Source: Thiomonas delicata (lineage in GTDB: Bacteria > Pseudomonadota > Gammaproteobacteria > Burkholderiales > Burkholderiaceae_C). From it: a stretch of DNA of 64,000 bases. This document shows, in pieces, positions 1 to 64,000 of this stretch (the first letter of the stretch is position 1; the number at the start of each line of letters is the position of its first letter). Where the stretch lies: the NCBI RefSeq assembly GCF_900088825.1, contig NZ_LT592171.1, positions 274,009-338,008 on the forward strand, in the 5' to 3' direction. The translations under genes were made by a program, and so were the position numbers. The notes beneath the pieces were generated by a model that saw nothing but the letters and a program-made list of their open reading frames with translations, did not search any database and was not told the origin of the DNA.

Positions 1-299
1 TCCGCCAGGAGTTCACGCGAGGGCCCCTGTCCCGGCTCATGGCGCTGGCGGCTTTGCCCGTGCTCAGGCGCTTTCGCCGCCGCGTGGATCACCGTCGCTA
101 CAACGGCGCTGCGCTGCTGGGTTTGCGCGGCCTGGTGTTCAAAAGCCATGGTTCGGCCGATGCCTTCGCGTTCCAGCAAGCGATGGAACGCGCGCATGAG
201 GCTGCGGAGGGGCGGGTCGTCCAGGAAATCGAGCGCATTCTGGCGGCGCTGCATACGCACCGCCCACGGCCTTCGTCGCAGCAGTCGATGGCAGGTTGA
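1..299 (+). CDS. plsX: phosphate acyltransferase PlsX, C-terminal part (cut by window start)
   Basis: The reading frame is open from base 3 and ends with TGA at 297-299. Only about the last 98 residues are present. They match the conserved PlsX C-terminus: a basic stretch followed by [13 protein letters not shown] and then KSHGSAD. PlsX makes acyl-phosphate from acyl-ACP for phosphatidic acid synthesis at the inner membrane. The identification is supported by fabH, which follows 89 bases downstream on the same strand, the usual plsX-fabH order in proteobacteria. The catalytic N-terminal part lies outside the window. Confidence 0.88.
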
Positions 300-388
300 T
301 ACTGGCCGTCACCATAGAAACGGAACGCTCGGCTTGGTCCGCTGCGCTCCCTACCTGATCTCGAGTTCATACCAACACAACCGATTTC

Positions 389-1366
389 ATGTCGCGCTAT
401 TCCCGCATCATCGGCACCGGCAGCCACCTTCCGTCCAACCGCGTCAGCAACGACCAACTCGCTCAGCAACTGGCGCGCGACGGCATCGAAACCAGTGATG
501 CTTGGATTGTCGAGCGCACGGGCATCCGCTTCCGCCATTTCGCCGACCCAGCCACATCCAGCGTCGATCTGGGTGAACAGGCGGCACGCCGGGCGATCGA
601 TGCCGCCGGGCTTTCTCCGCAGGATATCGATCTGATCATCGTCGCCACATCGACCCCGGACATGATCTTCCCGTCCAATGCGGCCCTCATTCAGGGCCGG
701 CTTGGCGCGGTTGGCGGCGCGGCGTTCGACGTGCAGGCCGTGTGCGCCGGATTTGTTTACGCACTGACCGTGGCTGACCAGTTCGTGCGCTGCGGCATGG
801 CGCGCAATGCGCTGGTGATCGGGACTGAGGTGTTCTCGCGGATCCTCGATTTCAAGGACCGCGCCACCTGCGTCCTATTCGGTGACGGCGCCGGGGCCGT
901 GGTGTTGTCGGCAAGCGAAGAGCCGGGGCTTCTGGCCTCGGCCCTGCATGCCGACGGCCGCCAAGCGGGCATCCTTTGCACGCCCGGTCGTGTGGCGGGG
1001 GGGGAAGTCAGCGGTCATCCCTATCTCAAGATGGATGGTCAGGCCGTGTTCAAACAGGCCGTGCAGGTGCTTGAGCAGGTGGCGCGCGAGGTGCTGGACA
1101 AGGCCGGTCGCAAGCCCGAGGATGTCGACTGGATGGTGCCGCATCAGGCCAATATCCGCATCATGCTGCACACGGCGAAGAAGCTCGGCCTGCCCGCCGA
1201 CAAGGTCGTGCAGACGGTGGATCAGCATGGCAACACTTCGGCGGCATCCATTCCGCTGGCGCTCGACGTCGCTGTTCGCTCCGGGCAAATTCGCCGTGGC
1301 GATACCGTGCTCATCGAGGCCGTCGGCGGCGGGCTGACATGGGGGGCGGCATTGCTCGAATATTGA
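389..1366 (+). CDS. fabH: beta-ketoacyl-ACP synthase III
   Basis: This 325-residue protein has the normal FabH length. The Cys-His-Asn triad is visible: C119 in AVCAGF, H252 in PHQANIRI and N282 in HGNTSAAS. FabH condenses acetyl-CoA with malonyl-ACP to start fatty-acid chains in the cytosol. The start [15 protein letters not shown] places the conserved N-terminal strand at the right distance. It is the first complete gene of a plsX-fabH-fabD-fabG-acpP-fabF series on the plus strand, so co-transcription is likely. Nothing unusual is seen in the protein. Confidence 0.97.
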
Positions 1367-1452
1367 GTTCGCCCCAGGAGTCTTCTTTGCCCTCCAAGGC
1401 ATGGTTCGCTTGAGCGGATTTTTCTCTGACCCGACACGAGTCCTTTTTTTCG

Positions 1453-2391
1453 ATGAAAACGTTCGCCTTTGTTTTTCCCGGCCAGGGGTCCCAGTCCGTT
1501 GGCATGTTGGATGCCGCCGGCGAACATCCTGCCGTGCGCCAGACGCTGCAGGAAGCCAGCGACGTCTTGCATCAGGACATGGCCAAGCTCATTGCCCAGG
1601 GCCCGGCGGAGTCACTCAACCTCACCGCCAACACCCAGCCCGTGATGCTGACCGCGGGCGTGGCCCTGTGGCGTCTGTGGCTGGATGAGGGTGGGGGCAA
1701 GCCGCAGTGCATGGCCGGGCACAGCCTGGGTGAATACACGGCGCTCGTGGCGGCCGGGGCCATCGATTTCGCGGAGGCCTTGCCCCTCGTGTGCTTCCGT
1801 GCCCAGGTCATGCAGGAGGCGGTCGCTGCCGGCCGCGGCGGAATGGCCGCCATACTCGGCCTGGACGATGCCCTTGTGCGCGAGATCTGCGCCGAGGCCA
1901 GCGCGCAAAGCCGTGAAGTCGTCGAGGCCGTCAATTTCAACGCTCCGGGGCAAGTCGTGATCGCCGGCACCAAGACGGCTGTCGAGCTGGCCTGTGAACT
2001 GCTCAAGGCGCGTGGCGCCAAGCGCGCGCTGCTGCTCCCCGTGTCGGCGCCGTTTCATAGCAGCCTGCTCAAGCCCGCGGCTGAGCGGCTCGCGCAATAT
2101 CTGCGGCAAGTCCCGGTCCGCAGCCCAGAGATCCCGGTGCTGCACAACGTGGATGTGTCGACCCATGCGCAGCCCCAGGAGATCCGCGCTGCGCTGGCCG
2201 CGCAGGCCAGTGGTGCGGTGCGCTGGGTGGAAACGGTACAGGCACTCGCGCATGCCGGGTGCACCGATCTTGTGGAGTGTGGGCCGGGCCGGGTTCTGGC
2301 TGGCCTGACACGGCGCATTGTTCCGGGGCTCGGCAGCCACGCACTGGTCGACGTCGCGAGTGCCCACACCATCAAGGAGGCTTTGGCATGA
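1453..2391 (+). CDS. fabD: malonyl-CoA:ACP transacylase
   Basis: The protein has 312 residues, typical for FabD. It opens with FVFPGQGSQSVGM, carries the nucleophile elbow GHSLGEY with S91, and has the later APFHSSL block that supplies the catalytic histidine. FabD moves malonyl groups from CoA to the acyl carrier protein. Its stop codon overlaps the fabG start as ATGA (2388-2391), so the two are probably translationally coupled. It lies 86 bases after fabH within the same fatty-acid operon. Confidence 0.97.
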   Translation: MKTFAFVFPGQGSQSVGMLDAAGEHPAVRQTLQEASDVLHQDMAKLIAQGPAESLNLTANTQPVMLTAGVALWRLWLDEGGGKPQCMAGHSLGEYTALVAAGAIDFAEALPLVCFRAQVMQEAVAAGRGGMAAILGLDDALVREICAEASAQSREVVEAVNFNAPGQVVIAGTKTAVELACELLKARGAKRALLLPVSAPFHSSLLKPAAERLAQYLRQVPVRSPEIPVLHNVDVSTHAQPQEIRAALAAQASGAVRWVETVQALAHAGCTDLVECGPGRVLAGLTRRIVPGLGSHALVDVASAHTIKEALA

Positions 2392-3146
2392 ATACTTCCT
2401 CAACGTCCTCAACGCCTCTCGCGGGGCAGGTCGCACTGGTGACCGGGGCCACGCGCGGCATCGGCCAGGCTATTGCCGCCGAACTTCAGGCACAGGGGGC
2501 CTATGTCGTCGGGACGGCCACGAGCGAAAGCGGAGCCCAGCGCATTGGCGAGGCCTTGGGGGCGGGCGGCGAGGGCGTGGTGCTCGACGTCACCCATGCC
2601 CCGTCCAGCGACGCGCTGATCGAACGCATCGTGCGCGAGAAGGGCGGTTTGCACATTCTGGTCAATAATGCCGGCATAACCCGGGACATGCTGTCGATGC
2701 GCATGAAGGATGAGGACTGGGCTGCAGTGATCGACACCAATCTGAGCGCTGTGTTTCGCCTTTCGCGCGCTGCGATCCGGCCCATGATGAAGCAACGCGC
2801 GGGACGCATCATCAACATCACGTCGGTGGTGGGGGCGTCGGGAAACCCGGGGCAGGCGAACTATGCTGCATCCAAGGCCGGCGTGGCCGGCATGACGCGT
2901 GCATTGGCGCAGGAACTGGGGAGTCGCAACATCACGGTGAATTGCATCGCCCCCGGATTCATCGACACCGACATGACGCGAGCGCTCGGCGAGGCCGCGT
3001 CGCAGTCGTTGCTGGCCCGCATTCCTCTGGGCAGGCTCGGCAGCCCGGAGGACATCGCCCACGCGGTCGGTTTTCTCGCCAGTCCCGGCGCTGGATACAT
3101 CACCGGCGTGGAATTGCATGTGAACGGCGGCATGTACATGACCTAA
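2388..3146 (+). CDS. fabG: 3-oxoacyl-ACP reductase
   Basis: I start this gene at the ATG of the ATGA overlap with fabD, giving 252 residues. The frame is open further upstream, but that would run into fabD. It is a short-chain dehydrogenase with the NADPH-binding TGATRGIG motif, LVNNAGITRD, and the catalytic triad S146, Y159 and K163 (YAASK). FabG reduces 3-ketoacyl-ACP in each elongation cycle. The C-terminus GYITGVELHVNGGMYM is the usual FabG ending. A serine/threonine-rich extension of about 10 residues precedes the Rossmann fold. Confidence 0.97.
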   Translation: MNTSSTSSTPLAGQVALVTGATRGIGQAIAAELQAQGAYVVGTATSESGAQRIGEALGAGGEGVVLDVTHAPSSDALIERIVREKGGLHILVNNAGITRDMLSMRMKDEDWAAVIDTNLSAVFRLSRAAIRPMMKQRAGRIINITSVVGASGNPGQANYAASKAGVAGMTRALAQELGSRNITVNCIAPGFIDTDMTRALGEAASQSLLARIPLGRLGSPEDIAHAVGFLASPGAGYITGVELHVNGGMYMT

Positions 3147-3171
3147 CCCCCCGGATTGTCCGTATCCGGAT

Positions 3172-3180
3172 TGCTAGAAT
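3172..3180 (+). promoter_or_regulatory. possible extended -10 promoter for acpP
   Basis: TGCTAGAAT matches an extended -10 element (TG-N-TATAAT-like) 27 bases before the acpP start. No good -35 hexamer is seen at the usual spacing. An inverted repeat CCGGAT/ATCCGG (3151-3156 and 3164-3169) lies just upstream and could be an operator. A strong Shine-Dalgarno, TGGAGA, precedes the acpP ATG by about 8 bases. A separate promoter would fit the high expression usual for acpP. Confidence 0.35.
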
Positions 3181-3207
3181 TCGAGTGCTTTTTTTCTGGA
3201 GAATTAC

Positions 3208-3447
3208 ATGAGTGATATCGAGCAGCGCGTCAAAAAAATTATTGCTGAACAACTGGGGGTGGCCGAAGATCAAGTCACGAATGAGAAATCCTTCGTCAAC
3301 GATCTTGGCGCTGACTCCCTGGATACCGTCGAACTGGTGATGGCGCTCGAGGATGAGTTCGGCATCGAAATTCCCGACGAAGACGCCGAGAAGATCACGA
3401 CGGTCCAGCTTGCCGTGGATTACGCCAAGCAACACCACAAAGCCTGA
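3208..3447 (+). CDS. acpP: acyl carrier protein
   Basis: This 79-residue acidic protein is a standard ACP. The phosphopantetheine attachment serine is S37 in [12 protein letters not shown]. It carries growing acyl chains for FabD, FabH, FabF, FabG and PlsX, all encoded alongside. The ATG has a good Shine-Dalgarno (GGAGA, spacing about 8). The enzyme that adds the prosthetic group, AcpS, is also encoded in this window at 16020-16427. Confidence 0.99.
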
Positions 3448-3590
3448 GCCTTTGTCCTGGCTTTGCAATCTCGAAAATCTGCGAGCCACGCGTCCATCAG
3501 GTCGTCGCGTCGCCGTCTGAGCTCCGGCCAGGCTGCGGCATACCGATGTCGTTTCAGCATGTTCCCCTCGGCCTTACGTCCCCGTTTCCT

Positions 3591-4826
3591 ATGAGTCTTC
3601 GCCGTCGAATCGCCATCACCGGCCTGGGTGCCATCTCTCCCGTTGGCAACTCGGTCGAGGTGGCCTGGAGCAACCTGGTCGCCGGCAAATCAGGCATCGG
3701 ACGCATCACCAAGTTCGATGCCTCGACCTTTACCGCGCAGATCGCCGGGGAGGTGCGCGACTTTGACATCGGTGAATACATACCGATCAAGGAAGCTCGC
3801 CATATGGATACATTCATCCATTACGGCATGGCCGCTTCGATCCAAGCGGTGCGCGACAGCGGCCTGGCTGAGGCTGGCATGGATCCCGAGCGCATCGGTG
3901 TCATGGTGGGCTCGGGTATCGGCGGCTTGCCGATGATCGAAGAGACCTACCAGGATTTCATGGATCGCGGCGCGCGGCGCATTTCGCCGTTTTTCGTGCC
4001 GGCGTCGATCATCAACATGATTTCGGGTCACTTGTCCATCAAGTATGGCTTCAAGGGGCCGAACCTTTCCGTCGTCACGGCCTGTACCACGGGCCTGCAC
4101 GCCATCGGCCTTGCCGCACGCTTGATCGAGGGTGGGGATGCGGACGCCATGGTCGCGGGCGGTGCCGAGGCGACGGTCTGCCCGTTGGGTGTCGGCGGTT
4201 TCGCTTCCGCGCGCGCGCTGTCTACCCGCAACGACGACCCGGCTTGCGCAAGCCGGCCCTGGGACAAGGACCGCGATGGTTTCGTGCTGGGCGAGGGCGC
4301 CGGAATCATGGTGCTGGAGGCGTGGGACCATGCGGTCAAGCGCGGCGCCAAGATTTATGCCGAACTCGTCGGTTTCGGCATGAGCGGCGATGCCCACCAT
4401 ATCACGGCACCCAATGTCGATGGGCCGCGCCTGTGCATGCTGGCTGCGCTGCGCAATGCCGGGATCGCGCCTGACCAGGTGCAGTACCTCAACGCCCATG
4501 GCACGTCGACCCCGTTGGGCGACAAGAACGAGACCGACGCCATCAAGGCGGCTTTCGGCGACCATGCGCACAAGCTCGTGGTCAACTCGACCAAGTCCAT
4601 GACTGGTCACTTGCTGGGCGGAGCCGGAGGGCTCGAGTCGGTGTTTACCGTGCTTGCCCTTCATCACCAGATCTCCCCTCCGACGATCAATCTGCAGACA
4701 CCCGATCCGGAATGCGATCTGGACTATTGCGCCAACACGGCGCGCGATCTTCCCATCGAATACGCGTTGAAGAATAATTTCGGATTCGGCGGCACCAACG
4801 GTTCGCTGGTGTTCCGCCGCGTCTGA
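3591..4826 (+). CDS. fabF: beta-ketoacyl-ACP synthase II
   Basis: FabF elongates acyl-ACP by condensation with malonyl-ACP. From the ATG at 3591 the product has 411 residues, the family norm, and begins MSLRRRIAITGLGAISPVG. An in-frame ATG at 3546 would add 15 residues; neither start has a convincing Shine-Dalgarno. Catalytic residues are C165 (VVTACTTG), H303 (NAHGTSTPLGD) and H340 (TGHLLGGAGG). The gene lies 143 bases after acpP, and that gap shows no recognisable terminator. It closes the fatty-acid block. Confidence 0.96.
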   Translation: MSLRRRIAITGLGAISPVGNSVEVAWSNLVAGKSGIGRITKFDASTFTAQIAGEVRDFDIGEYIPIKEARHMDTFIHYGMAASIQAVRDSGLAEAGMDPERIGVMVGSGIGGLPMIEETYQDFMDRGARRISPFFVPASIINMISGHLSIKYGFKGPNLSVVTACTTGLHAIGLAARLIEGGDADAMVAGGAEATVCPLGVGGFASARALSTRNDDPACASRPWDKDRDGFVLGEGAGIMVLEAWDHAVKRGAKIYAELVGFGMSGDAHHITAPNVDGPRLCMLAALRNAGIAPDQVQYLNAHGTSTPLGDKNETDAIKAAFGDHAHKLVVNSTKSMTGHLLGGAGGLESVFTVLALHHQISPPTINLQTPDPECDLDYCANTARDLPIEYALKNNFGFGGTNGSLVFRRV

Positions 4827-4845
4827 AGCTTTCCACATCAGTGTC

Positions 4846-5259
4846 ATGAAGGCGATTGCGCAATTCCAACTGCATGTCGACCGTTTCGCGCGCTGGCATG
4901 CGCTGCTGGCGGGCTTCGACGTGGCCGTTGCGCTTGCCGCCGCATGGAACGTGTGGCAATGGCGTGGGCAAGACGAGGCGGCCGTGATGGGCGGCTTGTC
5001 CTTGGCGGTCTTTTTGCTGGTGTTGGCCGCCCAGTACCCCTATTGGAGAATCCGCGCTTTCACGCTCATCCACAGCGCAGCGGGCTGGAAGGTTCTGCAG
5101 GGTCAGCAACAGCAGGACCTTGTCGAGGTCCGTGGCTTAACCCTTCCTGGGCAGCTCGTGGTGCTCGCACTGAGCACCAAAGGCCGACTCGTGCTCCCGG
5201 TCTCCTCCGATATTTCCCCGACCGCCTGGAGAGAGTTACGGACTCGCCTGGCGCTGTGA
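4846..5259 (+). CDS. small membrane protein, YgfX/CptA-like
   Basis: This 137-residue protein has two hydrophobic segments close together (about residues 20-38 and 47-63), followed by a soluble C-terminal part. The tail, LVVLALSTKGRLVLPVSSD then a WRELRTRLAL end, resembles the YgfX family (Pfam Cpta_toxin), whose E. coli member is an inner membrane protein. The assignment rests on topology and tail pattern only. It sits 19 bases after fabF and overlaps rpoE by four bases (GTGA, 5256-5259), so it is probably co-translated with the sigma factor. A role in envelope stress control is only inference from position. Confidence 0.55.
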   Translation: MKAIAQFQLHVDRFARWHALLAGFDVAVALAAAWNVWQWRGQDEAAVMGGLSLAVFLLVLAAQYPYWRIRAFTLIHSAAGWKVLQGQQQQDLVEVRGLTLPGQLVVLALSTKGRLVLPVSSDISPTAWRELRTRLAL

Positions 5260-5867
5260 CAGCCCACGTGGAGCCGACGTCGGATCAGCTGCTGGTCCTG
5301 AGGGTTCAGTCCGGGGACCAGAAGGCTTTCGAGTTGCTGGTCGCGAAGTATCAGCGCCGTATCTTCAGGCTGATTTCCCGCTTTGTTCGGGATGCGGCCC
5401 TCGCCGAAGACGTCGCGCAGGAAACCTTCCTGCGCGCCTATCGCGCCATCGGCCAATTCCGCGGCGATAGCCAGTTCTACACCTGGCTCTACCGCATTGC
5501 GGTGAATACCGCCAAAAAATCGCTTTCCGATAGCGCACGCGATCCCGTCATTCGCGAATCGTCGACCATTTCCGAGGATGGGGAAACTTTTGTTTCAGGT
5601 GAGCAACTAACGGACATGGAAACACCGGAGGCTGTTTTGGCCAGCCGGGAGATTGCAAGAACCGTGAATGCCGCGATGGAGGCCTTGCCTGAGGACTTGC
5701 GCACCGCGATCGCTTTGCGCGAAATCGAGGGGATGAGCTATGAGGACATCGCCCAGGCGATGAATTGCCCTGTTGGAACGGTGCGTTCACGCATTTTCAG
5801 GGCGCGCGAAGCGATTGCCCGGCAACTACGCCCTTTGTTGGGCACCAAGTCGGGCGAGCGCTGGTGA
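5256..5867 (+). CDS. rpoE: RNA polymerase sigma factor RpoE (ECF family)
   Basis: I start at GTG 5256, which forms a GTGA overlap with the preceding stop and gives 203 residues; a second GTG at 5268 is also possible. Region 2 contains EDVAQETFLRAYRAIGQFRG and YTWLYRIAVNTAKK, and region 4 contains the helix-turn-helix around MSYEDIAQAMNCPVGTVRSR. It directs transcription of envelope-stress genes. It is followed by rseA, rseB and a DegP-type protease, the usual rpoE-mucABD-like module, so it is very likely held by RseA at the inner membrane. Confidence 0.95.
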   Translation: MTAHVEPTSDQLLVLRVQSGDQKAFELLVAKYQRRIFRLISRFVRDAALAEDVAQETFLRAYRAIGQFRGDSQFYTWLYRIAVNTAKKSLSDSARDPVIRESSTISEDGETFVSGEQLTDMETPEAVLASREIARTVNAAMEALPEDLRTAIALREIEGMSYEDIAQAMNCPVGTVRSRIFRAREAIARQLRPLLGTKSGERW

Positions 5868-5894
5868 AGCAGTGGCCACTGTTGGAGAGGTGTG

Positions 5895-6554
5895 ATGGAG
5901 CAATCGGACATGAATGAGCTCACGATGCCGGCGCGAATTTCCGCGCTGATGGATGGCGAGCCAGAGACCGCTGGAGTGGTGCCGAGTTCGGTTGCTGCCG
6001 ACGTCGCCTTGCGTGAGTTGTCTAACGATGCGTCGGCGCGTGAAATCTGGCTTCAGTACCATCAAATCGGCGATTTGCTGAGATCGTCCGAGTTGACACC
6101 GCTGCCGGGAGAGCGCCAGTTCCTGCAGCGCTTTTCCGAGCGGCTCAGCCTTGAAGCCGTGCAACTGGCTCCAGTCGCGCTACGGGCCGAGTCGGCTGCC
6201 AAGCCGCCGCGGTCGCGCTGGAGTGTCGCGAGTTTGACGGCGGCAAGTGTCGCCGCCATCGCGCTCGTGAGCTTCTCAACCTTGCCGTCTCGGCATGCGC
6301 TGGACGGCACGGCATCATTCTCAGCGCAGCTGCCGCAAGGTGTCTTGACGAGCCCGGCGGCGCCGCAGCGCGTGGCCCAGAACCTGACGTCTGCCGCGTC
6401 GGCGCAGATGACGGGCGCCGCGAGTGCTGGTGGTCAGGCTGTCGGAGCTTGGAGCCAATACTTGATGGCGCATCAGCAATTGGCAGGCGGTGTGCTGCCG
6501 TATACCCCTGCCGACATTCATGAAGCTGATCTCCGTGTCGCCGCTTCGCGTTAA
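5895..6554 (+). CDS. rseA: anti-sigma factor RseA (MucA-like)
   Basis: The product has 219 residues from ATG 5895, preceded by GGAGAGG at a spacing of 4; a GTG three bases earlier is too close to that site. The N-terminal part, ARISALMDGE and later REIWLQYHQIGDLLR, is the RseA/MucA cytoplasmic sigma-binding domain. One membrane segment lies at about residues 110-130, followed by a periplasmic alanine/serine-rich domain. It sequesters RpoE until cleaved by regulated proteolysis. It lies 27 bases after rpoE and its end overlaps rseB by 35 bases. Confidence 0.93.
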   Translation: MEQSDMNELTMPARISALMDGEPETAGVVPSSVAADVALRELSNDASAREIWLQYHQIGDLLRSSELTPLPGERQFLQRFSERLSLEAVQLAPVALRAESAAKPPRSRWSVASLTAASVAAIALVSFSTLPSRHALDGTASFSAQLPQGVLTSPAAPQRVAQNLTSAASAQMTGAASAGGQAVGAWSQYLMAHQQLAGGVLPYTPADIHEADLRVAASR

Positions 6555-7593
6555 TCGACGGCCGCGTGTCTTGCGCAGCGGCATCCATCTCGCGGTCTTG
6601 TTCAGCCTGCTATGCCTGCTCCCGGGCCCGAGTTGGGCCGGGGATGCCGTGGTCACGGCTTCCCAAGCCGGCGCCGGGGCGCCTGTGCCGACCGGCGCGG
6701 ATTTGCAGGACTGGCTCCAGCGCATCAGCCGAGCGGCAAAAGAGCGTAGCTACAGCGGCACCTTCGTCGTGCAGTCGGGGGGGCGCATCGTCACCTCGAC
6801 CATCGACCACTATGTGGAGCCGGGCAGCATGCTTGAGCGCGTGGAGACCCTGGATGGGGAGCGCCGGATTATGGTCTGCCACAACGATCAGACACGCACC
6901 ATCCTGCCTGATGCGCGTCTGATCGTGGTCGAGGATCTTCATGCCGATTTCAGTTTTCCGCGCATGCTCAAGGCGCCGCATGCGGACGTCTCCGCCTTCT
7001 ACACGATGAAACGGGAGGGGCATGAACGCTGCGCCGGCTATGTTTGTGACATCACGCGCATCAAGCCGAACGATGATTTGCGCTATGGCTATCGGCTCTG
7101 GACCGAGCGAGGTTCCGGTTTGCTGGTCAAGGCGCAGACCCTGGATGCTCAGGGCAAGGTGCTCGATCAAGTCGCGTTCACGCAATTGAACCTGAACCCC
7201 AAGCCGAGGCCGAACCTGGTGACGCAGGCATTGCAAGGCACCGAGGGCTATCAGGTCGAGCACATGCGTGCCAGTCCCACCAGCGCCCGGGCGCAGGGAT
7301 GGACCTTGGCCAAGCCCGTTCCCGGTTTCGAGTCGGTCGGAACCTATCAGCGTCGGCTGGTTCTGCGCGGCAAGCCGGTCGAAGTGACGCAATGGCTGTT
7401 CAGCGATGGGCTTGCATCGGTTTCGCTGTTTGCTGGGCCAACGACTGATTCACAACGCCAGGGGGCAAGCCTGCACATGGGCGACACCAATGCCTTGCTG
7501 GATCGCAAGGGGAGCTGGTCGGTCATTGTGGTGGGCGCGGTGCCCGACAAAACCCTTCATCTCTTTGCCGATTCGCTGACCAGGCTTCATTGA
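6520..7593 (+). CDS. rseB: sigma-E factor regulatory protein RseB (MucB-like)
   Basis: From ATG 6520 the protein has 357 residues with a long signal peptide ending near PSWA-GD. The mature part matches MucB/RseB: SYSGTFVVQSGG near the start, a lipoprotein-carrier-like N-terminal domain and a smaller C-terminal domain with GYQVEHMRAS and AKPVPGFE. RseB binds the periplasmic part of RseA and protects it from DegS cleavage. The gene begins inside the 3' end of rseA (35-base overlap), suggesting coupled translation. An upstream in-frame start at 6490 would spoil the signal peptide. Confidence 0.92.
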   Translation: MKLISVSPLRVNRRPRVLRSGIHLAVLFSLLCLLPGPSWAGDAVVTASQAGAGAPVPTGADLQDWLQRISRAAKERSYSGTFVVQSGGRIVTSTIDHYVEPGSMLERVETLDGERRIMVCHNDQTRTILPDARLIVVEDLHADFSFPRMLKAPHADVSAFYTMKREGHERCAGYVCDITRIKPNDDLRYGYRLWTERGSGLLVKAQTLDAQGKVLDQVAFTQLNLNPKPRPNLVTQALQGTEGYQVEHMRASPTSARAQGWTLAKPVPGFESVGTYQRRLVLRGKPVEVTQWLFSDGLASVSLFAGPTTDSQRQGASLHMGDTNALLDRKGSWSVIVVGAVPDKTLHLFADSLTRLH

Positions 7594-7684
7594 GCCGCGG
7601 CTTCCTTCACAATACGTTGCATCCCGTTGCGTGGCTTATGCTGCGCACAGTCCTTTCGATCCGCCTATTGTGATGGAGTCTTTC

Positions 7685-9148
7685 GTGAACACACGTTTCG
7701 CAGCGTTGGCTTTGTGTCTCGGCCTGCTGACCTCGGCCTCTGTGCCGGCACTGGCCGCGCCAGTTGTTCCAGCGAGTTGTCCCGGCTCTTGCGGCCTGCC
7801 CGACTTCACCGGCCTGGTGGAGAAAGTTGGCCCTTCCGTGGTCAACATCCGTACCTACAGGAAGGTGGCGGTTGACCAGGGGCCGCAGATGGATGACCAG
7901 ACTCGGGAATTCCTGCGCCGATTCTTCGGTATTCCCGTGCCGCCTACGGCCCCCCCGGGAGGCGGCTCGGCGCCTAAGGGCGAGGACGAGGAAAAGCCGA
8001 CCGGCGTGGCGTCCGGGTTCATCCTGAGCCCCGACGGGTATGTGTTGACCAATGCGCATGTGGTGGATGGCGCGGACCAGATCGTAGTCACGTTGACCGA
8101 TAAGCGGGAATTCAAGGCCAAGCTGGTCGGTGCCGACAAGCGTACCGACGTGGCCGTGGTCAAGATCGAGGCCAAGAACCTTCCGGCCGTGACACTCGGG
8201 GATTCCAAAAAAATCAAGGTTGGCGAATGGGTGGTTGCCATTGGTTCGCCCTTTGGTTTGGAGAACACCGTGACGGCGGGCATCATCAGCGCCAAGGGGC
8301 GTGATACCGGCGACTACACCCCGTTCATCCAGACCGACGTGGCGGTGAATCCTGGCAACTCGGGAGGGCCGCTGATCAATATGCAGGGCCAGGTCATCGG
8401 CATCAACTCGCAGATCTACAGCCGCACGGGGGGGTTCATGGGGATTTCCTTCGCCATTCCCATCGACGAAGCCATCCGCGTTGCCGACCAGCTCAAGGCG
8501 ACCGGTTATGTGATCCGCGGCAAGATCGGCGTCGCCATCGACGGGGTCAGCCGCGAGCTGGCCGAATCCATCGGGCTGGGCAAACCCGTCGGTGCGCTGG
8601 TGCGCAGCGTGGAGACGGGCGGTGCCGCCGACAAGGCCGGCGTGCAGGCGGGGGACATCATCACCAAGTTCAACGGCAAGACCATCGAGCGCGCGACCGA
8701 TCTGCCTCGCATCGTGGGCGATGTGAAACCCGGCACGCGTGTCGCGATGCAGGTGTTCCGTCGCGGTTCGGAGCGCACCCTTCAAGTGACCGTGAGCGAA
8801 TGGGCCAAGGAGCAAAAGACCGTTGCCGAGAAGCCTGCCGCCCCGCCCAAGTCGGGTGCCGAGACAAGTCCCATCGGCCTGGCCGTGGTGGACTTGAGCG
8901 ACGCGCAGAAAAAGGAGTTGGGCGTGAAATCGGGCGTCCTCGTCGAAGCCCTGGAGCCGTTCGCCAGCCGAGATGGCTTGCAGGTCGGAGACGTGGTCAC
9001 AACCCTCAACAACACGGAAATCCTGAGTGCGAAGCAGTTCAAGGAACTCGCAGCGGGTTTGCCGCCCGGCAAGCCCGTGGCCCTGCTGGTGCATCGTGGA
9101 AACGCGGCGCAGTTCATCTTGGTCAGGCCGCATGCCATGGGAAAGTGA
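7685..9148 (+). CDS. periplasmic serine protease, DegP/MucD family
   Basis: I choose GTG 7685 as start (487 residues) because TGGAG at 7674-7678 lies six bases before it and a signal peptide (cut near ALA-AP) then begins at once; the ATG at 7673 is part of that ribosome site. The trypsin-like triad is H125 (NAHVVDG), D155 (RTDVAVV) and S226 (NPGNSGGPL). Two PDZ domains follow. It degrades misfolded envelope proteins and ends the rpoE module as mucD does in Pseudomonas. The mature N-terminus carries a CPGSC pair not usual in the family. Confidence 0.94.
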   Translation: MNTRFAALALCLGLLTSASVPALAAPVVPASCPGSCGLPDFTGLVEKVGPSVVNIRTYRKVAVDQGPQMDDQTREFLRRFFGIPVPPTAPPGGGSAPKGEDEEKPTGVASGFILSPDGYVLTNAHVVDGADQIVVTLTDKREFKAKLVGADKRTDVAVVKIEAKNLPAVTLGDSKKIKVGEWVVAIGSPFGLENTVTAGIISAKGRDTGDYTPFIQTDVAVNPGNSGGPLINMQGQVIGINSQIYSRTGGFMGISFAIPIDEAIRVADQLKATGYVIRGKIGVAIDGVSRELAESIGLGKPVGALVRSVETGGAADKAGVQAGDIITKFNGKTIERATDLPRIVGDVKPGTRVAMQVFRRGSERTLQVTVSEWAKEQKTVAEKPAAPPKSGAETSPIGLAVVDLSDAQKKELGVKSGVLVEALEPFASRDGLQVGDVVTTLNNTEILSAKQFKELAAGLPPGKPVALLVHRGNAAQFILVRPHAMGK

Positions 9149-9221
9149 CGTAAACCCGAGCGGCGGTGATTTTTTATGAATCAAGCCATTTTTTATGCAC
9201 GATTTCTCGTATTTTGTTTTA

Positions 9222-9251
9222 TTGAATCGAAAATTAATGAAATTATATTCT
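9222..9251 (+). promoter_or_regulatory. candidate sigma-70 promoter in an AT-rich patch
   Basis: TTGAAT (9222-9227) is followed by TATATT (9244-9249, spacer 16) or TATTCT (9246-9251, spacer 18). It lies in a patch of about 90 bases (9168-9260) that is almost all A and T, in sharp contrast to the neighbouring genes, and could include an UP-element. A transcript from here would begin near 9257, run towards lepA and first meet the terminator at 9347-9378. Confidence 0.5.
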
Positions 9252-9256
9252 AATTT

Positions 9257-9378
9257 TAACTGGGTGTGCCGGGGATCGAACTGGCGCAGCCGGAGTGCTG
9301 ACTTAAAATAGAGGCCCAACAAGCAGTTGCCAAACGTTTTGTTGGAAGGCGCGACTCGATTTGCCGCGCCTTTTTTTT
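9257..9378 (+). ncRNA. candidate small RNA or attenuated leader upstream of lepA
   Basis: The segment between the promoter-like element and the terminator is about 120 bases and has no open reading frame of note. It can form a hairpin CCAACAA/TTGTTGG (9316-9322 with 9339-9345) directly before the terminator hairpin. An alternative pairing of CAAC (9317-9320) with GTTG (9326-9329) is possible. It may be a free small RNA ending at 9378, or a leader that controls read-through into lepA. No known RNA family is recognised. Confidence 0.4.
9347..9378 (+). terminator. intrinsic terminator before lepA
   Basis: A perfect 7-base stem AGGCGCG (9347-9353) pairs with CGCGCCT (9365-9371) across an 11-base loop and is followed by an eight-base T run (9371-9378). 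This is the clearest terminator in the window. It lies 118 bases before the lepA start, so it ends either the degP transcript or a separate short transcript. Confidence 0.85.
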
Positions 9379-9496
9379 GGCCTGCCCATTCAGCAAACCC
9401 ACACAAGGCCGCATCCGCGTTGCCAGTTCGCAGCTGGGGCGCGGTTTGCGCGATCCTTTCCGAGCCGAAGCGCGCCAGCGAGTCGAACACGAGCGC

Positions 9497-11287
<1,791 letters not shown>

Positions 11288-11306
11288 AACCACACACCCT
11301 GACCAC

Positions 11307-12230
11307 ATGGAAGCCCCAGCCGTCAATTTCACCCTGCTGCTTTTCATCCTCTTGCTCGTCACCGGCGCATTCTGGGTCGTCGAGAAATTCCGTTTTTCAC
11401 GTCAGCGCATCGCTGCCGCCAACGCGGCGGCGCACGCACTGCGCACTCGCCGCGAGGAGTTGGCCAAGCAGGGCATCGCGCCCGATGCCAGCCTGAGCGA
11501 CGAGAACATCGCCGCGGCGCGTGAAAACCTCTTGCGCCAGCCCTGGTGGCTGGAGTGGACGGCAGGACTGTTCCCGGTCATCGCCTTTGTGTTCTTGCTG
11601 CGTTCGTTCGTGGCCGAGCCGTTCAAGATTCCATCGGGCTCGATGGAGCCGACGCTGGTGCCGGGCGACCTGATCCTGGTCAACAAATTCATTTACGGCC
11701 TGCGTCTACCTCTGGTGCATGACCGCCTGACTTCCGGGGAGCAGCCGCAGCGCGGCAATGTGATCGTCTTTCGCTTGCCCAAGGACCCCGCCATCGACTA
11801 CATCAAACGCATCGTCGGGACACCCGGCGACACGGTGTCGTACGAGAACAAGCACTTGGTCATCAACGGGGTGCCGGTGGCCGAAAAACCCGATGGCGAG
11901 TGGTTCGACCCGAATTCGATGGTGTATTACCAGCAATACCAAGAGATGCTGGGCAAGACCCGGCATCGCATCCTGATCAACCCTCAGGCGCCTGCTTATG
12001 TCCTCGGCGGCCCGCCGGGCGATTTCCCGCACCGCGAGAATTGTCACTACAACACCGAAGGTTTCGTCTGCAAGGTTCCGCAAGGCATGTATTTCGTCAT
12101 GGGCGACAACCGCGATAATTCAGAGGACTCGCGCTATTGGGGTTTTGTCCCCGAACGCAATATCGTCGGAAAGGCCTTTTTCGTCTGGATGAATTTCGGG
12201 GGCCTGAAGAACATCGGCCCGATTCATTGA
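11307..12230 (+). CDS. lepB: signal peptidase I
   Basis: The 307-residue protein has two N-terminal membrane segments (about 8-24 and 84-101), then the periplasmic catalytic domain. The nucleophile is S112 in PSGSMEPTL and the general base is K167 in YIKRIVGTPGD. The box MGDNRDNSEDSRYWGF is also present. It cleaves signal peptides of Sec and Tat substrates, including RseB and the DegP-type protease encoded upstream. It lies directly behind lepA and ahead of a DUF4845 gene, rnc and era, a standard betaproteobacterial order. Confidence 0.97.
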   Translation: MEAPAVNFTLLLFILLLVTGAFWVVEKFRFSRQRIAAANAAAHALRTRREELAKQGIAPDASLSDENIAAARENLLRQPWWLEWTAGLFPVIAFVFLLRSFVAEPFKIPSGSMEPTLVPGDLILVNKFIYGLRLPLVHDRLTSGEQPQRGNVIVFRLPKDPAIDYIKRIVGTPGDTVSYENKHLVINGVPVAEKPDGEWFDPNSMVYYQQYQEMLGKTRHRILINPQAPAYVLGGPPGDFPHRENCHYNTEGFVCKVPQGMYFVMGDNRDNSEDSRYWGFVPERNIVGKAFFVWMNFGGLKNIGPIH

Positions 12231-12289
12231 GCGCAGAACCGTGGGGCGCAGATTCTTTCTGGTTTCGTATTTCCAATGAGGTGCTTTTC

Positions 12290-12640
12290 ATGACCCGTGC
12301 GACACAACAACGCGGCATCACCCTGATTGGTCTGCTTTTCTGGGGAGCCATCATTGCCTTCCTGGTGGTCGTCGGCATGCAGGCCGTGCCTGCCGTGCAG
12401 GAATCCTTTGCCATCCAGCGCGCCGTGGACAAGGCCGCCAAAGCAGGTCCCACCGTGGGCGACATTCGCACCGCTTTCGACAAGACGGCTTCGGTCGACT
12501 ACATCAGCACATTGAGCGGCAAGGATCTGGATATCACCAAGGTCAACGGCCAAGTGGTCGTGTCCTATGCCTATAACAAGGAAATCCACCTGTTCGGCCC
12601 CGCTTACCTGTTGCTGAAGTTCGCAGGCAAATCTCACTGA
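12290..12640 (+). CDS. DUF4845 family membrane protein
   Basis: A 116-residue protein from ATG 12290, which has GAGG a few bases upstream. It begins MTRATQQRGITLIGLLFW, a pilin-like N-terminus with one membrane helix (about residues 10-30), followed by a soluble domain with GKDLDITKVNGQ and a YNKEIHLFGPAYLLLKF end. The family (DUF4845) is commonly encoded between lepB and rnc in beta- and gammaproteobacteria; its function is not known to me. The gap to lepB is 59 bases and to rnc 53 bases. Confidence 0.8.
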   Translation: MTRATQQRGITLIGLLFWGAIIAFLVVVGMQAVPAVQESFAIQRAVDKAAKAGPTVGDIRTAFDKTASVDYISTLSGKDLDITKVNGQVVVSYAYNKEIHLFGPAYLLLKFAGKSH

Positions 12641-12693
12641 ACGCGCCGCACAGCAGCGCGCATTTCTGTTCGACCGAGCTTCGACCCAATCGC

Positions 12694-13416
12694 GTGTCTT
12701 CCTATTCCGACTTGCAGGCGCGTCTGCACTACGTGTTTCATGATCAGGCTTTGCTGCGGCAGGCGCTCACACACCGCAGTTTCGGCGCCACGAACAACGA
12801 GCGGCTCGAATTCATCGGCGATTCGGTGCTGAACCTGGCGGTTGCTTCGCTGCTGTATGCCGAGGGCGAACCCAGCGAAGGCCAGTTGTCTTATCTGCGC
12901 GCCAGTCTCGTGCGCGAGGAAACCCTGGCCAGTCTGGCGCAAGAACTCGGTATCGGGGACTGTATCCGGCTGGGAGAGGGCGAACTGCGCAGCGGCGGCA
13001 GCGCGCGGCCTTCCATTCTCGCCGACGCGCTCGAAGCCGTGATGGGCGCCGTCTATCTGGATGGCGGTTTCGACGCGGCGCAGGAACTGGCAGGGCGTCT
13101 GTACCGCGACAGGCTACGCGCCCTGGATACGCGGGCCAGCGCCAAGGACGCCAAGACACGCTTGCAGGAGATCCTGCAGGGCCGCAAGCTCAAAGTGCCC
13201 GCATATGCCGTCACGGCGATCAGCGGCCCGGCGCATCAGCAGCTGTTTCGGGTGCGGTGCGAGGTCGCGGAACTGGGCATGCAGACGCATGGCGAGGGGT
13301 CCAGCCGGCGCGCTGCCGAGCAGCAGGCGGCCGAACACATGATCGTGCAGTTGCAGGCTCATCACAGGACTGCGCGCAAGCCGAGCCGTCTTGGCACCTC
13401 ACCGCAGGAGTCGTGA
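12694..13416 (+). CDS. rnc: ribonuclease III
   Basis: It begins at GTG 12694 and gives 240 residues. The RNase III signature [14 protein letters not shown] is at about residues 33-46, and the second acidic site lies in [19 protein letters not shown] double-stranded RNA binding domain follows ([15 protein letters not shown] and [17 protein letters not shown]). The enzyme processes rRNA precursors and other duplex RNA. Its stop overlaps an in-frame GTG of era and is followed closely by the era ATG, so rnc-era-recO form one unit as in many proteobacteria. Confidence 0.97.
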
Positions 13417-13418
13417 AC

Positions 13419-14339
13419 ATGAATGGCACGCCGGCTGAAGACTTGCACCCGCCGGGGGTCAAGCGTTTCGGCACCATCGCCATCGTCGGGCGGCCGAACG
13501 TGGGTAAATCCACGCTGCTGAACTCGCTGGTCGGACAGAAAATCAGTATCACATCCGACAAGGCCCAGACCACGCGTCACCGCCTTCTGGGCCTGCTCAC
13601 GGAGGGGCCGGTGCAATTCGCTTTCGTCGATACGCCGGGCTTTCAGTTGCGCCATACCCGCGCGCTCAACCGCGCGATGAACCGGACCGTCACCGCGGCC
13701 CTGGCCGAGGTGGACCTGGTCTTGTGGGTGGTCGAGGCCGGTCAGCTCAACGCCGACGATGCGCGCGTGGGCGCGCTCATCCCGCCAGGAAAGCCCACGA
13801 TACTCGTGGCCAACAAGCTCGACCGCGTGCATTCGCGCGAGCGCCTCCTGCCCTGGCTGCAAGGGCTTGGAGCGAACAAGGCATTGACTGAAATCGTGCC
13901 GCTGTCGGCGCGCAAGCCGGCCGATGCGAAGCGTTTGCTGGGCATCATCGCCCCCTATCTTCCCGAGGGGGACTGGGGCTATGACGCCGAAGCTCTGACC
14001 GACCGCAGCGAGCGCTTTCTGGCGGCGGAGATTCTGCGCGAGAAGCTGTTCCGCCTCACGGGCGACGAACTGCCCTATAGCAGCGCGGTCCTGATCGAGC
14101 GCTTTGAGGAGGAGGGCACGTTGCGCCGTATCGCGGCGGCCATCGTCGTCGAGCGCGATGGTCACAAGGCCATGGTCATCGGAGCCGGTGGCGAGCGCCT
14201 CAAGCGCATCAGCACCGAGGCACGCCTGGAAATGCAGCGCCTGTTCGACGCGCCGGTCTTTCTCGAGGTTTGGGTCAAGACCCGTTCGGGCTGGGCGGAC
14301 GACCAGCGCGCCGTGCGAGCCTTCGGCTACGAAGACTAG
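13419..14339 (+). CDS. era: GTPase Era
   Basis: I use ATG 13419, eight bases after GCAGGAG; a GTG at 13413 is too close to that site. The product has 306 residues. GTPase motifs are GRPNVGKST (G1), DTPGF (G3) and NKLD (G4). The C-terminal KH domain carries [17 protein letters not shown]. Era binds the 3' end of 16S rRNA and supports 30S maturation. The rnc-era-recO order agrees with the assignment. Confidence 0.97.
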
Positions 14340-14395
14340 GTCCAGGCCTGAACGCACAGCCCGGTTGCGGCGCCCCCCAGCCTTCGACACGCATC

Positions 14396-15241
14396 ATGGA
14401 GACGCAGGCCATGCCGAATTCGCCGCCGGCGGCGCCGTCGGCCTTCATGCACGCCGCGCCCGACGCGCGCGCGGCAAGTCCGCGTAAACGACCGGTCGCT
14501 GCTCGCATCGAACGCGCGCACGATGAGCCGGCTTATGTGCTGCACGCCCATCCCTGGAAGGAAACAAGCCTGATCCTGGACGTGTTCAGTCGTCACCACG
14601 GACGGGTGGCATTGGTGGCCAAGGGCGCGAAACGACCCACGTCGCAGCTTCGTACCGTGTTGCTGGGTTTTCAGCCGTTCACGGCGAGCTGGAGCGGGCG
14701 CGGCGAGGTTCGCACGCTCACGCGCGCCGAGTGGAGCGGCGGCGTGGCGCCGCTGGCCGGCCTGCCGCTGCTTTGCGGTTTCTACTTCAACGAATTGCTG
14801 GTGCGTTTGCTTGCGCGCGAAGATGCGCACGAAGCCCTGTTCGACGCGTATCACGCCGCCGTGGCGCAACTGGGGGCGGACCCGCATGGCTTGGCCGCCG
14901 GGGTGGAGCCCATGCTGCGTCGATTCGAGATCAGCCTGCTGCGCGAACTCGGCTACCTGCCGCCGCTGGACCGCGAGAGCCAGTCCGATGCGCGTGTCAA
15001 CGTCGAGGCCCGTTATCGGGTCGATCCACAGCTGGGTGTGCTGCCATGGCGTGCGGATCAGGATGGCGGCGCGGTCAGCGTCTATGGCGGTGCCCACCTG
15101 TTGGCCATCGAGTCTGGAGATTGGTCGCAGCCGGGCGCGGCGCGCGCGGCCAAGACCTTGATGCGCGAACTGCTTCACTATCATCTCGGCACACAGCCGC
15201 TGCGTACGCGTCAGTTGCTGATCGACCTCCATCAGCTATGA
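14396..15241 (+). CDS. recO: DNA repair protein RecO
   Basis: The product has 281 residues from ATG 14396, or 276 from ATG 14411, which has GGAG nine bases upstream; I cannot decide between them. An alanine/proline-rich extension of about 40 residues precedes the OB-fold, which starts at PAYVLHAHPWKETSLILDVF. Then come AKGAKRPTSQLR and the helical part with FYFNELLVRLLARED. RecO loads RecA onto SSB-coated DNA with RecR. The stop overlaps the pdxJ start as ATGA (15238-15241). Confidence 0.92.
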   Translation: METQAMPNSPPAAPSAFMHAAPDARAASPRKRPVAARIERAHDEPAYVLHAHPWKETSLILDVFSRHHGRVALVAKGAKRPTSQLRTVLLGFQPFTASWSGRGEVRTLTRAEWSGGVAPLAGLPLLCGFYFNELLVRLLAREDAHEALFDAYHAAVAQLGADPHGLAAGVEPMLRRFEISLLRELGYLPPLDRESQSDARVNVEARYRVDPQLGVLPWRADQDGGAVSVYGGAHLLAIESGDWSQPGAARAAKTLMRELLHYHLGTQPLRTRQLLIDLHQL

Positions 15242-16023
15242 ATCCTCTTGTCAGCGGCGTTGCACCGGGCCCCTTGCTGGGCGTGAACATCGACCATATC
15301 GCCACGCTGCGCAATGCCAGGGGCGGCAGCTTTCCCGACCCGGTGCACGCGGCGCAGGTGGCTGTGGACGGCGGTGCCGACATCATCACGTTCCATCTGC
15401 GCGAAGACCGCCGCCATATCCGCGATGCCGATGTCCAGCGCATCAAGGCCGACATCCGCGTGCCGTTGAATTTCGAATCCGCAGTGACCGACGAGATGCT
15501 CGGCATCATCGAGCGCATTCGTCCGCAGATGGTCTGTCTGGTCCCGGAGCGGCGCCAGGAAATCACCACCGAGGGCGGCCTCGATGTCGCAGGACAGCTC
15601 GAGCGCGTGCGCAACGCTTGCGCGCGGCTGGGCGCGATCGGCTGCAGGGTGTCGCTGTTCATCGAGGCCAGCCCCGTTCAGATCGAAGCCTCGGCACGCG
15701 CCGGCGCGCCTTGCGTCGAATTGCATACGGGCGCTTACGCCAATGCTTGCGAGGCCGGGGATGATGCGCTCGCCCAGGCAGAGTTGCGGCGCCTTCATGC
15801 GGGCATCGAAGTGGCTCGCGGCCTGGGCCTGCAGACCAATGCCGGACATGGGCTCACGCTGGCCAGCACGCCGCAGATTGCTGCGATGGGGCAGGTGAGC
15901 GAACTCCATATCGGCCATGCCCTGGTTGGCCACGCCCTGTTCGTCGGCATGGCGCAGTCCGTGCGCGATTTCAAGGCCGTCATCGCACGCGCCGCCGCAC
16001 CGGCTCTGACCGCCAGGCCATGA
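15238..16023 (+). CDS. pdxJ: pyridoxine 5'-phosphate synthase
   Basis: A 261-residue protein of normal PdxJ length. It has GVNIDHIATLRNARGG near the start, DIITFHLREDRRHI, LNFE, CLVPERRQEITTEGGLD, ELHTGAYA and NAGHGLT, the characteristic blocks of the TIM barrel. PdxJ condenses 1-deoxyxylulose 5-phosphate with 3-amino-2-oxopropyl phosphate. The product feeds pyridoxal phosphate enzymes such as HemL in this window. It overlaps recO upstream and acpS downstream (ATGA, 16020-16023), the common recO-pdxJ-acpS arrangement. Confidence 0.97.
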   Translation: MNPLVSGVAPGPLLGVNIDHIATLRNARGGSFPDPVHAAQVAVDGGADIITFHLREDRRHIRDADVQRIKADIRVPLNFESAVTDEMLGIIERIRPQMVCLVPERRQEITTEGGLDVAGQLERVRNACARLGAIGCRVSLFIEASPVQIEASARAGAPCVELHTGAYANACEAGDDALAQAELRRLHAGIEVARGLGLQTNAGHGLTLASTPQIAAMGQVSELHIGHALVGHALFVGMAQSVRDFKAVIARAAAPALTARP

Positions 16024-16427
16024 GCCGCGTCTTCGGCATCGGCACCGATATCTGCGACATCGCCCGCATCCGCGCCGCTTGGCAGCGTCACGGCTTGCGT
16101 TTCGCGCAACGCATTCTCGGCGAGCGGGAACTCGAGGTCTTCACGCTGCGGCAATCGCTCGCCGCGATGCGCGGCGAGCGTTATCTGGCAACCCGCTTTG
16201 CCGCCAAGGAGGCATTTTCCAAGGCCATCGGGCTGGGCATTCATGCCCCGATGACCTGGAGCTCCTGCCAAATCCTCAACGCCGAGGCCGGGCGCCCGCA
16301 TATCGCGCTGAGCGGCGAGTTGGCTCGCTGGTGCGAGGCACGCAGCCTGCGTTTTCATGTGTCCGTGTCGGACGAAGTGCTCACGGCCGTGGCCTTCGTC
16401 GTCGCGGAGTCGGATCATCTCAACTGA
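16020..16427 (+). CDS. acpS: holo-ACP synthase
   Basis: A 135-residue 4'-phosphopantetheinyl transferase. It shows GIGTDICDIARI at the N-terminus (metal-binding Asp) and the ATRFAAKEAFSKAIG block carrying the conserved Glu and Lys. It transfers phosphopantetheine from CoA to S37 of the ACP encoded at 3208-3447. It starts within a 4-base overlap with pdxJ, and nagZ starts 17 bases after its stop. Confidence 0.96.
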   Translation: MSRVFGIGTDICDIARIRAAWQRHGLRFAQRILGERELEVFTLRQSLAAMRGERYLATRFAAKEAFSKAIGLGIHAPMTWSSCQILNAEAGRPHIALSGELARWCEARSLRFHVSVSDEVLTAVAFVVAESDHLN

Positions 16428-16443
16428 AGCGCGCGACCAGACG

Positions 16444-17514
16444 ATGCCACCTGTTCCCCTTGCCGTGCACCCCCTGATCATCGACGTCGCCGGCACCAAA
16501 CTCGGCAGCCATGAGCGCCGCCGCCTCAAAAGACCCGGGGTCGGCGGCGTCATCCTGTTTTCCCGCAACTGGGCATCCCGCGAGCAGTTGGCCGGCCTCA
16601 TCGCGTCCATCAAGTCCGTGCGGCCTGATCTGTTGGTCGCCGTGGATCAGGAGGGCGGGCGGGTGCAGCGCTTTCGCGAGGACGGCTTCACCGTCTTGCC
16701 CCCCATGGCCGAACTCGGTCGTTTGTGGATGCGCGACGCGATGCGCGCGGTACGGGCCGCGACGGCGTGCGGCTATGTCATGGGGGCCGAGTTGCGCGCC
16801 TGCGGCGTGGATTTGAGTTTCGCCCCCGTGCTCGACCTGGACTGGGGACGCTCCGGGGTTGTCGGCAACCGCGCCTTCCATGCCGACGCGCGCGTGGTCA
16901 GCGTGCTCGCGCAAAGCCTGATCTCGGGCATGCGGCGTGCCGGGTTGGCGCATTGTGCGAAGCACTTCCCAGGCCACGGCTGGGCCAATGCCGATTCGCA
17001 TGTCGACGCGCCGCGGGACACACGTGGTCTTCGAACGATCCTGGAACACGACGCCGCGCCATACGATTGGCTGCGCCACAGCCTGCTGGCCGTGATGCCG
17101 GCGCATGTGGTGTACCCGAAGGTCGATACGCTGCCCGCCGGTTTCAGCAGGCGCTGGCTGCAGGAGATTTTGCGCGATCGGCTGGGCTTCACGGGCGCCA
17201 TTTTCAGCGACGATCTGAATATGCAGGGTGCGCGCGCGGCCGCCCCAGGTGACACGGCTGCGGTGCTGATGGCCCTGAACGCCGGCTGCGATCTGGCCTT
17301 GTTGTGCAACCGCAGCCCGCTCGAGCAAGGCCGCTCCCTCGATGTCGTGCTGCAGGGTTTGGAGGAGGCGCTGGAGTCGGGTCATTGGCAGCCCGATCCA
17401 TCTAGCGAGCACAGACGTCTGGCCTTATTGGCGTCGTATCCGCCGGTTCCATGGGACGCATGGATGCGCAGCGCCGAATACGTCAGCGCACTGCAGGACC
17501 TCACTCGGATCTGA
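16444..17514 (+). CDS. nagZ: beta-N-acetylhexosaminidase (cytosolic, GH3)
   Basis: From ATG 16444 the protein has 356 residues. GH3 NagZ features are VAVDQEGGRVQRF, the NagZ histidine motif AKHFPGHG, PAHVVYP, and the nucleophile region IFSDDLNMQGA. There is no signal peptide, as expected. NagZ removes N-acetylglucosamine from anhydromuropeptides during cell-wall recycling. The mpl gene of the same recycling route is at 36727-38109. It is the last gene of the plus-strand series and converges on the DUF3426 gene. Confidence 0.95.
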   Translation: MPPVPLAVHPLIIDVAGTKLGSHERRRLKRPGVGGVILFSRNWASREQLAGLIASIKSVRPDLLVAVDQEGGRVQRFREDGFTVLPPMAELGRLWMRDAMRAVRAATACGYVMGAELRACGVDLSFAPVLDLDWGRSGVVGNRAFHADARVVSVLAQSLISGMRRAGLAHCAKHFPGHGWANADSHVDAPRDTRGLRTILEHDAAPYDWLRHSLLAVMPAHVVYPKVDTLPAGFSRRWLQEILRDRLGFTGAIFSDDLNMQGARAAAPGDTAAVLMALNAGCDLALLCNRSPLEQGRSLDVVLQGLEEALESGHWQPDPSSEHRRLALLASYPPVPWDAWMRSAEYVSALQDLTRI

Positions 17515-17597
17515 ATGGCGTCCGGCTCGCCAAGGGGACGAGCCTCCGCGGCCCGGTAAACGTCCGGGTGCAGCGGTGCGCAGCAGCGATCAGCAAA

Positions 17598-19298
17598 TTA
17601 AGGATAGAAGGCGTACAGCGTGTAGCCGCTGGCCTCGCCTGCGTTCAAATCCAGATTGAGCCGTATGTTCAATTCGGCGCCCGGAGCCAGGCCGCCCAGC
17701 ATCTGTTGCCGTATTGCGCCGGCATGCGCTGGGCGCGTGACGAGTGCGAGGTATTGAGCAGGTTCGATCACCTTGCGTACCACGATCTGTTCCTGCTGTC
17801 CCGTGAGTGTGAGTTCCAGGGCCGGATAGGCGACGGCCTCGGAACTTCGATTGCGCAACGTCGCGGTCAGCAGCAGGTGGCCGTCCGTCGCAGGCGACAT
17901 GGCCGACGTGTCGATGACAAGGTCCTGCGGCCTGCGCGGCGCAGCCAGCGTGCAGCCGGCCAGCCGGCAGAGCTGGGTCAAAGCGGGGCGGGTCTGCGGC
18001 CAGCGCGAGGCGAGGGCGTTGCGCCAGGTCCATGCCGCCTGTACACCGCCCAAGGCGAGGAGCAGGACGGCGCACAGACCGAGCACTGCGCGGACGGCGG
18101 GCCGCTGCCAGCGTTCCTGGGCGCGCGCCTGGCGCAGGAACTGCGGTTCGGGCAATGTCGCGGACTCAGTTTCCGTTTTGACCGTAGCTTCGTGGTCGAA
18201 CAGGGGTAAGGCCGGGCCGGGCTCCTTTCCGCTGTGTGGCGCTGCGGCGGCAGCTTCAAGGGGGCTTGCAGCCGAATCCTGAGGTTCGGACTCGAATTGG
18301 TAGTGCAGAACGGCACCGAGATCGAACTCGGAGTCGCTCTCCTCTTGCGCATGATTCTCGACCGGCGGCGATGCGGGGGCGGCGGCCTCAACGGTATCCC
18401 GAGCGGTTTTCGCCACTGGCAGCGGGCGGGCCGGTTTTTCGGCGGCCGGATTCGTCTCGATGGCCTCGGTCCAGGCTGGGTCTGCCTTGCCGTCGTGGGA
18501 TTGCGCGTCCGCCAGCCACGCGTCTTCGAGCGCGGCACGAAAGCGTTCTGCCTCGACCCTCGCCGGCTCACCCATGGCGGGGCCCGCGTCGTCGCCACGC
18601 AAAGCGGCCTCGGCCTCGGGGGAGAACGTGGCAAGATCGATGTCCAGAGAGTCGGGCTGTGGAAGATCGGATCGAGCCTGCGGTGCAGGCTGCGCTTGAC
18701 GCAGTTCGGGAATCCCCGCGGGCAACGTGGCGTCCAGGCTGGTGGCCAGATCGAACGCTTCGGCGCCAGGCGGCAGCGGTGCCGGATCATCCGGAAAGCC
18801 ATCCGAATCCTCGAGGCCGCCCGCGTGGGTGGCCGCCGCGTCGGGCTGCTGCACGGGGGGCGCCGCCTTGAGGCTGGCGGGGCCCACGGCCGCGCGTGCC
18901 GGATTCGGCGCTGCGTCGGCTGCAACGCCAGCCATGGGTTTGGGCGGCGCATAGGCAAAAGCGCCTGTTGTCCAGATCGGCTTCGGCCCTGTCTCCGTCT
19001 TCGGGGGTTGAGCAGGGATGGGGTTCGGGCGTGTCTCGGACGTTTCCGAAACCACGTCGGCCTGCGTGGCGACGGAAGAGGGTTGCGTGCCAGGCCAGCC
19101 ACCGGTTGCGGCCGCTGGAACTCCAGCCGGGTGATTGGGTTCGGGGGGTGGGGTGGATGCAAGCTCGAAGCGGTGATCCGCAGCATTGAACGCTTCACCG
19201 CAACGCCCACAGCGCGCCCAGCCACGGTGCAACAAAAGCTGATCACGCACCAGCTTGAACGTGGTGCCGCAGTGCGGGCAGCGGGTGGCGAGTGGCAT
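17598..19298 (-). CDS. zinc-ribbon and DUF3426 domain membrane protein
   Basis: From ATG at 19298 the product has 566 residues; a TTG nine bases earlier is a less likely start. The N-terminus is an MJ0042-type zinc ribbon with C7-x2-C10 and C30-x2-C33. A low-complexity linker of about 350 residues, rich in Pro, Ala and Glu, follows. There is one membrane helix near residues 402-425 and then a DUF3426 domain. The family is typical of betaproteobacteria beside prmA; its function is unknown to me. A TATACT element (19307-19312) lies eight bases before the ATG, so the mRNA may be leaderless. Confidence 0.82.
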   Translation of the reverse strand: MPLATRCPHCGTTFKLVRDQLLLHRGWARCGRCGEAFNAADHRFELASTPPPEPNHPAGVPAAATGGWPGTQPSSVATQADVVSETSETRPNPIPAQPPKTETGPKPIWTTGAFAYAPPKPMAGVAADAAPNPARAAVGPASLKAAPPVQQPDAAATHAGGLEDSDGFPDDPAPLPPGAEAFDLATSLDATLPAGIPELRQAQPAPQARSDLPQPDSLDIDLATFSPEAEAALRGDDAGPAMGEPARVEAERFRAALEDAWLADAQSHDGKADPAWTEAIETNPAAEKPARPLPVAKTARDTVEAAAPASPPVENHAQEESDSEFDLGAVLHYQFESEPQDSAASPLEAAAAAPHSGKEPGPALPLFDHEATVKTETESATLPEPQFLRQARAQERWQRPAVRAVLGLCAVLLLALGGVQAAWTWRNALASRWPQTRPALTQLCRLAGCTLAAPRRPQDLVIDTSAMSPATDGHLLLTATLRNRSSEAVAYPALELTLTGQQEQIVVRKVIEPAQYLALVTRPAHAGAIRQQMLGGLAPGAELNIRLNLDLNAGEASGYTLYAFYP

Positions 19299-19391
19299 GG
19301 CGCACAAGTATAAAAGTCAGGGCGCCGGGATCATGGGTCAAGGCGGCGAACCCCATGCGTGGCCTTGCGGCCGCTGGGGGCGGTGGGCAAG

Positions 19392-20300
19392 TCAGGGTCG
19401 GGCATACGTGGTTCCGGCCAGACAGACCCAACCGTCTTGCTCGGCATGCACATGCAAGTTGGCATAGGGCGCATAGACTTGGATGAGTTCTTCAGCCTGC
19501 CGGTCGAGGATGCCTGACAGAACGAGCCGGCCCGCGGGTTTGACGCGGGCCGAGAGCATCGGCGCCAACAGCTTGAGCGGTGCCGCGAGGATGTTGGCCA
19601 GCACCACGTCGAAGCGTTGCTCGGGCAGCATGTCGACATGGCAGCAATGCGCCAGCTCGACGCCATTGGCCTGCGCATTGGCTTGGCTTGCGCGTACGGC
19701 GTCGGGGTCGATATCCACCGCGCTGACGCTGCGTGCCTTGAGCAAGCCCGCGGCGATGGCGAGAATGCCCGAGCCGCAACCATAGTCCAGCAGATCCCGC
19801 CCGTTCCATGGGGACTGTTGCACCAGCCAGCCCAGGCAGAGCTGGGTGGTCGGGTGGGTGCCGGTGCCGAAGGCCAGGCCCGGGTCGAGCTGGATGACCA
19901 GCGGTGCGTTCTCGGGCGCGCTGTGCCAGCTTGGCACGATCCACAGCCTGCCTTCGATGCACACCGGCTGAAACTGGGATTGCGTCAGGCGAACCCAGTC
20001 TTGCTCAGGGACGTCCGTTTGCTGCACACCGGCGAGGTCGTTCAGCAGCCCGGTACCGAGCAGGGCGAGCAAAGCGGCATCGGCTTGCGCTTCGGTGCTG
20101 AACAAGGCGTGCACCAGGCTGTGCTGCCACGCGCTCCGTGGCGCAGGCAGGCCCGGCTCGCCGAACAGGGCTTGCTCCGCCTCGGTTCCTGCTTCACGGT
20201 CCTCGACCGAAACGCTGAGGGCGTCCAGTTCCATCAGTGCATCGGACAGTGCCTCGGCCCGCGCGTCGTCGGCGGGGATGGTGACTTCACGGTAGGGCAT
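19392..20300 (-). CDS. prmA: ribosomal protein L11 methyltransferase
   Basis: From ATG at 20300 the product has 302 residues, the family size; the open frame extends upstream into the accC end. The start is MPYREVTIPADD. The SAM-binding motif LDYGCGSGILAIAAG and the NILAAPLKLLAP motif are present, with GLAFGTGTHPTTQLCL before them. PrmA methylates ribosomal protein L11 in the cytosol. It follows accC by 52 bases on the same strand, the common Burkholderiales order accB-accC-prmA-DUF3426. Confidence 0.95.
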   Translation of the reverse strand: MPYREVTIPADDARAEALSDALMELDALSVSVEDREAGTEAEQALFGEPGLPAPRSAWQHSLVHALFSTEAQADAALLALLGTGLLNDLAGVQQTDVPEQDWVRLTQSQFQPVCIEGRLWIVPSWHSAPENAPLVIQLDPGLAFGTGTHPTTQLCLGWLVQQSPWNGRDLLDYGCGSGILAIAAGLLKARSVSAVDIDPDAVRASQANAQANGVELAHCCHVDMLPEQRFDVVLANILAAPLKLLAPMLSARVKPAGRLVLSGILDRQAEELIQVYAPYANLHVHAEQDGWVCLAGTTYARP

Positions 20301-20352
20301 GGTTGCGTGCCGGGGCTGGGCGGGCTGGAACTGGGCGGACGAACGCATCCAC

Positions 20353-21702
20353 TCAGCCGTGCCGTGCCGCCATGTACTCTTCCAGGTAGTGGATGTTGGT
20401 GCCGCCTTCCATGAAACGGGCGTCCACCAGCAACTCGCGATGCAAGGGGATATTGGTCGAGATGCCGTCCACGACCATTTCCGACAGGGCGGTGCGCATG
20501 CGGGCCAGGGCCTGTTCGCGCGTGGCGCCATGCACGATGATCTTGGCGATCATCGAATCGTAGTTCGGCGGCACGAAGTAGCCGGCGTAAACATGGGAGT
20601 CCACGCGCACGCCCGGCCCCCCCGGTACATGCCAGGTCGTGATGCGGCCGGGGCTGGGCGTGAACTTGACCGGATCTTCGGCGTTGATGCGGCATTCGAT
20701 GGCATGGCCGTTGCAGACGATCGAGCGCTGCCGCAGCGTGAGCGCTTCGCCGGCAGCCACGAGGATTTGCTGCACCACGATGTCCACGCCTGTCGTCAGT
20801 TCCGTCACCGGGTGTTCCACCTGCACCCGGGTGTTCATTTCGATGAAGTAGAACTCGCCGTTTTCGTAGAGGAACTCGAATGTTCCGGCGCCGCGGTAGC
20901 CAATCTTCTTGCAGGCATCGGCGCAGCGGATGCCAATGCGCTCGATCAGCCGGCGGGCGATGCCGGGCGCGGGCGCTTCCTCAAGAATTTTCTGGTGGCG
21001 GCGCTGCATCGAGCAATCGCGCTCGCCCAGCCACAGGGCGTTGCCGTGTTCGTCGGCGAGAACCTGGATTTCGATATGACGCGGATTGGTGAGGAATTTT
21101 TCCATGTACACCGCGCCGTTGCCGAAAGCCGCCAGGGCTTCGGCCTTGGTGGTCACCACCGCGTTGAGCAGCGCGGCCTCGGTATGAACGACGCGCATAC
21201 CGCGCCCCCCGCCCCCGCCCGCGGCTTTGATGATGACCGGGTAACCCACGGCACGGGCCATGCGGGTGATTTCACGCGGGTCGTCGGGCAATTCGCCGTC
21301 CGAGCCGGGCACGCAGGGCACGCCGGCCTTGATCATGGCCTGTTTGGCCGACACTTTGTCCCCCATCAGGCGGATGGAGTCGGGGCGCGGACCGATGAAG
21401 GTAAAACCCGAGCGCTCGACGCGCTCGGCGAAATCGGCGTTTTCCGACAAAAAGCCGTAGCCCGGGTGAATCGCCTCGGCGTCCGTCACCTCGGCGGCCG
21501 AGATGATGGCGGGCATATTCAGATAGCTCAAGCCTGAGGGCGGCGGCCCGATGCAGACGGCCTCGTCGGCCAATTTCACATACTTGGCGTCGCGGTCGGC
21601 CTCGGAATAGACCATCACGGTCTTGATGCCCAATTCGCGACAGGCGCGCTGAATCCGCAGCGCGATTTCGCCGCGATTGGCGATCAGAATTTTTTTGAAC
21701 AT
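20353..21702 (-). CDS. accC: acetyl-CoA carboxylase, biotin carboxylase subunit
   Basis: A 449-residue ATP-grasp enzyme. It shows [16 protein letters not shown] at the start, the glycine-rich ATP loop [13 protein letters not shown], and the active-site block [14 protein letters not shown]. It carboxylates biotin on the AccB protein encoded 97 bases upstream in the operon. This supplies malonyl-CoA for FabD and FabH. Length and motifs are normal. Confidence 0.98.
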
Positions 21703-21799
21703 GGCGGGTCGGGCCTCGGCGCGCAGCCTCGGCGTTCAAGAGGTGGGCCCGGAAAGGGGGAGGCGGTTCGGCAAGACCAGGGCATGCCGTTAGCTCGCG

Positions 21800-22252
21800 T
21801 CACTCGAGCACGAACAAGGGCTGGCCGTATTCGACGGCCTGGCCATTCTCGACCAGGACTTCCTTGACGATGCCGTCGATGTCGGATTCGATCTCGTTAA
21901 GAATCTTCATGGCCTCGACAATGCACACGGCCTGGCCTTGTTTCACGACATCGCCCACCTCGACGAAGGGTTTGGCTCCAGGCGCTGAAGCGCGATAGAA
22001 CGTGCCGACCATGGGGGACTTGATCAGTTTGCCGCTCGGCGCGGCTGAGGCGGCAGGCGTCGCGGCGCTCGCTTCCATGGGAATGGGCATAGGCGCGGCA
22101 GCAGGCGCAGCCACATATTGCACGGCGGCTTGGGCGGGAGGCGGGGGCGTCTTGACGATGCGGACCTTGCCTTCCGCTTCGGTGATCTCAAGCTCGGAAA
22201 TATTCGATTCCGAAACGAGGTCAACCAAGGTTTTGAGTTTTCGCAAATCCAT
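21800..22252 (-). CDS. accB: acetyl-CoA carboxylase, biotin carboxyl carrier protein
   Basis: From ATG at 22252 ([20 protein letters not shown]) the protein has 150 residues. An upstream in-frame start would reach almost to aroQ and is not conserved. A Pro/Ala-rich linker (about 35-75) joins the N-terminal segment to the biotinyl domain. The biotinylated lysine is K116 in [10 protein letters not shown]. AccB shuttles carboxybiotin between AccC and the carboxyltransferase, whose genes are not in this window. Confidence 0.97.
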
Positions 22253-22287
22253 GGTATCGATGTGAATTGAGTCGAATTGGGTCTTAA

Positions 22288-22317
22288 ATTCTATCAAGTT
22301 CTAGTTATTGCGGCCAA
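22288..22317 (-). promoter_or_regulatory. possible accB promoter
   Basis: On the minus strand TTGGCC (22312-22317) and TAGAAT (22288-22293) are separated by 18 bases, a weak -35 and a fair -10. The element overlaps the 3' end of aroQ and would give a leader of about 30 bases for accB. It would let accB-accC be expressed apart from aroQ. Confidence 0.35.
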
Positions 22318-22752
22318 TTTTTCAGCTGCATAGCGAAGTGCGAACCCATATCCGGCGGCGCCGCAACCGCTAATTACCGCCTCGGCGAGATCGGAGAAAT
22401 AGGAGTTTTGCCGGAAAGGTTCGCGGCGATGAACATTGGACAGATGCACTTCAACGAAAGGCCGGCCCAGCGCGGCCAAGGCGTCGCGCAGCGCAACGCT
22501 GGTGTGGGTGTACGCGGCGGGATTGATGATGACGAAGCGGGTACCGTCTTCGCGTGCCGCATGGATCCGGTCGATGAGCGCGCCCTCGTGGTTGCTCTGG
22601 TGGCATTGCACGTCCAGGCCGAGTTCGGCGCCGAGCGCCACAAGAGTTTGGTCGATGTCTTGGAGCGTGGTGCGGCCATAGACTTCTGGCTCGCGCGTGC
22701 CGAGAAGATTGAGGTTCGGACCATGCAAGACGAGAACGCGTAGCGGATTCAT
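22294..22752 (-). CDS. aroQ: 3-dehydroquinate dehydratase, type II
   Basis: A 152-residue enzyme with the type II signatures: [19 protein letters not shown] (lid), [29 protein letters not shown] and [14 protein letters not shown]. It dehydrates 3-dehydroquinate in the shikimate pathway; aroC (40382-41485) and aroE (61342-62217) in the window act later in the same pathway. It lies 18 bases after the TlpA-like gene and 41 bases before accB, an arrangement common in betaproteobacteria. Confidence 0.97.
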
Positions 22753-22770
22753 GGGATGGATGGGACGTGT

Positions 22771-23361
22771 TCAGGTTGTTCCAGAAAGGTGTTTCAGGAG
22801 TTCTGTATACGAGGTTTGCCCCAATTTTTGAAAGACGATGGAGCCGTCGGGCGCAATGATCACCGTGAATGGGAGCCCGCCTTGGTTGTCGCCGAGTTTC
22901 GCGCTGAGTTCCGTGCCGCCCATGCCACCCAATAGCACAGGATAGCTGACAGCGCGGGCTTTCAGGAAATTGCGCACGGATGTTGGATTATCGATGGCGA
23001 TGCCGATCATTTGCAGATTTTTGCTGCCATGATCCTTGTAAAAACGTGACAGCTCGGGCATTTCAGCAATGCACGGCGGGCACCAGCTCGCCCAGAAGTT
23101 GACGATCAAGATCTTGCCTTTGTACTGGGCCAGCTTGACGCTGTGGCCGCCGAGATCGTCCAGCGACGTGGCGAACAGCGTCTGCACCGCGTTGGGTGCC
23201 GGCGTCATCGTTGCCTCTGGAGGTCTCGAGGGCTGTGTTGCCGCCGTGATCAAACGCTCGGCATCGGCGCGGGTCGACGCGCGGGAGCCGAACCAGAAAC
23301 CCCCGGCGGCCCCGATGGCGCCGATGAGCAGAACCAGAATCCAAGATGTTGTGCTTTTCAA
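22771..23361 (-). CDS. membrane-anchored TlpA-like thioredoxin
   Basis: The best start is TTG at 23361: TTGGAG lies seven bases upstream, and the codon overlaps the previous stop as TTGA (23358-23361). This gives 196 residues, MKSTTSWILVLLIGAIGAAG, with an N-terminal membrane anchor (about 7-25). The thioredoxin fold carries the redox pair C94-P-P-C97 in FWASWCPPCIAEMP. It probably reduces or oxidises disulfides on the periplasmic side. A cytochrome c maturation role is possible but not shown. It precedes aroQ by 18 bases. Confidence 0.88.
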   Translation of the reverse strand: MKSTTSWILVLLIGAIGAAGGFWFGSRASTRADAERLITAATQPSRPPEATMTPAPNAVQTLFATSLDDLGGHSVKLAQYKGKILIVNFWASWCPPCIAEMPELSRFYKDHGSKNLQMIGIAIDNPTSVRNFLKARAVSYPVLLGGMGGTELSAKLGDNQGGLPFTVIIAPDGSIVFQKLGQTSYTELLKHLSGTT

Positions 23362-24008
23362 AGTGAAACTCCAATAGGGGGTGATGCCGCCGGGCCGGCT
23401 TCGACCAAGGCACGCACCGCCTGCATATTGCCGCGCTCGGCCGGTTTTCCGGAGCTGCGAGGCGCGCGCAGCAGCACGCCGCGTTCGTCCTTGAGCGGAT
23501 AGAGGCTGAGCGAGGCGATCACGGTCGGATGTCGGGTGGTGGCCCCGCTTGGCATCGGCCACTCGAACTCGAGGCGCTCCACGGGGGCCTTGCCCGCGTA
23601 ATGCGGGGCTTCGCTGGCACGGTAGGCAAGGTTCCGGTTGATGCAGTGAATTTCCACCGCCTTGGTATCGTCGGCAAATAGCAGGACATGCAAGGCAGAG
23701 TGCGCCGTCGCCGTTCCGTTCCACACCGCGCCCGCAAGATGCGGCCTGAATTCGGCGAATTCTTCCATCAGCCCCAGTGCGGCGCGGCGCAAATTCCAAA
23801 GCAGCGAGGGGTGTTCGTCACCGTGGAACAAGGACAAATAGAGCCGGACCTGGGTGAGGACATCCGTGTTGTCGGGCTGCACCTCGGGGTGCGCGCCTGG
23901 GCCAAGCATCTGGTGCGTTGCCTTGCGCTTGGCCGTTGCGTAATCCAGGCCGTCCTCGACAATGAGCCGGGCCGCCATGGCGGCGAGTTCTTCCCGTAAA
24001 GCGTTCAT
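23358..24008 (-). CDS. conserved hypothetical protein
   Basis: I do not recognise the function. From ATG at 24008 the product has 216 residues; an ATG at 24035 would add nine. There is no signal peptide or membrane segment. The N-terminal part (ARLIVEDGLDYATAKRKA) is helical and resembles small proteins encoded next to TlpA-like genes in other Burkholderiales. The middle part (SLLWNLRRAALGLMEEFAEFRPHLAG) is mixed alpha/beta, with HSALHVLLFADD. Its stop overlaps the TTG start of the TlpA-like gene, so the two are probably translated together. Confidence 0.7.
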   Translation of the reverse strand: MNALREELAAMAARLIVEDGLDYATAKRKATHQMLGPGAHPEVQPDNTDVLTQVRLYLSLFHGDEHPSLLWNLRRAALGLMEEFAEFRPHLAGAVWNGTATAHSALHVLLFADDTKAVEIHCINRNLAYRASEAPHYAGKAPVERLEFEWPMPSGATTRHPTVIASLSLYPLKDERGVLLRAPRSSGKPAERGNMQAVRALVEAGPAASPPIGVSL

Positions 24009-24170
24009 CAAGGGGAGTGTATCCGTCTGATGCATGCCGACCGTACGGCAGTGTCGGCTCGATCCGGCTTGGCTGCGGGACCCGATTCCGAAGGCAGCGT
24101 GGCAGCCGGTAACGGCCTCACGCCGGCCGCGGAACAGTCCCGCAGGCGAGACGGGTTGGACCCCGATGCC

Positions 24171-24596
24171 TCATGGTTTCGCGGCGCCGGGATTCGCGAG
24201 ATGCACGGGATCTCCGTTGCGGTCGAAGGGCAGCATGCCTTCGAATGAGCCGTTCCTGATGCTGTCGACCATGTGTTGCAGCGATGCCTCGGTTTCTTCG
24301 CTGGTGGGGGGCAGGCCATCATGCCAGGATACCGATGACGCGAATACGAGCGACCAAGGCGGCCCGAAGCGAGCCGCTTCCTCGATCAGGGTCTGGAAAT
24401 CCGCGAGCTCGTCGGGACCCTTGTCGACGACCATCACGGGCTCGAGCTCGCCACCGTTGCCGGCATTGAATTCGGCGCGCTGTTCGCCGCTGGCGTTCTC
24501 GGGAAGCGTGGCGCCGACGAAGACGAACAAAAGATGCTGCGGCTTGGTCTGGCGACGACTCAAGACAAGAAGATCGTCAAAAGTCTGAATGTCCAT
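24171..24596 (-). CDS. conserved hypothetical protein, cytosolic
   Basis: From ATG at 24596 (MDIQTFDDLLVLSRRQ) the product has 141 residues; AAGGA lies five bases upstream, which rules against the ATG four codons earlier. It is soluble and acidic, with the blocks PQHLLFVFVGATLPENA, PVMVVDKGPDELADF and WSLVFASSVS. Similar small proteins occur in Burkholderiales and are sometimes labelled ribonucleotide reductase subunit, which I consider unfounded. It lies 44 bases after narL on the same strand, so it may be co-transcribed with narXL. Confidence 0.65.
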   Translation of the reverse strand: MDIQTFDDLLVLSRRQTKPQHLLFVFVGATLPENASGEQRAEFNAGNGGELEPVMVVDKGPDELADFQTLIEEAARFGPPWSLVFASSVSWHDGLPPTSEETEASLQHMVDSIRNGSFEGMLPFDRNGDPVHLANPGAAKP

Positions 24597-24640
24597 GTTG
24601 TCCTTCAATCATTGATGTGAATTGGGCAATCGAGCCCCGC

Positions 24641-25285
24641 TCAGGTGTTTCCGACCGCCCACACGGCGGCTTGCGTGCGTGAATTGACGTGGATTTTCTT
24701 GAGGATGCGCTTGACGTGGATCTTGACGGTTCCCTCGGCGATATGAAGGTCCCGCGCAATTTGCTTGTTGCTCTTGCCCTCTTTGAGGTGGGCGAGAACA
24801 TTGGCTTCCTGTGGCGTCAAATTCGCGGCCTCTTTTGTTTTCGGCAGCGGATCTTCCCTCAGCGACACGACCAATAAATTGACCAAGTTGTCGCTCAAAG
24901 CCATTGCGCCGGTCTCGGATGTTTTGAGGATGCCGGCAAGGAGGGCTTCTGGCGCCATGTCCTTGAGCAGGTAGCCGTCAGCGCCAGCGCGCAGCGATGC
25001 GGTCAGATTCTCGGCGTCATCGGACACCGTGATCATGATCGTCGTGATGCCCGGGTGGTGGGTCTTGATCTCCTTCAGCGTATCGAGGCCGCTCATGCCT
25101 TTCATGTGCAGGTCGAGCAAGACGACGGAGGGTTCCAACCGGCGCACGAGATCCAACCCGTCTTTGCCGTTGTCGGCTTCGCCAACGAGGACGAGCTGGT
25201 CGCTCGCCATGGCAATCAGGTCTTTCAGTCCCTGGCGGAACAATGGGTGATCATCGATGATCACGACTTCATGCATGGAGTTCAT
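24641..25285 (-). CDS. narL: nitrate/nitrite response regulator NarL
   Basis: A 214-residue response regulator. The receiver has the acidic pair DD (11-12), phospho-acceptor D58 in VVLLDLHMKGMSG and K in GYLLKDMAPE. The LuxR-type helix-turn-helix is LTPQEANVLAHLKEGKSNKQI followed by EGTVKIHVKRILKKI, the NarL/NarP type. The start at 25285 lies within the narX end (17-base overlap); a second ATG at 25276 is possible. Once phosphorylated by NarX it should bind heptamer sites such as the inverted repeat at 27532-27547. Confidence 0.93.
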   Translation of the reverse strand: MNSMHEVVIIDDHPLFRQGLKDLIAMASDQLVLVGEADNGKDGLDLVRRLEPSVVLLDLHMKGMSGLDTLKEIKTHHPGITTIMITVSDDAENLTASLRAGADGYLLKDMAPEALLAGILKTSETGAMALSDNLVNLLVVSLREDPLPKTKEAANLTPQEANVLAHLKEGKSNKQIARDLHIAEGTVKIHVKRILKKIHVNSRTQAAVWAVGNT

Positions 25286-27170
25286 GTTTCGTGCCTGGCG
25301 CGATGCGGATCGACGTGCTGAGGGCGCGCGGCGTCAATTGCACGGCAACCCGTGTGCCGCCCTCCGGTTTGTTCGTGATGGATAGCTGGGCTCCGATATG
25401 GTTGGCGCGTTCATGCATGATGAGCAGGCCATGATGGCCGATCCGGCCATGCTCTTCGCCTATGCCGATGCCATCGTCATCAATCGCAAGATGAACGCCG
25501 CCGCCCTCGCTCTCATAAAAACTCACCTCGATATGGCTCGGGTTTGCGTGTTGAATCGCATTCGCGAGCGCCTCTCGCGTGATCTGCAGCAGGTTGATTT
25601 CCTCGTTCGGACTCAGACGCGAAGTGGTCGGGGTCACTTGGGTGTGCACGGGGATCGAACCGCGCAGGGAAAACTCGGCGGCAGACTTCTCGAGCGCGAT
25701 CGTCAGATTGTCTTCGACCTTCATGCGGAAGGTCGAAAGCAGTTCGCGAAGGTGGTGATAGGCATTGGTCAGACCGTTGTCGAGCGAGGACATGATGAGC
25801 TCGGTTTGCGCGGGTTCCTTGGCCTGCACCGCCGTTTTGAGCCGGCATACCTGGATTCTCATGTACGACAGCGATTGCGCAAGGGAGTCGTGAAGTTCAC
25901 GGGCCAAAATCGCACGCTCCTCGTAAACGGACCATCGTTTCGACTGTTCGGCGCGCATGGCTTCGCCGATGGCGATGCCCATGTGGGTCGCGAGGGCCTC
26001 CAGCAATTGAATCTGCCAGGGATCGAGGTCCTGCCCGGAAGGGACGACCCATTGCAGAACGCCGTAGCTGGAGTTGACATCGTGGAGAGGGAGCGTCAGT
26101 GCGCGCAAGTGTTCAAATTCGCGCCAGCGTATGGCGCTTGACGCGTGGCAGTCGGAGCAATTCGAAACCTGGCATAGCTGGCGGTCGCCGGAACTGAACT
26201 GCGGCGATGCTGGCGTACCGCCGTGCGTGCTGTCGCTGGCAAGGCAGACGAGTCCATGGCCGACGCCGATGGCCTTCTCGAAGTCGTTCAGCAGAGACAA
26301 GTGCGTGCTTGAATTGATCGCGCTCGGGTAAAGACGCCCGATCGACCTGTAAAGCAATTCGAGCGACTTGTTGCTGCGCGCCAGGGATTCCGTCTTCTCG
26401 GCGACTTTGTGTTCGAGGTTCTGATAGAGCTTGTCGAGATCTTCCGCCATCAAATTGAACGACAGGCCGAGCCCGTCGAGGTCGTTCGCCGCGTACTGGG
26501 CCACGCGCACCGAGAGATCCTGCCTACGCATCTTTTGGGTGGCTTCCTGAAGCTCTTTCAGTGGGACGAGAACGTCTGCGCGCGTGACGTAGATCGTGAT
26601 CGCAATGACGACAAAAATCGCAGTGATGGCAAGACCTTGTATGAGCCGCAGCAAGGCAAGTTTCGCCTCAACGTTCTCCTGCAGCAAGGTGACCAGTTCA
26701 TCGATCGTCGTCACGAGATTTTGCGCTTGCGCCAAAAGCGCAACCCGGGCTTCCGGGTTGAACCGAGAGGTGTCGGCCTCGGCAACGAGCAAGGGGCGTA
26801 CCCGCTGCTGCCAGGCGTCGAGCATGTCTCGGTAAACACGCGCCCGCCGGTCCAGTTCGTCAGACGGAATGAATTGGGTCAGGGTCGGGGATGCCAAAGT
26901 GGCTTCGAAATCGTTGAGCGAGCCCTCCAGCGCCTTGATCTGATCGGGCCGGCTGCGCGTCGGTATCGCATTGAGCGTTGCGACCGCGCGGTAGATCTTC
27001 ATCCGCAAGGAACCCGCCATGTTGATAGCCGAAGCTTCGCCGCGCGCGCCGTCCGCAATGACCAGGGAACTGATCAAACTCGTCAGGGACAGCAGCGCGA
27101 TCAGGACGAGCATGCGCGTCAGCCGCGCCAACAACGACTGGCCCCAGAACCGCCGATACAAGCGAATCAT
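25269..27170 (-). CDS. narX: nitrate/nitrite sensor histidine kinase NarX
   Basis: From ATG at 27170 the protein has 633 residues. Membrane helices lie at about 17-39 and 177-197, enclosing a periplasmic sensor. Its start has the nitrate-binding P-box INMAGSLRMKIYR (about 49-61). A HAMP region, a coiled coil and a central GAF-like module follow. The HPK7-type H-box is ARELHDSLAQSLSYMRIQ with H427, and the ATPase has the N-box EALANAIQHA. The central module holds C333, C338 and C341 followed by His, a C-x4-C-x2-C-H cluster. It senses nitrate or nitrite and phosphorylates NarL. Confidence 0.93.
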   Translation of the reverse strand: MIRLYRRFWGQSLLARLTRMLVLIALLSLTSLISSLVIADGARGEASAINMAGSLRMKIYRAVATLNAIPTRSRPDQIKALEGSLNDFEATLASPTLTQFIPSDELDRRARVYRDMLDAWQQRVRPLLVAEADTSRFNPEARVALLAQAQNLVTTIDELVTLLQENVEAKLALLRLIQGLAITAIFVVIAITIYVTRADVLVPLKELQEATQKMRRQDLSVRVAQYAANDLDGLGLSFNLMAEDLDKLYQNLEHKVAEKTESLARSNKSLELLYRSIGRLYPSAINSSTHLSLLNDFEKAIGVGHGLVCLASDSTHGGTPASPQFSSGDRQLCQVSNCSDCHASSAIRWREFEHLRALTLPLHDVNSSYGVLQWVVPSGQDLDPWQIQLLEALATHMGIAIGEAMRAEQSKRWSVYEERAILARELHDSLAQSLSYMRIQVCRLKTAVQAKEPAQTELIMSSLDNGLTNAYHHLRELLSTFRMKVEDNLTIALEKSAAEFSLRGSIPVHTQVTPTTSRLSPNEEINLLQITREALANAIQHANPSHIEVSFYESEGGGVHLAIDDDGIGIGEEHGRIGHHGLLIMHERANHIGAQLSITNKPEGGTRVAVQLTPRALSTSIRIAPGTKHELHA

Positions 27171-27260
27171 GATTCTCACAGAGATGAATGTTGCGCCGAT
27201 GGCGGGCCGATCGAAGGGCTAGGCAGGCGACGCAATTAGTCGTGTGCACCAGGAAACCGA

Positions 27261-27273
27261 GCTCATTATGAGC
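27261..27273. promoter_or_regulatory. palindrome upstream of narX
   Basis: GCTCATTATGAGC is a perfect inverted repeat with a one-base centre, about 90 bases before the narX start, and is partly extended by flanking CG pairs. No T run follows, so it is not a terminator. It could be an operator for the narXL transcript; the binding protein is unknown. Confidence 0.4.
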
Positions 27274-27531
27274 CCGCCGAGCAACTTCGCAGACATGCCC
27301 CATCGCGTATCTGTACTCCCACGGCCATAGGCATGGCTCCGTCGGGACGCCTCCCGGGTGGCGATCATGGGTTGCATCCACCGCCCGCGGGCGGATTTGA
27401 TGTCTTGCGTTTCAGCGCCTGAGGAGACAGACCATTGCGAAGGTGGTACTCCGAAAAACCCCGCCGGGGCCGAATGCGCGGACATGATTTTGAAAATACC
27501 GTCGGATCAAAGGCTTACATCACTACCACCC

Positions 27532-27547
27532 TACCTCGTTAGAGGTA
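27532..27547. promoter_or_regulatory. NarL binding site, 7-2-7 inverted heptamers
   Basis: The 16 bases TACCTCGTTAGAGGTA are a perfect inverted repeat. They read as heptamer TACCTCG, two bases TT, and heptamer AGAGGTA, whose complement TACCTCT fits the NarL consensus TACYYMT exactly. This tail-to-tail 7-2-7 geometry is the one known for NarL and NarP in E. coli. It lies 93 bases before narC, the first gene of the nitrate reductase operon, and narL itself is encoded nearby. Confidence 0.75.
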
Positions 27548-27640
27548 TATCGACGCATTTCAGGAGCTTTGTCGGCAGTAGGCAACGCGGTGGCTAAGGC
27601 CTATTGTCCTGGTCATCCAAGTCCGCAGCAGGGGAAACTC

Positions 27641-28543
27641 ATGAGAGGGTCGTTGCATCAACAGGTGGTTTGCGCCAAGGCTGGGCCTCACCGGCATTTA
27701 TGGATAGGCGGAGCCTTTCTATTGTTGCTGGCGGTGTATTTGGTAAATATGAAGCAAGCTTACGCCGACGGCAAGGCCCTTTTCGAACAGCGCTGCGCAC
27801 AATGTCACACGATCGGCGGCGGAAAACTGGTCGGGCCGGATCTGAAGGATATCGGGACCCAACGCAAGGCAGACTGGCTGCTGCAGTTCATTCAATCCCC
27901 TCAACGGGTGATTCAGAGTGGTGATCCAACGGCAAAAACGCTTGTTGCCCAATACGGCATGGTGATGCCCGATCAAGCGCTGTCCAGTGCAGAAATCCAT
28001 GGCATCCTGACTTACATTTCCCAAGCCTCCCGGGGAGCAAACACAGTCTCGGCTCCGCCAGTGGTCGTACCAGCTGCGGTCGCACAGCCAAGCCCAGCGC
28101 AGGTCATCGCAGGCGCTCGGCTTTTTACCGGACAAACACGGTTTACCCATGGCGGTGCAGCGTGCATTTCCTGTCATGACGTCAACAACTCCGCTGTCGG
28201 CATTGCTGGCGGAAAGCTTGCCGTCGGCTTAACTGGGGTCTATGCAACCATCGGTGCCGACGGCATCAAGGCCATGGTCACCACACCTCCGTTTGCGCCT
28301 ATGGCCATGGCCTATGAAGGCCATCCAGTGACCGATGCTGAAACAGCGCAATTAATCGCATTTCTGCAGGCCGCTAGTTTGTCCAAAGCAGCGCAAGCGG
28401 GAACGCGCATCTCGAGCGACATGCTGGTTGCAGGAGGGGTGGGGATGCTGGTGATCCTGGCAGCCATGAATTTGATCTGGATCAGGCGGAAAAAATTCAG
28501 CACCAAGCATTTGATTTACGCGCGCCAGATCAAGACGCATTGA
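27641..28543 (+). CDS. narC: membrane-tethered dihaem cytochrome c, NarC-like
   Basis: From ATG 27641, six to eight bases after AGGGGA, the product has 300 residues. An N-terminal hydrophobic stretch (about 20-36) exports it. Two class I cytochrome domains follow, with haem motifs C52-A-Q-C55-H56 and C175-I-S-C178-H179 and candidate axial methionines near 107-109 and 221-223. A C-terminal helix (about 262-281) with the basic tail RRKK anchors it. The domains face the periplasm. Its place at the head of narGHJI matches NarC of Thermus, where it passes electrons to the nitrate reductase; that role here is inference. Confidence 0.8.
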
Positions 28544-28580
28544 GTCAGACACCCCATCATCGACAAGACACGAGGACATC

Positions 28581-31500
28581 ATGAGCTGGATCAAAGACAT
28601 CATTTCGCCAAAAACAAGATCTTGGGAAGAGTTTTATCGTAATCGTTGGCAGCACGATAAAGTCGTCCGCAGTACGCATGGCGTCAATTGCACAGGTGGT
28701 TGCTCCTGGAATGTGCATGTCAAAGATGGGATCGTCGTTTATGAAACCCAGGCGCTAGATTATCCGCTGCTCGAAAAATCGCTTCCGCCCTACGAGCCGC
28801 GTGGCTGCCAACGGGGGATTTCCTATTCCTGGTATCTATACAGCCCGATCCGCGTCAAATACCCGTTGATGCGCGGAGCCTTGCTCGATCTGTATCGCGA
28901 GGAAAAAGAAAAAACTGGCGATCCCGTGCTGGCTTGGCGGAATCTGCAAGACGATCCAGCCAAGCGCAAGCGTTATCAACAGGCGCGTGGCAAGGGCGGT
29001 TTCCGCCGCGTGCATTGGGACGAGGCGATGGAGTTGATCAGCGCCGCGTCGTTGCATACGGTCAAAAAATATGGTCCCGACCGACTTGTCGGGTTCTCCC
29101 CAATTCCCGCGATGTCGATGCTGAGCTTTGCCGCCGGCGCGCGCTTCCTGCAATTGATGGGAGGAGTATTACTGAGTTTTTACGACTGGTATTGCGATCT
29201 GCCCCCGGCTTTCCCCGAAGTTTGGGGTGAGCAGACTGACGTGGCTGAAAGCGCAGACTGGTACAACTCCAAGTTCACGGCGGTTATGGGCGCCAACCTG
29301 GGAATGACACGCACGCCCGATGTGCACTTTTTCTCGGAGTCGCGCCATAACGGGACGAAGACGGTCGTATTTTCGCCAGACTTCAGTATGGTGGCGAAAT
29401 ACGCAGACCAATGGGTTCCTGTGCATGCGGGAAGTGATGGGGCATTTTGGATGGCCGTAACCCATGTCATCCTCAAAGAATGGCATTATGAAAAACAAAC
29501 GCCGTATTTCATAAATTACGCAAAGAAAACAACAGACAGCCCTTATCTGGTCGAATTACATGCCCAATCCGGAAGTTATGTCGCGGGTAAATTGCTGCGT
29601 GCAAACAGGATTGAAAAATACAAAGATCAAGAGAACGGCGAGTGGAAATTCCTCAATATTGACGAGAGCACAGGGGAATTGGTCATGCCGAAAGGTAGCG
29701 TCGGCCACCGCTGGGACAAGGTGAAGGGAAACTGGAACACCAAACTTGAAGACGGGCTTGGGGACCAGAGTTATGACCCGTTGCTTACCCTCCTCGGCAA
29801 GAGCGATGCCGTACTGCCTGTTGAGTTCACAGAGTATGGATTGAATCGCAAAGCCCTCCGCGGAGTGCCTGTCAAGTATGTGACGACCAAGACCGGAGAA
29901 CAGGTTGCAGTGGCCACGATCTATGACCTCATCATGGCGCATTATGGCGTTGATCGTGGGCTGGGCGGCGATTATCCTGAGAATTACAGTAATAAAGACG
30001 CCGCTTACACGCCGGCGTGGCAAGAGATTTTTACTGGGATAGGCTCAGAAACGGTGCTGCAATTCGCACGTGAATGGGCGCGCACCGCGGAAATGACGGG
30101 CGGTAAATGCACGATTATCGTGGGGGCTGGCATAAACCATTGGTTCCACGGCAATTTGATCTACCGCGCCGGAATGATGGCGCTCATGCTGACAGGTTGT
30201 GTCGGGGTCAATGGCGGTGGGATGAATCATTACGTCGGGCAGGAAAAACTCGCGCCTACCGATTCATGGGGTAGCATTATGTCAGCGCGCGACTGGCAGA
30301 GCACGACGAGGCTCCAGCAAGCACCCATATGGCATTATATGAATTCAGATCAGTGGCGGTATGATGGAAATCAAAATGAATATAACGCGGCGCCCAGCAA
30401 CAGCACGACCAAGCTGCATACGGCGGATTTTATTGTAAAGGCCGTGCGGAATGGCTGGTTGCCATTCTTCCCGCAATTCAATGTCAACAATTTCGAGTTG
30501 GTCGAGCAGGCGCGTCAGGCTGGAGCCGAGACGGATGATGAAATCAAGAATTACATCCTGGAGAAGTTAAAGTCGGGAGAAATTCGATATTCCGTGACTG
30601 ATCCGGACGCCGAGGTCAACTGGCCACGCGTATGGTTTATCTGGCGCGGCAATGCTATCGGCACGAGTGCCAAAGGGCATGAGTATTTTTTAGATCATTA
30701 TCTTGGTACGCACCATAATCATATCGCCGACGAGGCTGCCAAAGGCAAAGTCAAGGATGTCAAATGGCGCGACGCCGCCGCCCGCGGAAAAATGGATTTG
30801 ATCGTCGATTTGAATTTCAGGATGGATACTTCGGCGCTTTATTCAGACATCGTGTTACCCACGGCATCATGGTATGAAAAGGATGATTTGAACTCGACGG
30901 ACATGCATTCGTTCATCCATCCGTTGAGTGCTGCAATACCCCCGGTCTGGGAATCAAAAACGGATTGGAATATTTTTCGGGATCTTGCTGGAATGGTCAG
31001 CGACATGGCGCGAAAACATATGCCGCTGCCGATCACGGATGTCGTGACAGCAGCACTTTCCCATGATAGCGCTGATGAAATTTCCCAACCCCGGATGCTC
31101 GACTGGGCAAAAGGTGAATGTGAAGCGGTTCTCGGAAAATCCATGCATAAACTTGCGCTGGAAGAGCGCGACTATACGCAAATTTATAACAAGTTCATCG
31201 CGCTCGGCCCCAACGTGCGCGAAAAGGGTCTGGGGGCACATGGCAATCAATACGACTGCGCTGATTTCTATGACAGGATGCTCGAGAATGCCGATCATGT
31301 GCAGACGATTCAAGGGCAACGCTACCCCTCACTCAAGGAGGATACCGAAGCCATCGAGGCTGTTCTGCTTCTCTCATCTGCCACGAATGGCGCTCTTGCC
31401 GAGCGCGCGTATAAAAATGCGGAAATCAAAACAGGTGTGAAGCTGGCTCATCTTTCAGAGGCCTCAAGAGGGGTCCTGATTAATAATCGAGACCTGAAGA

Positions 31501-32198
31501 CACAGCCGCGCCGTCTAATTAATACACCGATTTGGTCGGGGTTGATGGATGGCGGGAGAGCTTATGCTGGCTTTACTTACAACATTGAAAACAACATCCC
31601 TTGGCGCACCTTGACGGGCCGTCAACATTTCTATTTGGATCATGACGGATACATTGCCTTTGGTGAAAATTTCCCGACATTCAAGCCGTCGCCGACACCG
31701 GAAGCCTACGGTGATCTACGGCAGTCGGTGAACGATGGCAAAGCGAAGATGCTGAATGTCTTAACCCCGCATGGGAAATGGCATATTCATTCGACCTATG
31801 GCGATACTCTGCGGATGCTCACGCTTTCACGTGGCATGGAGCCTTGCTGGCTGAGTGAGTCGGACGCTGAAAGCCTTAGAATTCAAGATAATGATTGGGT
31901 CGAGGTTTATAACGATCACGGGGTGTACTGCACTCGCGCGGCCGTGAGCGCCAGAATTCCGTCGGGAGTTTGTATCGTTTATCACGCTGTCGAACGCACC
32001 TATAGTGTGCCGAAATCTGAGATCCGTGGCGGAAAGCGAGCAGGCATGAACAACAGTATTACTCGCGTGCATCTGAAACCCAACCTCTGTGTGGGGGGGT
32101 ATGGCCAATTTACCTACCATCTGAATTATTGGGGCCCGGTTGGTGTAAACAGGGATACTCATGTATTGGTCAGGAAAATGGAAACGGTCAACTTCTAA
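28581..32198 (+). CDS. narG: respiratory nitrate reductase, alpha subunit
   Basis: A 1205-residue molybdenum bis-MGD protein reducing nitrate to nitrite on the cytoplasmic face. The FS0 cluster ligands H33, C37, C41 and C76 ([11 protein letters not shown] and RGCQRG) and the Mo ligand D206 ([10 protein letters not shown]) all sit exactly 16 positions before the E. coli residues H49, C53, C57, C92 and D222. It is about 40 residues shorter than E. coli NarG, partly through a shorter N-terminus. There is no Tat signal, as in membrane-bound Nar enzymes. GAGGA precedes the ATG. Base composition is more AT-rich than in flanking genes. Confidence 0.96.
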
Positions 32199-32210
32199 AG
32201 GCATAGAATC

Positions 32211-33704
32211 ATGGATATCAGATCTCAAATTTCAATGGTTTTCCACCTCGATAAATGTATCGGCTGCCATACCTGTTCGGTGGCCTGCAAAAATATCTGG
32301 ACCGATCGCAAAGGCGCAGAATATATGTGGTGGAACAATGTCGAAACAAAGCCCGGCACTGGCTATCCGACCCGTTGGGAGGACCAGGAGGTATATAAGG
32401 GGGGGTGGACAAAAACTGGGGATGGGATCCAGCCCAAAAGTAATAAAAACAAAGTTATTACTTTGAAAAATATTACATACAACCCCGACATGCCGGTCAT
32501 GGATGATTATTATGAGCCCTGGACCTACAAATATTCTGATCTATTCGAAGCGCCGGAAGGGGATGATCAGCCAACGGCGAGAACGATATCGCTGGTGACA
32601 GGCCATCCCATCGATGTCAAAGCCGGGCCAAATTGGGATGATGATTTAGGCGGAACCAAGGATTATGCGCGGAAAGATGTCAATTTAGAAAAACTGAGCC
32701 CTGAAGAGCAGGAGGCCATGTTTCAACTCGAGCGTCTGACGTTCATGTATTTGCCGCGTATTTGTAATCATTGCCTCAATCCGACCTGTGTTGCATCATG
32801 CCCATCAGGGGCCCTATACAAGAGGGGGGAGGATGGAATTGTTCTGATCAATCAAGAGCGTTGCCGTGGTTGGCGCATGTGTGTCACGGCGTGTCCTTAC
32901 AAGAAAACATATTACAACTGGTCGACCGGGAAATCAGAAAAATGCGTGCTTTGCTATCCTCGACTCGAGGCAGGCATGGCCCCAGCTTGCTTCCATACCT
33001 GCGTCGGCAGAATTCGCTATTTGGGTGTCATGCTTTATGACGCGGAGAAAATTGAGGCGACCGCGTCGTGCGAAGAGCGGGATCTTGTTGACAAACACTT
33101 TGATATTTATCTTGACCCTTTCGATCCGGAGATCATAAAAAAGGCCAAGGAGTGCGGCATCGCCGATTCGACGATCGAGGCCGCACAAAAATCACCCGTC
33201 TATAAATTTGTGAAGCAGTGGAAAATTGCATTGCCACTTCATCCTGAATTTCGAACACTTCCTAATTTATTTTATGTTCCACCGCTCCTGCCGACCATGG
33301 GCAAGGTCACTGAGGGTCTTTACGACACGGCCACGAAATCATTCTGGGGTGGAATCGAAAACTCGCGTCTGCCTCTCGAATATCTGGCATCACTCTTTTC
33401 TGCGGGAAACGTCAAACAGATTGAGGTCGTGCTGAAGAAGATGATGGCCGTCAAGATTCATCGCCGGCGTGTGACGGTTGGTGATCTGCCCGCACAAGAG
33501 GTTGAGGATGCATTGCAAGAGGCCGGCGTCAGCGAGGAGATGGCTGATGCAATATTTAGGTTGACGACGCTTGCGTTGAATGAGGAGCGCTTCGTGATCC
33601 CAGCTGCTCATCGAGAAGAAGCGAGTGAATTGCTTGAAGCCACCGATGACCGTAAAGGCAATGCAGGTTTCGGCTTTCGAGAAAAACCAGCGCGGGGTCT
33701 TTGA
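32211..33704 (+). CDS. narH: respiratory nitrate reductase, beta subunit
   Basis: A 497-residue iron-sulfur protein carrying four clusters between NarI and NarG. Cysteines are C16, C19, C22, C26; C185, C188, C193, C197; C218, W221, C224, C228; and C245, C248, C260, C264. W221 in CRGWRMC marks the [3Fe-4S] site, as in other NarH. It starts 12 bases after narG and its stop shares one base with the narJ start (TGATG). The insertion with repeated Asp and Pro between the first two cysteine groups is normal for NarH. Confidence 0.96.
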   Translation: MDIRSQISMVFHLDKCIGCHTCSVACKNIWTDRKGAEYMWWNNVETKPGTGYPTRWEDQEVYKGGWTKTGDGIQPKSNKNKVITLKNITYNPDMPVMDDYYEPWTYKYSDLFEAPEGDDQPTARTISLVTGHPIDVKAGPNWDDDLGGTKDYARKDVNLEKLSPEEQEAMFQLERLTFMYLPRICNHCLNPTCVASCPSGALYKRGEDGIVLINQERCRGWRMCVTACPYKKTYYNWSTGKSEKCVLCYPRLEAGMAPACFHTCVGRIRYLGVMLYDAEKIEATASCEERDLVDKHFDIYLDPFDPEIIKKAKECGIADSTIEAAQKSPVYKFVKQWKIALPLHPEFRTLPNLFYVPPLLPTMGKVTEGLYDTATKSFWGGIENSRLPLEYLASLFSAGNVKQIEVVLKKMMAVKIHRRRVTVGDLPAQEVEDALQEAGVSEEMADAIFRLTTLALNEERFVIPAAHREEASELLEATDDRKGNAGFGFREKPARGL

Positions 33705-34414
33705 TGACTAAGAATCTCGAAATCTATCAGCAGTTCGCCGGATTGTTCCGCTATCCACGAGCGGATTTTGTCGAGGAGCTAGTCGAGTTGAGAAATCAAC
33801 TTGAAATGCTGCATCTGGGTGATTTGATCGAGTTTGAAAAATATGCGAACTACATGCTGGCTTTGAATCTCCAGGAAAGAGAAGAGATTTTTCTTAAAAC
33901 TTTTGAAATCCAGGCAATCTGCCATCTTGAGATCGGATATGTTCTGTTTGGGGAAGATTATAAGCGCGGGCTCTTTCTGGCTGGCATGAAAGAGGAGCAC
34001 CGTAAAAGAGACCACGATTGTGGTTTGGAGTTGCCCGACCATCTTTCGAATGTCTTGGATTTGCTTTCTGGCATGGATGATGAAGAGCTGGTGAAGGACA
34101 TTGCTGAACTTGCGCTGATTCCTGGCGTACGGGCGATGCTCTCTGCGTTCGACGAAAAGCAAATCCGAGGCCGCCTCGAACTGCTGAAGAAGAAGCAGGA
34201 AGCTATTGTGCAAGAAGAGTTGAATTACGGAAATCCCTACCGTTACGCACTTGATTCACTATTGAAGGCGCTGGAAGCCGATTTCCCTGGTGTTCCCGAG
34301 GGGCGGCAGGATCAAGCAGCCGGAAATTTTATTCCGATTCATCGTGCAGAAGGGGGTGAAATTTCAGTGTGCGCATTGGCCCGCCCACCCGCTGAGTTGG
34401 TGCAAGGAGATTAA
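33704..34414 (+). CDS. narJ: nitrate reductase assembly chaperone NarJ
   Basis: From ATG 33704 the product has 236 residues, all helical and without export signal. The NarJ-type features are FAGLFRYPRADFVEELVEL near the start and the EIGYVLFGEDYKRGLFLAGM block. It holds apo-NarG for cofactor insertion and is not part of the final enzyme. It overlaps narH by one base and is followed one base later by narI, consistent with one tightly packed operon. Confidence 0.93.
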   Translation: MTKNLEIYQQFAGLFRYPRADFVEELVELRNQLEMLHLGDLIEFEKYANYMLALNLQEREEIFLKTFEIQAICHLEIGYVLFGEDYKRGLFLAGMKEEHRKRDHDCGLELPDHLSNVLDLLSGMDDEELVKDIAELALIPGVRAMLSAFDEKQIRGRLELLKKKQEAIVQEELNYGNPYRYALDSLLKALEADFPGVPEGRQDQAAGNFIPIHRAEGGEISVCALARPPAELVQGD

Positions 34415-34415
34415 C

Positions 34416-35141
34416 ATGAATTTTCGACAGGCACTTTTCACGATTCTTCCCTATGTTGCATTGACGACATTATTGGTGGGATCAATTTATCGCTATCGCA
34501 TGCTCGGTTTTAAGGTGACGTCACTCTCATCACAATTCCTTGAAGGTAAAAATTTGTTTTGGGGTACGCAACCGTTTCATTGGGGCATCCTCGTCGTTTT
34601 TCTTGGTCATCTCGCAGCCTTCGCCATCCCCAGTGGTGTGTTGGCATGGAATGGGCAACCTTGGCGTCTTCTGGCCTTGGAATGGACGATGTTCGCGTTC
34701 GCACTAAGCGCGCTGTTCGGGCTCGGAGCCCTGATGGTTCGACGCTTGCGCGATGCGCGTCTGCGCGTAGTGACAAGCCGCATGGATGTTCTTCTTTACG
34801 CATTGCTGACGTTCCAGCTGTTAACCGGCATCCTGATTGCTTATTTCAACAATTGGGGAAGTTCGTGGTTCGCCTCGTCTGTGACGCCCTATCTGCGCTC
34901 GATTTTTCTTTTGAACCCTAAAGTCGATGTGATCGTGGCAATGCCGGGCTTGGTGCAGCTGCATATCATCTCAGCGTTCCTCATTTTTGGTTTGATTCCA
35001 TTTACTCGACTTATACACTTCACCGTATTCCCCTTGAATTACACCTGGAGGCCCTACCAGCAAGTGATCTGGAATTGGGCGCCCAAGGCGAGACGGACTG
35101 CTACTGCGTTGAGGATAGGCGTGAAACCCAAGAATAATTAA
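34416..35141 (+). CDS. narI: respiratory nitrate reductase, gamma subunit (cytochrome b)
   Basis: From ATG 34416, five bases after AAGGAGA, the protein has 241 residues with five membrane helices. The haem b ligands are H55 and H65 (PFHWGILVVFLGH) and H183 and H201 (LVQLHIISAF and RLIHFTVFP). The spacings of 10 and 18 equal those of E. coli H56/H66 and H187/H205. NarI takes electrons from quinol, or here possibly from the dihaem cytochrome, and passes them to NarH. Confidence 0.95.
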   Translation: MNFRQALFTILPYVALTTLLVGSIYRYRMLGFKVTSLSSQFLEGKNLFWGTQPFHWGILVVFLGHLAAFAIPSGVLAWNGQPWRLLALEWTMFAFALSALFGLGALMVRRLRDARLRVVTSRMDVLLYALLTFQLLTGILIAYFNNWGSSWFASSVTPYLRSIFLLNPKVDVIVAMPGLVQLHIISAFLIFGLIPFTRLIHFTVFPLNYTWRPYQQVIWNWAPKARRTATALRIGVKPKNN

Positions 35142-35212
35142 AGACGTTTTCGGGGATGGTCATTGAGCGCAATGACCATTCGAAACGACAACGTCGAAAA
35201 GAGGGTGTTGAC

Positions 35213-36595
35213 ATGTCCTACGTGCTTCAGTCCTGGGATCCCGAGAACCCTGCCCAGTGGCAGCGGGAGGGTCGAAGGGTGGCGAGCCGGAACCTGTGGG
35301 GCTCAATCGCCGCATTGTTCCTAGCTTTCTGCGTCTGGATGGTTTGGAGTATGGTAGTTATCAATCTACCTAAGGTCGGTTTTAAATTTAGCACGGATCA
35401 GCTTTTTTGGTTGGCCGCGCTGCCGGGCTTATCGGGAGCAACGCTACGTATTTTCTATGCGTTCATGGTGCCAATTTTTGGCGGGCGGCGATGGACGGTT
35501 TTTTCGACGGCGACGCTGCTCATTCCCGCCGTGGGAATTGGATATGCGGTGCAAGATCCGACCACCCCTTACAGCACCATGTTGGTGCTGTCACTGCTAT
35601 GTGGTTTCGGTGGAGGTAATTTTGCGTCGAGCATGGCGAATATCAGCTTCTTTTTTCCTAAGGCGCAGAAAGGTTTCGCTTTGGGCATGAATGCGGGGCT
35701 GGGCAATCTTGGCGTGTCAGCAATGCAATTGGTGGTGCCTTTTGTGATTACAGTTCCTCTTTTCGGCGGATTTGGAGGCGGCCCTCAGGCTTGGTGGAGA
35801 GGAGGCGTGGAAACGCAGTTGTGGTTGCAGAATGCCGGTTTTATATGGGCGCCACTCATCGTTGCCTCGTCATTGTTCGCATGGTTCAAGATGAATGATG
35901 TGGGTGTCGCGAAAGCGTCTTTGATGGATCAGTTCGTGATTTTTCGCCAGCGGCATACCTGGGTGATGAGCTGGCTTTATCTCGGGACTTTCGGATCGTT
36001 CATCGGATTTTCCGCCGGCTTTCCGCTCCTGATCCGCACACAGTTTCCAAATGTCAATGTCGTGGCGTTCGCTTTTCTTGGCCCTTTGGTGGGGGCACTT
36101 GCCCGCGTCGGCGGTGGATGGGTGTCGGATAAATTGTGTGGGGCTTGTGTAACGCTTGGGGCTTTTCTTGTCATGGCCTGCGCGACGGTTGGGGTCGTTC
36201 TTTTCCTGCCGCATCCAGATTATGCAGGGAATTTTTGGATGTTCTTCCTATTATTTATGATTTTGTTCGTCGCGACTGGCGTGGGTAATGCATCAACATT
36301 CAGGATGGTGCCTCTCATCTTCCTGGCACTAAAAGAGCAGACCGTGGAAAACGGCGACAGCGCGCAGCTTCAGTTGGCGCGGGCCGACGCCAACAAAGAG
36401 AGTGCGGCGGTACTCGGATTCATCTCCGCAATAGCGGCCTACGGCGCGTTTTTCATTCCCATGAGTTATGGCACGTCGATCAAGCTGACGGGTGCCCCGG
36501 ATGCGGCACTGTTTTCATTCGTGCTGTTTTATCTATCCTGCATAGTCGTGACTTGGCTGTTTTACTCGCGCAAAGGGGCCAAGATTCGCTGCTGA
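35213..36595 (+). CDS. narK: nitrate/nitrite transporter NarK
   Basis: A 460-residue MFS carrier of the nitrate/nitrite porter family, from ATG 35213 with GAGGG about seven bases upstream. Twelve hydrophobic segments can be counted. The two family signatures are recognisable: GGNFASSMANISFFFPKAQKG in the fifth-helix region and GVGNASTFRMVPLIF later. It brings nitrate in and/or nitrite out for cytoplasmic NarG. It lies 71 bases after narI and ends the AT-richer block. A single, unfused NarK is present, not a NarK1-NarK2 fusion. Confidence 0.93.
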   Translation: MSYVLQSWDPENPAQWQREGRRVASRNLWGSIAALFLAFCVWMVWSMVVINLPKVGFKFSTDQLFWLAALPGLSGATLRIFYAFMVPIFGGRRWTVFSTATLLIPAVGIGYAVQDPTTPYSTMLVLSLLCGFGGGNFASSMANISFFFPKAQKGFALGMNAGLGNLGVSAMQLVVPFVITVPLFGGFGGGPQAWWRGGVETQLWLQNAGFIWAPLIVASSLFAWFKMNDVGVAKASLMDQFVIFRQRHTWVMSWLYLGTFGSFIGFSAGFPLLIRTQFPNVNVVAFAFLGPLVGALARVGGGWVSDKLCGACVTLGAFLVMACATVGVVLFLPHPDYAGNFWMFFLLFMILFVATGVGNASTFRMVPLIFLALKEQTVENGDSAQLQLARADANKESAAVLGFISAIAAYGAFFIPMSYGTSIKLTGAPDAALFSFVLFYLSCIVVTWLFYSRKGAKIRC

Positions 36596-36690
36596 GGCTT
36601 GACATCGCCCGGTGGATGGGCGCGCGATGAATTCCGGCCGCCCGGGCGTCGCGGCGCAGCCCCAAGGATGGAAGACGCGCTTGGCGCGGC

Positions 36691-36720
36691 TTCAGATTTC
36701 CATTGCCGGTTTTCTACAAT
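36691..36720 (+). promoter_or_regulatory. promoter for mpl, leaderless arrangement
   Basis: TTCAGA (36691-36696) and TACAAT (36715-36720) are separated by 18 bases. TACAAT ends six bases before the mpl ATG at 36727, so transcription should start at or next to the A of the start codon. No Shine-Dalgarno is present in that six-base gap. Confidence 0.5.
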
Positions 36721-36726
36721 GGGCCG

Positions 36727-38109
36727 ATGCATATCCACATTCTCGGAATCTGCGGCACCTTCATGGGTGGAATCGCAGCACTTGCCCAGACTTGCGGGCA
36801 TCAGGTCACGGGCTGTGACGCCCAGGTCTATCCGCCGATGAGCGATCAGCTCGAGCGCCTGGGCATCCGCCTGATCGAGGGCTATGGTGCCGATCAACTG
36901 GCGCTCAAACCCGAGCTCTGGGTGGTGGGCAATGCAATCTCGCGCGGCAACCCCTTGATGGAAGCCATTCTGGACGCCGGCCAACCCTACGTCAGCGGGC
37001 CGCAGTGGCTGGCCGAGCATGTTCTTGCAGGGCGGTGGACCTTGGCCGTGGCGGGCACCCATGGCAAGACGACGACGTCGTCCATGCTGGCCTGGATCCT
37101 CGAGCATGCGGGACTGAACCCCGGTTTTCTGATCGGCGGCGTGCCGGTGGATTTCGAGGCTTCCGCACGTTTGGGCGAGCCCGGCTTTTTCGTGGTGGAG
37201 GCCGACGAGTACGACACGGCCTTTTTCGACAAGCGGTCGAAGTTCGTGCATTACCGTCCACGCACTGCCGTGCTGAACAACCTGGAATACGACCATGCCG
37301 ACATCTTTCCCGATCTCGGCGCCATCGAAACCCAGTTTCATCATCTGGTGCGCACCGTTCCGGGCAGTGGCAAGCTGGTGGTGCAGTCCGGCAGCGAAGC
37401 TTTGGCGCGTGTCCTGGCGCGGGGTTGCTGGAGTGCCGTGGAGTATTTCGATGCGCCTGTGGCGGATGGTTGGTGCGCGCACGGCGACGAGCAGTCCTTC
37501 CATGTGACTTGGCAGGGGCAGCCGCAAGGAGAGGTGCGCTGGCGCCTGATGGGCGCGCACAACCGTGCCAACGCCTTGGCGGCTGTCGCCGCGGCACGCC
37601 ATGCCGGCGTGCCGGGGCAACTCGCCTGCGAGGCCCTGAGTGCCTTCGGTGGCGTGAAGCGTCGCATGGAATGGCGCGGCGAGGTGGCGGGCATTTCGGT
37701 GTACGACGACTTCGCCCACCATCCGACCGCCATCGCCACGACGCTCGCGGGCTTGCGGCAGTCGTCGCAAAACCGGGGCCGCATCCTGGCCGTGTTCGAG
37801 CCGCGTTCCAACACCATGAAGCTGGGCTCGATCAAGGACCGGCTGCCAGACGCGCTGCAGCAGGCCGACATCAGTTTCGGTTACGCGGGGGGGCTGGGCT
37901 GGGATCTGGCCGAGACCCTGGCGCCCATGGGGGCACGCGCTCGTGTGCATGCCGATCTGGATGCGTTGGTGGCCGATGTTGCCCGCGAGGCGCGCTCCGG
38001 CGACCATGTGCTGGTGATGAGCAACGGCGGTTTCGGCGGCATCCACGCCAAACTGCTCGCGGCCTTGTCGGCGCGGTTCGAGACACCCGATCCTGGCTTG
38101 GGTGCTTGA
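36727..38109 (+). CDS. mpl: UDP-N-acetylmuramate:L-alanyl-gamma-D-glutamyl-meso-diaminopimelate ligase
   Basis: From ATG 36727 (MHIHILGICGTFMGGIAALA) the protein has 460 residues. The Mur-ligase ATP loop is AGTHGKTTTSSMLAWILEHAG, followed by EADEYDTAFFD, NNLEYDHADIF, the HNRANALAA block, and YDDFAHHPTAI at the C-terminal domain. Mpl reattaches the recycled tripeptide to UDP-MurNAc, complementing NagZ encoded in this window. The gene follows the nar operon on the same strand but has its own -10 element directly before the start. Confidence 0.95.
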   Translation: MHIHILGICGTFMGGIAALAQTCGHQVTGCDAQVYPPMSDQLERLGIRLIEGYGADQLALKPELWVVGNAISRGNPLMEAILDAGQPYVSGPQWLAEHVLAGRWTLAVAGTHGKTTTSSMLAWILEHAGLNPGFLIGGVPVDFEASARLGEPGFFVVEADEYDTAFFDKRSKFVHYRPRTAVLNNLEYDHADIFPDLGAIETQFHHLVRTVPGSGKLVVQSGSEALARVLARGCWSAVEYFDAPVADGWCAHGDEQSFHVTWQGQPQGEVRWRLMGAHNRANALAAVAAARHAGVPGQLACEALSAFGGVKRRMEWRGEVAGISVYDDFAHHPTAIATTLAGLRQSSQNRGRILAVFEPRSNTMKLGSIKDRLPDALQQADISFGYAGGLGWDLAETLAPMGARARVHADLDALVADVAREARSGDHVLVMSNGGFGGIHAKLLAALSARFETPDPGLGA

Positions 38110-38192
38110 GCCGGGCTTGTCGGCGGTTCGACACGGGGTTGGACGAAAGCCCCTTGCGTTTGACCTGGATCATGGCGGGACACGGCGTTCCT

Positions 38193-38218
38193 GATAAGAT
38201 AAGAATCATTCGCATTTC
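38193..38218. promoter_or_regulatory. Fur-box-like site upstream of feoAB
   Basis: The AT-rich run GATAAGATAAGAATCATTCG and the CATTTC just after it resemble overlapping Fur hexamers (GATAAT/ATTATC type). The core GAATCATTC is an imperfect inverted repeat. It lies about 90 bases before feoA, in otherwise GC-rich DNA. Iron repression of feoAB by Fur is the expected control. Confidence 0.6.
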
Positions 38219-38304
38219 ATTTGCCGCCTCGACTTGAATTCGCGCTTGTGGCTTGCGCCCAAACGCTTCGAGTGACCTGATCGCCTGTCGCAGCCACCGC
38301 TTCC

Positions 38305-38547
38305 ATGAATACGCTTGCATCCCTGCATCCAGGCACACACGCCATCGTCACCCAGGTGCGCGCCGAAGGCGCGCTTCAGCACCGGCTGGCGGCCTTGGGC
38401 CTGCGTGCCGGCAACGAGCTTGAGGTGCTGCGCCAGGCGCGTTTTCGTGGCCCGATCCATGTCCGCATCGGGACCACCGAGCTGTTTCTGCGCAGGGCGG
38501 ACGCCAGGCAAGTGGAAATCGCGCAGGTTCACGCGCATCAGGCATGA
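38305..38547 (+). CDS. feoA: ferrous iron transport protein A
   Basis: An 80-residue SH3-like FeoA protein. It shows the QHRLAALGLRAGNELEVLRQA pattern and a later short strand series (HVRIGTTELFLRRADA). It is thought to assist FeoB at the cytoplasmic face. Its stop overlaps the feoB start as ATGA (38544-38547). A Fur-like site lies upstream at 38193-38218. Confidence 0.93.
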   Translation: MNTLASLHPGTHAIVTQVRAEGALQHRLAALGLRAGNELEVLRQARFRGPIHVRIGTTELFLRRADARQVEIAQVHAHQA

Positions 38548-40334
38548 AGCGCATCGCGCTGGTGGGAATGCCCAACACGGGCAAGTCCACGCTGTTCAAC
38601 CGGCTGACCGGGGCATCCGCCCGCGTGGGCAACTGGCCGGGATTGACGGTGGAGTTGTCGTCGGCGCGCATCCCGCTGGGCCGTCACATGGCGCAGGTCG
38701 TCGATCTCCCGGGGATCTACGACCTGCAAGGCCTGACCGAGGATGAAAGCGTGGTACAGCGCTTTCTGCAGAGCCAAAGCGTGGACCTCGTCGCCATCGT
38801 GCTCAATGCCACGCAGATCGACCGGCAACTGGCGCTGGCCGTTCAGGTTCGCGACAGTGGGTTCCCCTGCGTGATCCTGCTCAACATGGCCGACGAGGCC
38901 CAGCGCTACGGTGTGCGCATCGATGTGCCCAGGCTGCGGGAGGCGCTTGGCGTTCCCTTGGCGGAGTTCAGCGCCAAATATGGTCAGGGCTACCAGCAGG
39001 CGCTGCAATTGCTGGGACAGGCCTTGGACACCTCTCAGGCCTTGCCCTTGGAGCAGGCCCGGGCCGGTCTCGAGCAGCGCCACGATGGGGAAGCCGCCTC
39101 GCGCGAGGCCCTGGCCGCCGCGGTGCAGATGCCCACGCGTTTGCCGCAGACTTGGGCCCACCGCGTCGACCACTGGGTGATGCATCCCTGGATCGGCCCG
39201 CCCCTGTTTCTCGTGTTCATGGCCCTGGTGTTCAATGCCGTGTTCACGCTGGGCGCGCCGCTGCAGGACGGCCTGGGCTGGGCGTTCGATCAGGCGCGCG
39301 TGCTGGCGTTGCAGCCGGCACTGGCCTGGGCCCCGGCCTGGGTGCAGGGCCTGTTGCTCGATGGCATCTACAACGGCGTGAGCACGGTAGCGGCCTTCGT
39401 GCCGGTGATCATGCTGTTCTTCGTCTTCATGACCCTGATCGAGGAGAGCGGTTATTTTTCGCGCGCCGCCTTTCTCACCGACAGCCTGATGTCGCGCATG
39501 GGCTTGGACGGGCGCGGCTTCGTCATGCTGCTGATGGGTTTCGGCTGCAACGTGCCGGCGCTCATGGGCACGCGGGTGATGCGCTCGCGCGGCTTGCGCC
39601 TGCTCACCATGCTCATCATCCCGTTCTCGCTGTGCTCGGCGCGGCTGCAGGTGTTTCTGTTCATCATCGCGGCCCTGTTCTCGCCGCGCGTGGCGCCCTG
39701 GGTTCTGCTCAGCCTGTACGGCGTGAGTTTCGCCGCCACCTTCGCCAGTGCGCTGTTGTTCAAGCGGCGCTACCCCAGCAGCGAACCCTTCGTGCTGGAA
39801 CTGCCGCCTTACCGCCTGCCGACGCTGCGGCAAATCGTGCTGCGCGCCTGGGGCGAGATTCATCACTTTCTGCATCGCGCCACCAAGTTCATCGTCATCG
39901 GCGTGGTGCTGGTGTGGATGCTGACCAACCTGCCGCCGGGCCAGCCGACGGCAGGGCCGCACACCATCGCCGGCTGGGTCGGGCATGCCCTGCATCCGGT
40001 GTTCGCGCCACTGGGTATCCCGCCCGAACTCATCATCGCGCTGATCTTCGGCTTCGTGGCGAAGGAGATCGTGATCGGCTCGCTGGCGGTGATCTACGGC
40101 TTGCAGGGCGACGCGCTGCAGCATGCCATTGCGGCACAGATCTCCCCGGCCGCAGCCTACAGCTTCATGCTGTTCACGCTCATCTACACCCCTTGCCTGT
40201 CCACGGTGGCCACGTTGCGCAGCGAATCGCGCAGCAACGCCTACACCCTGCTGTCGCTGGTCTGGTCGCTCGGCCTGGCATGGGCCGTGTCGCTCGTCTT
40301 CTATCAGGCAACGCGCATCCTCGGCTGGGCCTGA
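38544..40334 (+). CDS. feoB: ferrous iron transporter B (short form)
   Basis: A 596-residue FeoB. The N-terminal GTPase has G1 GMPNTGKST (8-16), a switch with [11 protein letters not shown]3 DLPGIYDL and an unusual G4, NMAD, in place of NxxD variants such as NMMD. The membrane part carries the two gate motifs, [20 protein letters not shown] and [15 protein letters not shown]. It imports Fe(II) across the inner membrane. The protein is much shorter than E. coli FeoB (773 residues), mainly by shorter loops and C-terminus. No frameshift is seen. Confidence 0.94.
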
Positions 40335-40368
40335 GTGAAGTTGGCGGCAGGTCCTCGAGGGGGCCGCC

Positions 40369-40374
40369 TACAAT
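40369..40374 (+). promoter_or_regulatory. -10-like TACAAT directly before aroC
   Basis: TACAAT ends seven bases before the aroC ATG at 40382, the same layout as at mpl. No clear -35 hexamer is seen. If active it would yield a leaderless or nearly leaderless aroC mRNA. Confidence 0.4.
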
Positions 40375-40381
40375 CCGTCGC

Positions 40382-41485
40382 ATGTCAGGAAACACCCTCG
40401 GTTTGCTCTTCGCCGTCACCACTTTCGGCGAATCCCACGGCCCCGCCATCGGTTGCGTGATTGACGGCTGCCCGCCGGGCATGGCGCTGTCCGAAGCCGA
40501 CATCCAGCCCGACCTCGACCGCCGCCGTCCCGGCACCTCGCGCCACGTGACCCAGCGCCAGGAGGCCGATCAGGTGGAAATCCTCTCGGGCGTGTTCGAG
40601 GGCCAGACCACCGGTACGCCCATCGCCTTGCTCATCCGCAACACGGACCAGCGCAGCAAGGACTACGGCAATATCCTCGACACCTTCCGCCCCGGGCATG
40701 CCGACTACACCTACTGGCGCAAGTACGGCCTGCGCGATCCTCGCGGCGGCGGCCGGTCCTCGGCCCGCCTGACCGCGCCCATCGTCGCCGCCGGCGCCGT
40801 GGCCAAGAAATGGCTGCATCGGCACCACGGCATCGTCATCCGCGGCTGCATGCAGCAGGTGGGCGAGGTCGCGATTCCCTTCGCGTCCTGGGACGACGTT
40901 CCCGCCAATCCCTTTTATGCCCCGAACGCGGCCATCGTGCCGCAACTGGAGGCATACATGGACAGCCTGCGCAAGGCCGGCGATTCCTGCGGCGCGCGGC
41001 TGTACGTCGAGGCGACCAACGTGCCCGCGGGCTGGGGCGAACCGCTGTACGACAAGCTCGACGCCGACATCGCTCACGCCATGATGGGCCTCAACGCCGT
41101 CAAGGGCGTTGAAATCGGTGCCGGATTCGCCAGTGTTGCCCAAAAGGGCAGCGAGCATGGGGACGAACTCACCCCGGAAGGTTTTGCCAGCGACAACGCG
41201 GGTGGCGTCCTGGGCGGCATCAGCAGCGGTCAACCCGTCACGGTGTCCCTGGCGATCAAACCCACGTCGAGCATCCGCCTGCCGCGTCGTTCGGTCACCC
41301 GCGCCGGCGAGCCGACCATGGTCGAAACCTTCGGCCGTCATGACCCCTGCGTCGGCATACGCGCCACGCCGATCGCCGAGGCCTTGTTGGCGGTCGTGCT
41401 GATGGACCATGCCTTACGTCACCGCGCGCAATGCGGCGACGTCAGGCATGACGTGCCACCGATCGCCGGGACAAGCCGGGCCTAA
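40382..41485 (+). CDS. aroC: chorismate synthase
   Basis: From ATG 40382 ([20 protein letters not shown]) the protein has 367 residues. Family signatures are [33 protein letters not shown] and the C-terminal [17 protein letters not shown]. It converts EPSP to chorismate using reduced FMN. The frame is open far upstream inside feoB, but homology begins at this ATG. aroQ and aroE of the same pathway are elsewhere in the window. Confidence 0.97.
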
Positions 41486-41544
41486 GGCTGGGCGTTCATC
41501 CGAATGCGTGCGGGTGGGATCAAGCGCGAACGTGGATTTTGAGT

Positions 41545-41619
41545 TGGTCCCGCCGACAGGAATCGAACCTGTATCTCGCGCTTAGGAGGCACGCGTTCTA
41601 TCCATTGAACTACGGCGAG
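41545..41619 (-). tRNA. tRNA-Arg (anticodon CCT)
   Basis: On the minus strand 75 bases fold as a full cloverleaf. The acceptor is CTCGCCG with CGGCGGG (one G-U), the D stem GTTC/GAAC, the anticodon stem CGTGC/GCGCG around loop CTCCTAA, and the T arm ACAGG-TTCGATT-CCTGT. Discriminator A and an encoded CCA follow. Anticodon CCT reads AGG. No integrase or duplicated 3' end is seen beside it. Confidence 0.97.
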
Positions 41620-41651
41620 CGGGATGGCGATTGTAGATGGCGAGAAGGCCT

Positions 41652-42395
41652 CTACGTCCTTGCGCCGCCATCCAAGAGCGCATTTTCCAGCGCGGCCTGC
41701 ACCGCGCGGCCGAGGTCGCGGCGGTCGCGTAGCGAGATCGATTCAAGATAGGCCACGCGGACCAGCAGCGGAGGTGAGCAGGCCATGCGCCACAGGGTGC
41801 CGAGCATGGTTTCATCGCCCACGTAGGCAGGAGCGCGGCTGTATCGGCCATCTTTGGCGCTGACGTAGCGCAGCAACACCGGCTGCACGGGCACTTCGGC
41901 GCTCACGGCAGCCTGGAACAAGTTGGCATGCAGGGGCAGGATGGCGCGGCCGTCGGAGGTCGTGCCTTCGGGGAAGACGCTGACATGCTCGCCTTGGCGC
42001 AGGGCATCGGCCATGTGGTGCATCACCCGCATGGCGTCGCGCCGACGTTCGCGCTCGATGAACAGAGTGCCGGCGCCGCGGGCCAGGGCGCCCAGAAGCG
42101 GCCAGCGGTCGATGTCGGATTTGGCGACGAAGCGTGTGGGGTGGGCGGCGTTGAGCGCGATGATGTCCAGCCAGGACACGTGGTTGATGGCAAGCAGGGC
42201 AGGCGGGGCGAGGATCTCTCCTTCGACGGTCAGTTGCACCCGGCAGATGCGGAGCAGGCGGCGAGACCATTCCCGGATCGCGTCTTGCCGTTGCCGGGGG
42301 GTGCGCAAGGAAAAACGGCGCAGGGTCAGCAGGCCGCGCGCGACCAGCACGCCGATGCGCAAGAGCATCCACATCAGGCGCAGCACTCCCATCAT
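41652..42395 (-). CDS. plsC: 1-acyl-sn-glycerol-3-phosphate acyltransferase
   Basis: A 247-residue membrane-associated acyltransferase with an N-terminal hydrophobic segment. The catalytic HX4D motif is in NHVSWLDIIAL and the second motif is VFPEGTTSDG. It makes phosphatidic acid from lysophosphatidic acid, downstream of PlsX whose gene tail opens the window. The start at 42395 overlaps the pyrC-like stop as ATGA, so it belongs to the pyr operon. A role in ornithine lipid synthesis is an alternative for this subfamily. Confidence 0.88.
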   Translation of the reverse strand: MMGVLRLMWMLLRIGVLVARGLLTLRRFSLRTPRQRQDAIREWSRRLLRICRVQLTVEGEILAPPALLAINHVSWLDIIALNAAHPTRFVAKSDIDRWPLLGALARGAGTLFIERERRRDAMRVMHHMADALRQGEHVSVFPEGTTSDGRAILPLHANLFQAAVSAEVPVQPVLLRYVSAKDGRYSRAPAYVGDETMLGTLWRMACSPPLLVRVAYLESISLRDRRDLGRAVQAALENALLDGGART

Positions 42396-43756
42396 GGAGC
42401 CGTGCCGATGCCTGGGGCTTGTGGATTGCGTGAAACCTCGGCGCGTGCCAGGTCCGCCGGACTGGCGCCATCGGCACGCTGATAAATGACGCGCCCGTCG
42501 ATGATGGTGGCGCGCACGCGGCCGCTGAGTTCCAGGCCGGCCAGGGGGGTATTCTTGATGCGGCTGCCGAGTTGTTCTGGTGTGGCCGACCAGCGCGCTT
42601 CAGGGTCGACCACGATGAGTTCGGCGGCCGCGCCGGCCCGCAATTGCAGCGGCGCAAGCCCCGCAGCGGCTGCGGCGCGGCTGGTGGCCACGGTCAGTGC
42701 CCTGGGCAGGGCGAGTCCGCTTTGCCGGGCAAACTCCAGCACTGCGGGCAGCAGCAGCTCGAGGCCGCTGGCCCCAGGTGCCGCTTCGGCGAAAGGCAGA
42801 ATCTTGTCGTCGCTGCCGACCGGGGTGTGGTCGGAGCACAGGGCGTCGATCGTGCCGTCGGCCAGGCCACCGAGCAACGCGATGCGGTCGGCCTCCTGGC
42901 GCAAGGGAGGGTCCAGCCGCATGCGGGCGTCGAAGTAGCCGATGTCCAGGTCCGTCAGCAGGATGTTGTGCATGGACACGTCTGCCGTCACGGGCAGGCC
43001 TTCGGCTTTGGCGCGGCGCACCAGCTCGACGCCGGCGGCGCTGGACATTTTGCTGACATGGACGGCGCAACCCGTGGCGCGCACCAGCTCGAACAGGGTA
43101 TGCAAGGCGATGGTTTCAGCCATCGTCGGCACGCCGGCCAAGCCCAGACGCTGGGCATAGGCGCCGCTCGCGGCGACGCCGCGGCCGAGGTGGGCATCCA
43201 GCGGGCGCAGCCAGACCTTGTAGCCGAAGGTGCTGGCGTATTGCAGCGCGCGGTAGAGCAGTTGCGTGTCGGCCACCGGCGTATCCGCCTGCGACAGACC
43301 GATGCAGCTGGCCTTCACCAGCGAGGCCATTTCCGCCAGACGCTCGCCTTTGAGGCCGACGGTGAGGGCGCCGAGCGGATAGACCCGCGAACGTTTGATG
43401 CGACGGGCCCGCCAGCGCAGCATCTCGACCAAGCTGGGCTCGTCGAGCACGGGGTCGGTGTCGGGCGGGCAAACGACACGGGTCACGCCTCCGGCCGCGG
43501 CGGCCGCGAGTTCCGAGTCCAGCAGCCCTGCGGCCTCGCCTCCGGGTTCGCCGAGGCGGGCGCACAGGTCGACCAGGCCGGGCATGACCAGGCAGCCGGA
43601 GGCGTCGACGGTGAGATCGGGGACGAAGTGTTCGGGGGCTTGCCCGACCGCGGTGATGATTTCTCCAGCGATGGCCACATCGCCCACGGCGTGCATGCCG
43701 CTGGCGGGGTCGATGATCGTGCCGCCACGGATGAGGATGGATTGCGGATGGCTCAT
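42392..43756 (-). CDS. dihydroorotase-like protein, probably inactive (PyrC'/PyrX)
   Basis: A 454-residue amidohydrolase-fold protein beginning one base after the pyrB stop; an ATG nine bases earlier overlaps pyrB. In active type I dihydroorotases the motif is PGLVDLHVHLREPG. Here it reads PGLVDLCARLGEPGGE, so both zinc-binding histidines are replaced (C65 and R67). VSMHNILLTD likewise departs from the usual PHH. SDHTP keeps its Asp. In Pseudomonas such PyrC' proteins support the aspartate transcarbamoylase hexamer without activity; I infer the same here. A true pyrC is expected elsewhere. Confidence 0.88.
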   Translation of the reverse strand: MSHPQSILIRGGTIIDPASGMHAVGDVAIAGEIITAVGQAPEHFVPDLTVDASGCLVMPGLVDLCARLGEPGGEAAGLLDSELAAAAAGGVTRVVCPPDTDPVLDEPSLVEMLRWRARRIKRSRVYPLGALTVGLKGERLAEMASLVKASCIGLSQADTPVADTQLLYRALQYASTFGYKVWLRPLDAHLGRGVAASGAYAQRLGLAGVPTMAETIALHTLFELVRATGCAVHVSKMSSAAGVELVRRAKAEGLPVTADVSMHNILLTDLDIGYFDARMRLDPPLRQEADRIALLGGLADGTIDALCSDHTPVGSDDKILPFAEAAPGASGLELLLPAVLEFARQSGLALPRALTVATSRAAAAAGLAPLQLRAGAAAELIVVDPEARWSATPEQLGSRIKNTPLAGLELSGRVRATIIDGRVIYQRADGASPADLARAEVSRNPQAPGIGTAP

Positions 43757-43757
43757 G

Positions 43758-44714
43758 TCAGGCATTGGCGTTGGCGATGATGGACAGGACGGCCATGCGC
43801 ACAGCGATGCCGAAGCGCACCTGCGGCAGGATGACGCTTTGCGCCCCGTCGGCCACGCTGCTGTCGATTTCCACGCCGCGGTTGATCGGCCCGGGGTGCA
43901 TGACGATGGCGTCGGGCTTGGCCAGCGCCAGGCGCTCGGGGGTGAGGCCGTACATCATGTGGAACTCGCTGGCCGAGGGCAGGAGCCCGCCCGACATGCG
44001 CTCGTTTTGCAGGCGCAGCATCATCACCACGTCGGCGCCCTGCAAGCCTTCGCGGATGTCGTGGCACACGCGCACGCCCATGGGCCGCATGTCGCCGGGA
44101 ACCAGGGTCTTGGGGCCGACCGCCCGGACCTCGGGCACGCCGAGGGTGGTGAGGGCGTGGATGGCCGAGCGCGCCACGCGCGAGTGCACGATGTCGCCGA
44201 CGATGGCGACCGTCAGTGCCGAGAAGTCGGGCTTGTAGTGGCGGATGGTGGTCATGTCCAGCAACCCCTGCGTGGGGTGGGCGTGCCGGCCGTCGCCGGC
44301 GTTGACCACATGCACGTGCGGCGGTACGTGCTGGGCGATGAGATAGGGCGCGCCACTCTGGGCGTGGCGCACGACGAAGATGTCGGCGTCCATCGCCTCC
44401 AGGTTGGCTATCGTGTCGAGCAGCGATTCGCCCTTGGAGGTGCTGGAGCGCTGGATGTCGAGGTTGAACACGTCGGCCGAGAGGCGCTGGGCGGCGATCT
44501 CGAAGGTCGTGCGGGTCCGCGTGGAATTCTCGAAGAACAGGTTGAACACGCTCTTGCCGCGCAGCAAGGGCACCTTCTTCACCTCGCGGTCGCCGAAGCT
44601 GACGAAACCTTGCGCGGTGTCGAGGATGTGCAGCAGCACGTCGCGCGGCAGTCCTTCCGTGGTGAGCAGGTGGCGCAGCTCGCCGTTGCTGTTGAGTTGG
44701 GGATGTGGGGTCAT
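43758..44714 (-). CDS. pyrB: aspartate carbamoyltransferase, catalytic subunit
   Basis: A 318-residue enzyme. Carbamoyl-phosphate binding is by [13 protein letters not shown], and other motifs are [35 protein letters not shown] and the C-terminal MHPGPINRG. It catalyses the committed step of pyrimidine synthesis. The N-terminal extension before the fold is short. Order pyrR-pyrB-pyrC' is that of Pseudomonas and Burkholderiales, where the catalytic chain assembles with PyrC'. No pyrI regulatory subunit gene is adjacent. Confidence 0.97.
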
Positions 44715-44793
44715 GTCGATGGCTCAGCTCTCGGCACTGCATGCCACCCGCGGCTGGGGCGTTCGTTTGCCTTCCATAGGCCATGCGGCCGAT

Positions 44794-45312
44794 TCATGCG
44801 GTTTTTTTCTCCATGCGGAAAACCAGTCGCATGGTGTCGGCTTCGTCGCGCTCGAGCGCCAGCATATGCGTGACCGGGATCTGGGCTTTAGCGGCAACGA
44901 GGCTGGCGCAGATGGGCAGTTCGCGCCCACCCCGATCGACCAGCACGGCAAGATCGACACGCGCCGGCCGGCCGAAGTCGTACAGCTCGTTGATGGCTGC
45001 GCGCGTGGTGCGTCCGGTGTAGAGCACATCGTCCACCAGCAGGATGCCGCGCGCCGTGACCTCGAACGGCAAGGCGGTGCGGTTGGCGCTCGGGTGCAGG
45101 CCGCGGGTGGCGAAGTCGTCACGGTGGAAGGTCGATGAAACCACCCCGAATGGCGTGGCCAGCTTCAGGTCCGCATGCAGGCGTTCTGCCAGCCACGCTC
45201 CGCCGGCATAGATGCCGACGACAGCGGGTTCTTCGGCTTGTTCAGCCAGCCACGAGCGCACCAGCTCGAGCAACCGGGTGTACAGGGCTTCGGCGTCCGG
45301 GGGTATCAGCAT
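44794..45312 (-). CDS. pyrR: bifunctional PyrR: pyr regulator / uracil phosphoribosyltransferase
   Basis: From ATG at 45312 (MLIPPDAEALYTRLLELV) the product has 172 residues. The PRPP-binding motif is GILLVDDVLYTGRTTRAAI, and VVGIYAGGAWLAERL is the early PRTase block. In betaproteobacteria PyrR-like proteins often accompany pyrB; whether this one binds mRNA or only acts as an enzyme cannot be told from the sequence. It starts two bases after the ruvX stop and ends 79 bases before pyrB. Confidence 0.9.
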   Translation of the reverse strand: MLIPPDAEALYTRLLELVRSWLAEQAEEPAVVGIYAGGAWLAERLHADLKLATPFGVVSSTFHRDDFATRGLHPSANRTALPFEVTARGILLVDDVLYTGRTTRAAINELYDFGRPARVDLAVLVDRGGRELPICASLVAAKAQIPVTHMLALERDEADTMRLVFRMEKKTA

Positions 45313-45314
45313 GG

Positions 45315-45755
45315 TCAGTGATGGGTATGGAGATATTGTTCCAGGATCAGCCGCGCGGATTCGGCATCGACATCGGCGGCGCCTGCGTCTTCGGCCGCGC
45401 GAGAGGTGTAGCGTTCGTCCACCAGCGCCACGGGCAGTTTGAATCGGCCGTGCAGCTGGTTGGCGAAGCGCCGCGCTTGGGTCGAGCGCAACTGTTCTTC
45501 GCCTTCCCGGGACAGGGGCAGTCCAACGACGAGCTGTACCGGCTCCCATTGCGCGATGAGGCGGGCGATGGCCTCGAATTTGGCCTCGCGCCGCTCGGCC
45601 CGTACGCTTTGCAGCGCACGGGCGCTGGCGGTGAGGGTGTTGCCGATGGCGACCCCGATGAGCTTCTCGCCGAAATCGAACCCCATCACCACGCCAATGG
45701 TGGGCTGCCCGGCACCGTGGCGGCCCGTGGCGTGCGAAGCCTGAATCTCAGGCAT
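45315..45755 (-). CDS. ruvX: RuvX/YqgF family Holliday junction resolvase-like protein
   Basis: From ATG at 45755 the product has 146 residues; homology begins at GFDFGEKLIGVAIGN, so an internal start is possible. The RNase H-like fold has the first acidic residue in FDFG, then LVVGLPLSREGEEQ and the last acidic block LVDERYTSRAAE. The family acts in 16S rRNA 3' processing and possibly recombination. The start lies eight bases inside the end of algH, the conserved yqgE-yqgF pair. Confidence 0.92.
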   Translation of the reverse strand: MPEIQASHATGRHGAGQPTIGVVMGFDFGEKLIGVAIGNTLTASARALQSVRAERREAKFEAIARLIAQWEPVQLVVGLPLSREGEEQLRSTQARRFANQLHGRFKLPVALVDERYTSRAAEDAGAADVDAESARLILEQYLHTHH

Positions 45756-46323
45756 GTCCGGCTGTTTGCGAAAGGCTGAGGGGGGAAATGCCCATGAGGG
45801 ACATGGCGGCTTCGAAGCGATGTTCCACTGGAATGTCGAACACAATCCCCGCGTCCGCTTCGACCGTGAGCCAGCCGTTGTGCGCGATCTCGTCCTCGAG
45901 TTGTCCGGCGCTCCAGCCCGAATAACCCAAGGCGACGAAAAATCTCGCCGGCCCATCACCCGACGAGATGTGCTCAAGCACATCCTTCGAGGTGGTCATC
46001 TGCAGTCCTCCTGGGACGCTGAGGGTGGAGGCGTAAACCTTATCCGTCGTGTCGTGCAGCACGAAGCCGCGCTCGGTCTGTACCGGTCCGCCGTAGTACA
46101 CCGTCTGCATCGCCAGTTGGGGCTGGTCCAGCGGCAGGTCGACGCGGTCGAACAGATCCTTGAGCGTGATATCCGTCGACCGATTAATGACCAGGCCCAG
46201 CGCGCCTCGCGGGGAATGTTCGCACACGTAGATCAAGGCGCCGGAAAACGACGCGTCGACCATGCCCGGCATGGCAATGAGAAACTGGTTGCTCAGGTTC
46301 GAGGCGTCGGCACGAGGGTTCAT
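45748..46323 (-). CDS. algH: YqgE/AlgH family protein
   Basis: A 191-residue soluble protein. Family blocks are NQFLIAMPGMVDASFSGALIY, CEHSPRGALGLVINR, VYYGGPVQTERGFVLH and ARFFVALGYSGWSAGQLEDE. Function is not firmly known; it is linked to alginate regulation in Pseudomonas. It is the first gene of the minus-strand algH-ruvX-pyrR-pyrB-pyrC'-plsC series. A GATAAT element lies eight bases before its ATG. Confidence 0.94.
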   Translation of the reverse strand: MNPRADASNLSNQFLIAMPGMVDASFSGALIYVCEHSPRGALGLVINRSTDITLKDLFDRVDLPLDQPQLAMQTVYYGGPVQTERGFVLHDTTDKVYASTLSVPGGLQMTTSKDVLEHISSGDGPARFFVALGYSGWSAGQLEDEIAHNGWLTVEADAGIVFDIPVEHRFEAAMSLMGISPLSLSQTAGHA

Positions 46324-46331
46324 AACGCCAT

Positions 46332-46337
46332 ATTATC
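46332..46337 (-). promoter_or_regulatory. -10-like GATAAT before algH
   Basis: On the minus strand GATAAT ends eight bases before the algH ATG at 46323, in the 56-base gap shared with the divergent phrB. The layout would give a leaderless algH transcript, as suggested for mpl and aroC. The -35 region is not obvious. Confidence 0.4.
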
Positions 46338-46379
46338 GCGGCGCACTCTCCTCGCGGCAGACCCCTCCCGTTGAAAACG

Positions 46380-47858
46380 ATGCCCTCACACCGCGCGGAC
46401 CCTGCACCTTTCGAGATCAGCCTGGTCTGGTTGCGGCGCGATCTGCGTTTGGACGACCATGCGGCGTTGCACCAGGCCTTGCGCCGGTCGCGCCGCGTGG
46501 CGCTGGTTTTCGTGTTCGATCCGGATTTCCTGCAGCCTCTGCTGGCCCAGGGGGCGCGGGCCGACAGACGTTTGACCTTCATCCAGCAGAGCTTGCGGGA
46601 ACTCGATGCGGTCCTGCGTCGGATGGGGTCGGCCCTGTTCGTCGAAATCGGGCGAGCGGTGGATTGCATCCCCCGGCTGGCGGCGCGCCTGGGGGCGCAG
46701 GCGGTGTTTTTCAACCGCGACGTGGAGCCCGATACGATGCGGCGCGACGCCGATGTCGCCGGAGTGCTGGCGGCACAAGCCGTCGAGTTCCATGGGTTTT
46801 GGGACCACATGCTGCTCGAGCCCAACGCGCTTCGAACCGGCCTGGGCAAGCCTTACAGCGTTTACACACCCTACAAGAATGCCTGGCTCAAGCGTATCGG
46901 GGCGGCAGACTTGGCGCATCTCGATTGTTCTGCCTTGCCGCAACAGGTTTTGCCAGATGCATCCGCGCCCGGCTTGCCAGCCCTGCATGACTTGGGGTTC
47001 GAACCCGTTGCATTGCCCGCGGGCCTGCCGCCTGGCCCTCACGGCGCCCGGGCCTTGTTCGCCGATTTCATGCGGCGCATCGACGCTTATGCCTCGGCGC
47101 GGGACTACCCGGCCATCAAGGGCACCAGCTATCTCTCCGTGCATCTGCGCTTCGGGACGATTAGCGTGCGAGAACTGGCGCGTCATGCCTGGCAGCGGTC
47201 GCTGGACGGTAGCGCGGGAGCGGCGAGCTGGTTGTCGGAACTGATCTGGCGTGATTTTTATATCCAGATTCTCCACCACCATCCCCAGGTGGTGGGTCGC
47301 GCCTTCAAGCCCGAATATGACCGCATTCGCTGGGACGATGCCCCCGAGCTGTTCATCGCCTGGTGCGATGGCCGCACGGGGTATCCATTCGTGGACGCGG
47401 CCATGCGTCAGCTCAACACCACCGGCTATATGCACAACCGGTTGCGCATGGTGGCGGCGAGTTTTTTCACCAAGGATCTGGGCTTGGACTGGCGTCTTGG
47501 CGAACGCTACTTCGCACTCAAGCTCAACGATTTCGATCTGGCGGCAAACAATGGCGGCTGGCAGTGGGCGGCCTCCACCGGCTGCGATGCGCAGCCCTGG
47601 TTTCGCATCTTCAATCCGGTGACCCAGAGCGAGAAATTCGATCCCGCAGGCCGCTTCATCCGACGTTACGTTCCGGAACTGGCGGGTTTGCCGGATGCAG
47701 CCATTCATGCCCCCTGGCTGGCCTCCCCGCAATTGTTGCGGGATGCCGGTGTGCGGCTGGGTTTGGACTACCCGTTACCGGTCATCGACCATGCCGAAGC
47801 ACGAGCCCGCGCCTTGCGGCGTTATGCGGTGGTGAAGGAGGTGGCCGATGACGTGTAG
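46380..47858 (+). CDS. phrB: deoxyribodipyrimidine photolyase
   Basis: From ATG 46380 the protein has 492 residues; a TTG nine bases earlier is possible. The N-terminal domain shows LVWLRRDLRLDDHAAL and the FAD domain shows SYLSVHLRFGTIS, ELIWRDFYIQILHHHP and the C-terminal box with MRQLNTTGYMHNRLRMV and NNGGWQWAASTGCDAQPWFR. It repairs cyclobutane pyrimidine dimers using blue light. It is class I by these motifs. It diverges from algH and converges on chpA. Confidence 0.95.
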   Translation: MPSHRADPAPFEISLVWLRRDLRLDDHAALHQALRRSRRVALVFVFDPDFLQPLLAQGARADRRLTFIQQSLRELDAVLRRMGSALFVEIGRAVDCIPRLAARLGAQAVFFNRDVEPDTMRRDADVAGVLAAQAVEFHGFWDHMLLEPNALRTGLGKPYSVYTPYKNAWLKRIGAADLAHLDCSALPQQVLPDASAPGLPALHDLGFEPVALPAGLPPGPHGARALFADFMRRIDAYASARDYPAIKGTSYLSVHLRFGTISVRELARHAWQRSLDGSAGAASWLSELIWRDFYIQILHHHPQVVGRAFKPEYDRIRWDDAPELFIAWCDGRTGYPFVDAAMRQLNTTGYMHNRLRMVAASFFTKDLGLDWRLGERYFALKLNDFDLAANNGGWQWAASTGCDAQPWFRIFNPVTQSEKFDPAGRFIRRYVPELAGLPDAAIHAPWLASPQLLRDAGVRLGLDYPLPVIDHAEARARALRRYAVVKEVADDV

Positions 47859-47918
47859 CGCGGGCTGCGGTTCGGCCCGGACGGCGCCCCGCTGGGGCCC
47901 GGCCCGCGTGCGGTGAGT

Positions 47919-50900
47919 TCAGTGCAGCTGTCCCGATGTCATATAGCTCTTGATCAGACCCAACAGCTCATCTTCCGAATAGGGTTTGCCGAGATAGTGG
48001 TTCACACCCAGCTCCCGCGCGTAGTTGCGGTGTTTGTCGGCAATGCGCGAGGTGATCATGATCACCGGGAGGTGGCGTGTGCGATCGTCGGCGCGGATGT
48101 TGCGTGTCAGGTCGAAACCATCCATGCGGGGCATCTCGATGTCGGTCAACACGACGTCAGGCAGGGCGCTCTGAAGCTGTTCCAGCGCGTCCAGTCCGTC
48201 CTTGGCCAGCAGCACCGCGTAGCCGTTGCGGGTCAGGAAACGCTGGGTCACGCGGCGGACCGTGATGGAATCATCCACCACCAGCACGGTGTTGCCGGCA
48301 GTCAGCGAGTGCGGAGGTTCCTGCATGGCGGTTTGAGGCGCATGCGGCAGCGCGGCCGACTGAGCCGCCTGGGACTGCTCCGCCGCGCGCACCATGCGCT
48401 GCGTCGCCTCCTCACCGTATACCGCGGCCAGGGCCACGGGGTTGTAGATCAGGACCAGGTTGCCGGTGGGCAGGACCGAGATGCCGGCCAGGCCAGGCAC
48501 GCGTGAGAGCTGAGGGCCAAGGTTCTTGACCACCACTTCCTGGTTGCCGAGCACTTCGTCGACCTGCAGCGCGAGCCGTTGCGCTGCGCTGCGAATGAGC
48601 ACCACTGGGATCGTGCGGCCGGGGGTTTCGCTGCTGGCGCCCGATTCGGCCGTGAGGGCTCCGAGCCAGTAGAAGGGCAGCGATGAACCCGCGTGCTCGA
48701 GAACCCCTTGTTGGGCTGCCGCGGCGACTTGTGCCGGCTTGAGCCGCAGGACCAGATCGACCAGGCTGGCGGGGGCGGCGTAGACCTTGCTGCCTGCGCG
48801 CAGCAGGACGACCTGCGTGACCGCCGTGGTCAGGGGCAGGACCAGGGTGAAGGTCGTCCCTTGGCCGGGCACCGAGGCGAGCTCGACGCGGCCGCCCAGG
48901 GCGCGGGTGTCGGTGCGCACCACGTCGAGGCCGACACCGCGCCCGGCCATCTCGGTGGTTTGTTCCTTGCTGCTGAAGCCGGGCCGGAAAATGAGTTCGC
49001 GCAGCAAGGCCTCGTCGGCCTGGTCGGAGGGCCCGAGCAGGCCCGTGCTGCGCGCCTTGCGCTCGATGGCGGCGTAGTCCAGGCCGGCGCCGTCATCGGC
49101 AATCGAGACCACCACTTCACTGCCTTCCTGGCGCAGCTTGAGGGTGATGGTCCCCGTGGCCGGCTTGCCGGCGGCTTCGCGCGCGGCGGCGCTTTCCAGA
49201 CCGTGCGCGACGGCATTGCGCAGGATGTGCTCGAAGGTACCGGCCATGCGGTCGAGCACGCCACGGTCGATCTCGATGGTGCCGCCCTCGATGTCCAGGC
49301 GCACCGGGATGCCGGCGTCTTTGCCGGCCTGCCGCACCGTACGGTAGAGGCGCTCCGAGATGCTGTCGAATTCGACCATGCGGGTGCGCAGCAGGTCACG
49401 TTGCAATTCGCGCGTGAGCCGGCCCTGGCGGGCCAGATTGTCGTCGGTGGATTGCAGCGTGCGGCTGAGCGTGGTTTGCACCAGAGCCAGGTCGTTCACC
49501 GACTCGGCCATCATGCGGGTGAGTTCCTGGAACCGCGTGAAGCGGTCGAACTCGAGCGGGTCGAAATCGCGACCGTCTTCGCGCGCAGCCTGGGCTCGCG
49601 CCGCCATCTGGGCATCGGCCTGCAGCTCGATGTCGCGGACCTGGGCGCGTAAACGATTGAGGTTGTCCCCCAGATCGCTCGTGCTGGAGCGAATCAGCCC
49701 GAACTCGTTTTCGAGACGGGAGCGGGCGATGCTGACCTCGCCCACCTGATTGACCAGGCGGTCGAGCAGCGCGGCGCGCACACGGACAGGCTGGGACGCG
49801 ACACGACTTGCCGCACCCGTTGCAGGCGCCAGCGTCAGGGGTTGCGGCGCCGGAGCGCCCGTGCTGGCCTCGGGCTGGGGCTCGACAGGTAGCGGTGTGT
49901 GATCCTGTGCCTCGGTGGGATGGTCGGCGACGGCCGCTGCGCGAGCCGCCTCCTCCTGCAGGCCTTGTTCGATATGGAGCTCACCGAGTTCGGTTTCGCC
50001 GCGGCTGCTGGCTTCACGCAGGCGTTCGAACCGGGTGTTCAGGGCGTCGTGCCGGGCGATGAGGTCGATGAGATCTTGCTCGCGCGGGGTTTCGGCATCC
50101 GCAGCCAGCAGCGATTCGATGTCCGACTCCAGACTGTGGGCCTGGTCGCCCAGCGCCATCGCGCCGGCCATGCGTGCGCTGCCCTTGATCGTGTGCAGCA
50201 GGCGCATGGCCTGCTTGGGCGCCGCGGTGTCGCGCGGGTGGGTTTCCCATTGGCGCAGCGCGGCCGAGAGGCCGGGCAGCAGTTCCGCGGCTTCCTCTTC
50301 AAAAATCGGGAACAGTTCGGGGTCGATACTGTCGCGCAGCGTCGGATCCGCGGCCGCGGCATCCTGGCTCGGGGATGGCGCCGGCACCGCGGTCGAGGCG
50401 GAAGCTGCATGTGGTGCGGCAATCCAGCCCGAAGACGGCGCGGCGTCTTGCATCTCGGGCGTTTGCGCGGGAGCTGGAGCCGCGGCTTGCGGCTCCGTTG
50501 CTTCGTCCGGTTTCAAGTCTGTGGCCAGAAGCGCCTGATCGACATCAGCCGACTTCACGCCGGCGCGCACACTGTGGTGCTGCAGACGGTAGACGAGGGA
50601 TTGCAGGGCGTCGGTCAGATCCTGTTGGGCTGGCCGCAGGAAGCCGGCGGCGAACTGGTGCAGCAAACGGCGGATGTCTTCAGCCGCCTCGACGAGCAGG
50701 CCAATATCTTGCGGCTCGAGGTTGGCGGGGTTCTCGCGCTGCAGGTGCAGGGCTTCTTCGAGCAGTTCGGCCAGCTGGCCCACCGTTTGCAGTCCCACGG
50801 TGCGCGAGCTGCCGCGCAGTTGGTGGGCGAGCGACGGGACTTCCTCGGTGATGGGGTTGCCTGGCTGCAGGGACCAGGCGGCGATGTCGGCGCCCAAGCG

Positions 50901-53900
50901 GCGCACCAGCTCGTCGGCCTCGTTGAGGTAGATGTTGTAGAGCGGAATGGGAATGCGCAGATCGCCTACGACCTTGATGTTCTCGTCGGGGGTGGGCTGG
51001 GATGGGCGATGGACATCGAGGGTATAGACCTGCGCGAGCGACGGGACTTCCAGGTGCGCAGGCGGTTCGGGGAGGGCGGCTCCCGGTGTTTCATGCGGGA
51101 GGGTCGATGGATCCGTGGCCTGCGGCGGCTCGGCTTCGGGCTGGGCATCCGCGGTTGCGTCGGGGCCTTGGGCGGCAGGGTGGGGGGCCTCGGCGCCAGC
51201 GTCCAGGAAGAACTGATCGAACGCCCGGGCGTCGAGTTCCTGAAATTCGACGGCGCCAGCGTCGCTGACGATTTCCACCGGGGCCTCGCCCGGCGCGGCT
51301 TGGGTGGATTCCATCGGGCCGATGATCTCATCGGCGGCGCTGGACGGCGCCGTCGAATCCCCGGAAGGCATGTCGAGTTCTGGCGTCGAATCGAGGTCGA
51401 GCAGGGAAGCCGCGGGCAGGTCGAGCGCGGGAGCTGCCTGCGCGGGAACATCCAGCGGCGGCAATTCCAGTTCAAGATGCACCTGCGCGTCCGCAGGCTC
51501 CGACGGCGCGGGGGCCGTGGGCAAGCTCCAGTCGAGAGTTGCGGAGGTTTCGGCATCCGCGCGTTCCGCGGCGGAGGGCGCGCTGGGGGCTGGGCTTTCG
51601 ATGGCGACAGGCGGAGGATCCGTGGTCCAGGTGTCGACGAAATCGGGTTCGTACGGAGGATTTTGCGGCGCCGCGGGCACAGGCACGGGCGATTCGGGCG
51701 CGGTTGCGGCGACGGTGGCCATCGGCGAGACAGGCGTCTCGATGGGGGGCAGGCCTCGAAGGGCGCGGGCGGCGGCACACAGCGCGGCGCTGTTGTGCTG
51801 GCTGGCATCGCCCGCATGCAAGGCGCCGGTCCAGGCTTCCAGGTCCTTGAAGGCTTTCGCGGCAAGATCGAGCGCGGCGGGTGAAGCCGGGTGTTGCTCG
51901 GCCAGGATTTGATTGAATACTTGCTCGAGGGCCCAGGCGGCCTCACCGAAATCGGTCAGGCCGACCATGCGCGAGCTGCCCTTGAGGGTATGGAAGGCGC
52001 GGCGCACGCCGGTCAGGGCATCGGCATCGGCCGGATCGGCGCGCAGTTGGGCAAGCCCCGCGTGGCCGGCGGCGATGACTTCGGCGGCTTCCTCCAGGAA
52101 AATGTCGAGCAGTTCGTCGTCGCCGGAATCGTCCGGCTGAGCGGCCTGCGCGGCAGGCATCGGCTGCGGTTCTGCAGATCCCGGCGAAGGGGTTTGGGTG
52201 GCGGGAGGCGCCGTCGGCGCCTCTCGGGTCTTGTCGGCGGGGGCGGCGAAGGATTCGCGCAACAGGCGGGCGGCAGCCCCCGCATCGTGTTCCGTGCCGA
52301 GCAGCGCGCGTGCCTGCACCACTTGGGCCGACAGATCGTTCTCCTGCGCGAGGGCGGCCTCGAGCCGAAGACGGTCGAGTTGGCCGGCGGCCTGGTCGAC
52401 GTCCAGGCCCTGCTCCATGGCGCTGGCCAGCCGCTCGGCTTGATGCTGCAGGTCTTGGCGCGTGCTCGGCGGTGCGGTGCGCGGCGTGCTCGGCACGATG
52501 GGGCGCAATTCCCCGGTTTGCGGATCGAAGCTGAACAAGGATTTGGCAAGTTCAGGCTGGTAGCCCAGCATGTCGATCAGGAAACCCAGCGTGCCGATGT
52601 TGCTGGCGAGACGGTCGAACACGCCGCCGGGTTGCCGCGCCGTCGCTTCGTCGGGCGGCTCGTTGAGCAGATCGTCCACGCTCTGGCGGATATGGTTGAG
52701 GGCCTGCGCAGCCAGGTCGACGCCGAGGACCGACAGCACGCCGCGCATTTGCGACAGCAGCTTGGGGACGGGCGCCAGTTCCGCTTGGGTGGCGGGGTCG
52801 CGGAAGTAGGCGTCCAGCAGGCGCTCGACCGTGCTCATGTCATGGCGCAGTTCCTGCACGACGCTGCCCAGGGTCTGCGTTTCCGAGCTCTGGCGATACA
52901 GTTCTTCCATCCAGGGGGCGAAGTTCCCGGCGGAGGCGCCTTCGGCGCTGCGTTCCAGGCGCTGGGCGAGCTCGGTGGCGCGCTGCAGGAACAGGGGATC
53001 GTCCGACTGGAAGTGGGTGAACGAGGCCTCGAGGAAGAGCAGGGCGGTGGCCACTTCGAGCACGCGCTCGGGCGTCAGGAGTTGGCGATCCTCGGCGGCG
53101 GCGCGCACCATGCGTTCGATGGCGGCGGCCAGGGCTTCGGATCCGGGCGCGACTTCGCGCAGTGTCTGCGCGAGTTGCTGCGTGCTCTCGACCAGCTTGC
53201 CGATGCGGCTGAAGTCGGCGTCGCTCAGTTGCGACCAGCCATCCTTGATCTGCGAAATGCGTTTGCGAGCCTGCTGGACGAGGGCGGGGTCGACCAGGCC
53301 GAAATAGGCACGCTGGTAGTCCACCCATGGCATGGTGGCCAGGCGCATATGCGTCTGGATGGCATGCAGCGCGGGCGCCACGGCTTGCTGCTCGCGAGAG
53401 CGGGCCAGTGCCTGGGTGCAGAAAAACAGCAATTCGTGCGCGAGGCGCTGGGAGGGCTGCGGCTGGCCGGCCAACAAACCCTTGAGTTGCAGGTTCAGGC
53501 GGTTGCACAGGCGTTTGACGTAGATGTCGGCCGGCAACAGACCCTGGGCCATGGCTTCGAACAAACCTCCGGCCATCCACCACAGGGCGCGCTCGTTTCC
53601 GTCCGCGGCGGCTTGGGCGCGCCGTGCGATAACCTGCATGGAGGCCGCCGCATGCGAGACGTCGCGCACCCGCAGCACGTCGAGCAGGGCGCGCTCGTAG
53701 TCGGCTCGGTCGCTTGCCTGAAGCGGGGGCGCAGAGGTCTCGGCCTCGTCGAGTTGCGGCCAGGCCCAGTCGAAATCCCATAGGTCGGCCGGGTGGGGCG
53801 CTTCGCCGCCGCCCAGGTCCATGAGTTCGCGGTACTGACGGAACAACTTGAGCGCCGGCTCCTGCTTGCCGCTGCGCTGGGCGTCGAGATAGTCGAGCAG

Positions 53901-54248
53901 CGCGTGCAGCCCGGATTCCAGCGAGGCTTGCGCGGCGGCGTCGAAACCATCTGGTTGATCGATGAACCGGGTGAGCGCGCGTTCCGCAGCCAGGGCCAGG
54001 CGTGCCGCGGCGAAGTAGCCGAGCAGGTCGATGGCTCCGGCGGCCTGGTGTACCTGGTGGCGCGCCTGCAGCAAGTTGCCCGCCGTGGGTTGGGCTTCGT
54101 CGGCTTCGCTCAGGAGGCGCAACTGCAGATGCTTGCGCACCGCCGCCTGGGCGGCCAGCAGGTTGTCGCGCACCTGTTCGATGACCCAGGCCAGGGGCCC
54201 GGCGTCCGGCTGCAGTGGTGATGGCGGTGTCGAAACAGCGAGGTTCAT
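47919..54248 (-). CDS. chpA: ChpA-like hybrid chemosensory histidine kinase
   Basis: A 2109-residue CheA-type kinase. About 500 N-terminal residues resemble FimL/ChpA N-termini. Three Hpt domains keep the histidine: AFHTLKGSSRM (about 755), AHQLRGSSRTV (about 1145) and LLHTIKGSARM (about 1353), separated by long Pro/Ala linkers. Next come the dimer and ATPase domains (HILRNAVAHGLES, about 1675; GRGVGLDVVRTD), a CheW domain (about 1815-1950) and a receiver with DDSITVRRV and the acceptor Asp in LTDIEMPRMDGF. P. aeruginosa ChpA has more Hpt units. It should phosphorylate PilG and PilH for twitching motility control. Confidence 0.92.
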   Translation of the reverse strand: MNLAVSTPPSPLQPDAGPLAWVIEQVRDNLLAAQAAVRKHLQLRLLSEADEAQPTAGNLLQARHQVHQAAGAIDLLGYFAAARLALAAERALTRFIDQPDGFDAAAQASLESGLHALLDYLDAQRSGKQEPALKLFRQYRELMDLGGGEAPHPADLWDFDWAWPQLDEAETSAPPLQASDRADYERALLDVLRVRDVSHAAASMQVIARRAQAAADGNERALWWMAGGLFEAMAQGLLPADIYVKRLCNRLNLQLKGLLAGQPQPSQRLAHELLFFCTQALARSREQQAVAPALHAIQTHMRLATMPWVDYQRAYFGLVDPALVQQARKRISQIKDGWSQLSDADFSRIGKLVESTQQLAQTLREVAPGSEALAAAIERMVRAAAEDRQLLTPERVLEVATALLFLEASFTHFQSDDPLFLQRATELAQRLERSAEGASAGNFAPWMEELYRQSSETQTLGSVVQELRHDMSTVERLLDAYFRDPATQAELAPVPKLLSQMRGVLSVLGVDLAAQALNHIRQSVDDLLNEPPDEATARQPGGVFDRLASNIGTLGFLIDMLGYQPELAKSLFSFDPQTGELRPIVPSTPRTAPPSTRQDLQHQAERLASAMEQGLDVDQAAGQLDRLRLEAALAQENDLSAQVVQARALLGTEHDAGAAARLLRESFAAPADKTREAPTAPPATQTPSPGSAEPQPMPAAQAAQPDDSGDDELLDIFLEEAAEVIAAGHAGLAQLRADPADADALTGVRRAFHTLKGSSRMVGLTDFGEAAWALEQVFNQILAEQHPASPAALDLAAKAFKDLEAWTGALHAGDASQHNSAALCAAARALRGLPPIETPVSPMATVAATAPESPVPVPAAPQNPPYEPDFVDTWTTDPPPVAIESPAPSAPSAAERADAETSATLDWSLPTAPAPSEPADAQVHLELELPPLDVPAQAAPALDLPAASLLDLDSTPELDMPSGDSTAPSSAADEIIGPMESTQAAPGEAPVEIVSDAGAVEFQELDARAFDQFFLDAGAEAPHPAAQGPDATADAQPEAEPPQATDPSTLPHETPGAALPEPPAHLEVPSLAQVYTLDVHRPSQPTPDENIKVVGDLRIPIPLYNIYLNEADELVRRLGADIAAWSLQPGNPITEEVPSLAHQLRGSSRTVGLQTVGQLAELLEEALHLQRENPANLEPQDIGLLVEAAEDIRRLLHQFAAGFLRPAQQDLTDALQSLVYRLQHHSVRAGVKSADVDQALLATDLKPDEATEPQAAAPAPAQTPEMQDAAPSSGWIAAPHAASASTAVPAPSPSQDAAAADPTLRDSIDPELFPIFEEEAAELLPGLSAALRQWETHPRDTAAPKQAMRLLHTIKGSARMAGAMALGDQAHSLESDIESLLAADAETPREQDLIDLIARHDALNTRFERLREASSRGETELGELHIEQGLQEEAARAAAVADHPTEAQDHTPLPVEPQPEASTGAPAPQPLTLAPATGAASRVASQPVRVRAALLDRLVNQVGEVSIARSRLENEFGLIRSSTSDLGDNLNRLRAQVRDIELQADAQMAARAQAAREDGRDFDPLEFDRFTRFQELTRMMAESVNDLALVQTTLSRTLQSTDDNLARQGRLTRELQRDLLRTRMVEFDSISERLYRTVRQAGKDAGIPVRLDIEGGTIEIDRGVLDRMAGTFEHILRNAVAHGLESAAAREAAGKPATGTITLKLRQEGSEVVVSIADDGAGLDYAAIERKARSTGLLGPSDQADEALLRELIFRPGFSSKEQTTEMAGRGVGLDVVRTDTRALGGRVELASVPGQGTTFTLVLPLTTAVTQVVLLRAGSKVYAAPASLVDLVLRLKPAQVAAAAQQGVLEHAGSSLPFYWLGALTAESGASSETPGRTIPVVLIRSAAQRLALQVDEVLGNQEVVVKNLGPQLSRVPGLAGISVLPTGNLVLIYNPVALAAVYGEEATQRMVRAAEQSQAAQSAALPHAPQTAMQEPPHSLTAGNTVLVVDDSITVRRVTQRFLTRNGYAVLLAKDGLDALEQLQSALPDVVLTDIEMPRMDGFDLTRNIRADDRTRHLPVIMITSRIADKHRNYARELGVNHYLGKPYSEDELLGLIKSYMTSGQLH

Positions 54249-54319
54249 GCCGTGTGGCGCGCGGGGCGGCGGAAGTGTGCGGGCGGGCGGGGCGGGAGGA
54301 CAGGCGAGAGCGTTGCGGG

Positions 54320-56500
54320 TCAGGCAATCTTGAATCGGGAGACCGATTCGCGCAGGGCCTCGGCAACGCGGGCCAGTTCACCCACCAGGTCTGCGGTGGA
54401 GCGCGTTCCCTGACTGGTCTGCTCGGTCACGGCGAAGATGTGCTGGATGCTGCCGGCCACCTTGTTGGCCGATTGGGCTTCCGTCAGGGTCTGTTCGGAA
54501 ATGCGTTGGATCAGCTCGGCGAGTTGGCGTGAAACGCGGTCGATCTCGGCCAGCGCGGCGCCGGCATTGTCCGACAGCTTGGCCCCCTCGACCACGCCCT
54601 GGGTGCTTTTCTCCATGGCGGCCACGGCGTCCTGCGTGTCGGTCTGAATCGCGCGCACCAGCGCGGCGATCTGCTTGGCGGCTTCTGCCGAACGCTCGGC
54701 GAGACGCTGGACTTCTTCGGCAACGACCGAGAACCCTCGGCCGGCATCGCCAGCCGAGGCGGCCTGGATGGCGGCGTTGAGGGCCAGCACGTTGGTTTGC
54801 TCGGTCAGATCGGAAATCAGCTCGGTGATTTCGCCGATTTCCTGGGACGATTCGCCGAGACGCTTGATGCGCTTGGAGGTGTCCTGGATCTGCGTGCGGA
54901 TGGCGTTCATGCCGTCGATGGAATCGCGCACGGCATGCAGGCCCTGCTCGGCGGCGGCCAGCGATTGGCGCGCGACCAGTGACGATTGCTGCGCCTGCGA
55001 GGAGACGGCGTTGATGCGTTCGGCCATGTCGAGCACCGATTGGCCGGTCTCGCGAATTTCCACCAGTTGCTGTTCGGACGACTTGAGCAGGTTGCTCGAC
55101 GTGGTCTGGGCCTGGGAGGTGGCCCGGCTCACCTGGTCGGCCGTGGACTGCACCTGCGACACCAGGTTGCGCAATTCTTCCACGGTGTAGTTCACCGAGT
55201 CGGCGATGGCGCCCGTGATGTCCTCGGTCACGGTGGCTTGCTGTGTCAGGTCGCCCTCGGCGACGTTTTGCAGTTCGTTCATCAGCCGCAAAATGGCCGA
55301 CTGGTTGGCTTCGTTGGTGCGTCTTGCCTCCAGTTCCTGGCGCTCCGCCTGCTGCCGCTGCAGCTCGGACTGCTGGGTGCGGCTGCGGGTTTCCTGCACG
55401 TACAGCTGGGCCAGTCCGGCCAACGCCAGCAGGGCCAGCAGAGCCATCAGGACGATGAAGAGCAGGGCAGGCTTGCTGACGCCGGCTTGAGCCGAGTATC
55501 GTTGTTGAAGGGCTTGCAGCGCGTTGAGCAGGGGCAGCGAGTTATCCACCACCGAGGCCTGGGCGACACGCGCGCTGCTCAGGCCTTGCAGGTTGGCCAG
55601 GATGATCGCGCTGAGTTTGCGTGTTTCGGCGAAGCTGTTCACCAGGTTTTGCAGCTGGCTGCGAAGTTGGGGATCCTTGGTGGCACTGAGCTGCATGCCC
55701 GGGTTGCCGTCGAGCAGACCCTTGGACAGGGTGTTGAAGGTGTTCAGATCCTTGCCCAGGGCAAAGACGGCCTCGGGGCTGACGCCTTCGAAGGAGAGGA
55801 ATTCGTTGGCCGATTTCCCGATGCGCTGCGTCAGCATATTGAGCTGGCTGGCGGCAGCGAGATTGGTCGCCGGCGCGTTTTGCTGCAGCATCAGCGAGGT
55901 GATGGTTTCCGTGGTTTCCAGCAGCCTGTCCGATTGCCGGTTGACGTCGCGCAAAGCCTTGTTGGTCTGCGTCAGCACCGGCTCGAGCTTGACCACGGAT
56001 TCGGCGTTTTTCACCGTGCTGGCCACGAGCGGCACCACCTTGGCGAGATCCGCGTTGGTCGAACTGGAGGTCCCGCCGCCGAGTTCTTGGATGTCGGAGT
56101 TCAGCTTGTCGGCGCTCGTTTTGAGCTCGCTGAACGATTCATTGGAGCCCAGCAGCGCGGCGCTGATGGACTTGGCCACGCGTTGCGACTGCATCAGCGC
56201 ATCGCCCGCAACGTCAAGTCGTTTGGCCGAGTTCGCCGCGAGCCGCAGCGTGACGGTGAGTCCCAGGCCGACCAGGATCACCGCAATGATCAGGAGAACG
56301 AGCAGCATCCGCTGCTGTTGTGCCAGGGGGTACTTGCCGATCAGGGGCAGGCTGGTCACGTGGCTGGTGGATGCCGCCGGGGCGATGTCCTGGGAGTCCT
56401 GCTCCATTTGCACCGTGGATGACAAAGAGCCGCTGGTTTCGGCGATGGCGGTGGGTGCCTCGACGGGGTGTTTGGAACCGAACAGGGGAAACAGGGCCAT
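54320..56500 (-). CDS. pilJ: PilJ-like methyl-accepting chemotaxis protein
   Basis: A 726-residue receptor. Membrane helices lie near 60-85 and 345-368 with a periplasmic PilJ-type sensor between. A HAMP region and the signalling domain follow, with hairpin tip [20 protein letters not shown] and [19 protein letters not shown]. It probably senses surface contact or pilus state and signals through PilI to ChpA. It lies 71 bases before chpA on the same strand. There is no pilK (CheR-like) gene between them. Confidence 0.93.
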
Positions 56501-56572
56501 GGGGACTCCGGCGAACGTCTGTAGTGATGAATGGGTGAAGATGAAGCGATGAATTCGTTTCGCGCCGCGAGG

Positions 56573-57094
56573 CTACACCACAGGGGCGAGGAAGCGCGGG
56601 TCGTCGGCCAGGGCGGCGAGGTTCAATTCGCGCCAGCTCAGGCCGGCCGTATCGCGCAAGCCGAGGCCGAGCCAGGGTTCGGGGGCGGGCGGAGCGTCTT
56701 CGTCGACGACGAACTGGCCGGCCGTGCGCAAACCTGCGAGCTGGTCGACCAGCAGCACGGCGTTGATTTCAAGGCGCGGGGAAAACTGCACGAGGCGGCT
56801 CTGGGGTCCGGTTCGTGCCGTACCAGGTTGACGTGCGCCAAGAAAGGCGGCCAGGTCGACCACACCGCACAGCACGCCGCGAAGATTGACCAGTCCGATG
56901 AACCAGGGCTGGGCATGGGGCAATCCGGCGGGCGCTTCGTAAGCCGAGATCTCGCCGGACTGGGACAGCGGCAGCAGGATGCGCTGGCTGCCGGCCACCA
57001 CGGCCAGCCAGCGCGATTCGGTTTGCGCCTGCTGCGCAGCCTGCAGGCGCGAGGCGAGACGACCCTGGAATTCGATCAGACTGCTGCGTGCCAT
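56573..57094 (-). CDS. pilI: PilI-like CheW adaptor
   Basis: A 173-residue single CheW domain with the pattern LPHAQPWFIGLVNLRGVL and VVDLAAFLGA in the middle. It should link PilJ to ChpA. It lies 72 bases before pilJ and 55 bases after pilH. The sequence is diverged from flagellar CheW, as is usual for PilI. Confidence 0.9.
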   Translation of the reverse strand: MARSSLIEFQGRLASRLQAAQQAQTESRWLAVVAGSQRILLPLSQSGEISAYEAPAGLPHAQPWFIGLVNLRGVLCGVVDLAAFLGARQPGTARTGPQSRLVQFSPRLEINAVLLVDQLAGLRTAGQFVVDEDAPPAPEPWLGLGLRDTAGLSWRELNLAALADDPRFLAPVV

Positions 57095-57149
57095 GGCATG
57101 GGGTGCAAGAAAGCGGAGAAACTGGGCATGGAGGAGCGGGGCGAGCAGC

Positions 57150-57515
57150 TCAGGACAGCGCCATGATCTTGCTCAGCAATTCATGCGGATCGACGGGTTT
57201 GGTGACGTAGTCGCGCGCACCCTGGCGTTTGGCCCAAAGCTTGTCGGTCTCCTGGTTCTTGCTCGTGCAGATGATGATGGGCACGGCGCTGAAATTGGGA
57301 TCGCGCGTGATCTGGCGGGTGAGCTGAAAACCGTTCTGGCCCGGCATGACGACGTCCATCAGGATGAGGTCGGGCTTGTTGGCGTTCAGCGAGGCCAGGG
57401 CCTGTTCGCCGTTTTCGGCGGTGCTGACGGTGTAACCGTTTTTGCTGAGCAGGTCGGACAGGAAGTAGAGCTCTGTGCGGGAGTCGTCGACGATGAGGAT
57501 TTTTCGGATACTCAT
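57150..57515 (-). CDS. pilH: PilH-like response regulator (single receiver)
   Basis: A 121-residue CheY-like protein. It has DDSRTEL near the start, the acceptor Asp in DLILMDVVMPGQNGF and Lys in DYVTKPVDPHELL. It begins within the ATGA overlap with the pilG stop (57512-57515). By order and likeness it is PilH, the regulator associated with pilus retraction control; the PilG/PilH naming follows the Pseudomonas gene order. Confidence 0.9.
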   Translation of the reverse strand: MSIRKILIVDDSRTELYFLSDLLSKNGYTVSTAENGEQALASLNANKPDLILMDVVMPGQNGFQLTRQITRDPNFSAVPIIICTSKNQETDKLWAKRQGARDYVTKPVDPHELLSKIMALS

Positions 57516-57922
57516 GGGTTTGCGGCAGTTCGGTTTGAGGAGGAGTGGCGGTATTGATCCACCGTCTGGAGCAGTTGGTCTTTGGTGAACGGCTTGGTGA
57601 GATAGGCTTCGGCACCGACCATCTTGCCTCGCGCCTTGTCGAATACGCCGTCCTTGGACGAGAGCATGATCACCGGAATATCGGCATGGCGCGGGCTGCG
57701 CTTGATGATCGCCACGGTCTGATAGCCGTCGAGGCGCGGCATCAGGATGTCGCAGAAAATCATATCGGGCATGGCGTCGTTGACCTTGGACAGCGCATCG
57801 AAGCCGTCTTCGGACAGCAGCACCTGGTAGCCGGCTTGCTTGAGGAAGATTTCCGCACTGCGGCGGATGGTGTTGCTGTCATCGATCACCAACACCTTGA
57901 ACGAACCGTTGGCCGTGCTCAA
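57512..57922 (-). CDS. pilG: PilG-like response regulator (single receiver)
   Basis: The best start is TTG at 57922, with CTGGAG seven bases upstream, giving 136 residues, almost exactly the PilG size. An ATG at 57979 would add 19 residues not expected in the family. The receiver shows VLVIDDSNTIRRSAEIFL, the acceptor Asp in MIFCDILMPRLDGYQ, and Lys in AYLTKPFTKDQLL. It should carry the output of ChpA to pilus extension. It overlaps pilH by four bases and follows the rubredoxin gene by 67 bases. Confidence 0.92.
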   Translation of the reverse strand: MSTANGSFKVLVIDDSNTIRRSAEIFLKQAGYQVLLSEDGFDALSKVNDAMPDMIFCDILMPRLDGYQTVAIIKRSPRHADIPVIMLSSKDGVFDKARGKMVGAEAYLTKPFTKDQLLQTVDQYRHSSSNRTAANP

Positions 57923-57989
57923 GCAAAGTCTCCAGAAAAGGGGAAGGATCGAGGCTACAAAAAATGGCGCACGCGGCACGCTGATTCGG

Positions 57990-58169
57990 CTAAATCTGCA
58001 CCATTTCGAAATCGTCCTTGCGCGCCCCGCATTCCGGGCAGGTCCAGTTCATCGGGACGTCCGCCCAGCGTGTGCCAGGTGCCAAACCGCTTTCAGCATG
58101 GCCTTCTTGTTCTTGGTAAATGAAGCCGCAGATCAGGCACATCCACGTTTTGTATTCGATTTGCGTCAC
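57990..58169 (-). CDS. rubredoxin
   Basis: From GTG at 58169 the product has 59 residues, the usual rubredoxin size; an ATG at 58202 would give 70. Iron is bound by the two pairs in MCLICGFIYQEQEG and WTCPECGARKDDFE. It is a small cytosolic electron carrier; the partner is unknown. A rubredoxin gene next to pilG and divergent from thiD-hemL is a regular betaproteobacterial arrangement. Confidence 0.93.
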   Translation of the reverse strand: MTQIEYKTWMCLICGFIYQEQEGHAESGLAPGTRWADVPMNWTCPECGARKDDFEMVQI

Positions 58170-58273
58170 AGCGTATCGTCCTCTGGCATAAGATTCAATC
58201 ATTCTATGAACAGGCCCGCCCCGGCTGTGGCGTCCTGCATACCAAGCGCGGCAGCGGGTATGGCCGCTCTTCG

Positions 58274-59167
58274 ATGACCTCTCCCTACTTCCGACCCATC
58301 ATGCCCAACTCGACCGAAGCCCCCGAATCCCCGCCAGCCGTGATGTCCTTCAACGCGGCCGACCCCAGCGGGGCGGCCGGCCTGGCCGCGGATCAGGCCG
58401 TGTGCGCTGCGGTGGGCTGCCATGCGCTGCCGGTGACCACCTCGATCTGGGTGCGCGACACCGCCGAGATCTTCGATATCGTGGAAATCGAGGCCGACGC
58501 CGTGGTCGAGCAGGCCCGCGCCGTTCTGGAGGACGTGGAACTGGCGGCGTGGAAGGTCGGCTTCCTGGGCAGCGTCGAGGTGGTGAGCGCGGTCGCCGAA
58601 CTGCTGGCGGACTACGCCCAGGCCCCGCTGGTGACCTATATCGGCAATCTGCAGGCTTTCGACGAGTCGCAGGCCGAGGAATACATCAAGGCCATGCACG
58701 AACTCGTGTTGCCGCAAACGCGCGTGTTGTGCGGCAATATCACCGCGCTCACCCAGTTCCTGTTTCCCGACGTCGAGCGCGAGGAACCGCCCACGCCGGA
58801 CGCGCTGATGCAGCAGGCCCAGGGCCTGGGCGTGCAGTATCTGCTGGTCAGCGGCATTCTGGTGCCCGAGAACCATGTCGAAAACGTGCTGCTCAGCCCC
58901 CGCCGCCAGTTGCTGCGCGAGCGTTTCGAGATGTTCGATGCGGGTTTCTCCGGAGCCGGCGACACGCTGTCGGCCGCTGTGGCGGCCCTGCTCGGCACGG
59001 GCGCCAAGCTCGACCAGGCCGTGCACGAGGCGCTGGAATTTCTCGACCAGAGCCTTGATTTTGCGTATCGACCCGGCATGGGGCATCTCGTGCCGGACCG
59101 CTTCTTCTGGGCCCAGACCGGGCCGGAGGCGGATGACGACTCGATCTCCCCGGTCAGCCTGCAGTAG
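58274..59167 (+). CDS. thiD: hydroxymethylpyrimidine/phosphomethylpyrimidine kinase-like protein
   Basis: A 297-residue ribokinase-fold protein; in-frame ATGs at 58301 and near 58343 are alternative starts. It keeps the ThiD opening in diverged form (NAADPSGAAGLAADQAVCAA instead of GSDPSGGAGIQAD), AAWKVGFLGS, and the anion-hole GFSGAGDTLSAAVAALL near the end. The central part is diverged, so its substrate may differ. ThiD phosphorylates HMP and HMP-P for thiamine synthesis. It precedes hemL by 111 bases, as in other Burkholderiales. Confidence 0.78.
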   Translation: MTSPYFRPIMPNSTEAPESPPAVMSFNAADPSGAAGLAADQAVCAAVGCHALPVTTSIWVRDTAEIFDIVEIEADAVVEQARAVLEDVELAAWKVGFLGSVEVVSAVAELLADYAQAPLVTYIGNLQAFDESQAEEYIKAMHELVLPQTRVLCGNITALTQFLFPDVEREEPPTPDALMQQAQGLGVQYLLVSGILVPENHVENVLLSPRRQLLRERFEMFDAGFSGAGDTLSAAVAALLGTGAKLDQAVHEALEFLDQSLDFAYRPGMGHLVPDRFFWAQTGPEADDDSISPVSLQ

Positions 59168-59278
59168 GTCCGTCGGGCTCGGAGTCGTCGGCTGCGGAGG
59201 CGCCCGGCACCTCTGGCCGCCACGCGCAGCCGCTTCGGACAGACGGTCTTTTCACGCAGTCAGCCACACCACATCACC

Positions 59279-60565
59279 ATGACCCGCAACGCCCAACTCT
59301 TTGAACGCGCCCAGCGCGTCATCCCTGGTGGAGTCAACTCCCCCGTGCGCGCTTTCCGCCAGGTGGGCGGAACGCCGCGCTTCATCGACCGCGCCGAAGG
59401 CGCTTACATGATCGACGCCGAGGGCACGCGCTTCATCGACTACATCGGTTCCTGGGGGCCGATGATCGCCGGCCACGCCCATCCCGAGGTGACCGAGGCG
59501 GTGCAGCGCGCCGCCACGCGTTCGCTGAGTTTCGGCGCGCCCACCGCCGACGAGATCGACATGGCCGAGGCCATTTGCCAGCTCATGCCGGCCGTGGAAA
59601 TGGTGCGTCTGGTCTCCAGCGGCACCGAGGCCGGGATGAGCGCCATTCGCCTGGCGCGTGGCTACACCGGACGCGACGCCATCGTCAAGTTCGAGGGCTG
59701 CTACCACGGCCATGCCGACAGCCTGCTGGTCAAGGCGGGCTCGGGCCTGCTGACCTTCGGCAACCCCAGTTCCGCCGGGGTGCCGGCCGATCTCGCCAGG
59801 CACACCCTGGTGCTGGAGTTCAACAACATCCCGCAGATCGAGGCGCTGTTCGCGACGCGCGGGCACGAGATTGCGTGCGTGATGGTCGAGCCCATCGCCG
59901 GCAATATGAACTTCATCCGTGGCGACGCTGCCTGGCACCGCCGCCTGCGGGAGCTGTGCACCGAACATGGCGCGCTGCTGGTGTGGGACGAGGTGATGAC
60001 CGGCTTTCGCGTCGCGCTGGGCGGGGCCCAGCAGGTGTATGGCATCCGGCCCGATCTCGTGGTGATGGGCAAGGTCATTGGCGGCGGCATGCCGCTGGCG
60101 GCATTCGGCGGCCGGCGCGACGTGATGGAAAGGCTGTCGCCGCTGGGCGCCGTCTATCAGGCCGGCACGCTGTCGGGCAACCCGGTGGCCGTGGCCGCCG
60201 GCATGGCGCAGTTGCGCATCATCCAGCGCCCCGGGTTCTACGCCCAGCTTTCGGCCGCCACCGGCCAGCTCATGCGGGGCCTGGAGGCTGCGGCTGGGCG
60301 CCACGGCGTGCGATTCAAGACCGACAGCGAGGGCGGCATGTTCGGCTTTTATTTCTCCGACGCGCTGCCGCGCAACTATCCCGATGTCGCCCGCGCCGAC
60401 GTGGAGACCTTCAAGCGCTTTTTCCACGCCATGCTCGATCGGGGGGTGTATCTCGCTCCCAGCATGTACGAGGCCGGTTTCGTCTCGGCCGCGCACGGCC
60501 CCGACGTCATCGCCGCCACGCTGGAGGCCGCCGATGCGGCCTTCGCGCAGCTCGCAAAGGCCTGA
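59279..60565 (+). CDS. hemL: glutamate-1-semialdehyde 2,1-aminomutase
   Basis: A 428-residue PLP enzyme of normal length. Blocks include [68 protein letters not shown] and the PLP lysine in [18 protein letters not shown] (about 265). It makes 5-aminolevulinate for haem by the C5 route. Haem is needed by NarI and the dihaem cytochrome encoded in this window. It converges on mtgA with a 12-base gap. Confidence 0.97.
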
Positions 60566-60577
60566 GCGCCCCGGGGC

Positions 60578-61294
60578 TCAACGCGGGATCTGCACGTCGT
60601 AGGCGCGCGCCGCGATGACCCCGGTGCGGCTGTTGATGTAGGGGCCATAGAGGTGGCGCTGGAAAAAACGCGGCGCCGGCAGCATCACCGCCAGGCGCGC
60701 GGCCTGCCACGGTGAGAGCCGCGCCGCAGGCACGTGGAAGTAATGCTGTGCCGCGGCCTGGGCGCCGTAGAGGCCGTCGCCCCATTCCACGCTGTTGAGG
60801 TAGATCTCCAGAATGCGCCGCTTGCCCAGAATGCCCTCGAGCATGAAGGTGATGATCAGCTCCTGCGCCTTGCGCACATAGCTGCGCTGCGGCGAGAGGA
60901 ACAGGTTCTTCGCCAGTTGCTGGGTGATGGTCGAGCCGCCGACGACGCGGTGCAGGCGCTCGTCGCGCCGGCTGTGGTTCTTGATCCAGGCGTCGCGGAT
61001 CGCGTCCCAGTCCACGCCGTCATTGGTCAGGAAGGTGGCGTCTTCCGAGGCCACGACGGCGCGCTTGAGCCAAGGGCTGATGCGGTCGTAGGACGTCCAT
61101 GTGTGCTGCCAGGCAACGTCTTGCCCGCCGCGCAGGATGCGCAGCTGCGCGGCGCGCATGAAGGCCGTGCTCGACGGCGTGGTCACGGTCCAGGCCAGCA
61201 CGCGCAACGCGAAATAGCCTTGGAGGATGACGGCGGCCCAGAAGCAGAGCCAGGCAATGGAACGCAGACTGGGGCGGGCGGACGGCTTGGCCAT
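60578..61294 (-). CDS. mtgA: monofunctional biosynthetic peptidoglycan transglycosylase
   Basis: From ATG at 61294 (MAKPSARPSLRSIAWLCFWA) the protein has 238 residues. One membrane anchor lies at about 11-30. The GT51 catalytic motifs are VASEDATFLTNDGVDWDAI, GGSTITQQLAKNLFLSPQRS and KRRILEIYLNSVEWGDG. It polymerises lipid II glycan strands in the periplasm. It lies 47 bases after aroE on the same strand; the aroE-mtgA pair is typical of betaproteobacteria. Confidence 0.95.
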   Translation of the reverse strand: MAKPSARPSLRSIAWLCFWAAVILQGYFALRVLAWTVTTPSSTAFMRAAQLRILRGGQDVAWQHTWTSYDRISPWLKRAVVASEDATFLTNDGVDWDAIRDAWIKNHSRRDERLHRVVGGSTITQQLAKNLFLSPQRSYVRKAQELIITFMLEGILGKRRILEIYLNSVEWGDGLYGAQAAAQHYFHVPAARLSPWQAARLAVMLPAPRFFQRHLYGPYINSRTGVIAARAYDVQIPR

Positions 61295-61341
61295 GGGGTC
61301 TTGAAACGGGAGTCGGGATTGCGTGTGCGCGCAGCCGGGGT

Positions 61342-62217
61342 TCAGTCGCGCGGACCGCGCAACTCGGTCTGCATGGCGGCGAGCACCGGCGCCGTGTCGG
61401 GACGCATGCCGCGCCACAGCGCGAAGCTCTCGGCGGCCTGTTCCACCAGCATGCCCAACCCGTCCTCGGCGGCGGCACCGGCGGCACGGGCCTGGGCCAT
61501 GAAGGGGGTGGCCCGGGCGGCATACATCAGGTCGTAGGCCAGCACGCCGGGGTGCAGCGTTGCGTTCGGCAAGCTCAGGGCCATTCCGTCCAGGCTGGAC
61601 GCCGTGGCGTTGATGAGCAGCCGGTATCCGGCTTCGGGCTCGGCGACGGCGCGCAGAGCCACGCCGTGGCGGGCGGCGAATTCGGCGTGGCGGGCGGCCA
61701 GGTCCCGGGCCCGATCGGCGCTGCGGTTCCAGATGTCCAGACCGGCGGGGCGCGCCTCGATCAGCGCGCCGAGCACACCGCTGGCGGCGCCGCCGGCGCC
61801 CAGCAGCAGCACGTGAAACCCGGCCAGCAGCCGCGGGGCGGGGCGGCCCAGGATGCGCGCGAGATCGCGCACCAGGCCTATGCCGTCGGTGTTGTCGGCC
61901 CAGAGCACGCCGGCGTCGTCCCAGCCCAGGGTGTTGGCCGCTCCGGCCAGCGCGGCGCGCGGCGACAGGCGCTGCGCAGCGGCGGCGGCGGCTTCGAACT
62001 TGAACGGGACGGTGACGTTGCAGCCCTTCCCGCCCTCCGCGCGGAAGGCATGCAGGCCCTGGGAAAAGCCATCGCGCGCGATCAGGCGCTTTTCGTAGCG
62101 CAGCCGCTGTTCGCACTGGGCGGCGAACAGCGCATGAATGCGCGGGGACTTGCTGTGCTCCACCGGATTGCCCAGCACGGCGTAGAGATCGGTCGACATG
62201 TCCGGACCTGGGCTCAT
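61342..62217 (-). CDS. aroE: shikimate dehydrogenase
   Basis: The ATG at 62217 overlaps the stop of the TonB-like gene as ATGA and gives 291 residues; ATG 62199 (MSTDLYAVLGNPVEHSKSP) would remove six residues and is nearer the family start. Substrate-binding residues are in GNPVEHSKSPRIHALF, GCNVTVPFKFEA and NTDGIGLVRDL. The NADP-binding loop is LLLGAGGAASGVL. It reduces 3-dehydroshikimate. aroQ and aroC in the same window serve the same pathway. Confidence 0.95.
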   Translation of the reverse strand: MSPGPDMSTDLYAVLGNPVEHSKSPRIHALFAAQCEQRLRYEKRLIARDGFSQGLHAFRAEGGKGCNVTVPFKFEAAAAAAQRLSPRAALAGAANTLGWDDAGVLWADNTDGIGLVRDLARILGRPAPRLLAGFHVLLLGAGGAASGVLGALIEARPAGLDIWNRSADRARDLAARHAEFAARHGVALRAVAEPEAGYRLLINATASSLDGMALSLPNATLHPGVLAYDLMYAARATPFMAQARAAGAAAEDGLGMLVEQAAESFALWRGMRPDTAPVLAAMQTELRGPRD

Positions 62218-63101
62218 GGGTTCGTTCGCGGGTTCGCGTCGGGCTGCGCCTGCAGCTGAGTTTCCAGGCTCTGCTCGCGGGTGAAATCGAAACCGGCGAC
62301 GATGACGATCTGGTCGGCGTCGCGGCGCATCGCGGCATTGAAATGGCCGAAGGGCTGGGCCGCGCTCACGATGGCGCGCGCCATGCGATCCAGCTGGGCA
62401 TTGCCCGAGCTGCGCACCACCTCGGTCTTGACCAGCCGGCCCGACGCGTCCACGGTGATGGCCATGATGAGCTTGCCATAGATCTTTCGCCCACCGCTCT
62501 CGGGGAAGTCCACCGTGCCCTGGTGCTCGATCTTCTGGCGCATGCGGTCGTAATACAGCGCATACGGCACGCTGCGCGTGTTCGGCCCGACGAAGCGCCG
62601 GCGCGGCTTGGCGTTTTGCTGGTCGATGCGCCGCTCGATCGCTCCCAGCAGGTCGATCAGGCGTTTGCGTTGCTCTTGCAGTTCCTGCGCGACTTCGGGT
62701 TTGGCCTGCTGGGCGGCCAGGTGTTGCAACTGCACGATCTGGCTGCGCACGCGGGTGATGAGCTCGCGCTGCTGCCGTTCGGCCTGCGTTAGCGAGCGCC
62801 GCTGGTCGTGCAGCGCATTGCCGTCGGCCAGCGTCGCAGTGGCCGGCAGCGGGGTGGCGGCCATGCCCTTCGCGGCATCGCCGCCGCCGGCCAGGTTGAC
62901 CTGGGCCAGCGCCTGGGGCTTGTCCGGAGCTTGCGTGGAAGCCTGATTCACCAGCACGACCGACAGCGGCGTGTCCTGGAACACGCGGTTGAAGGTTTCC
63001 GGTGCGCCCAGGCGCAGCGCCAGCACGGCCACATGCACCGCGACCGAGATGGTCAGTGCCCACTGCAACGTGCTCAGATGGGGGGCGCGGAGGGAATGCA
63101 T
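62214..63101 (-). CDS. TonB-like energy transducer protein
   Basis: From ATG at 63101 (MHSLRAPHLSTLQWALTISV) the product has 295 residues. It has one N-terminal membrane helix (about 14-32) and a central charged, Gln-rich coiled-coil region (about 95-165). The C-terminal domain with VDFPESGGRKIYGKLIMAIT, VDASGRLVKTEVVRSSG and MARAIVSAAQPFG is TonB-like. It lacks the long Pro-Lys/Pro-Glu repeats of classical TonB. No exbB/exbD is adjacent. It may energise an outer membrane receptor or serve another envelope role. Confidence 0.82.
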   Translation of the reverse strand: MHSLRAPHLSTLQWALTISVAVHVAVLALRLGAPETFNRVFQDTPLSVVLVNQASTQAPDKPQALAQVNLAGGGDAAKGMAATPLPATATLADGNALHDQRRSLTQAERQQRELITRVRSQIVQLQHLAAQQAKPEVAQELQEQRKRLIDLLGAIERRIDQQNAKPRRRFVGPNTRSVPYALYYDRMRQKIEHQGTVDFPESGGRKIYGKLIMAITVDASGRLVKTEVVRSSGNAQLDRMARAIVSAAQPFGHFNAAMRRDADQIVIVAGFDFTREQSLETQLQAQPDANPRTNP

Positions 63102-63143
63102 GCGCAAGCTGGGGCTGGCTGGTGTCGGGTCGGCGCGCGCGGG

Positions 63144-64000
63144 TCAGGCGGGCGGGTTCGCATCGCCAGGGGGCGCGGGCGATGGCTCGGCGCCGGCTTC
63201 GGGCGCGGCTTCGGCGTCGTCCACCGCCAGGTGCAGCCCTGTGGCCAGCGTGGCGGGATCGTGCTCGTCGGGAGCCTCGTCGGCCGGCGTCGTGTCGGCG
63301 GCGGCAGCGCCGGCGTCGGTGAGCACCTCCACGACCTTGCACGGCAGTTCCAGAGTGATGAGATCGGCTTCGCCGAATTGCACGCGCACCCGCGTGTTGC
63401 GCGGCAGGTCCTGCGCGCCCAGCGCCTGCAGCACCAGCGGCAGACCGTCCACGCGCACCAGGCCCTCGCGCAGCACGGCGGCATCGGCCTGGCCGATGCC
63501 CTGCTGCCGCAGGTAGCGCAGCGTCCAGTAGCGCTCCATGCCGTTCTGGAAGTCGGCATAGGCCTTGTAGGCGTCCTCGAAGGCGCCGACCACGGCGTAG
63601 AGCTGCGCGTCTTTCGGCTTGTAGGGCGCCGCCAGCAGGGCGGTGCGGCCATGGCGGGCGGCGGCGATGATCTGGCCCTGGTTGAGCAGGTCGGTGTAGC
63701 GCCGCAGCGGCGATGTGCACCACGCATACTGCGCCACGCCCAGGCCCTGGTGCGGCGCGGGCTTGGTGCCCATGCGGGTGCGCAGGTTGGCGCCCATGCC
63801 GCTCTGGCTGCGGTAGATGGCGGGAAGCCCGAGTTCGGCCAGCCATCCGCCCCAGGTGGCGTTGGCCAGGATCATCAGCTCGGCGACGATGAGGTCCAGC
63901 GGCGCGCCCCGGCGGCGCGGCACGATGTCGACCCGGGCCTGTTCCTCGCCCTGCTCCAGTCCGGCGACGCGAAAGGTGTAGTCGACCCCGCCCAGGCGTT
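63144..64000 (-). CDS. RNase II/R family exoribonuclease, C-terminal part (cut by window end)
   Basis: The frame is open to the window edge, so about 285 C-terminal residues are present. They belong to the RNB domain end: DLIVAELMILANATWGGWLA, then YAWCTSPLRRYTDLLNQGQI, the conserved RNB signature region, followed by a weak S1-like segment and an acidic Ala/Glu-rich tail. The enzyme degrades RNA 3' to 5'. An rnb-like gene upstream of the tonB-like gene and aroE is a known betaproteobacterial order. The active-site aspartates lie outside the window. Confidence 0.9.
   Translation of the reverse strand, partial: RLGGVDYTFRVAGLEQGEEQARVDIVPRRRGAPLDLIVAELMILANATWGGWLAELGLPAIYRSQSGMGANLRTRMGTKPAPHQGLGVAQYAWCTSPLRRYTDLLNQGQIIAAARHGRTALLAAPYKPKDAQLYAVVGAFEDAYKAYADFQNGMERYWTLRYLRQQGIGQADAAVLREGLVRVDGLPLVLQALGAQDLPRNTRVRVQFGEADLITLELPCKVVEVLTDAGAAAADTTPADEAPDEHDPATLATGLHLAVDDAEAAPEAGAEPSPAPPGDANPPA

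Follow-up and report, generated by a model that had tools for sequence, protein, structure and literature searches.

Gene content of the locus

The window analysed here, a stretch of 64,000 nucleotides from Thiomonas delicata, carries the narC-G-H-J-I-K gene order of the original prediction at positions 27641..36595, where six of six genes are open and lie on the plus strand. Chance or a gene fragment can be ruled out, all genes being open and homologous. The genes and associated features are as follows:

24036..36726, no strand: inserted stretch, between the start of an orf at 23358..24035 (minus strand) and the start of mpl (plus strand) at 36727
24171..24608, minus strand: small ORF of 145 aa within that stretch, with no Pfam match
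24641..25285, minus strand: narL, response regulator with a LuxR-type HTH
25269..27179, minus strand: narX, nitrate sensor kinase with a PilJ-type N-terminus, HAMP, HisKA_3 and HATPase
27532..27547, plus strand: NarL-type inverted repeat, 7-2-7, TACCTCG-TT-AGAGGTA
27641..28543, plus strand: narC, two-haem cytochrome c of 300 aa with a C-terminal membrane anchor
28581..32198, plus strand: narG, nitrate reductase alpha subunit, with an N-terminus some 17 residues short compared with ordinary NarG
32211..33704, plus strand: narH, iron-sulfur beta subunit
33704..34414, plus strand: narJ, divergent assembly chaperone, the ATG of which shares one base with the narH stop
34416..35141, plus strand: narI, haem-b gamma subunit with four His ligands
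35156..36595, plus strand: narK, nitrate/nitrite transporter

The start codon of narC is an ATG, preceded by CAGCAGGGGAAACTC. NarG, NarH and NarI score above the cut-offs of TIGR01580 (1440 bits against 1084), TIGR01660 (658 against 524) and TIGR00351 (116.8 against 105.6), respectively, and NarK falls marginally below that of TIGR00886 (311.2 against 311.7). NarJ reaches only 25.9 bits with TIGR00684, below the cut-off of 59, and the name is therefore partly positional. The mechanical ORF of narI opens at an overlapping GTG; the start was corrected to 34416. Homology in NarK begins at around residue 20-21 (approximately position 35213). With ligand positions taken from the E. coli proteins, the four haem-b histidines of NarI are present, and the NarH and NarG cluster stretches inspected (to approximately residue 1000 in NarG) are conserved with respect to E. 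coli. NarK is 64% identical to that of an ordinary nar operon from the same order (L110), NarL is 59-66% identical to the NarL proteins encoded beside narC at three other loci (L004-L006), and NarX is 35% identical to one P. aeruginosa NarX.

Affiliation of NarG

The window NarG shares 44.5-47.8% identity with ordinary NarG proteins (approximately 47% with those of Burkholderiales), 60% with Thermus NarG and 81-82% with the NarG of three 'Proteobacteria bacterium' MAGs, which occupy neighbouring branches. In a tree of 85 NarC-type and 57 ordinary rows, the division between the two had a FastTree support of 0.89 at the midpoint root, whilst in a 98-row tree, also rooted at the midpoint, the NarC-type clade including Thermus had an SH-aLRT of 100, with the window sequence nested in a 15-row, Bacteroidota-rich set (SH-aLRT 100); the trees were quick searches without a mixture model. 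Placement of the window NarG among ordinary Burkholderiales sequences was rejected (AU test, p 1.2e-86, four such rows), and it stands outside them; a clade of window and Thermus NarG was rejected as well (p 2e-41). The tree, in conjunction with the co-occurrence of narC and narG described below, rules out an ordinary Burkholderiales narGHJI operon with a stray cytochrome gene, and the second AU test rules out direct transfer from Thermus. The likeness to Thermus initially proposed thus holds for gene order and NarC homology, but not for any special closeness.

The first Fe-S motif lies 32 residues from the NarG start in the window and 33 in Thermus, whereas in 41 of 57 ordinary NarG proteins the ATG nearest to this motif is 49-50 residues away; the shortening was found in the window and across the NarC-type clade. 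These data indicate that the window operon almost certainly encodes a NarC-type (NarCGHI) nitrate reductase. Of the genomes searched, 4 of 399 from the order and 1 of 398 from the phylum, namely the window's own, encode a full-length NarG with at least 57% identity.

The NarC cytochrome

NarC is, as predicted, a membrane-tethered dihaem cytochrome c: a hydrophobic N-terminal stretch ends in AYA, the haem motifs read CAQCH and CISCH, and RRKK comes after a helix at the C-terminus. Similarity to Thermus NarC extends beyond the haem motifs (30% identity over 201 residues, E 1e-13) and, by eye, is strongest in the C-terminal haem domain. All four structures matched at E 0.001 or better are single-haem cytochromes c, and no NarCGHI structure was found. 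A NarC homologue lies upstream of narG at 82 of 84 loci of the NarC-type clade, the two exceptions being contig ends, versus none of 57 ordinary loci, indicating that the adjacency of narC and narG is more than chance. Six further loci in the clade are probably nitrite-oxidoreductase-like, two of which have NarC within 1.5 kb; no NarC gene was found within 1.5 kb of the remainder (L178, L179, L180 and L182), counting those copies alone. These four NarC-less, probable NXR-type copies share the short NarG N-terminus.

The N-terminal haem is absent from 17 of 82 NarC proteins, which retain only the C-terminal haem, and is thus evolutionarily dispensable. This, together with the shortened NarG across the clade and the assembly role of Thermus NarC described in PMC7694296 and PMC10609526, is what would be expected if NarC were an assembly or anchor subunit alone, with haems idle in net electron flow. 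However, the C-terminal haem motif and one methionine, which could be a ligand of that haem, show no variation among the 35 NarC proteins chosen and aligned, a degree of conservation unexpected for an idle haem. The nitrite and NO phenotype in Thermus (PMC7694296) also stands against idle haems, and this explanation is considered unlikely.

NarI and the direction of electron flow

The four haem-b histidines of NarI are retained in the window and in 68 of 68 NarC-type NarI proteins, hence quinol oxidation by NarI is still likely to proceed. K86 of E. coli, an essential quinol-site residue, aligns under MAFFT with R both in the window protein and in 58 of the 68, and under pairwise HMMER alignment with E in the window protein; under either alignment the quinol-site region differs from that of E. 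coli. It was this kind of departure that might favour the flow originally envisaged, in which periplasmic cytochrome c would supply NarI with electrons by way of NarC for nitrate reduction, beside or instead of quinol. However, the haem ligands are kept, K to R is a conservative change, and even two of six ordinary NarI proteins have Y at this position, one from Rhodococcus and the other, by elimination, from Niallia. With cytochrome c as the donor, moreover, little energy would be conserved in nitrate reduction. The Thermus phenotype points outward, and PMC7694296 describes a probable exit of electrons via NarC; inflow is accordingly left unsupported and is judged improbable.

Insertion and regulation

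G+C content is 0.517 in the operon versus 0.613-0.674 in 135 overlapping segments of the same length outside it. Nineteen other loci of the family were examined; in five of these, including the only one from the same genus, the gene at 23358 lies directly beside mpl. In the window the operon with narXL is inserted between the two. Low G+C, the rarity of such NarG proteins in the order and phylum, and the adjacency elsewhere of the genes that border the insert together argue for horizontal acquisition, most likely from a Bacteroidota-like bacterium, an origin that rests on MAG titles that are possibly wrong. As to the means of entry, among the repeats listed the only edge-to-edge pair is a 24-base inverted repeat of 75% identity at 23992 and 36951, taken as chance, and transposon insertion was rejected; insertion at a tRNA was discounted, the only tRNA lying at 41545, as was a plasmid source, the best DNA match (best 20 of 43 records) comprising just 126 bases of narH.

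The NarL-type repeat lies 93 bases upstream of the narC ATG and has one mismatch to the 7-2-7 consensus; 0.04 such repeats are expected by chance in the window. No FNR box was found upstream of narC. Across the whole window, TTGAT-N4-ATCAA with up to two mismatches occurs 35 times against 14 expected, whilst neither sigma-70 sites (8 against 8.0) nor terminators (17 against 13.6) are in excess.

Comparison with characterised systems

The operon is a further member of the known Thermus-type NarCGHI. It has in common with Thermus thermophilus (operon narCGHJIK(T)) the gene order, an MFS transporter after narI, a two-haem NarC with C-terminal anchor, the short NarG N-terminus and the NarG clade. 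In contrast, the Thermus NarG is not sister to that of the window, the N-terminal domain of NarC is by eye unlike its Thermus counterpart, and narXL with a NarL box is found where dnrST and drpAB are reported for Thermus (PMC7694296). The operon is flanked by narXL to the left and mpl to the right, with no dnrST or drpAB there, and no nrc genes were found among the neighbours scanned. The dnrST and drpAB genes are a feature of Thermus clusters and not of the enzyme, and Thermus as closest relative is a matter of origin, not of type. Ordinary narK-narGHJI operons (E. coli NarA type) share the reaction class, cofactor ligands and narXL control, but differ in NarG and in the absence of NarC.

A third comparison is with the Nitrobacter-type cytoplasmic nitrite oxidoreductase, represented by the genus g420, which is probably Nitrobacter and has two copies in each of five genomes (one copy partial). 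Its NarG/NxrA is of the NarC type with the short N-terminus, and one of five loci fetched (L181) has a two-haem cytochrome gene upstream of narG. Given this membership of the clade, and the likeness of the clusters remarked upon in PMC7694296, the window enzyme might conceivably run in reverse as a nitrite oxidoreductase, NarC passing electrons from NarI to oxidases as proposed for Nitrobacter. However, the window NarG is only 55-57% identical to the g420 proteins, which form a separate, well-supported subclade with the window outside it; the window sits with Bacteroidota, and narXL with a NarL box suits nitrate respiration. Reverse running is thus highly improbable.

Proposed function

On balance, the probable reading is of a horizontally acquired NarCGHI in which NarC is both an assembly subunit and an outward exit for electrons. 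By homology, NarGH would be seated on NarI at the cytoplasmic side, with NarI oxidising quinol; the electrons would travel through the two b-type haems of NarI and then along the Fe-S chain, and nitrate would be reduced to nitrite at the Mo site; NarK would move nitrate and nitrite, and NarXL, with the putative NarL box, would turn the operon on. NarC would adjoin NarI, its two haems lying on the periplasmic side, be required for maturation of NarGH and their attachment to the membrane, and perhaps replace the NarG segment missing in the clade. The structural role is very probable. The second role, as a side exit by which quinol electrons would pass from NarI to periplasmic cytochrome c acceptors without the bc1 complex, is evenly poised.

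In Thermus, according to PMC7694296, NarC is needed for assembly and is a probable electron exit to periplasmic nitrite and NO reductases, a denitrifying Thermus without it cannot grow on nitrite or NO, and the distal haem, which we read as the C-terminal one, is more important; the role of NarC in electron transport is nonetheless described there as 'not well defined yet'. The invariance of the C-terminal haem motif, set against the repeated absence of the N-terminal haem, also speaks for the exit role. In PMC10609526, the missing NarG N-terminus is one possible explanation for the assembly role. The host genome encodes NorB with an adjoining norC-like ORF, NirB, a bc1-type cytochrome b, and aa3-type and cbb3-type oxidases. 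In the same genome nirK and nosZ were not above cut-off, and neither nrfA nor a convincing nirS was found, so a Thermus-type nitrite branch would have no terminal enzyme here, leaving NorCB, NirB and the oxidases. The acceptors would most plausibly be the c-type NO reductase NorCB or cytochrome oxidases.

Wider significance

NarC is said in PMC7694296 to be absent from the nar operons of mesophiles, and no report on the breadth of NarC-type operons was found in the literature; here, 19 phylum labels are represented among the MAGs and genomes with this arrangement, as are 4 of the 399 genomes of the window's order. On a broader reading, less likely than not, NarCGHI would be a second general architecture for respiratory nitrate reductases, including the Nitrobacter-type nitrite oxidoreductase, in which the N-terminal segment of NarG was lost, and a cytochrome c with the C-terminal haem as its conserved core builds the enzyme and links quinol to the cytochrome c pool. 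Such enzymes could act as quinol:cytochrome c oxidoreductases bypassing bc1, and a single order would have received the design at least three times independently, the window being one case. The four short-NarG copies without an adjoining NarC gene weaken this reading. The natural one-haem variants provide material for testing NarC function. If NarC is a general exit from quinol to cytochrome c, then a bypass of bc1 would exist in many nitrate reducers of the environment and go unseen under a plain narGHI annotation.

Gene content and setting of the operon

The six-gene order narC-G-H-J-I-K of the original prediction was borne out in both content and arrangement, with narG, narH and narI exceeding their NCBIfam cut-offs and narJ and narK scoring under theirs. 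NarC comprises 300 residues from an ATG at 27641; its sequence shows a signal-like helix and two haem-binding motifs, CAQCH and CISCH, and an AlphaFold2 model built from a 32-row alignment (mean pLDDT 86, pTM 0.63) places a C-terminal helix at residues 259-285. The solved structures nearest to NarC are single-haem cytochromes c, that of Rhodothermus marinus ranking first, and their sequence match falls on the N-terminal domain of NarC.

The operon lies within an insertion, arranged as follows.

23358-24035, minus strand: orf_23358, left neighbour of the insertion
24036-36726: insertion
24171-24608, minus strand: 145-residue ORF with no Pfam match, adjoining narL at the insertion's left end
27641-36595, plus strand: narC-G-H-J-I-K
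from 36727, plus strand: mpl, right neighbour

The mpl gene is present in 60 of 60 family genomes, and a homologue of orf_23358 directly adjoins it in five of the 19 loci from other genomes (L125, from the same genus, L130, L137, L138 and L139); in the other 14, neither an orf_23358 homologue nor tlpA was found at E 1e-4 in the flanks examined. In the window, 12.7 kb comprising orf_24171, narL, narX and the operon separates the two genes. The operon has a G+C content of 0.517; 135 overlapping segments of the same length taken outside the insertion range from 0.613 to 0.674, and narL and narX are at 0.574 and 0.596. The locus is a real, intact-looking and transplanted nitrate reductase of the NarC type, that is, of the NarG clade with narC before narG that includes Thermus.

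A predicted NarL-type 7-2-7 repeat with one mismatch to the NarL consensus lies 93 bases before narC and is the sole one in the window (0.04 expected; present in four of 100 shuffles). TTGAT-N4-ATCAA, with two mismatches at most, has 35 occurrences in the whole window against 14 expected. The region 47919-56500 (minus strand) resembles a chemosensory cluster of the type IV pilus kind: it encodes a CheA-like protein of 2109 residues that carries several Hpt domains together with CheW and receiver domains, next to a PilJ-type MCP.

Phylogenetic placement of NarG

Of at least 593 pattern matches in a scan of GTDB representatives, 590 were confirmed; the 80 best were retained, a sample that does not reach the lower edge of the clade. 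Among these best 80 of at least 590, the top three relatives (81-82% identity; L004-L006) are MAGs labelled merely 'Proteobacteria bacterium', followed at 58-73% by sequences from Bacteroidota, Ignavibacteriota, Calditrichota, Gammaproteobacteria, Myxococcota, Planctomycetota, Chloroflexota, Desulfuromonadales, Thermus and others. Among the 60 of 258 plasmid records listed, only Thermus NarG reached 59-60%, the rest being at or below 47.3%; a Caballeronia plasmid NarG nests among the ordinary NarGs of the window's order in the 98-row tree described below.

In a FastTree analysis of 142 rows, the window sequence falls in an 85-row NarC-type group as opposed to 57 ordinary rows (0.89 for the midpoint split), with support of 0.999 for its 15-row set with Bacteroidota and 0.955 for the join with L010, a further NarC-type locus. 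Identity to the window NarG (tblastn) is 56-82% in the former group and 44.5-47.8% in the latter, and no NarG of intermediate identity was found in the 142-row sample. A second tree of 98 rows (IQ-TREE quick search, LG+G4, no mixture model) gave SH-aLRT values of 100 for the 85-row group, 100 for the join of the window NarG with L004-L006, 95 for the next join, with one Bacteroidota MAG, and 100 for the 15-row set, which comprises 10 Bacteroidota, one Chlorobiota, three Pseudomonadota MAGs and the window; a long-branch warning concerned ordinary rows and L077, none near the window.

Two alternative groupings were put to AU tests with 28 rows. The first united the window and L004-L006 with four ordinary Burkholderiales-type rows and was rejected (p 1.2e-86), such that NarG stands outside ordinary Burkholderiales NarG, as had been proposed. 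The second united them with two Thermus sequences and was likewise rejected (p 2e-41); the special kinship with Thermus that the original prediction implied is therefore not upheld, the window instead sitting among Bacteroidota rows. Since the trees place the window in a Bacteroidota-rich set and the AU tests reject both alternatives, the putative donor of the operon is best described as Bacteroidota-like.

NarL homologues (59-66%) adjoin narC in L004-L006 as well. NarX resembles proteobacterial NarX (35%), and NarK shares 64% identity with its counterpart in an ordinary nar operon from the window's order; against the window NarK, NarK-like proteins of Bacteroidota loci reach 22-48%, that of L029 (Gammaproteobacteria) 59% and that of L077 (Verrucomicrobia) 57%. 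Because NarX and NarK resemble proteobacterial proteins and the NarK-like proteins of Bacteroidota loci reach only 22-48%, the inserted unit looks composite, with a Bacteroidota-like enzyme under what would be proteobacterial control.

Distribution within the order and phylum

In a set of 399 genomes from the order that includes T. delicata, 317 gave a NarG match at E ≤0.001, many of them a weak one, with up to two candidates scored per genome here and in the phylum search. Only four of the 399 have NarG at 57% or more over nearly full length, namely T. delicata itself, G322 (71%), G100 (58%) and G356 (57%), and identities of 60-62% occur in a handful of short N-terminal fragments from other NarGs in the order. 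In the phylum search, 68 of 398 genomes match at E ≤1e-200 and the own genome alone exceeds 49%. T. delicata has this single NarG, two more matches scoring below 34 bits. Contig C59 of G322 carries a NarC-type narG (71%; 174267-177878) and an ordinary narG (47%; 186433-190059) about 8.5 kb apart; G100 and G356 also carry an ordinary NarG.

Association of narC with narG

NarC was sought by tblastn with six NarC queries in the NarC-type loci L004-L086 and L170, and in the ordinary loci at E 0.01. It was found in 82 of 84 NarC-type loci, the two without it (L031 and L070) starting at or near narG, and in none of the 57 ordinary loci, 52 of which cover up to about 1.5 kb upstream of narG and one (L111) none. 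The narC-narG gap is mostly below 120 bases or a 4-base overlap, the widest noted being 437 (L011). In a further six NarC-type loci, L181 and L183 carry a two-haem NarC directly before narG, and no haem-motif ORF of at least 90 residues was found in the 1.5 kb before narG in L178, L179, L180 and L182. The gene pairing that was to be sought in related genomes is thus present in 84 of 90 NarC-type loci against 0 of 57 ordinary ones: NarC accompanies NarC-type NarG, with exceptions.

The two NarG types also differ at the N-terminus. Measured from the nearest ATG to the first Fe-S motif, the N-terminal stretch of NarC-type rows spans 32 residues in 68 of 85 and 33-42 in 14, three rows lacking an ATG; the distance is 33 in Thermus NarG and 32 in all six later loci. 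In ordinary NarG it is 49 or 50 in 41 of 57, 25-42 in 14 and 48 or 54 in two, and 49 or 50 in 51 of 57 when the furthest ATG within 75 residues is taken instead. According to one report (PMC10609526), the N-terminal segment contains a site for NarJ as well as a beta-hairpin that packs against NarI, and its absence from Thermus NarG is one possible reason why NarI and NarC are needed for assembly.

Modularity of NarC

Haem motifs were counted in 82 NarCs, L021 being placed with the two-haem rows and L170 left out. A single CXXCH, every time in the C-terminal part, was found in 17 (L004, L005, L006, L037, L040, L054, L057, L059, L061, L066, L067, L068, L071, L072, L074, L075 and L084), the first three being the sisters of the window, and haem number changes at least six times on a quick tree. 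In an alignment of 35 selected NarCs, no variation occurs at the C-terminal CXXCH, M221 or E234. Since the N-terminal motif is missing in 17 of 82 and the C-terminal features are invariant, the conserved core of NarC is the C-terminal haem domain with its anchor, the N-terminal haem domain coming and going; on sequence grounds the one-haem proteins are natural variants without the N-terminal cytochrome domain. The NarC ORF of L021 (6276-7991) has 571 residues and six CXXCH motifs, four extra ones preceding the two NarC motifs.

Probable nitrite oxidoreductases in the clade

A family search around G648 recovered NarC-type NarG in six of 391 genomes, namely five of genus g420 and, partially, G958. 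The five each have two NarC-type copies, one of those in G962 being partial, and a further g420 genome (G948) has ordinary NarG only (47%). The genus is presumably Nitrobacter, as suggested partly by the two copies per genome. Four g420 loci (L178, L179, L180 and L182) encode a short-N-terminus NarG/NxrA with no cytochrome c gene within 1.5 kb upstream; L181 has one. The tree places the window NarG outside the g420 subclade. L085 (G100) and L086 (G356), from the window's order, encode NarC-type alpha subunits and a two-haem NarC and group with the g420 NarGs (support 100), that is, with probable Nitrobacter nitrite oxidoreductases, and a nitrite oxidoreductase may be present in these two Burkholderiales genomes.

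Electron transfer

All 68 NarC-type NarIs retain the haem-b ligands. At the position equivalent to E. coli K86, MAFFT aligns R in 58 of the 68, and a pairwise HMMER alignment gives Glu; in the only six ordinary NarIs of the MAFFT alignment the residue is K in four and Y in two. The quinol site of NarC-type enzymes is taken to be modified but probably working.

The T. delicata genome encodes nirB (935 bits), a norB of c type (PDB 3o0r_B, E 9.7e-82) adjoined by a one-haem ORF read as norC, a bc1-type cytochrome b, and subunits I of aa3-type and cbb3-type oxidases above cut-offs. Searches of this genome did not find nirK (three matches at or below 58 bits, cut-off 296), nosZ (one match of 44 bits, cut-off 625) or nrfA (no match). 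One site passes the PF02239 (NirS) cut-off of 25.5 once in-frame neighbours are summed (34.5 bits); its product is a beta-propeller protein that lacks a CXXCH motif, and we judged it not to be NirS. Since this sole candidate lacks the motif, the Thermus-like nitrite branch seems to be without NirS in this genome. Of the denitrification enzymes sought (NirK, NosZ and NirS besides), NorCB alone was recovered as a possible acceptor of electrons from NarC.

As reported in PMC7694296, Thermus mutants without NarC do not grow on nitrate and have soluble, immature NarG, NarC interacts with NarI in two-hybrid tests, and a denitrifying strain that lacks NarC no longer grows on nitrite or NO under conditions that inhibit complex III expression; the distal haem matters more, and the electron role of NarC is described as not well defined. 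By analogy, the window NarC would have both Thermus roles, in assembly and in electron transfer. The proposal that electrons pass inward from cytochrome c via NarC finds no support in the available parts of PMC7694296 or PMC10609526.

In the accessible parts of the open-licence literature, NarC is described for Thermus only, with a likeness to Nitrobacter mentioned once; the word narC also occurs in papers on haloarchaea, Thermogutta and a peroxidase. A published NarG/NxrA tree has Nitrobacter, Nitrolancea and Planctomycetota sequences sharing a cluster with nitrate reducers, and the portion available makes no mention of a cytochrome immediately upstream of narG (PMC10732223). The window locus itself belongs to the known NarC-type kind and is new as one more member; the broad spread of NarC-type enzymes and the modular nature of NarC are of more interest than the single locus.
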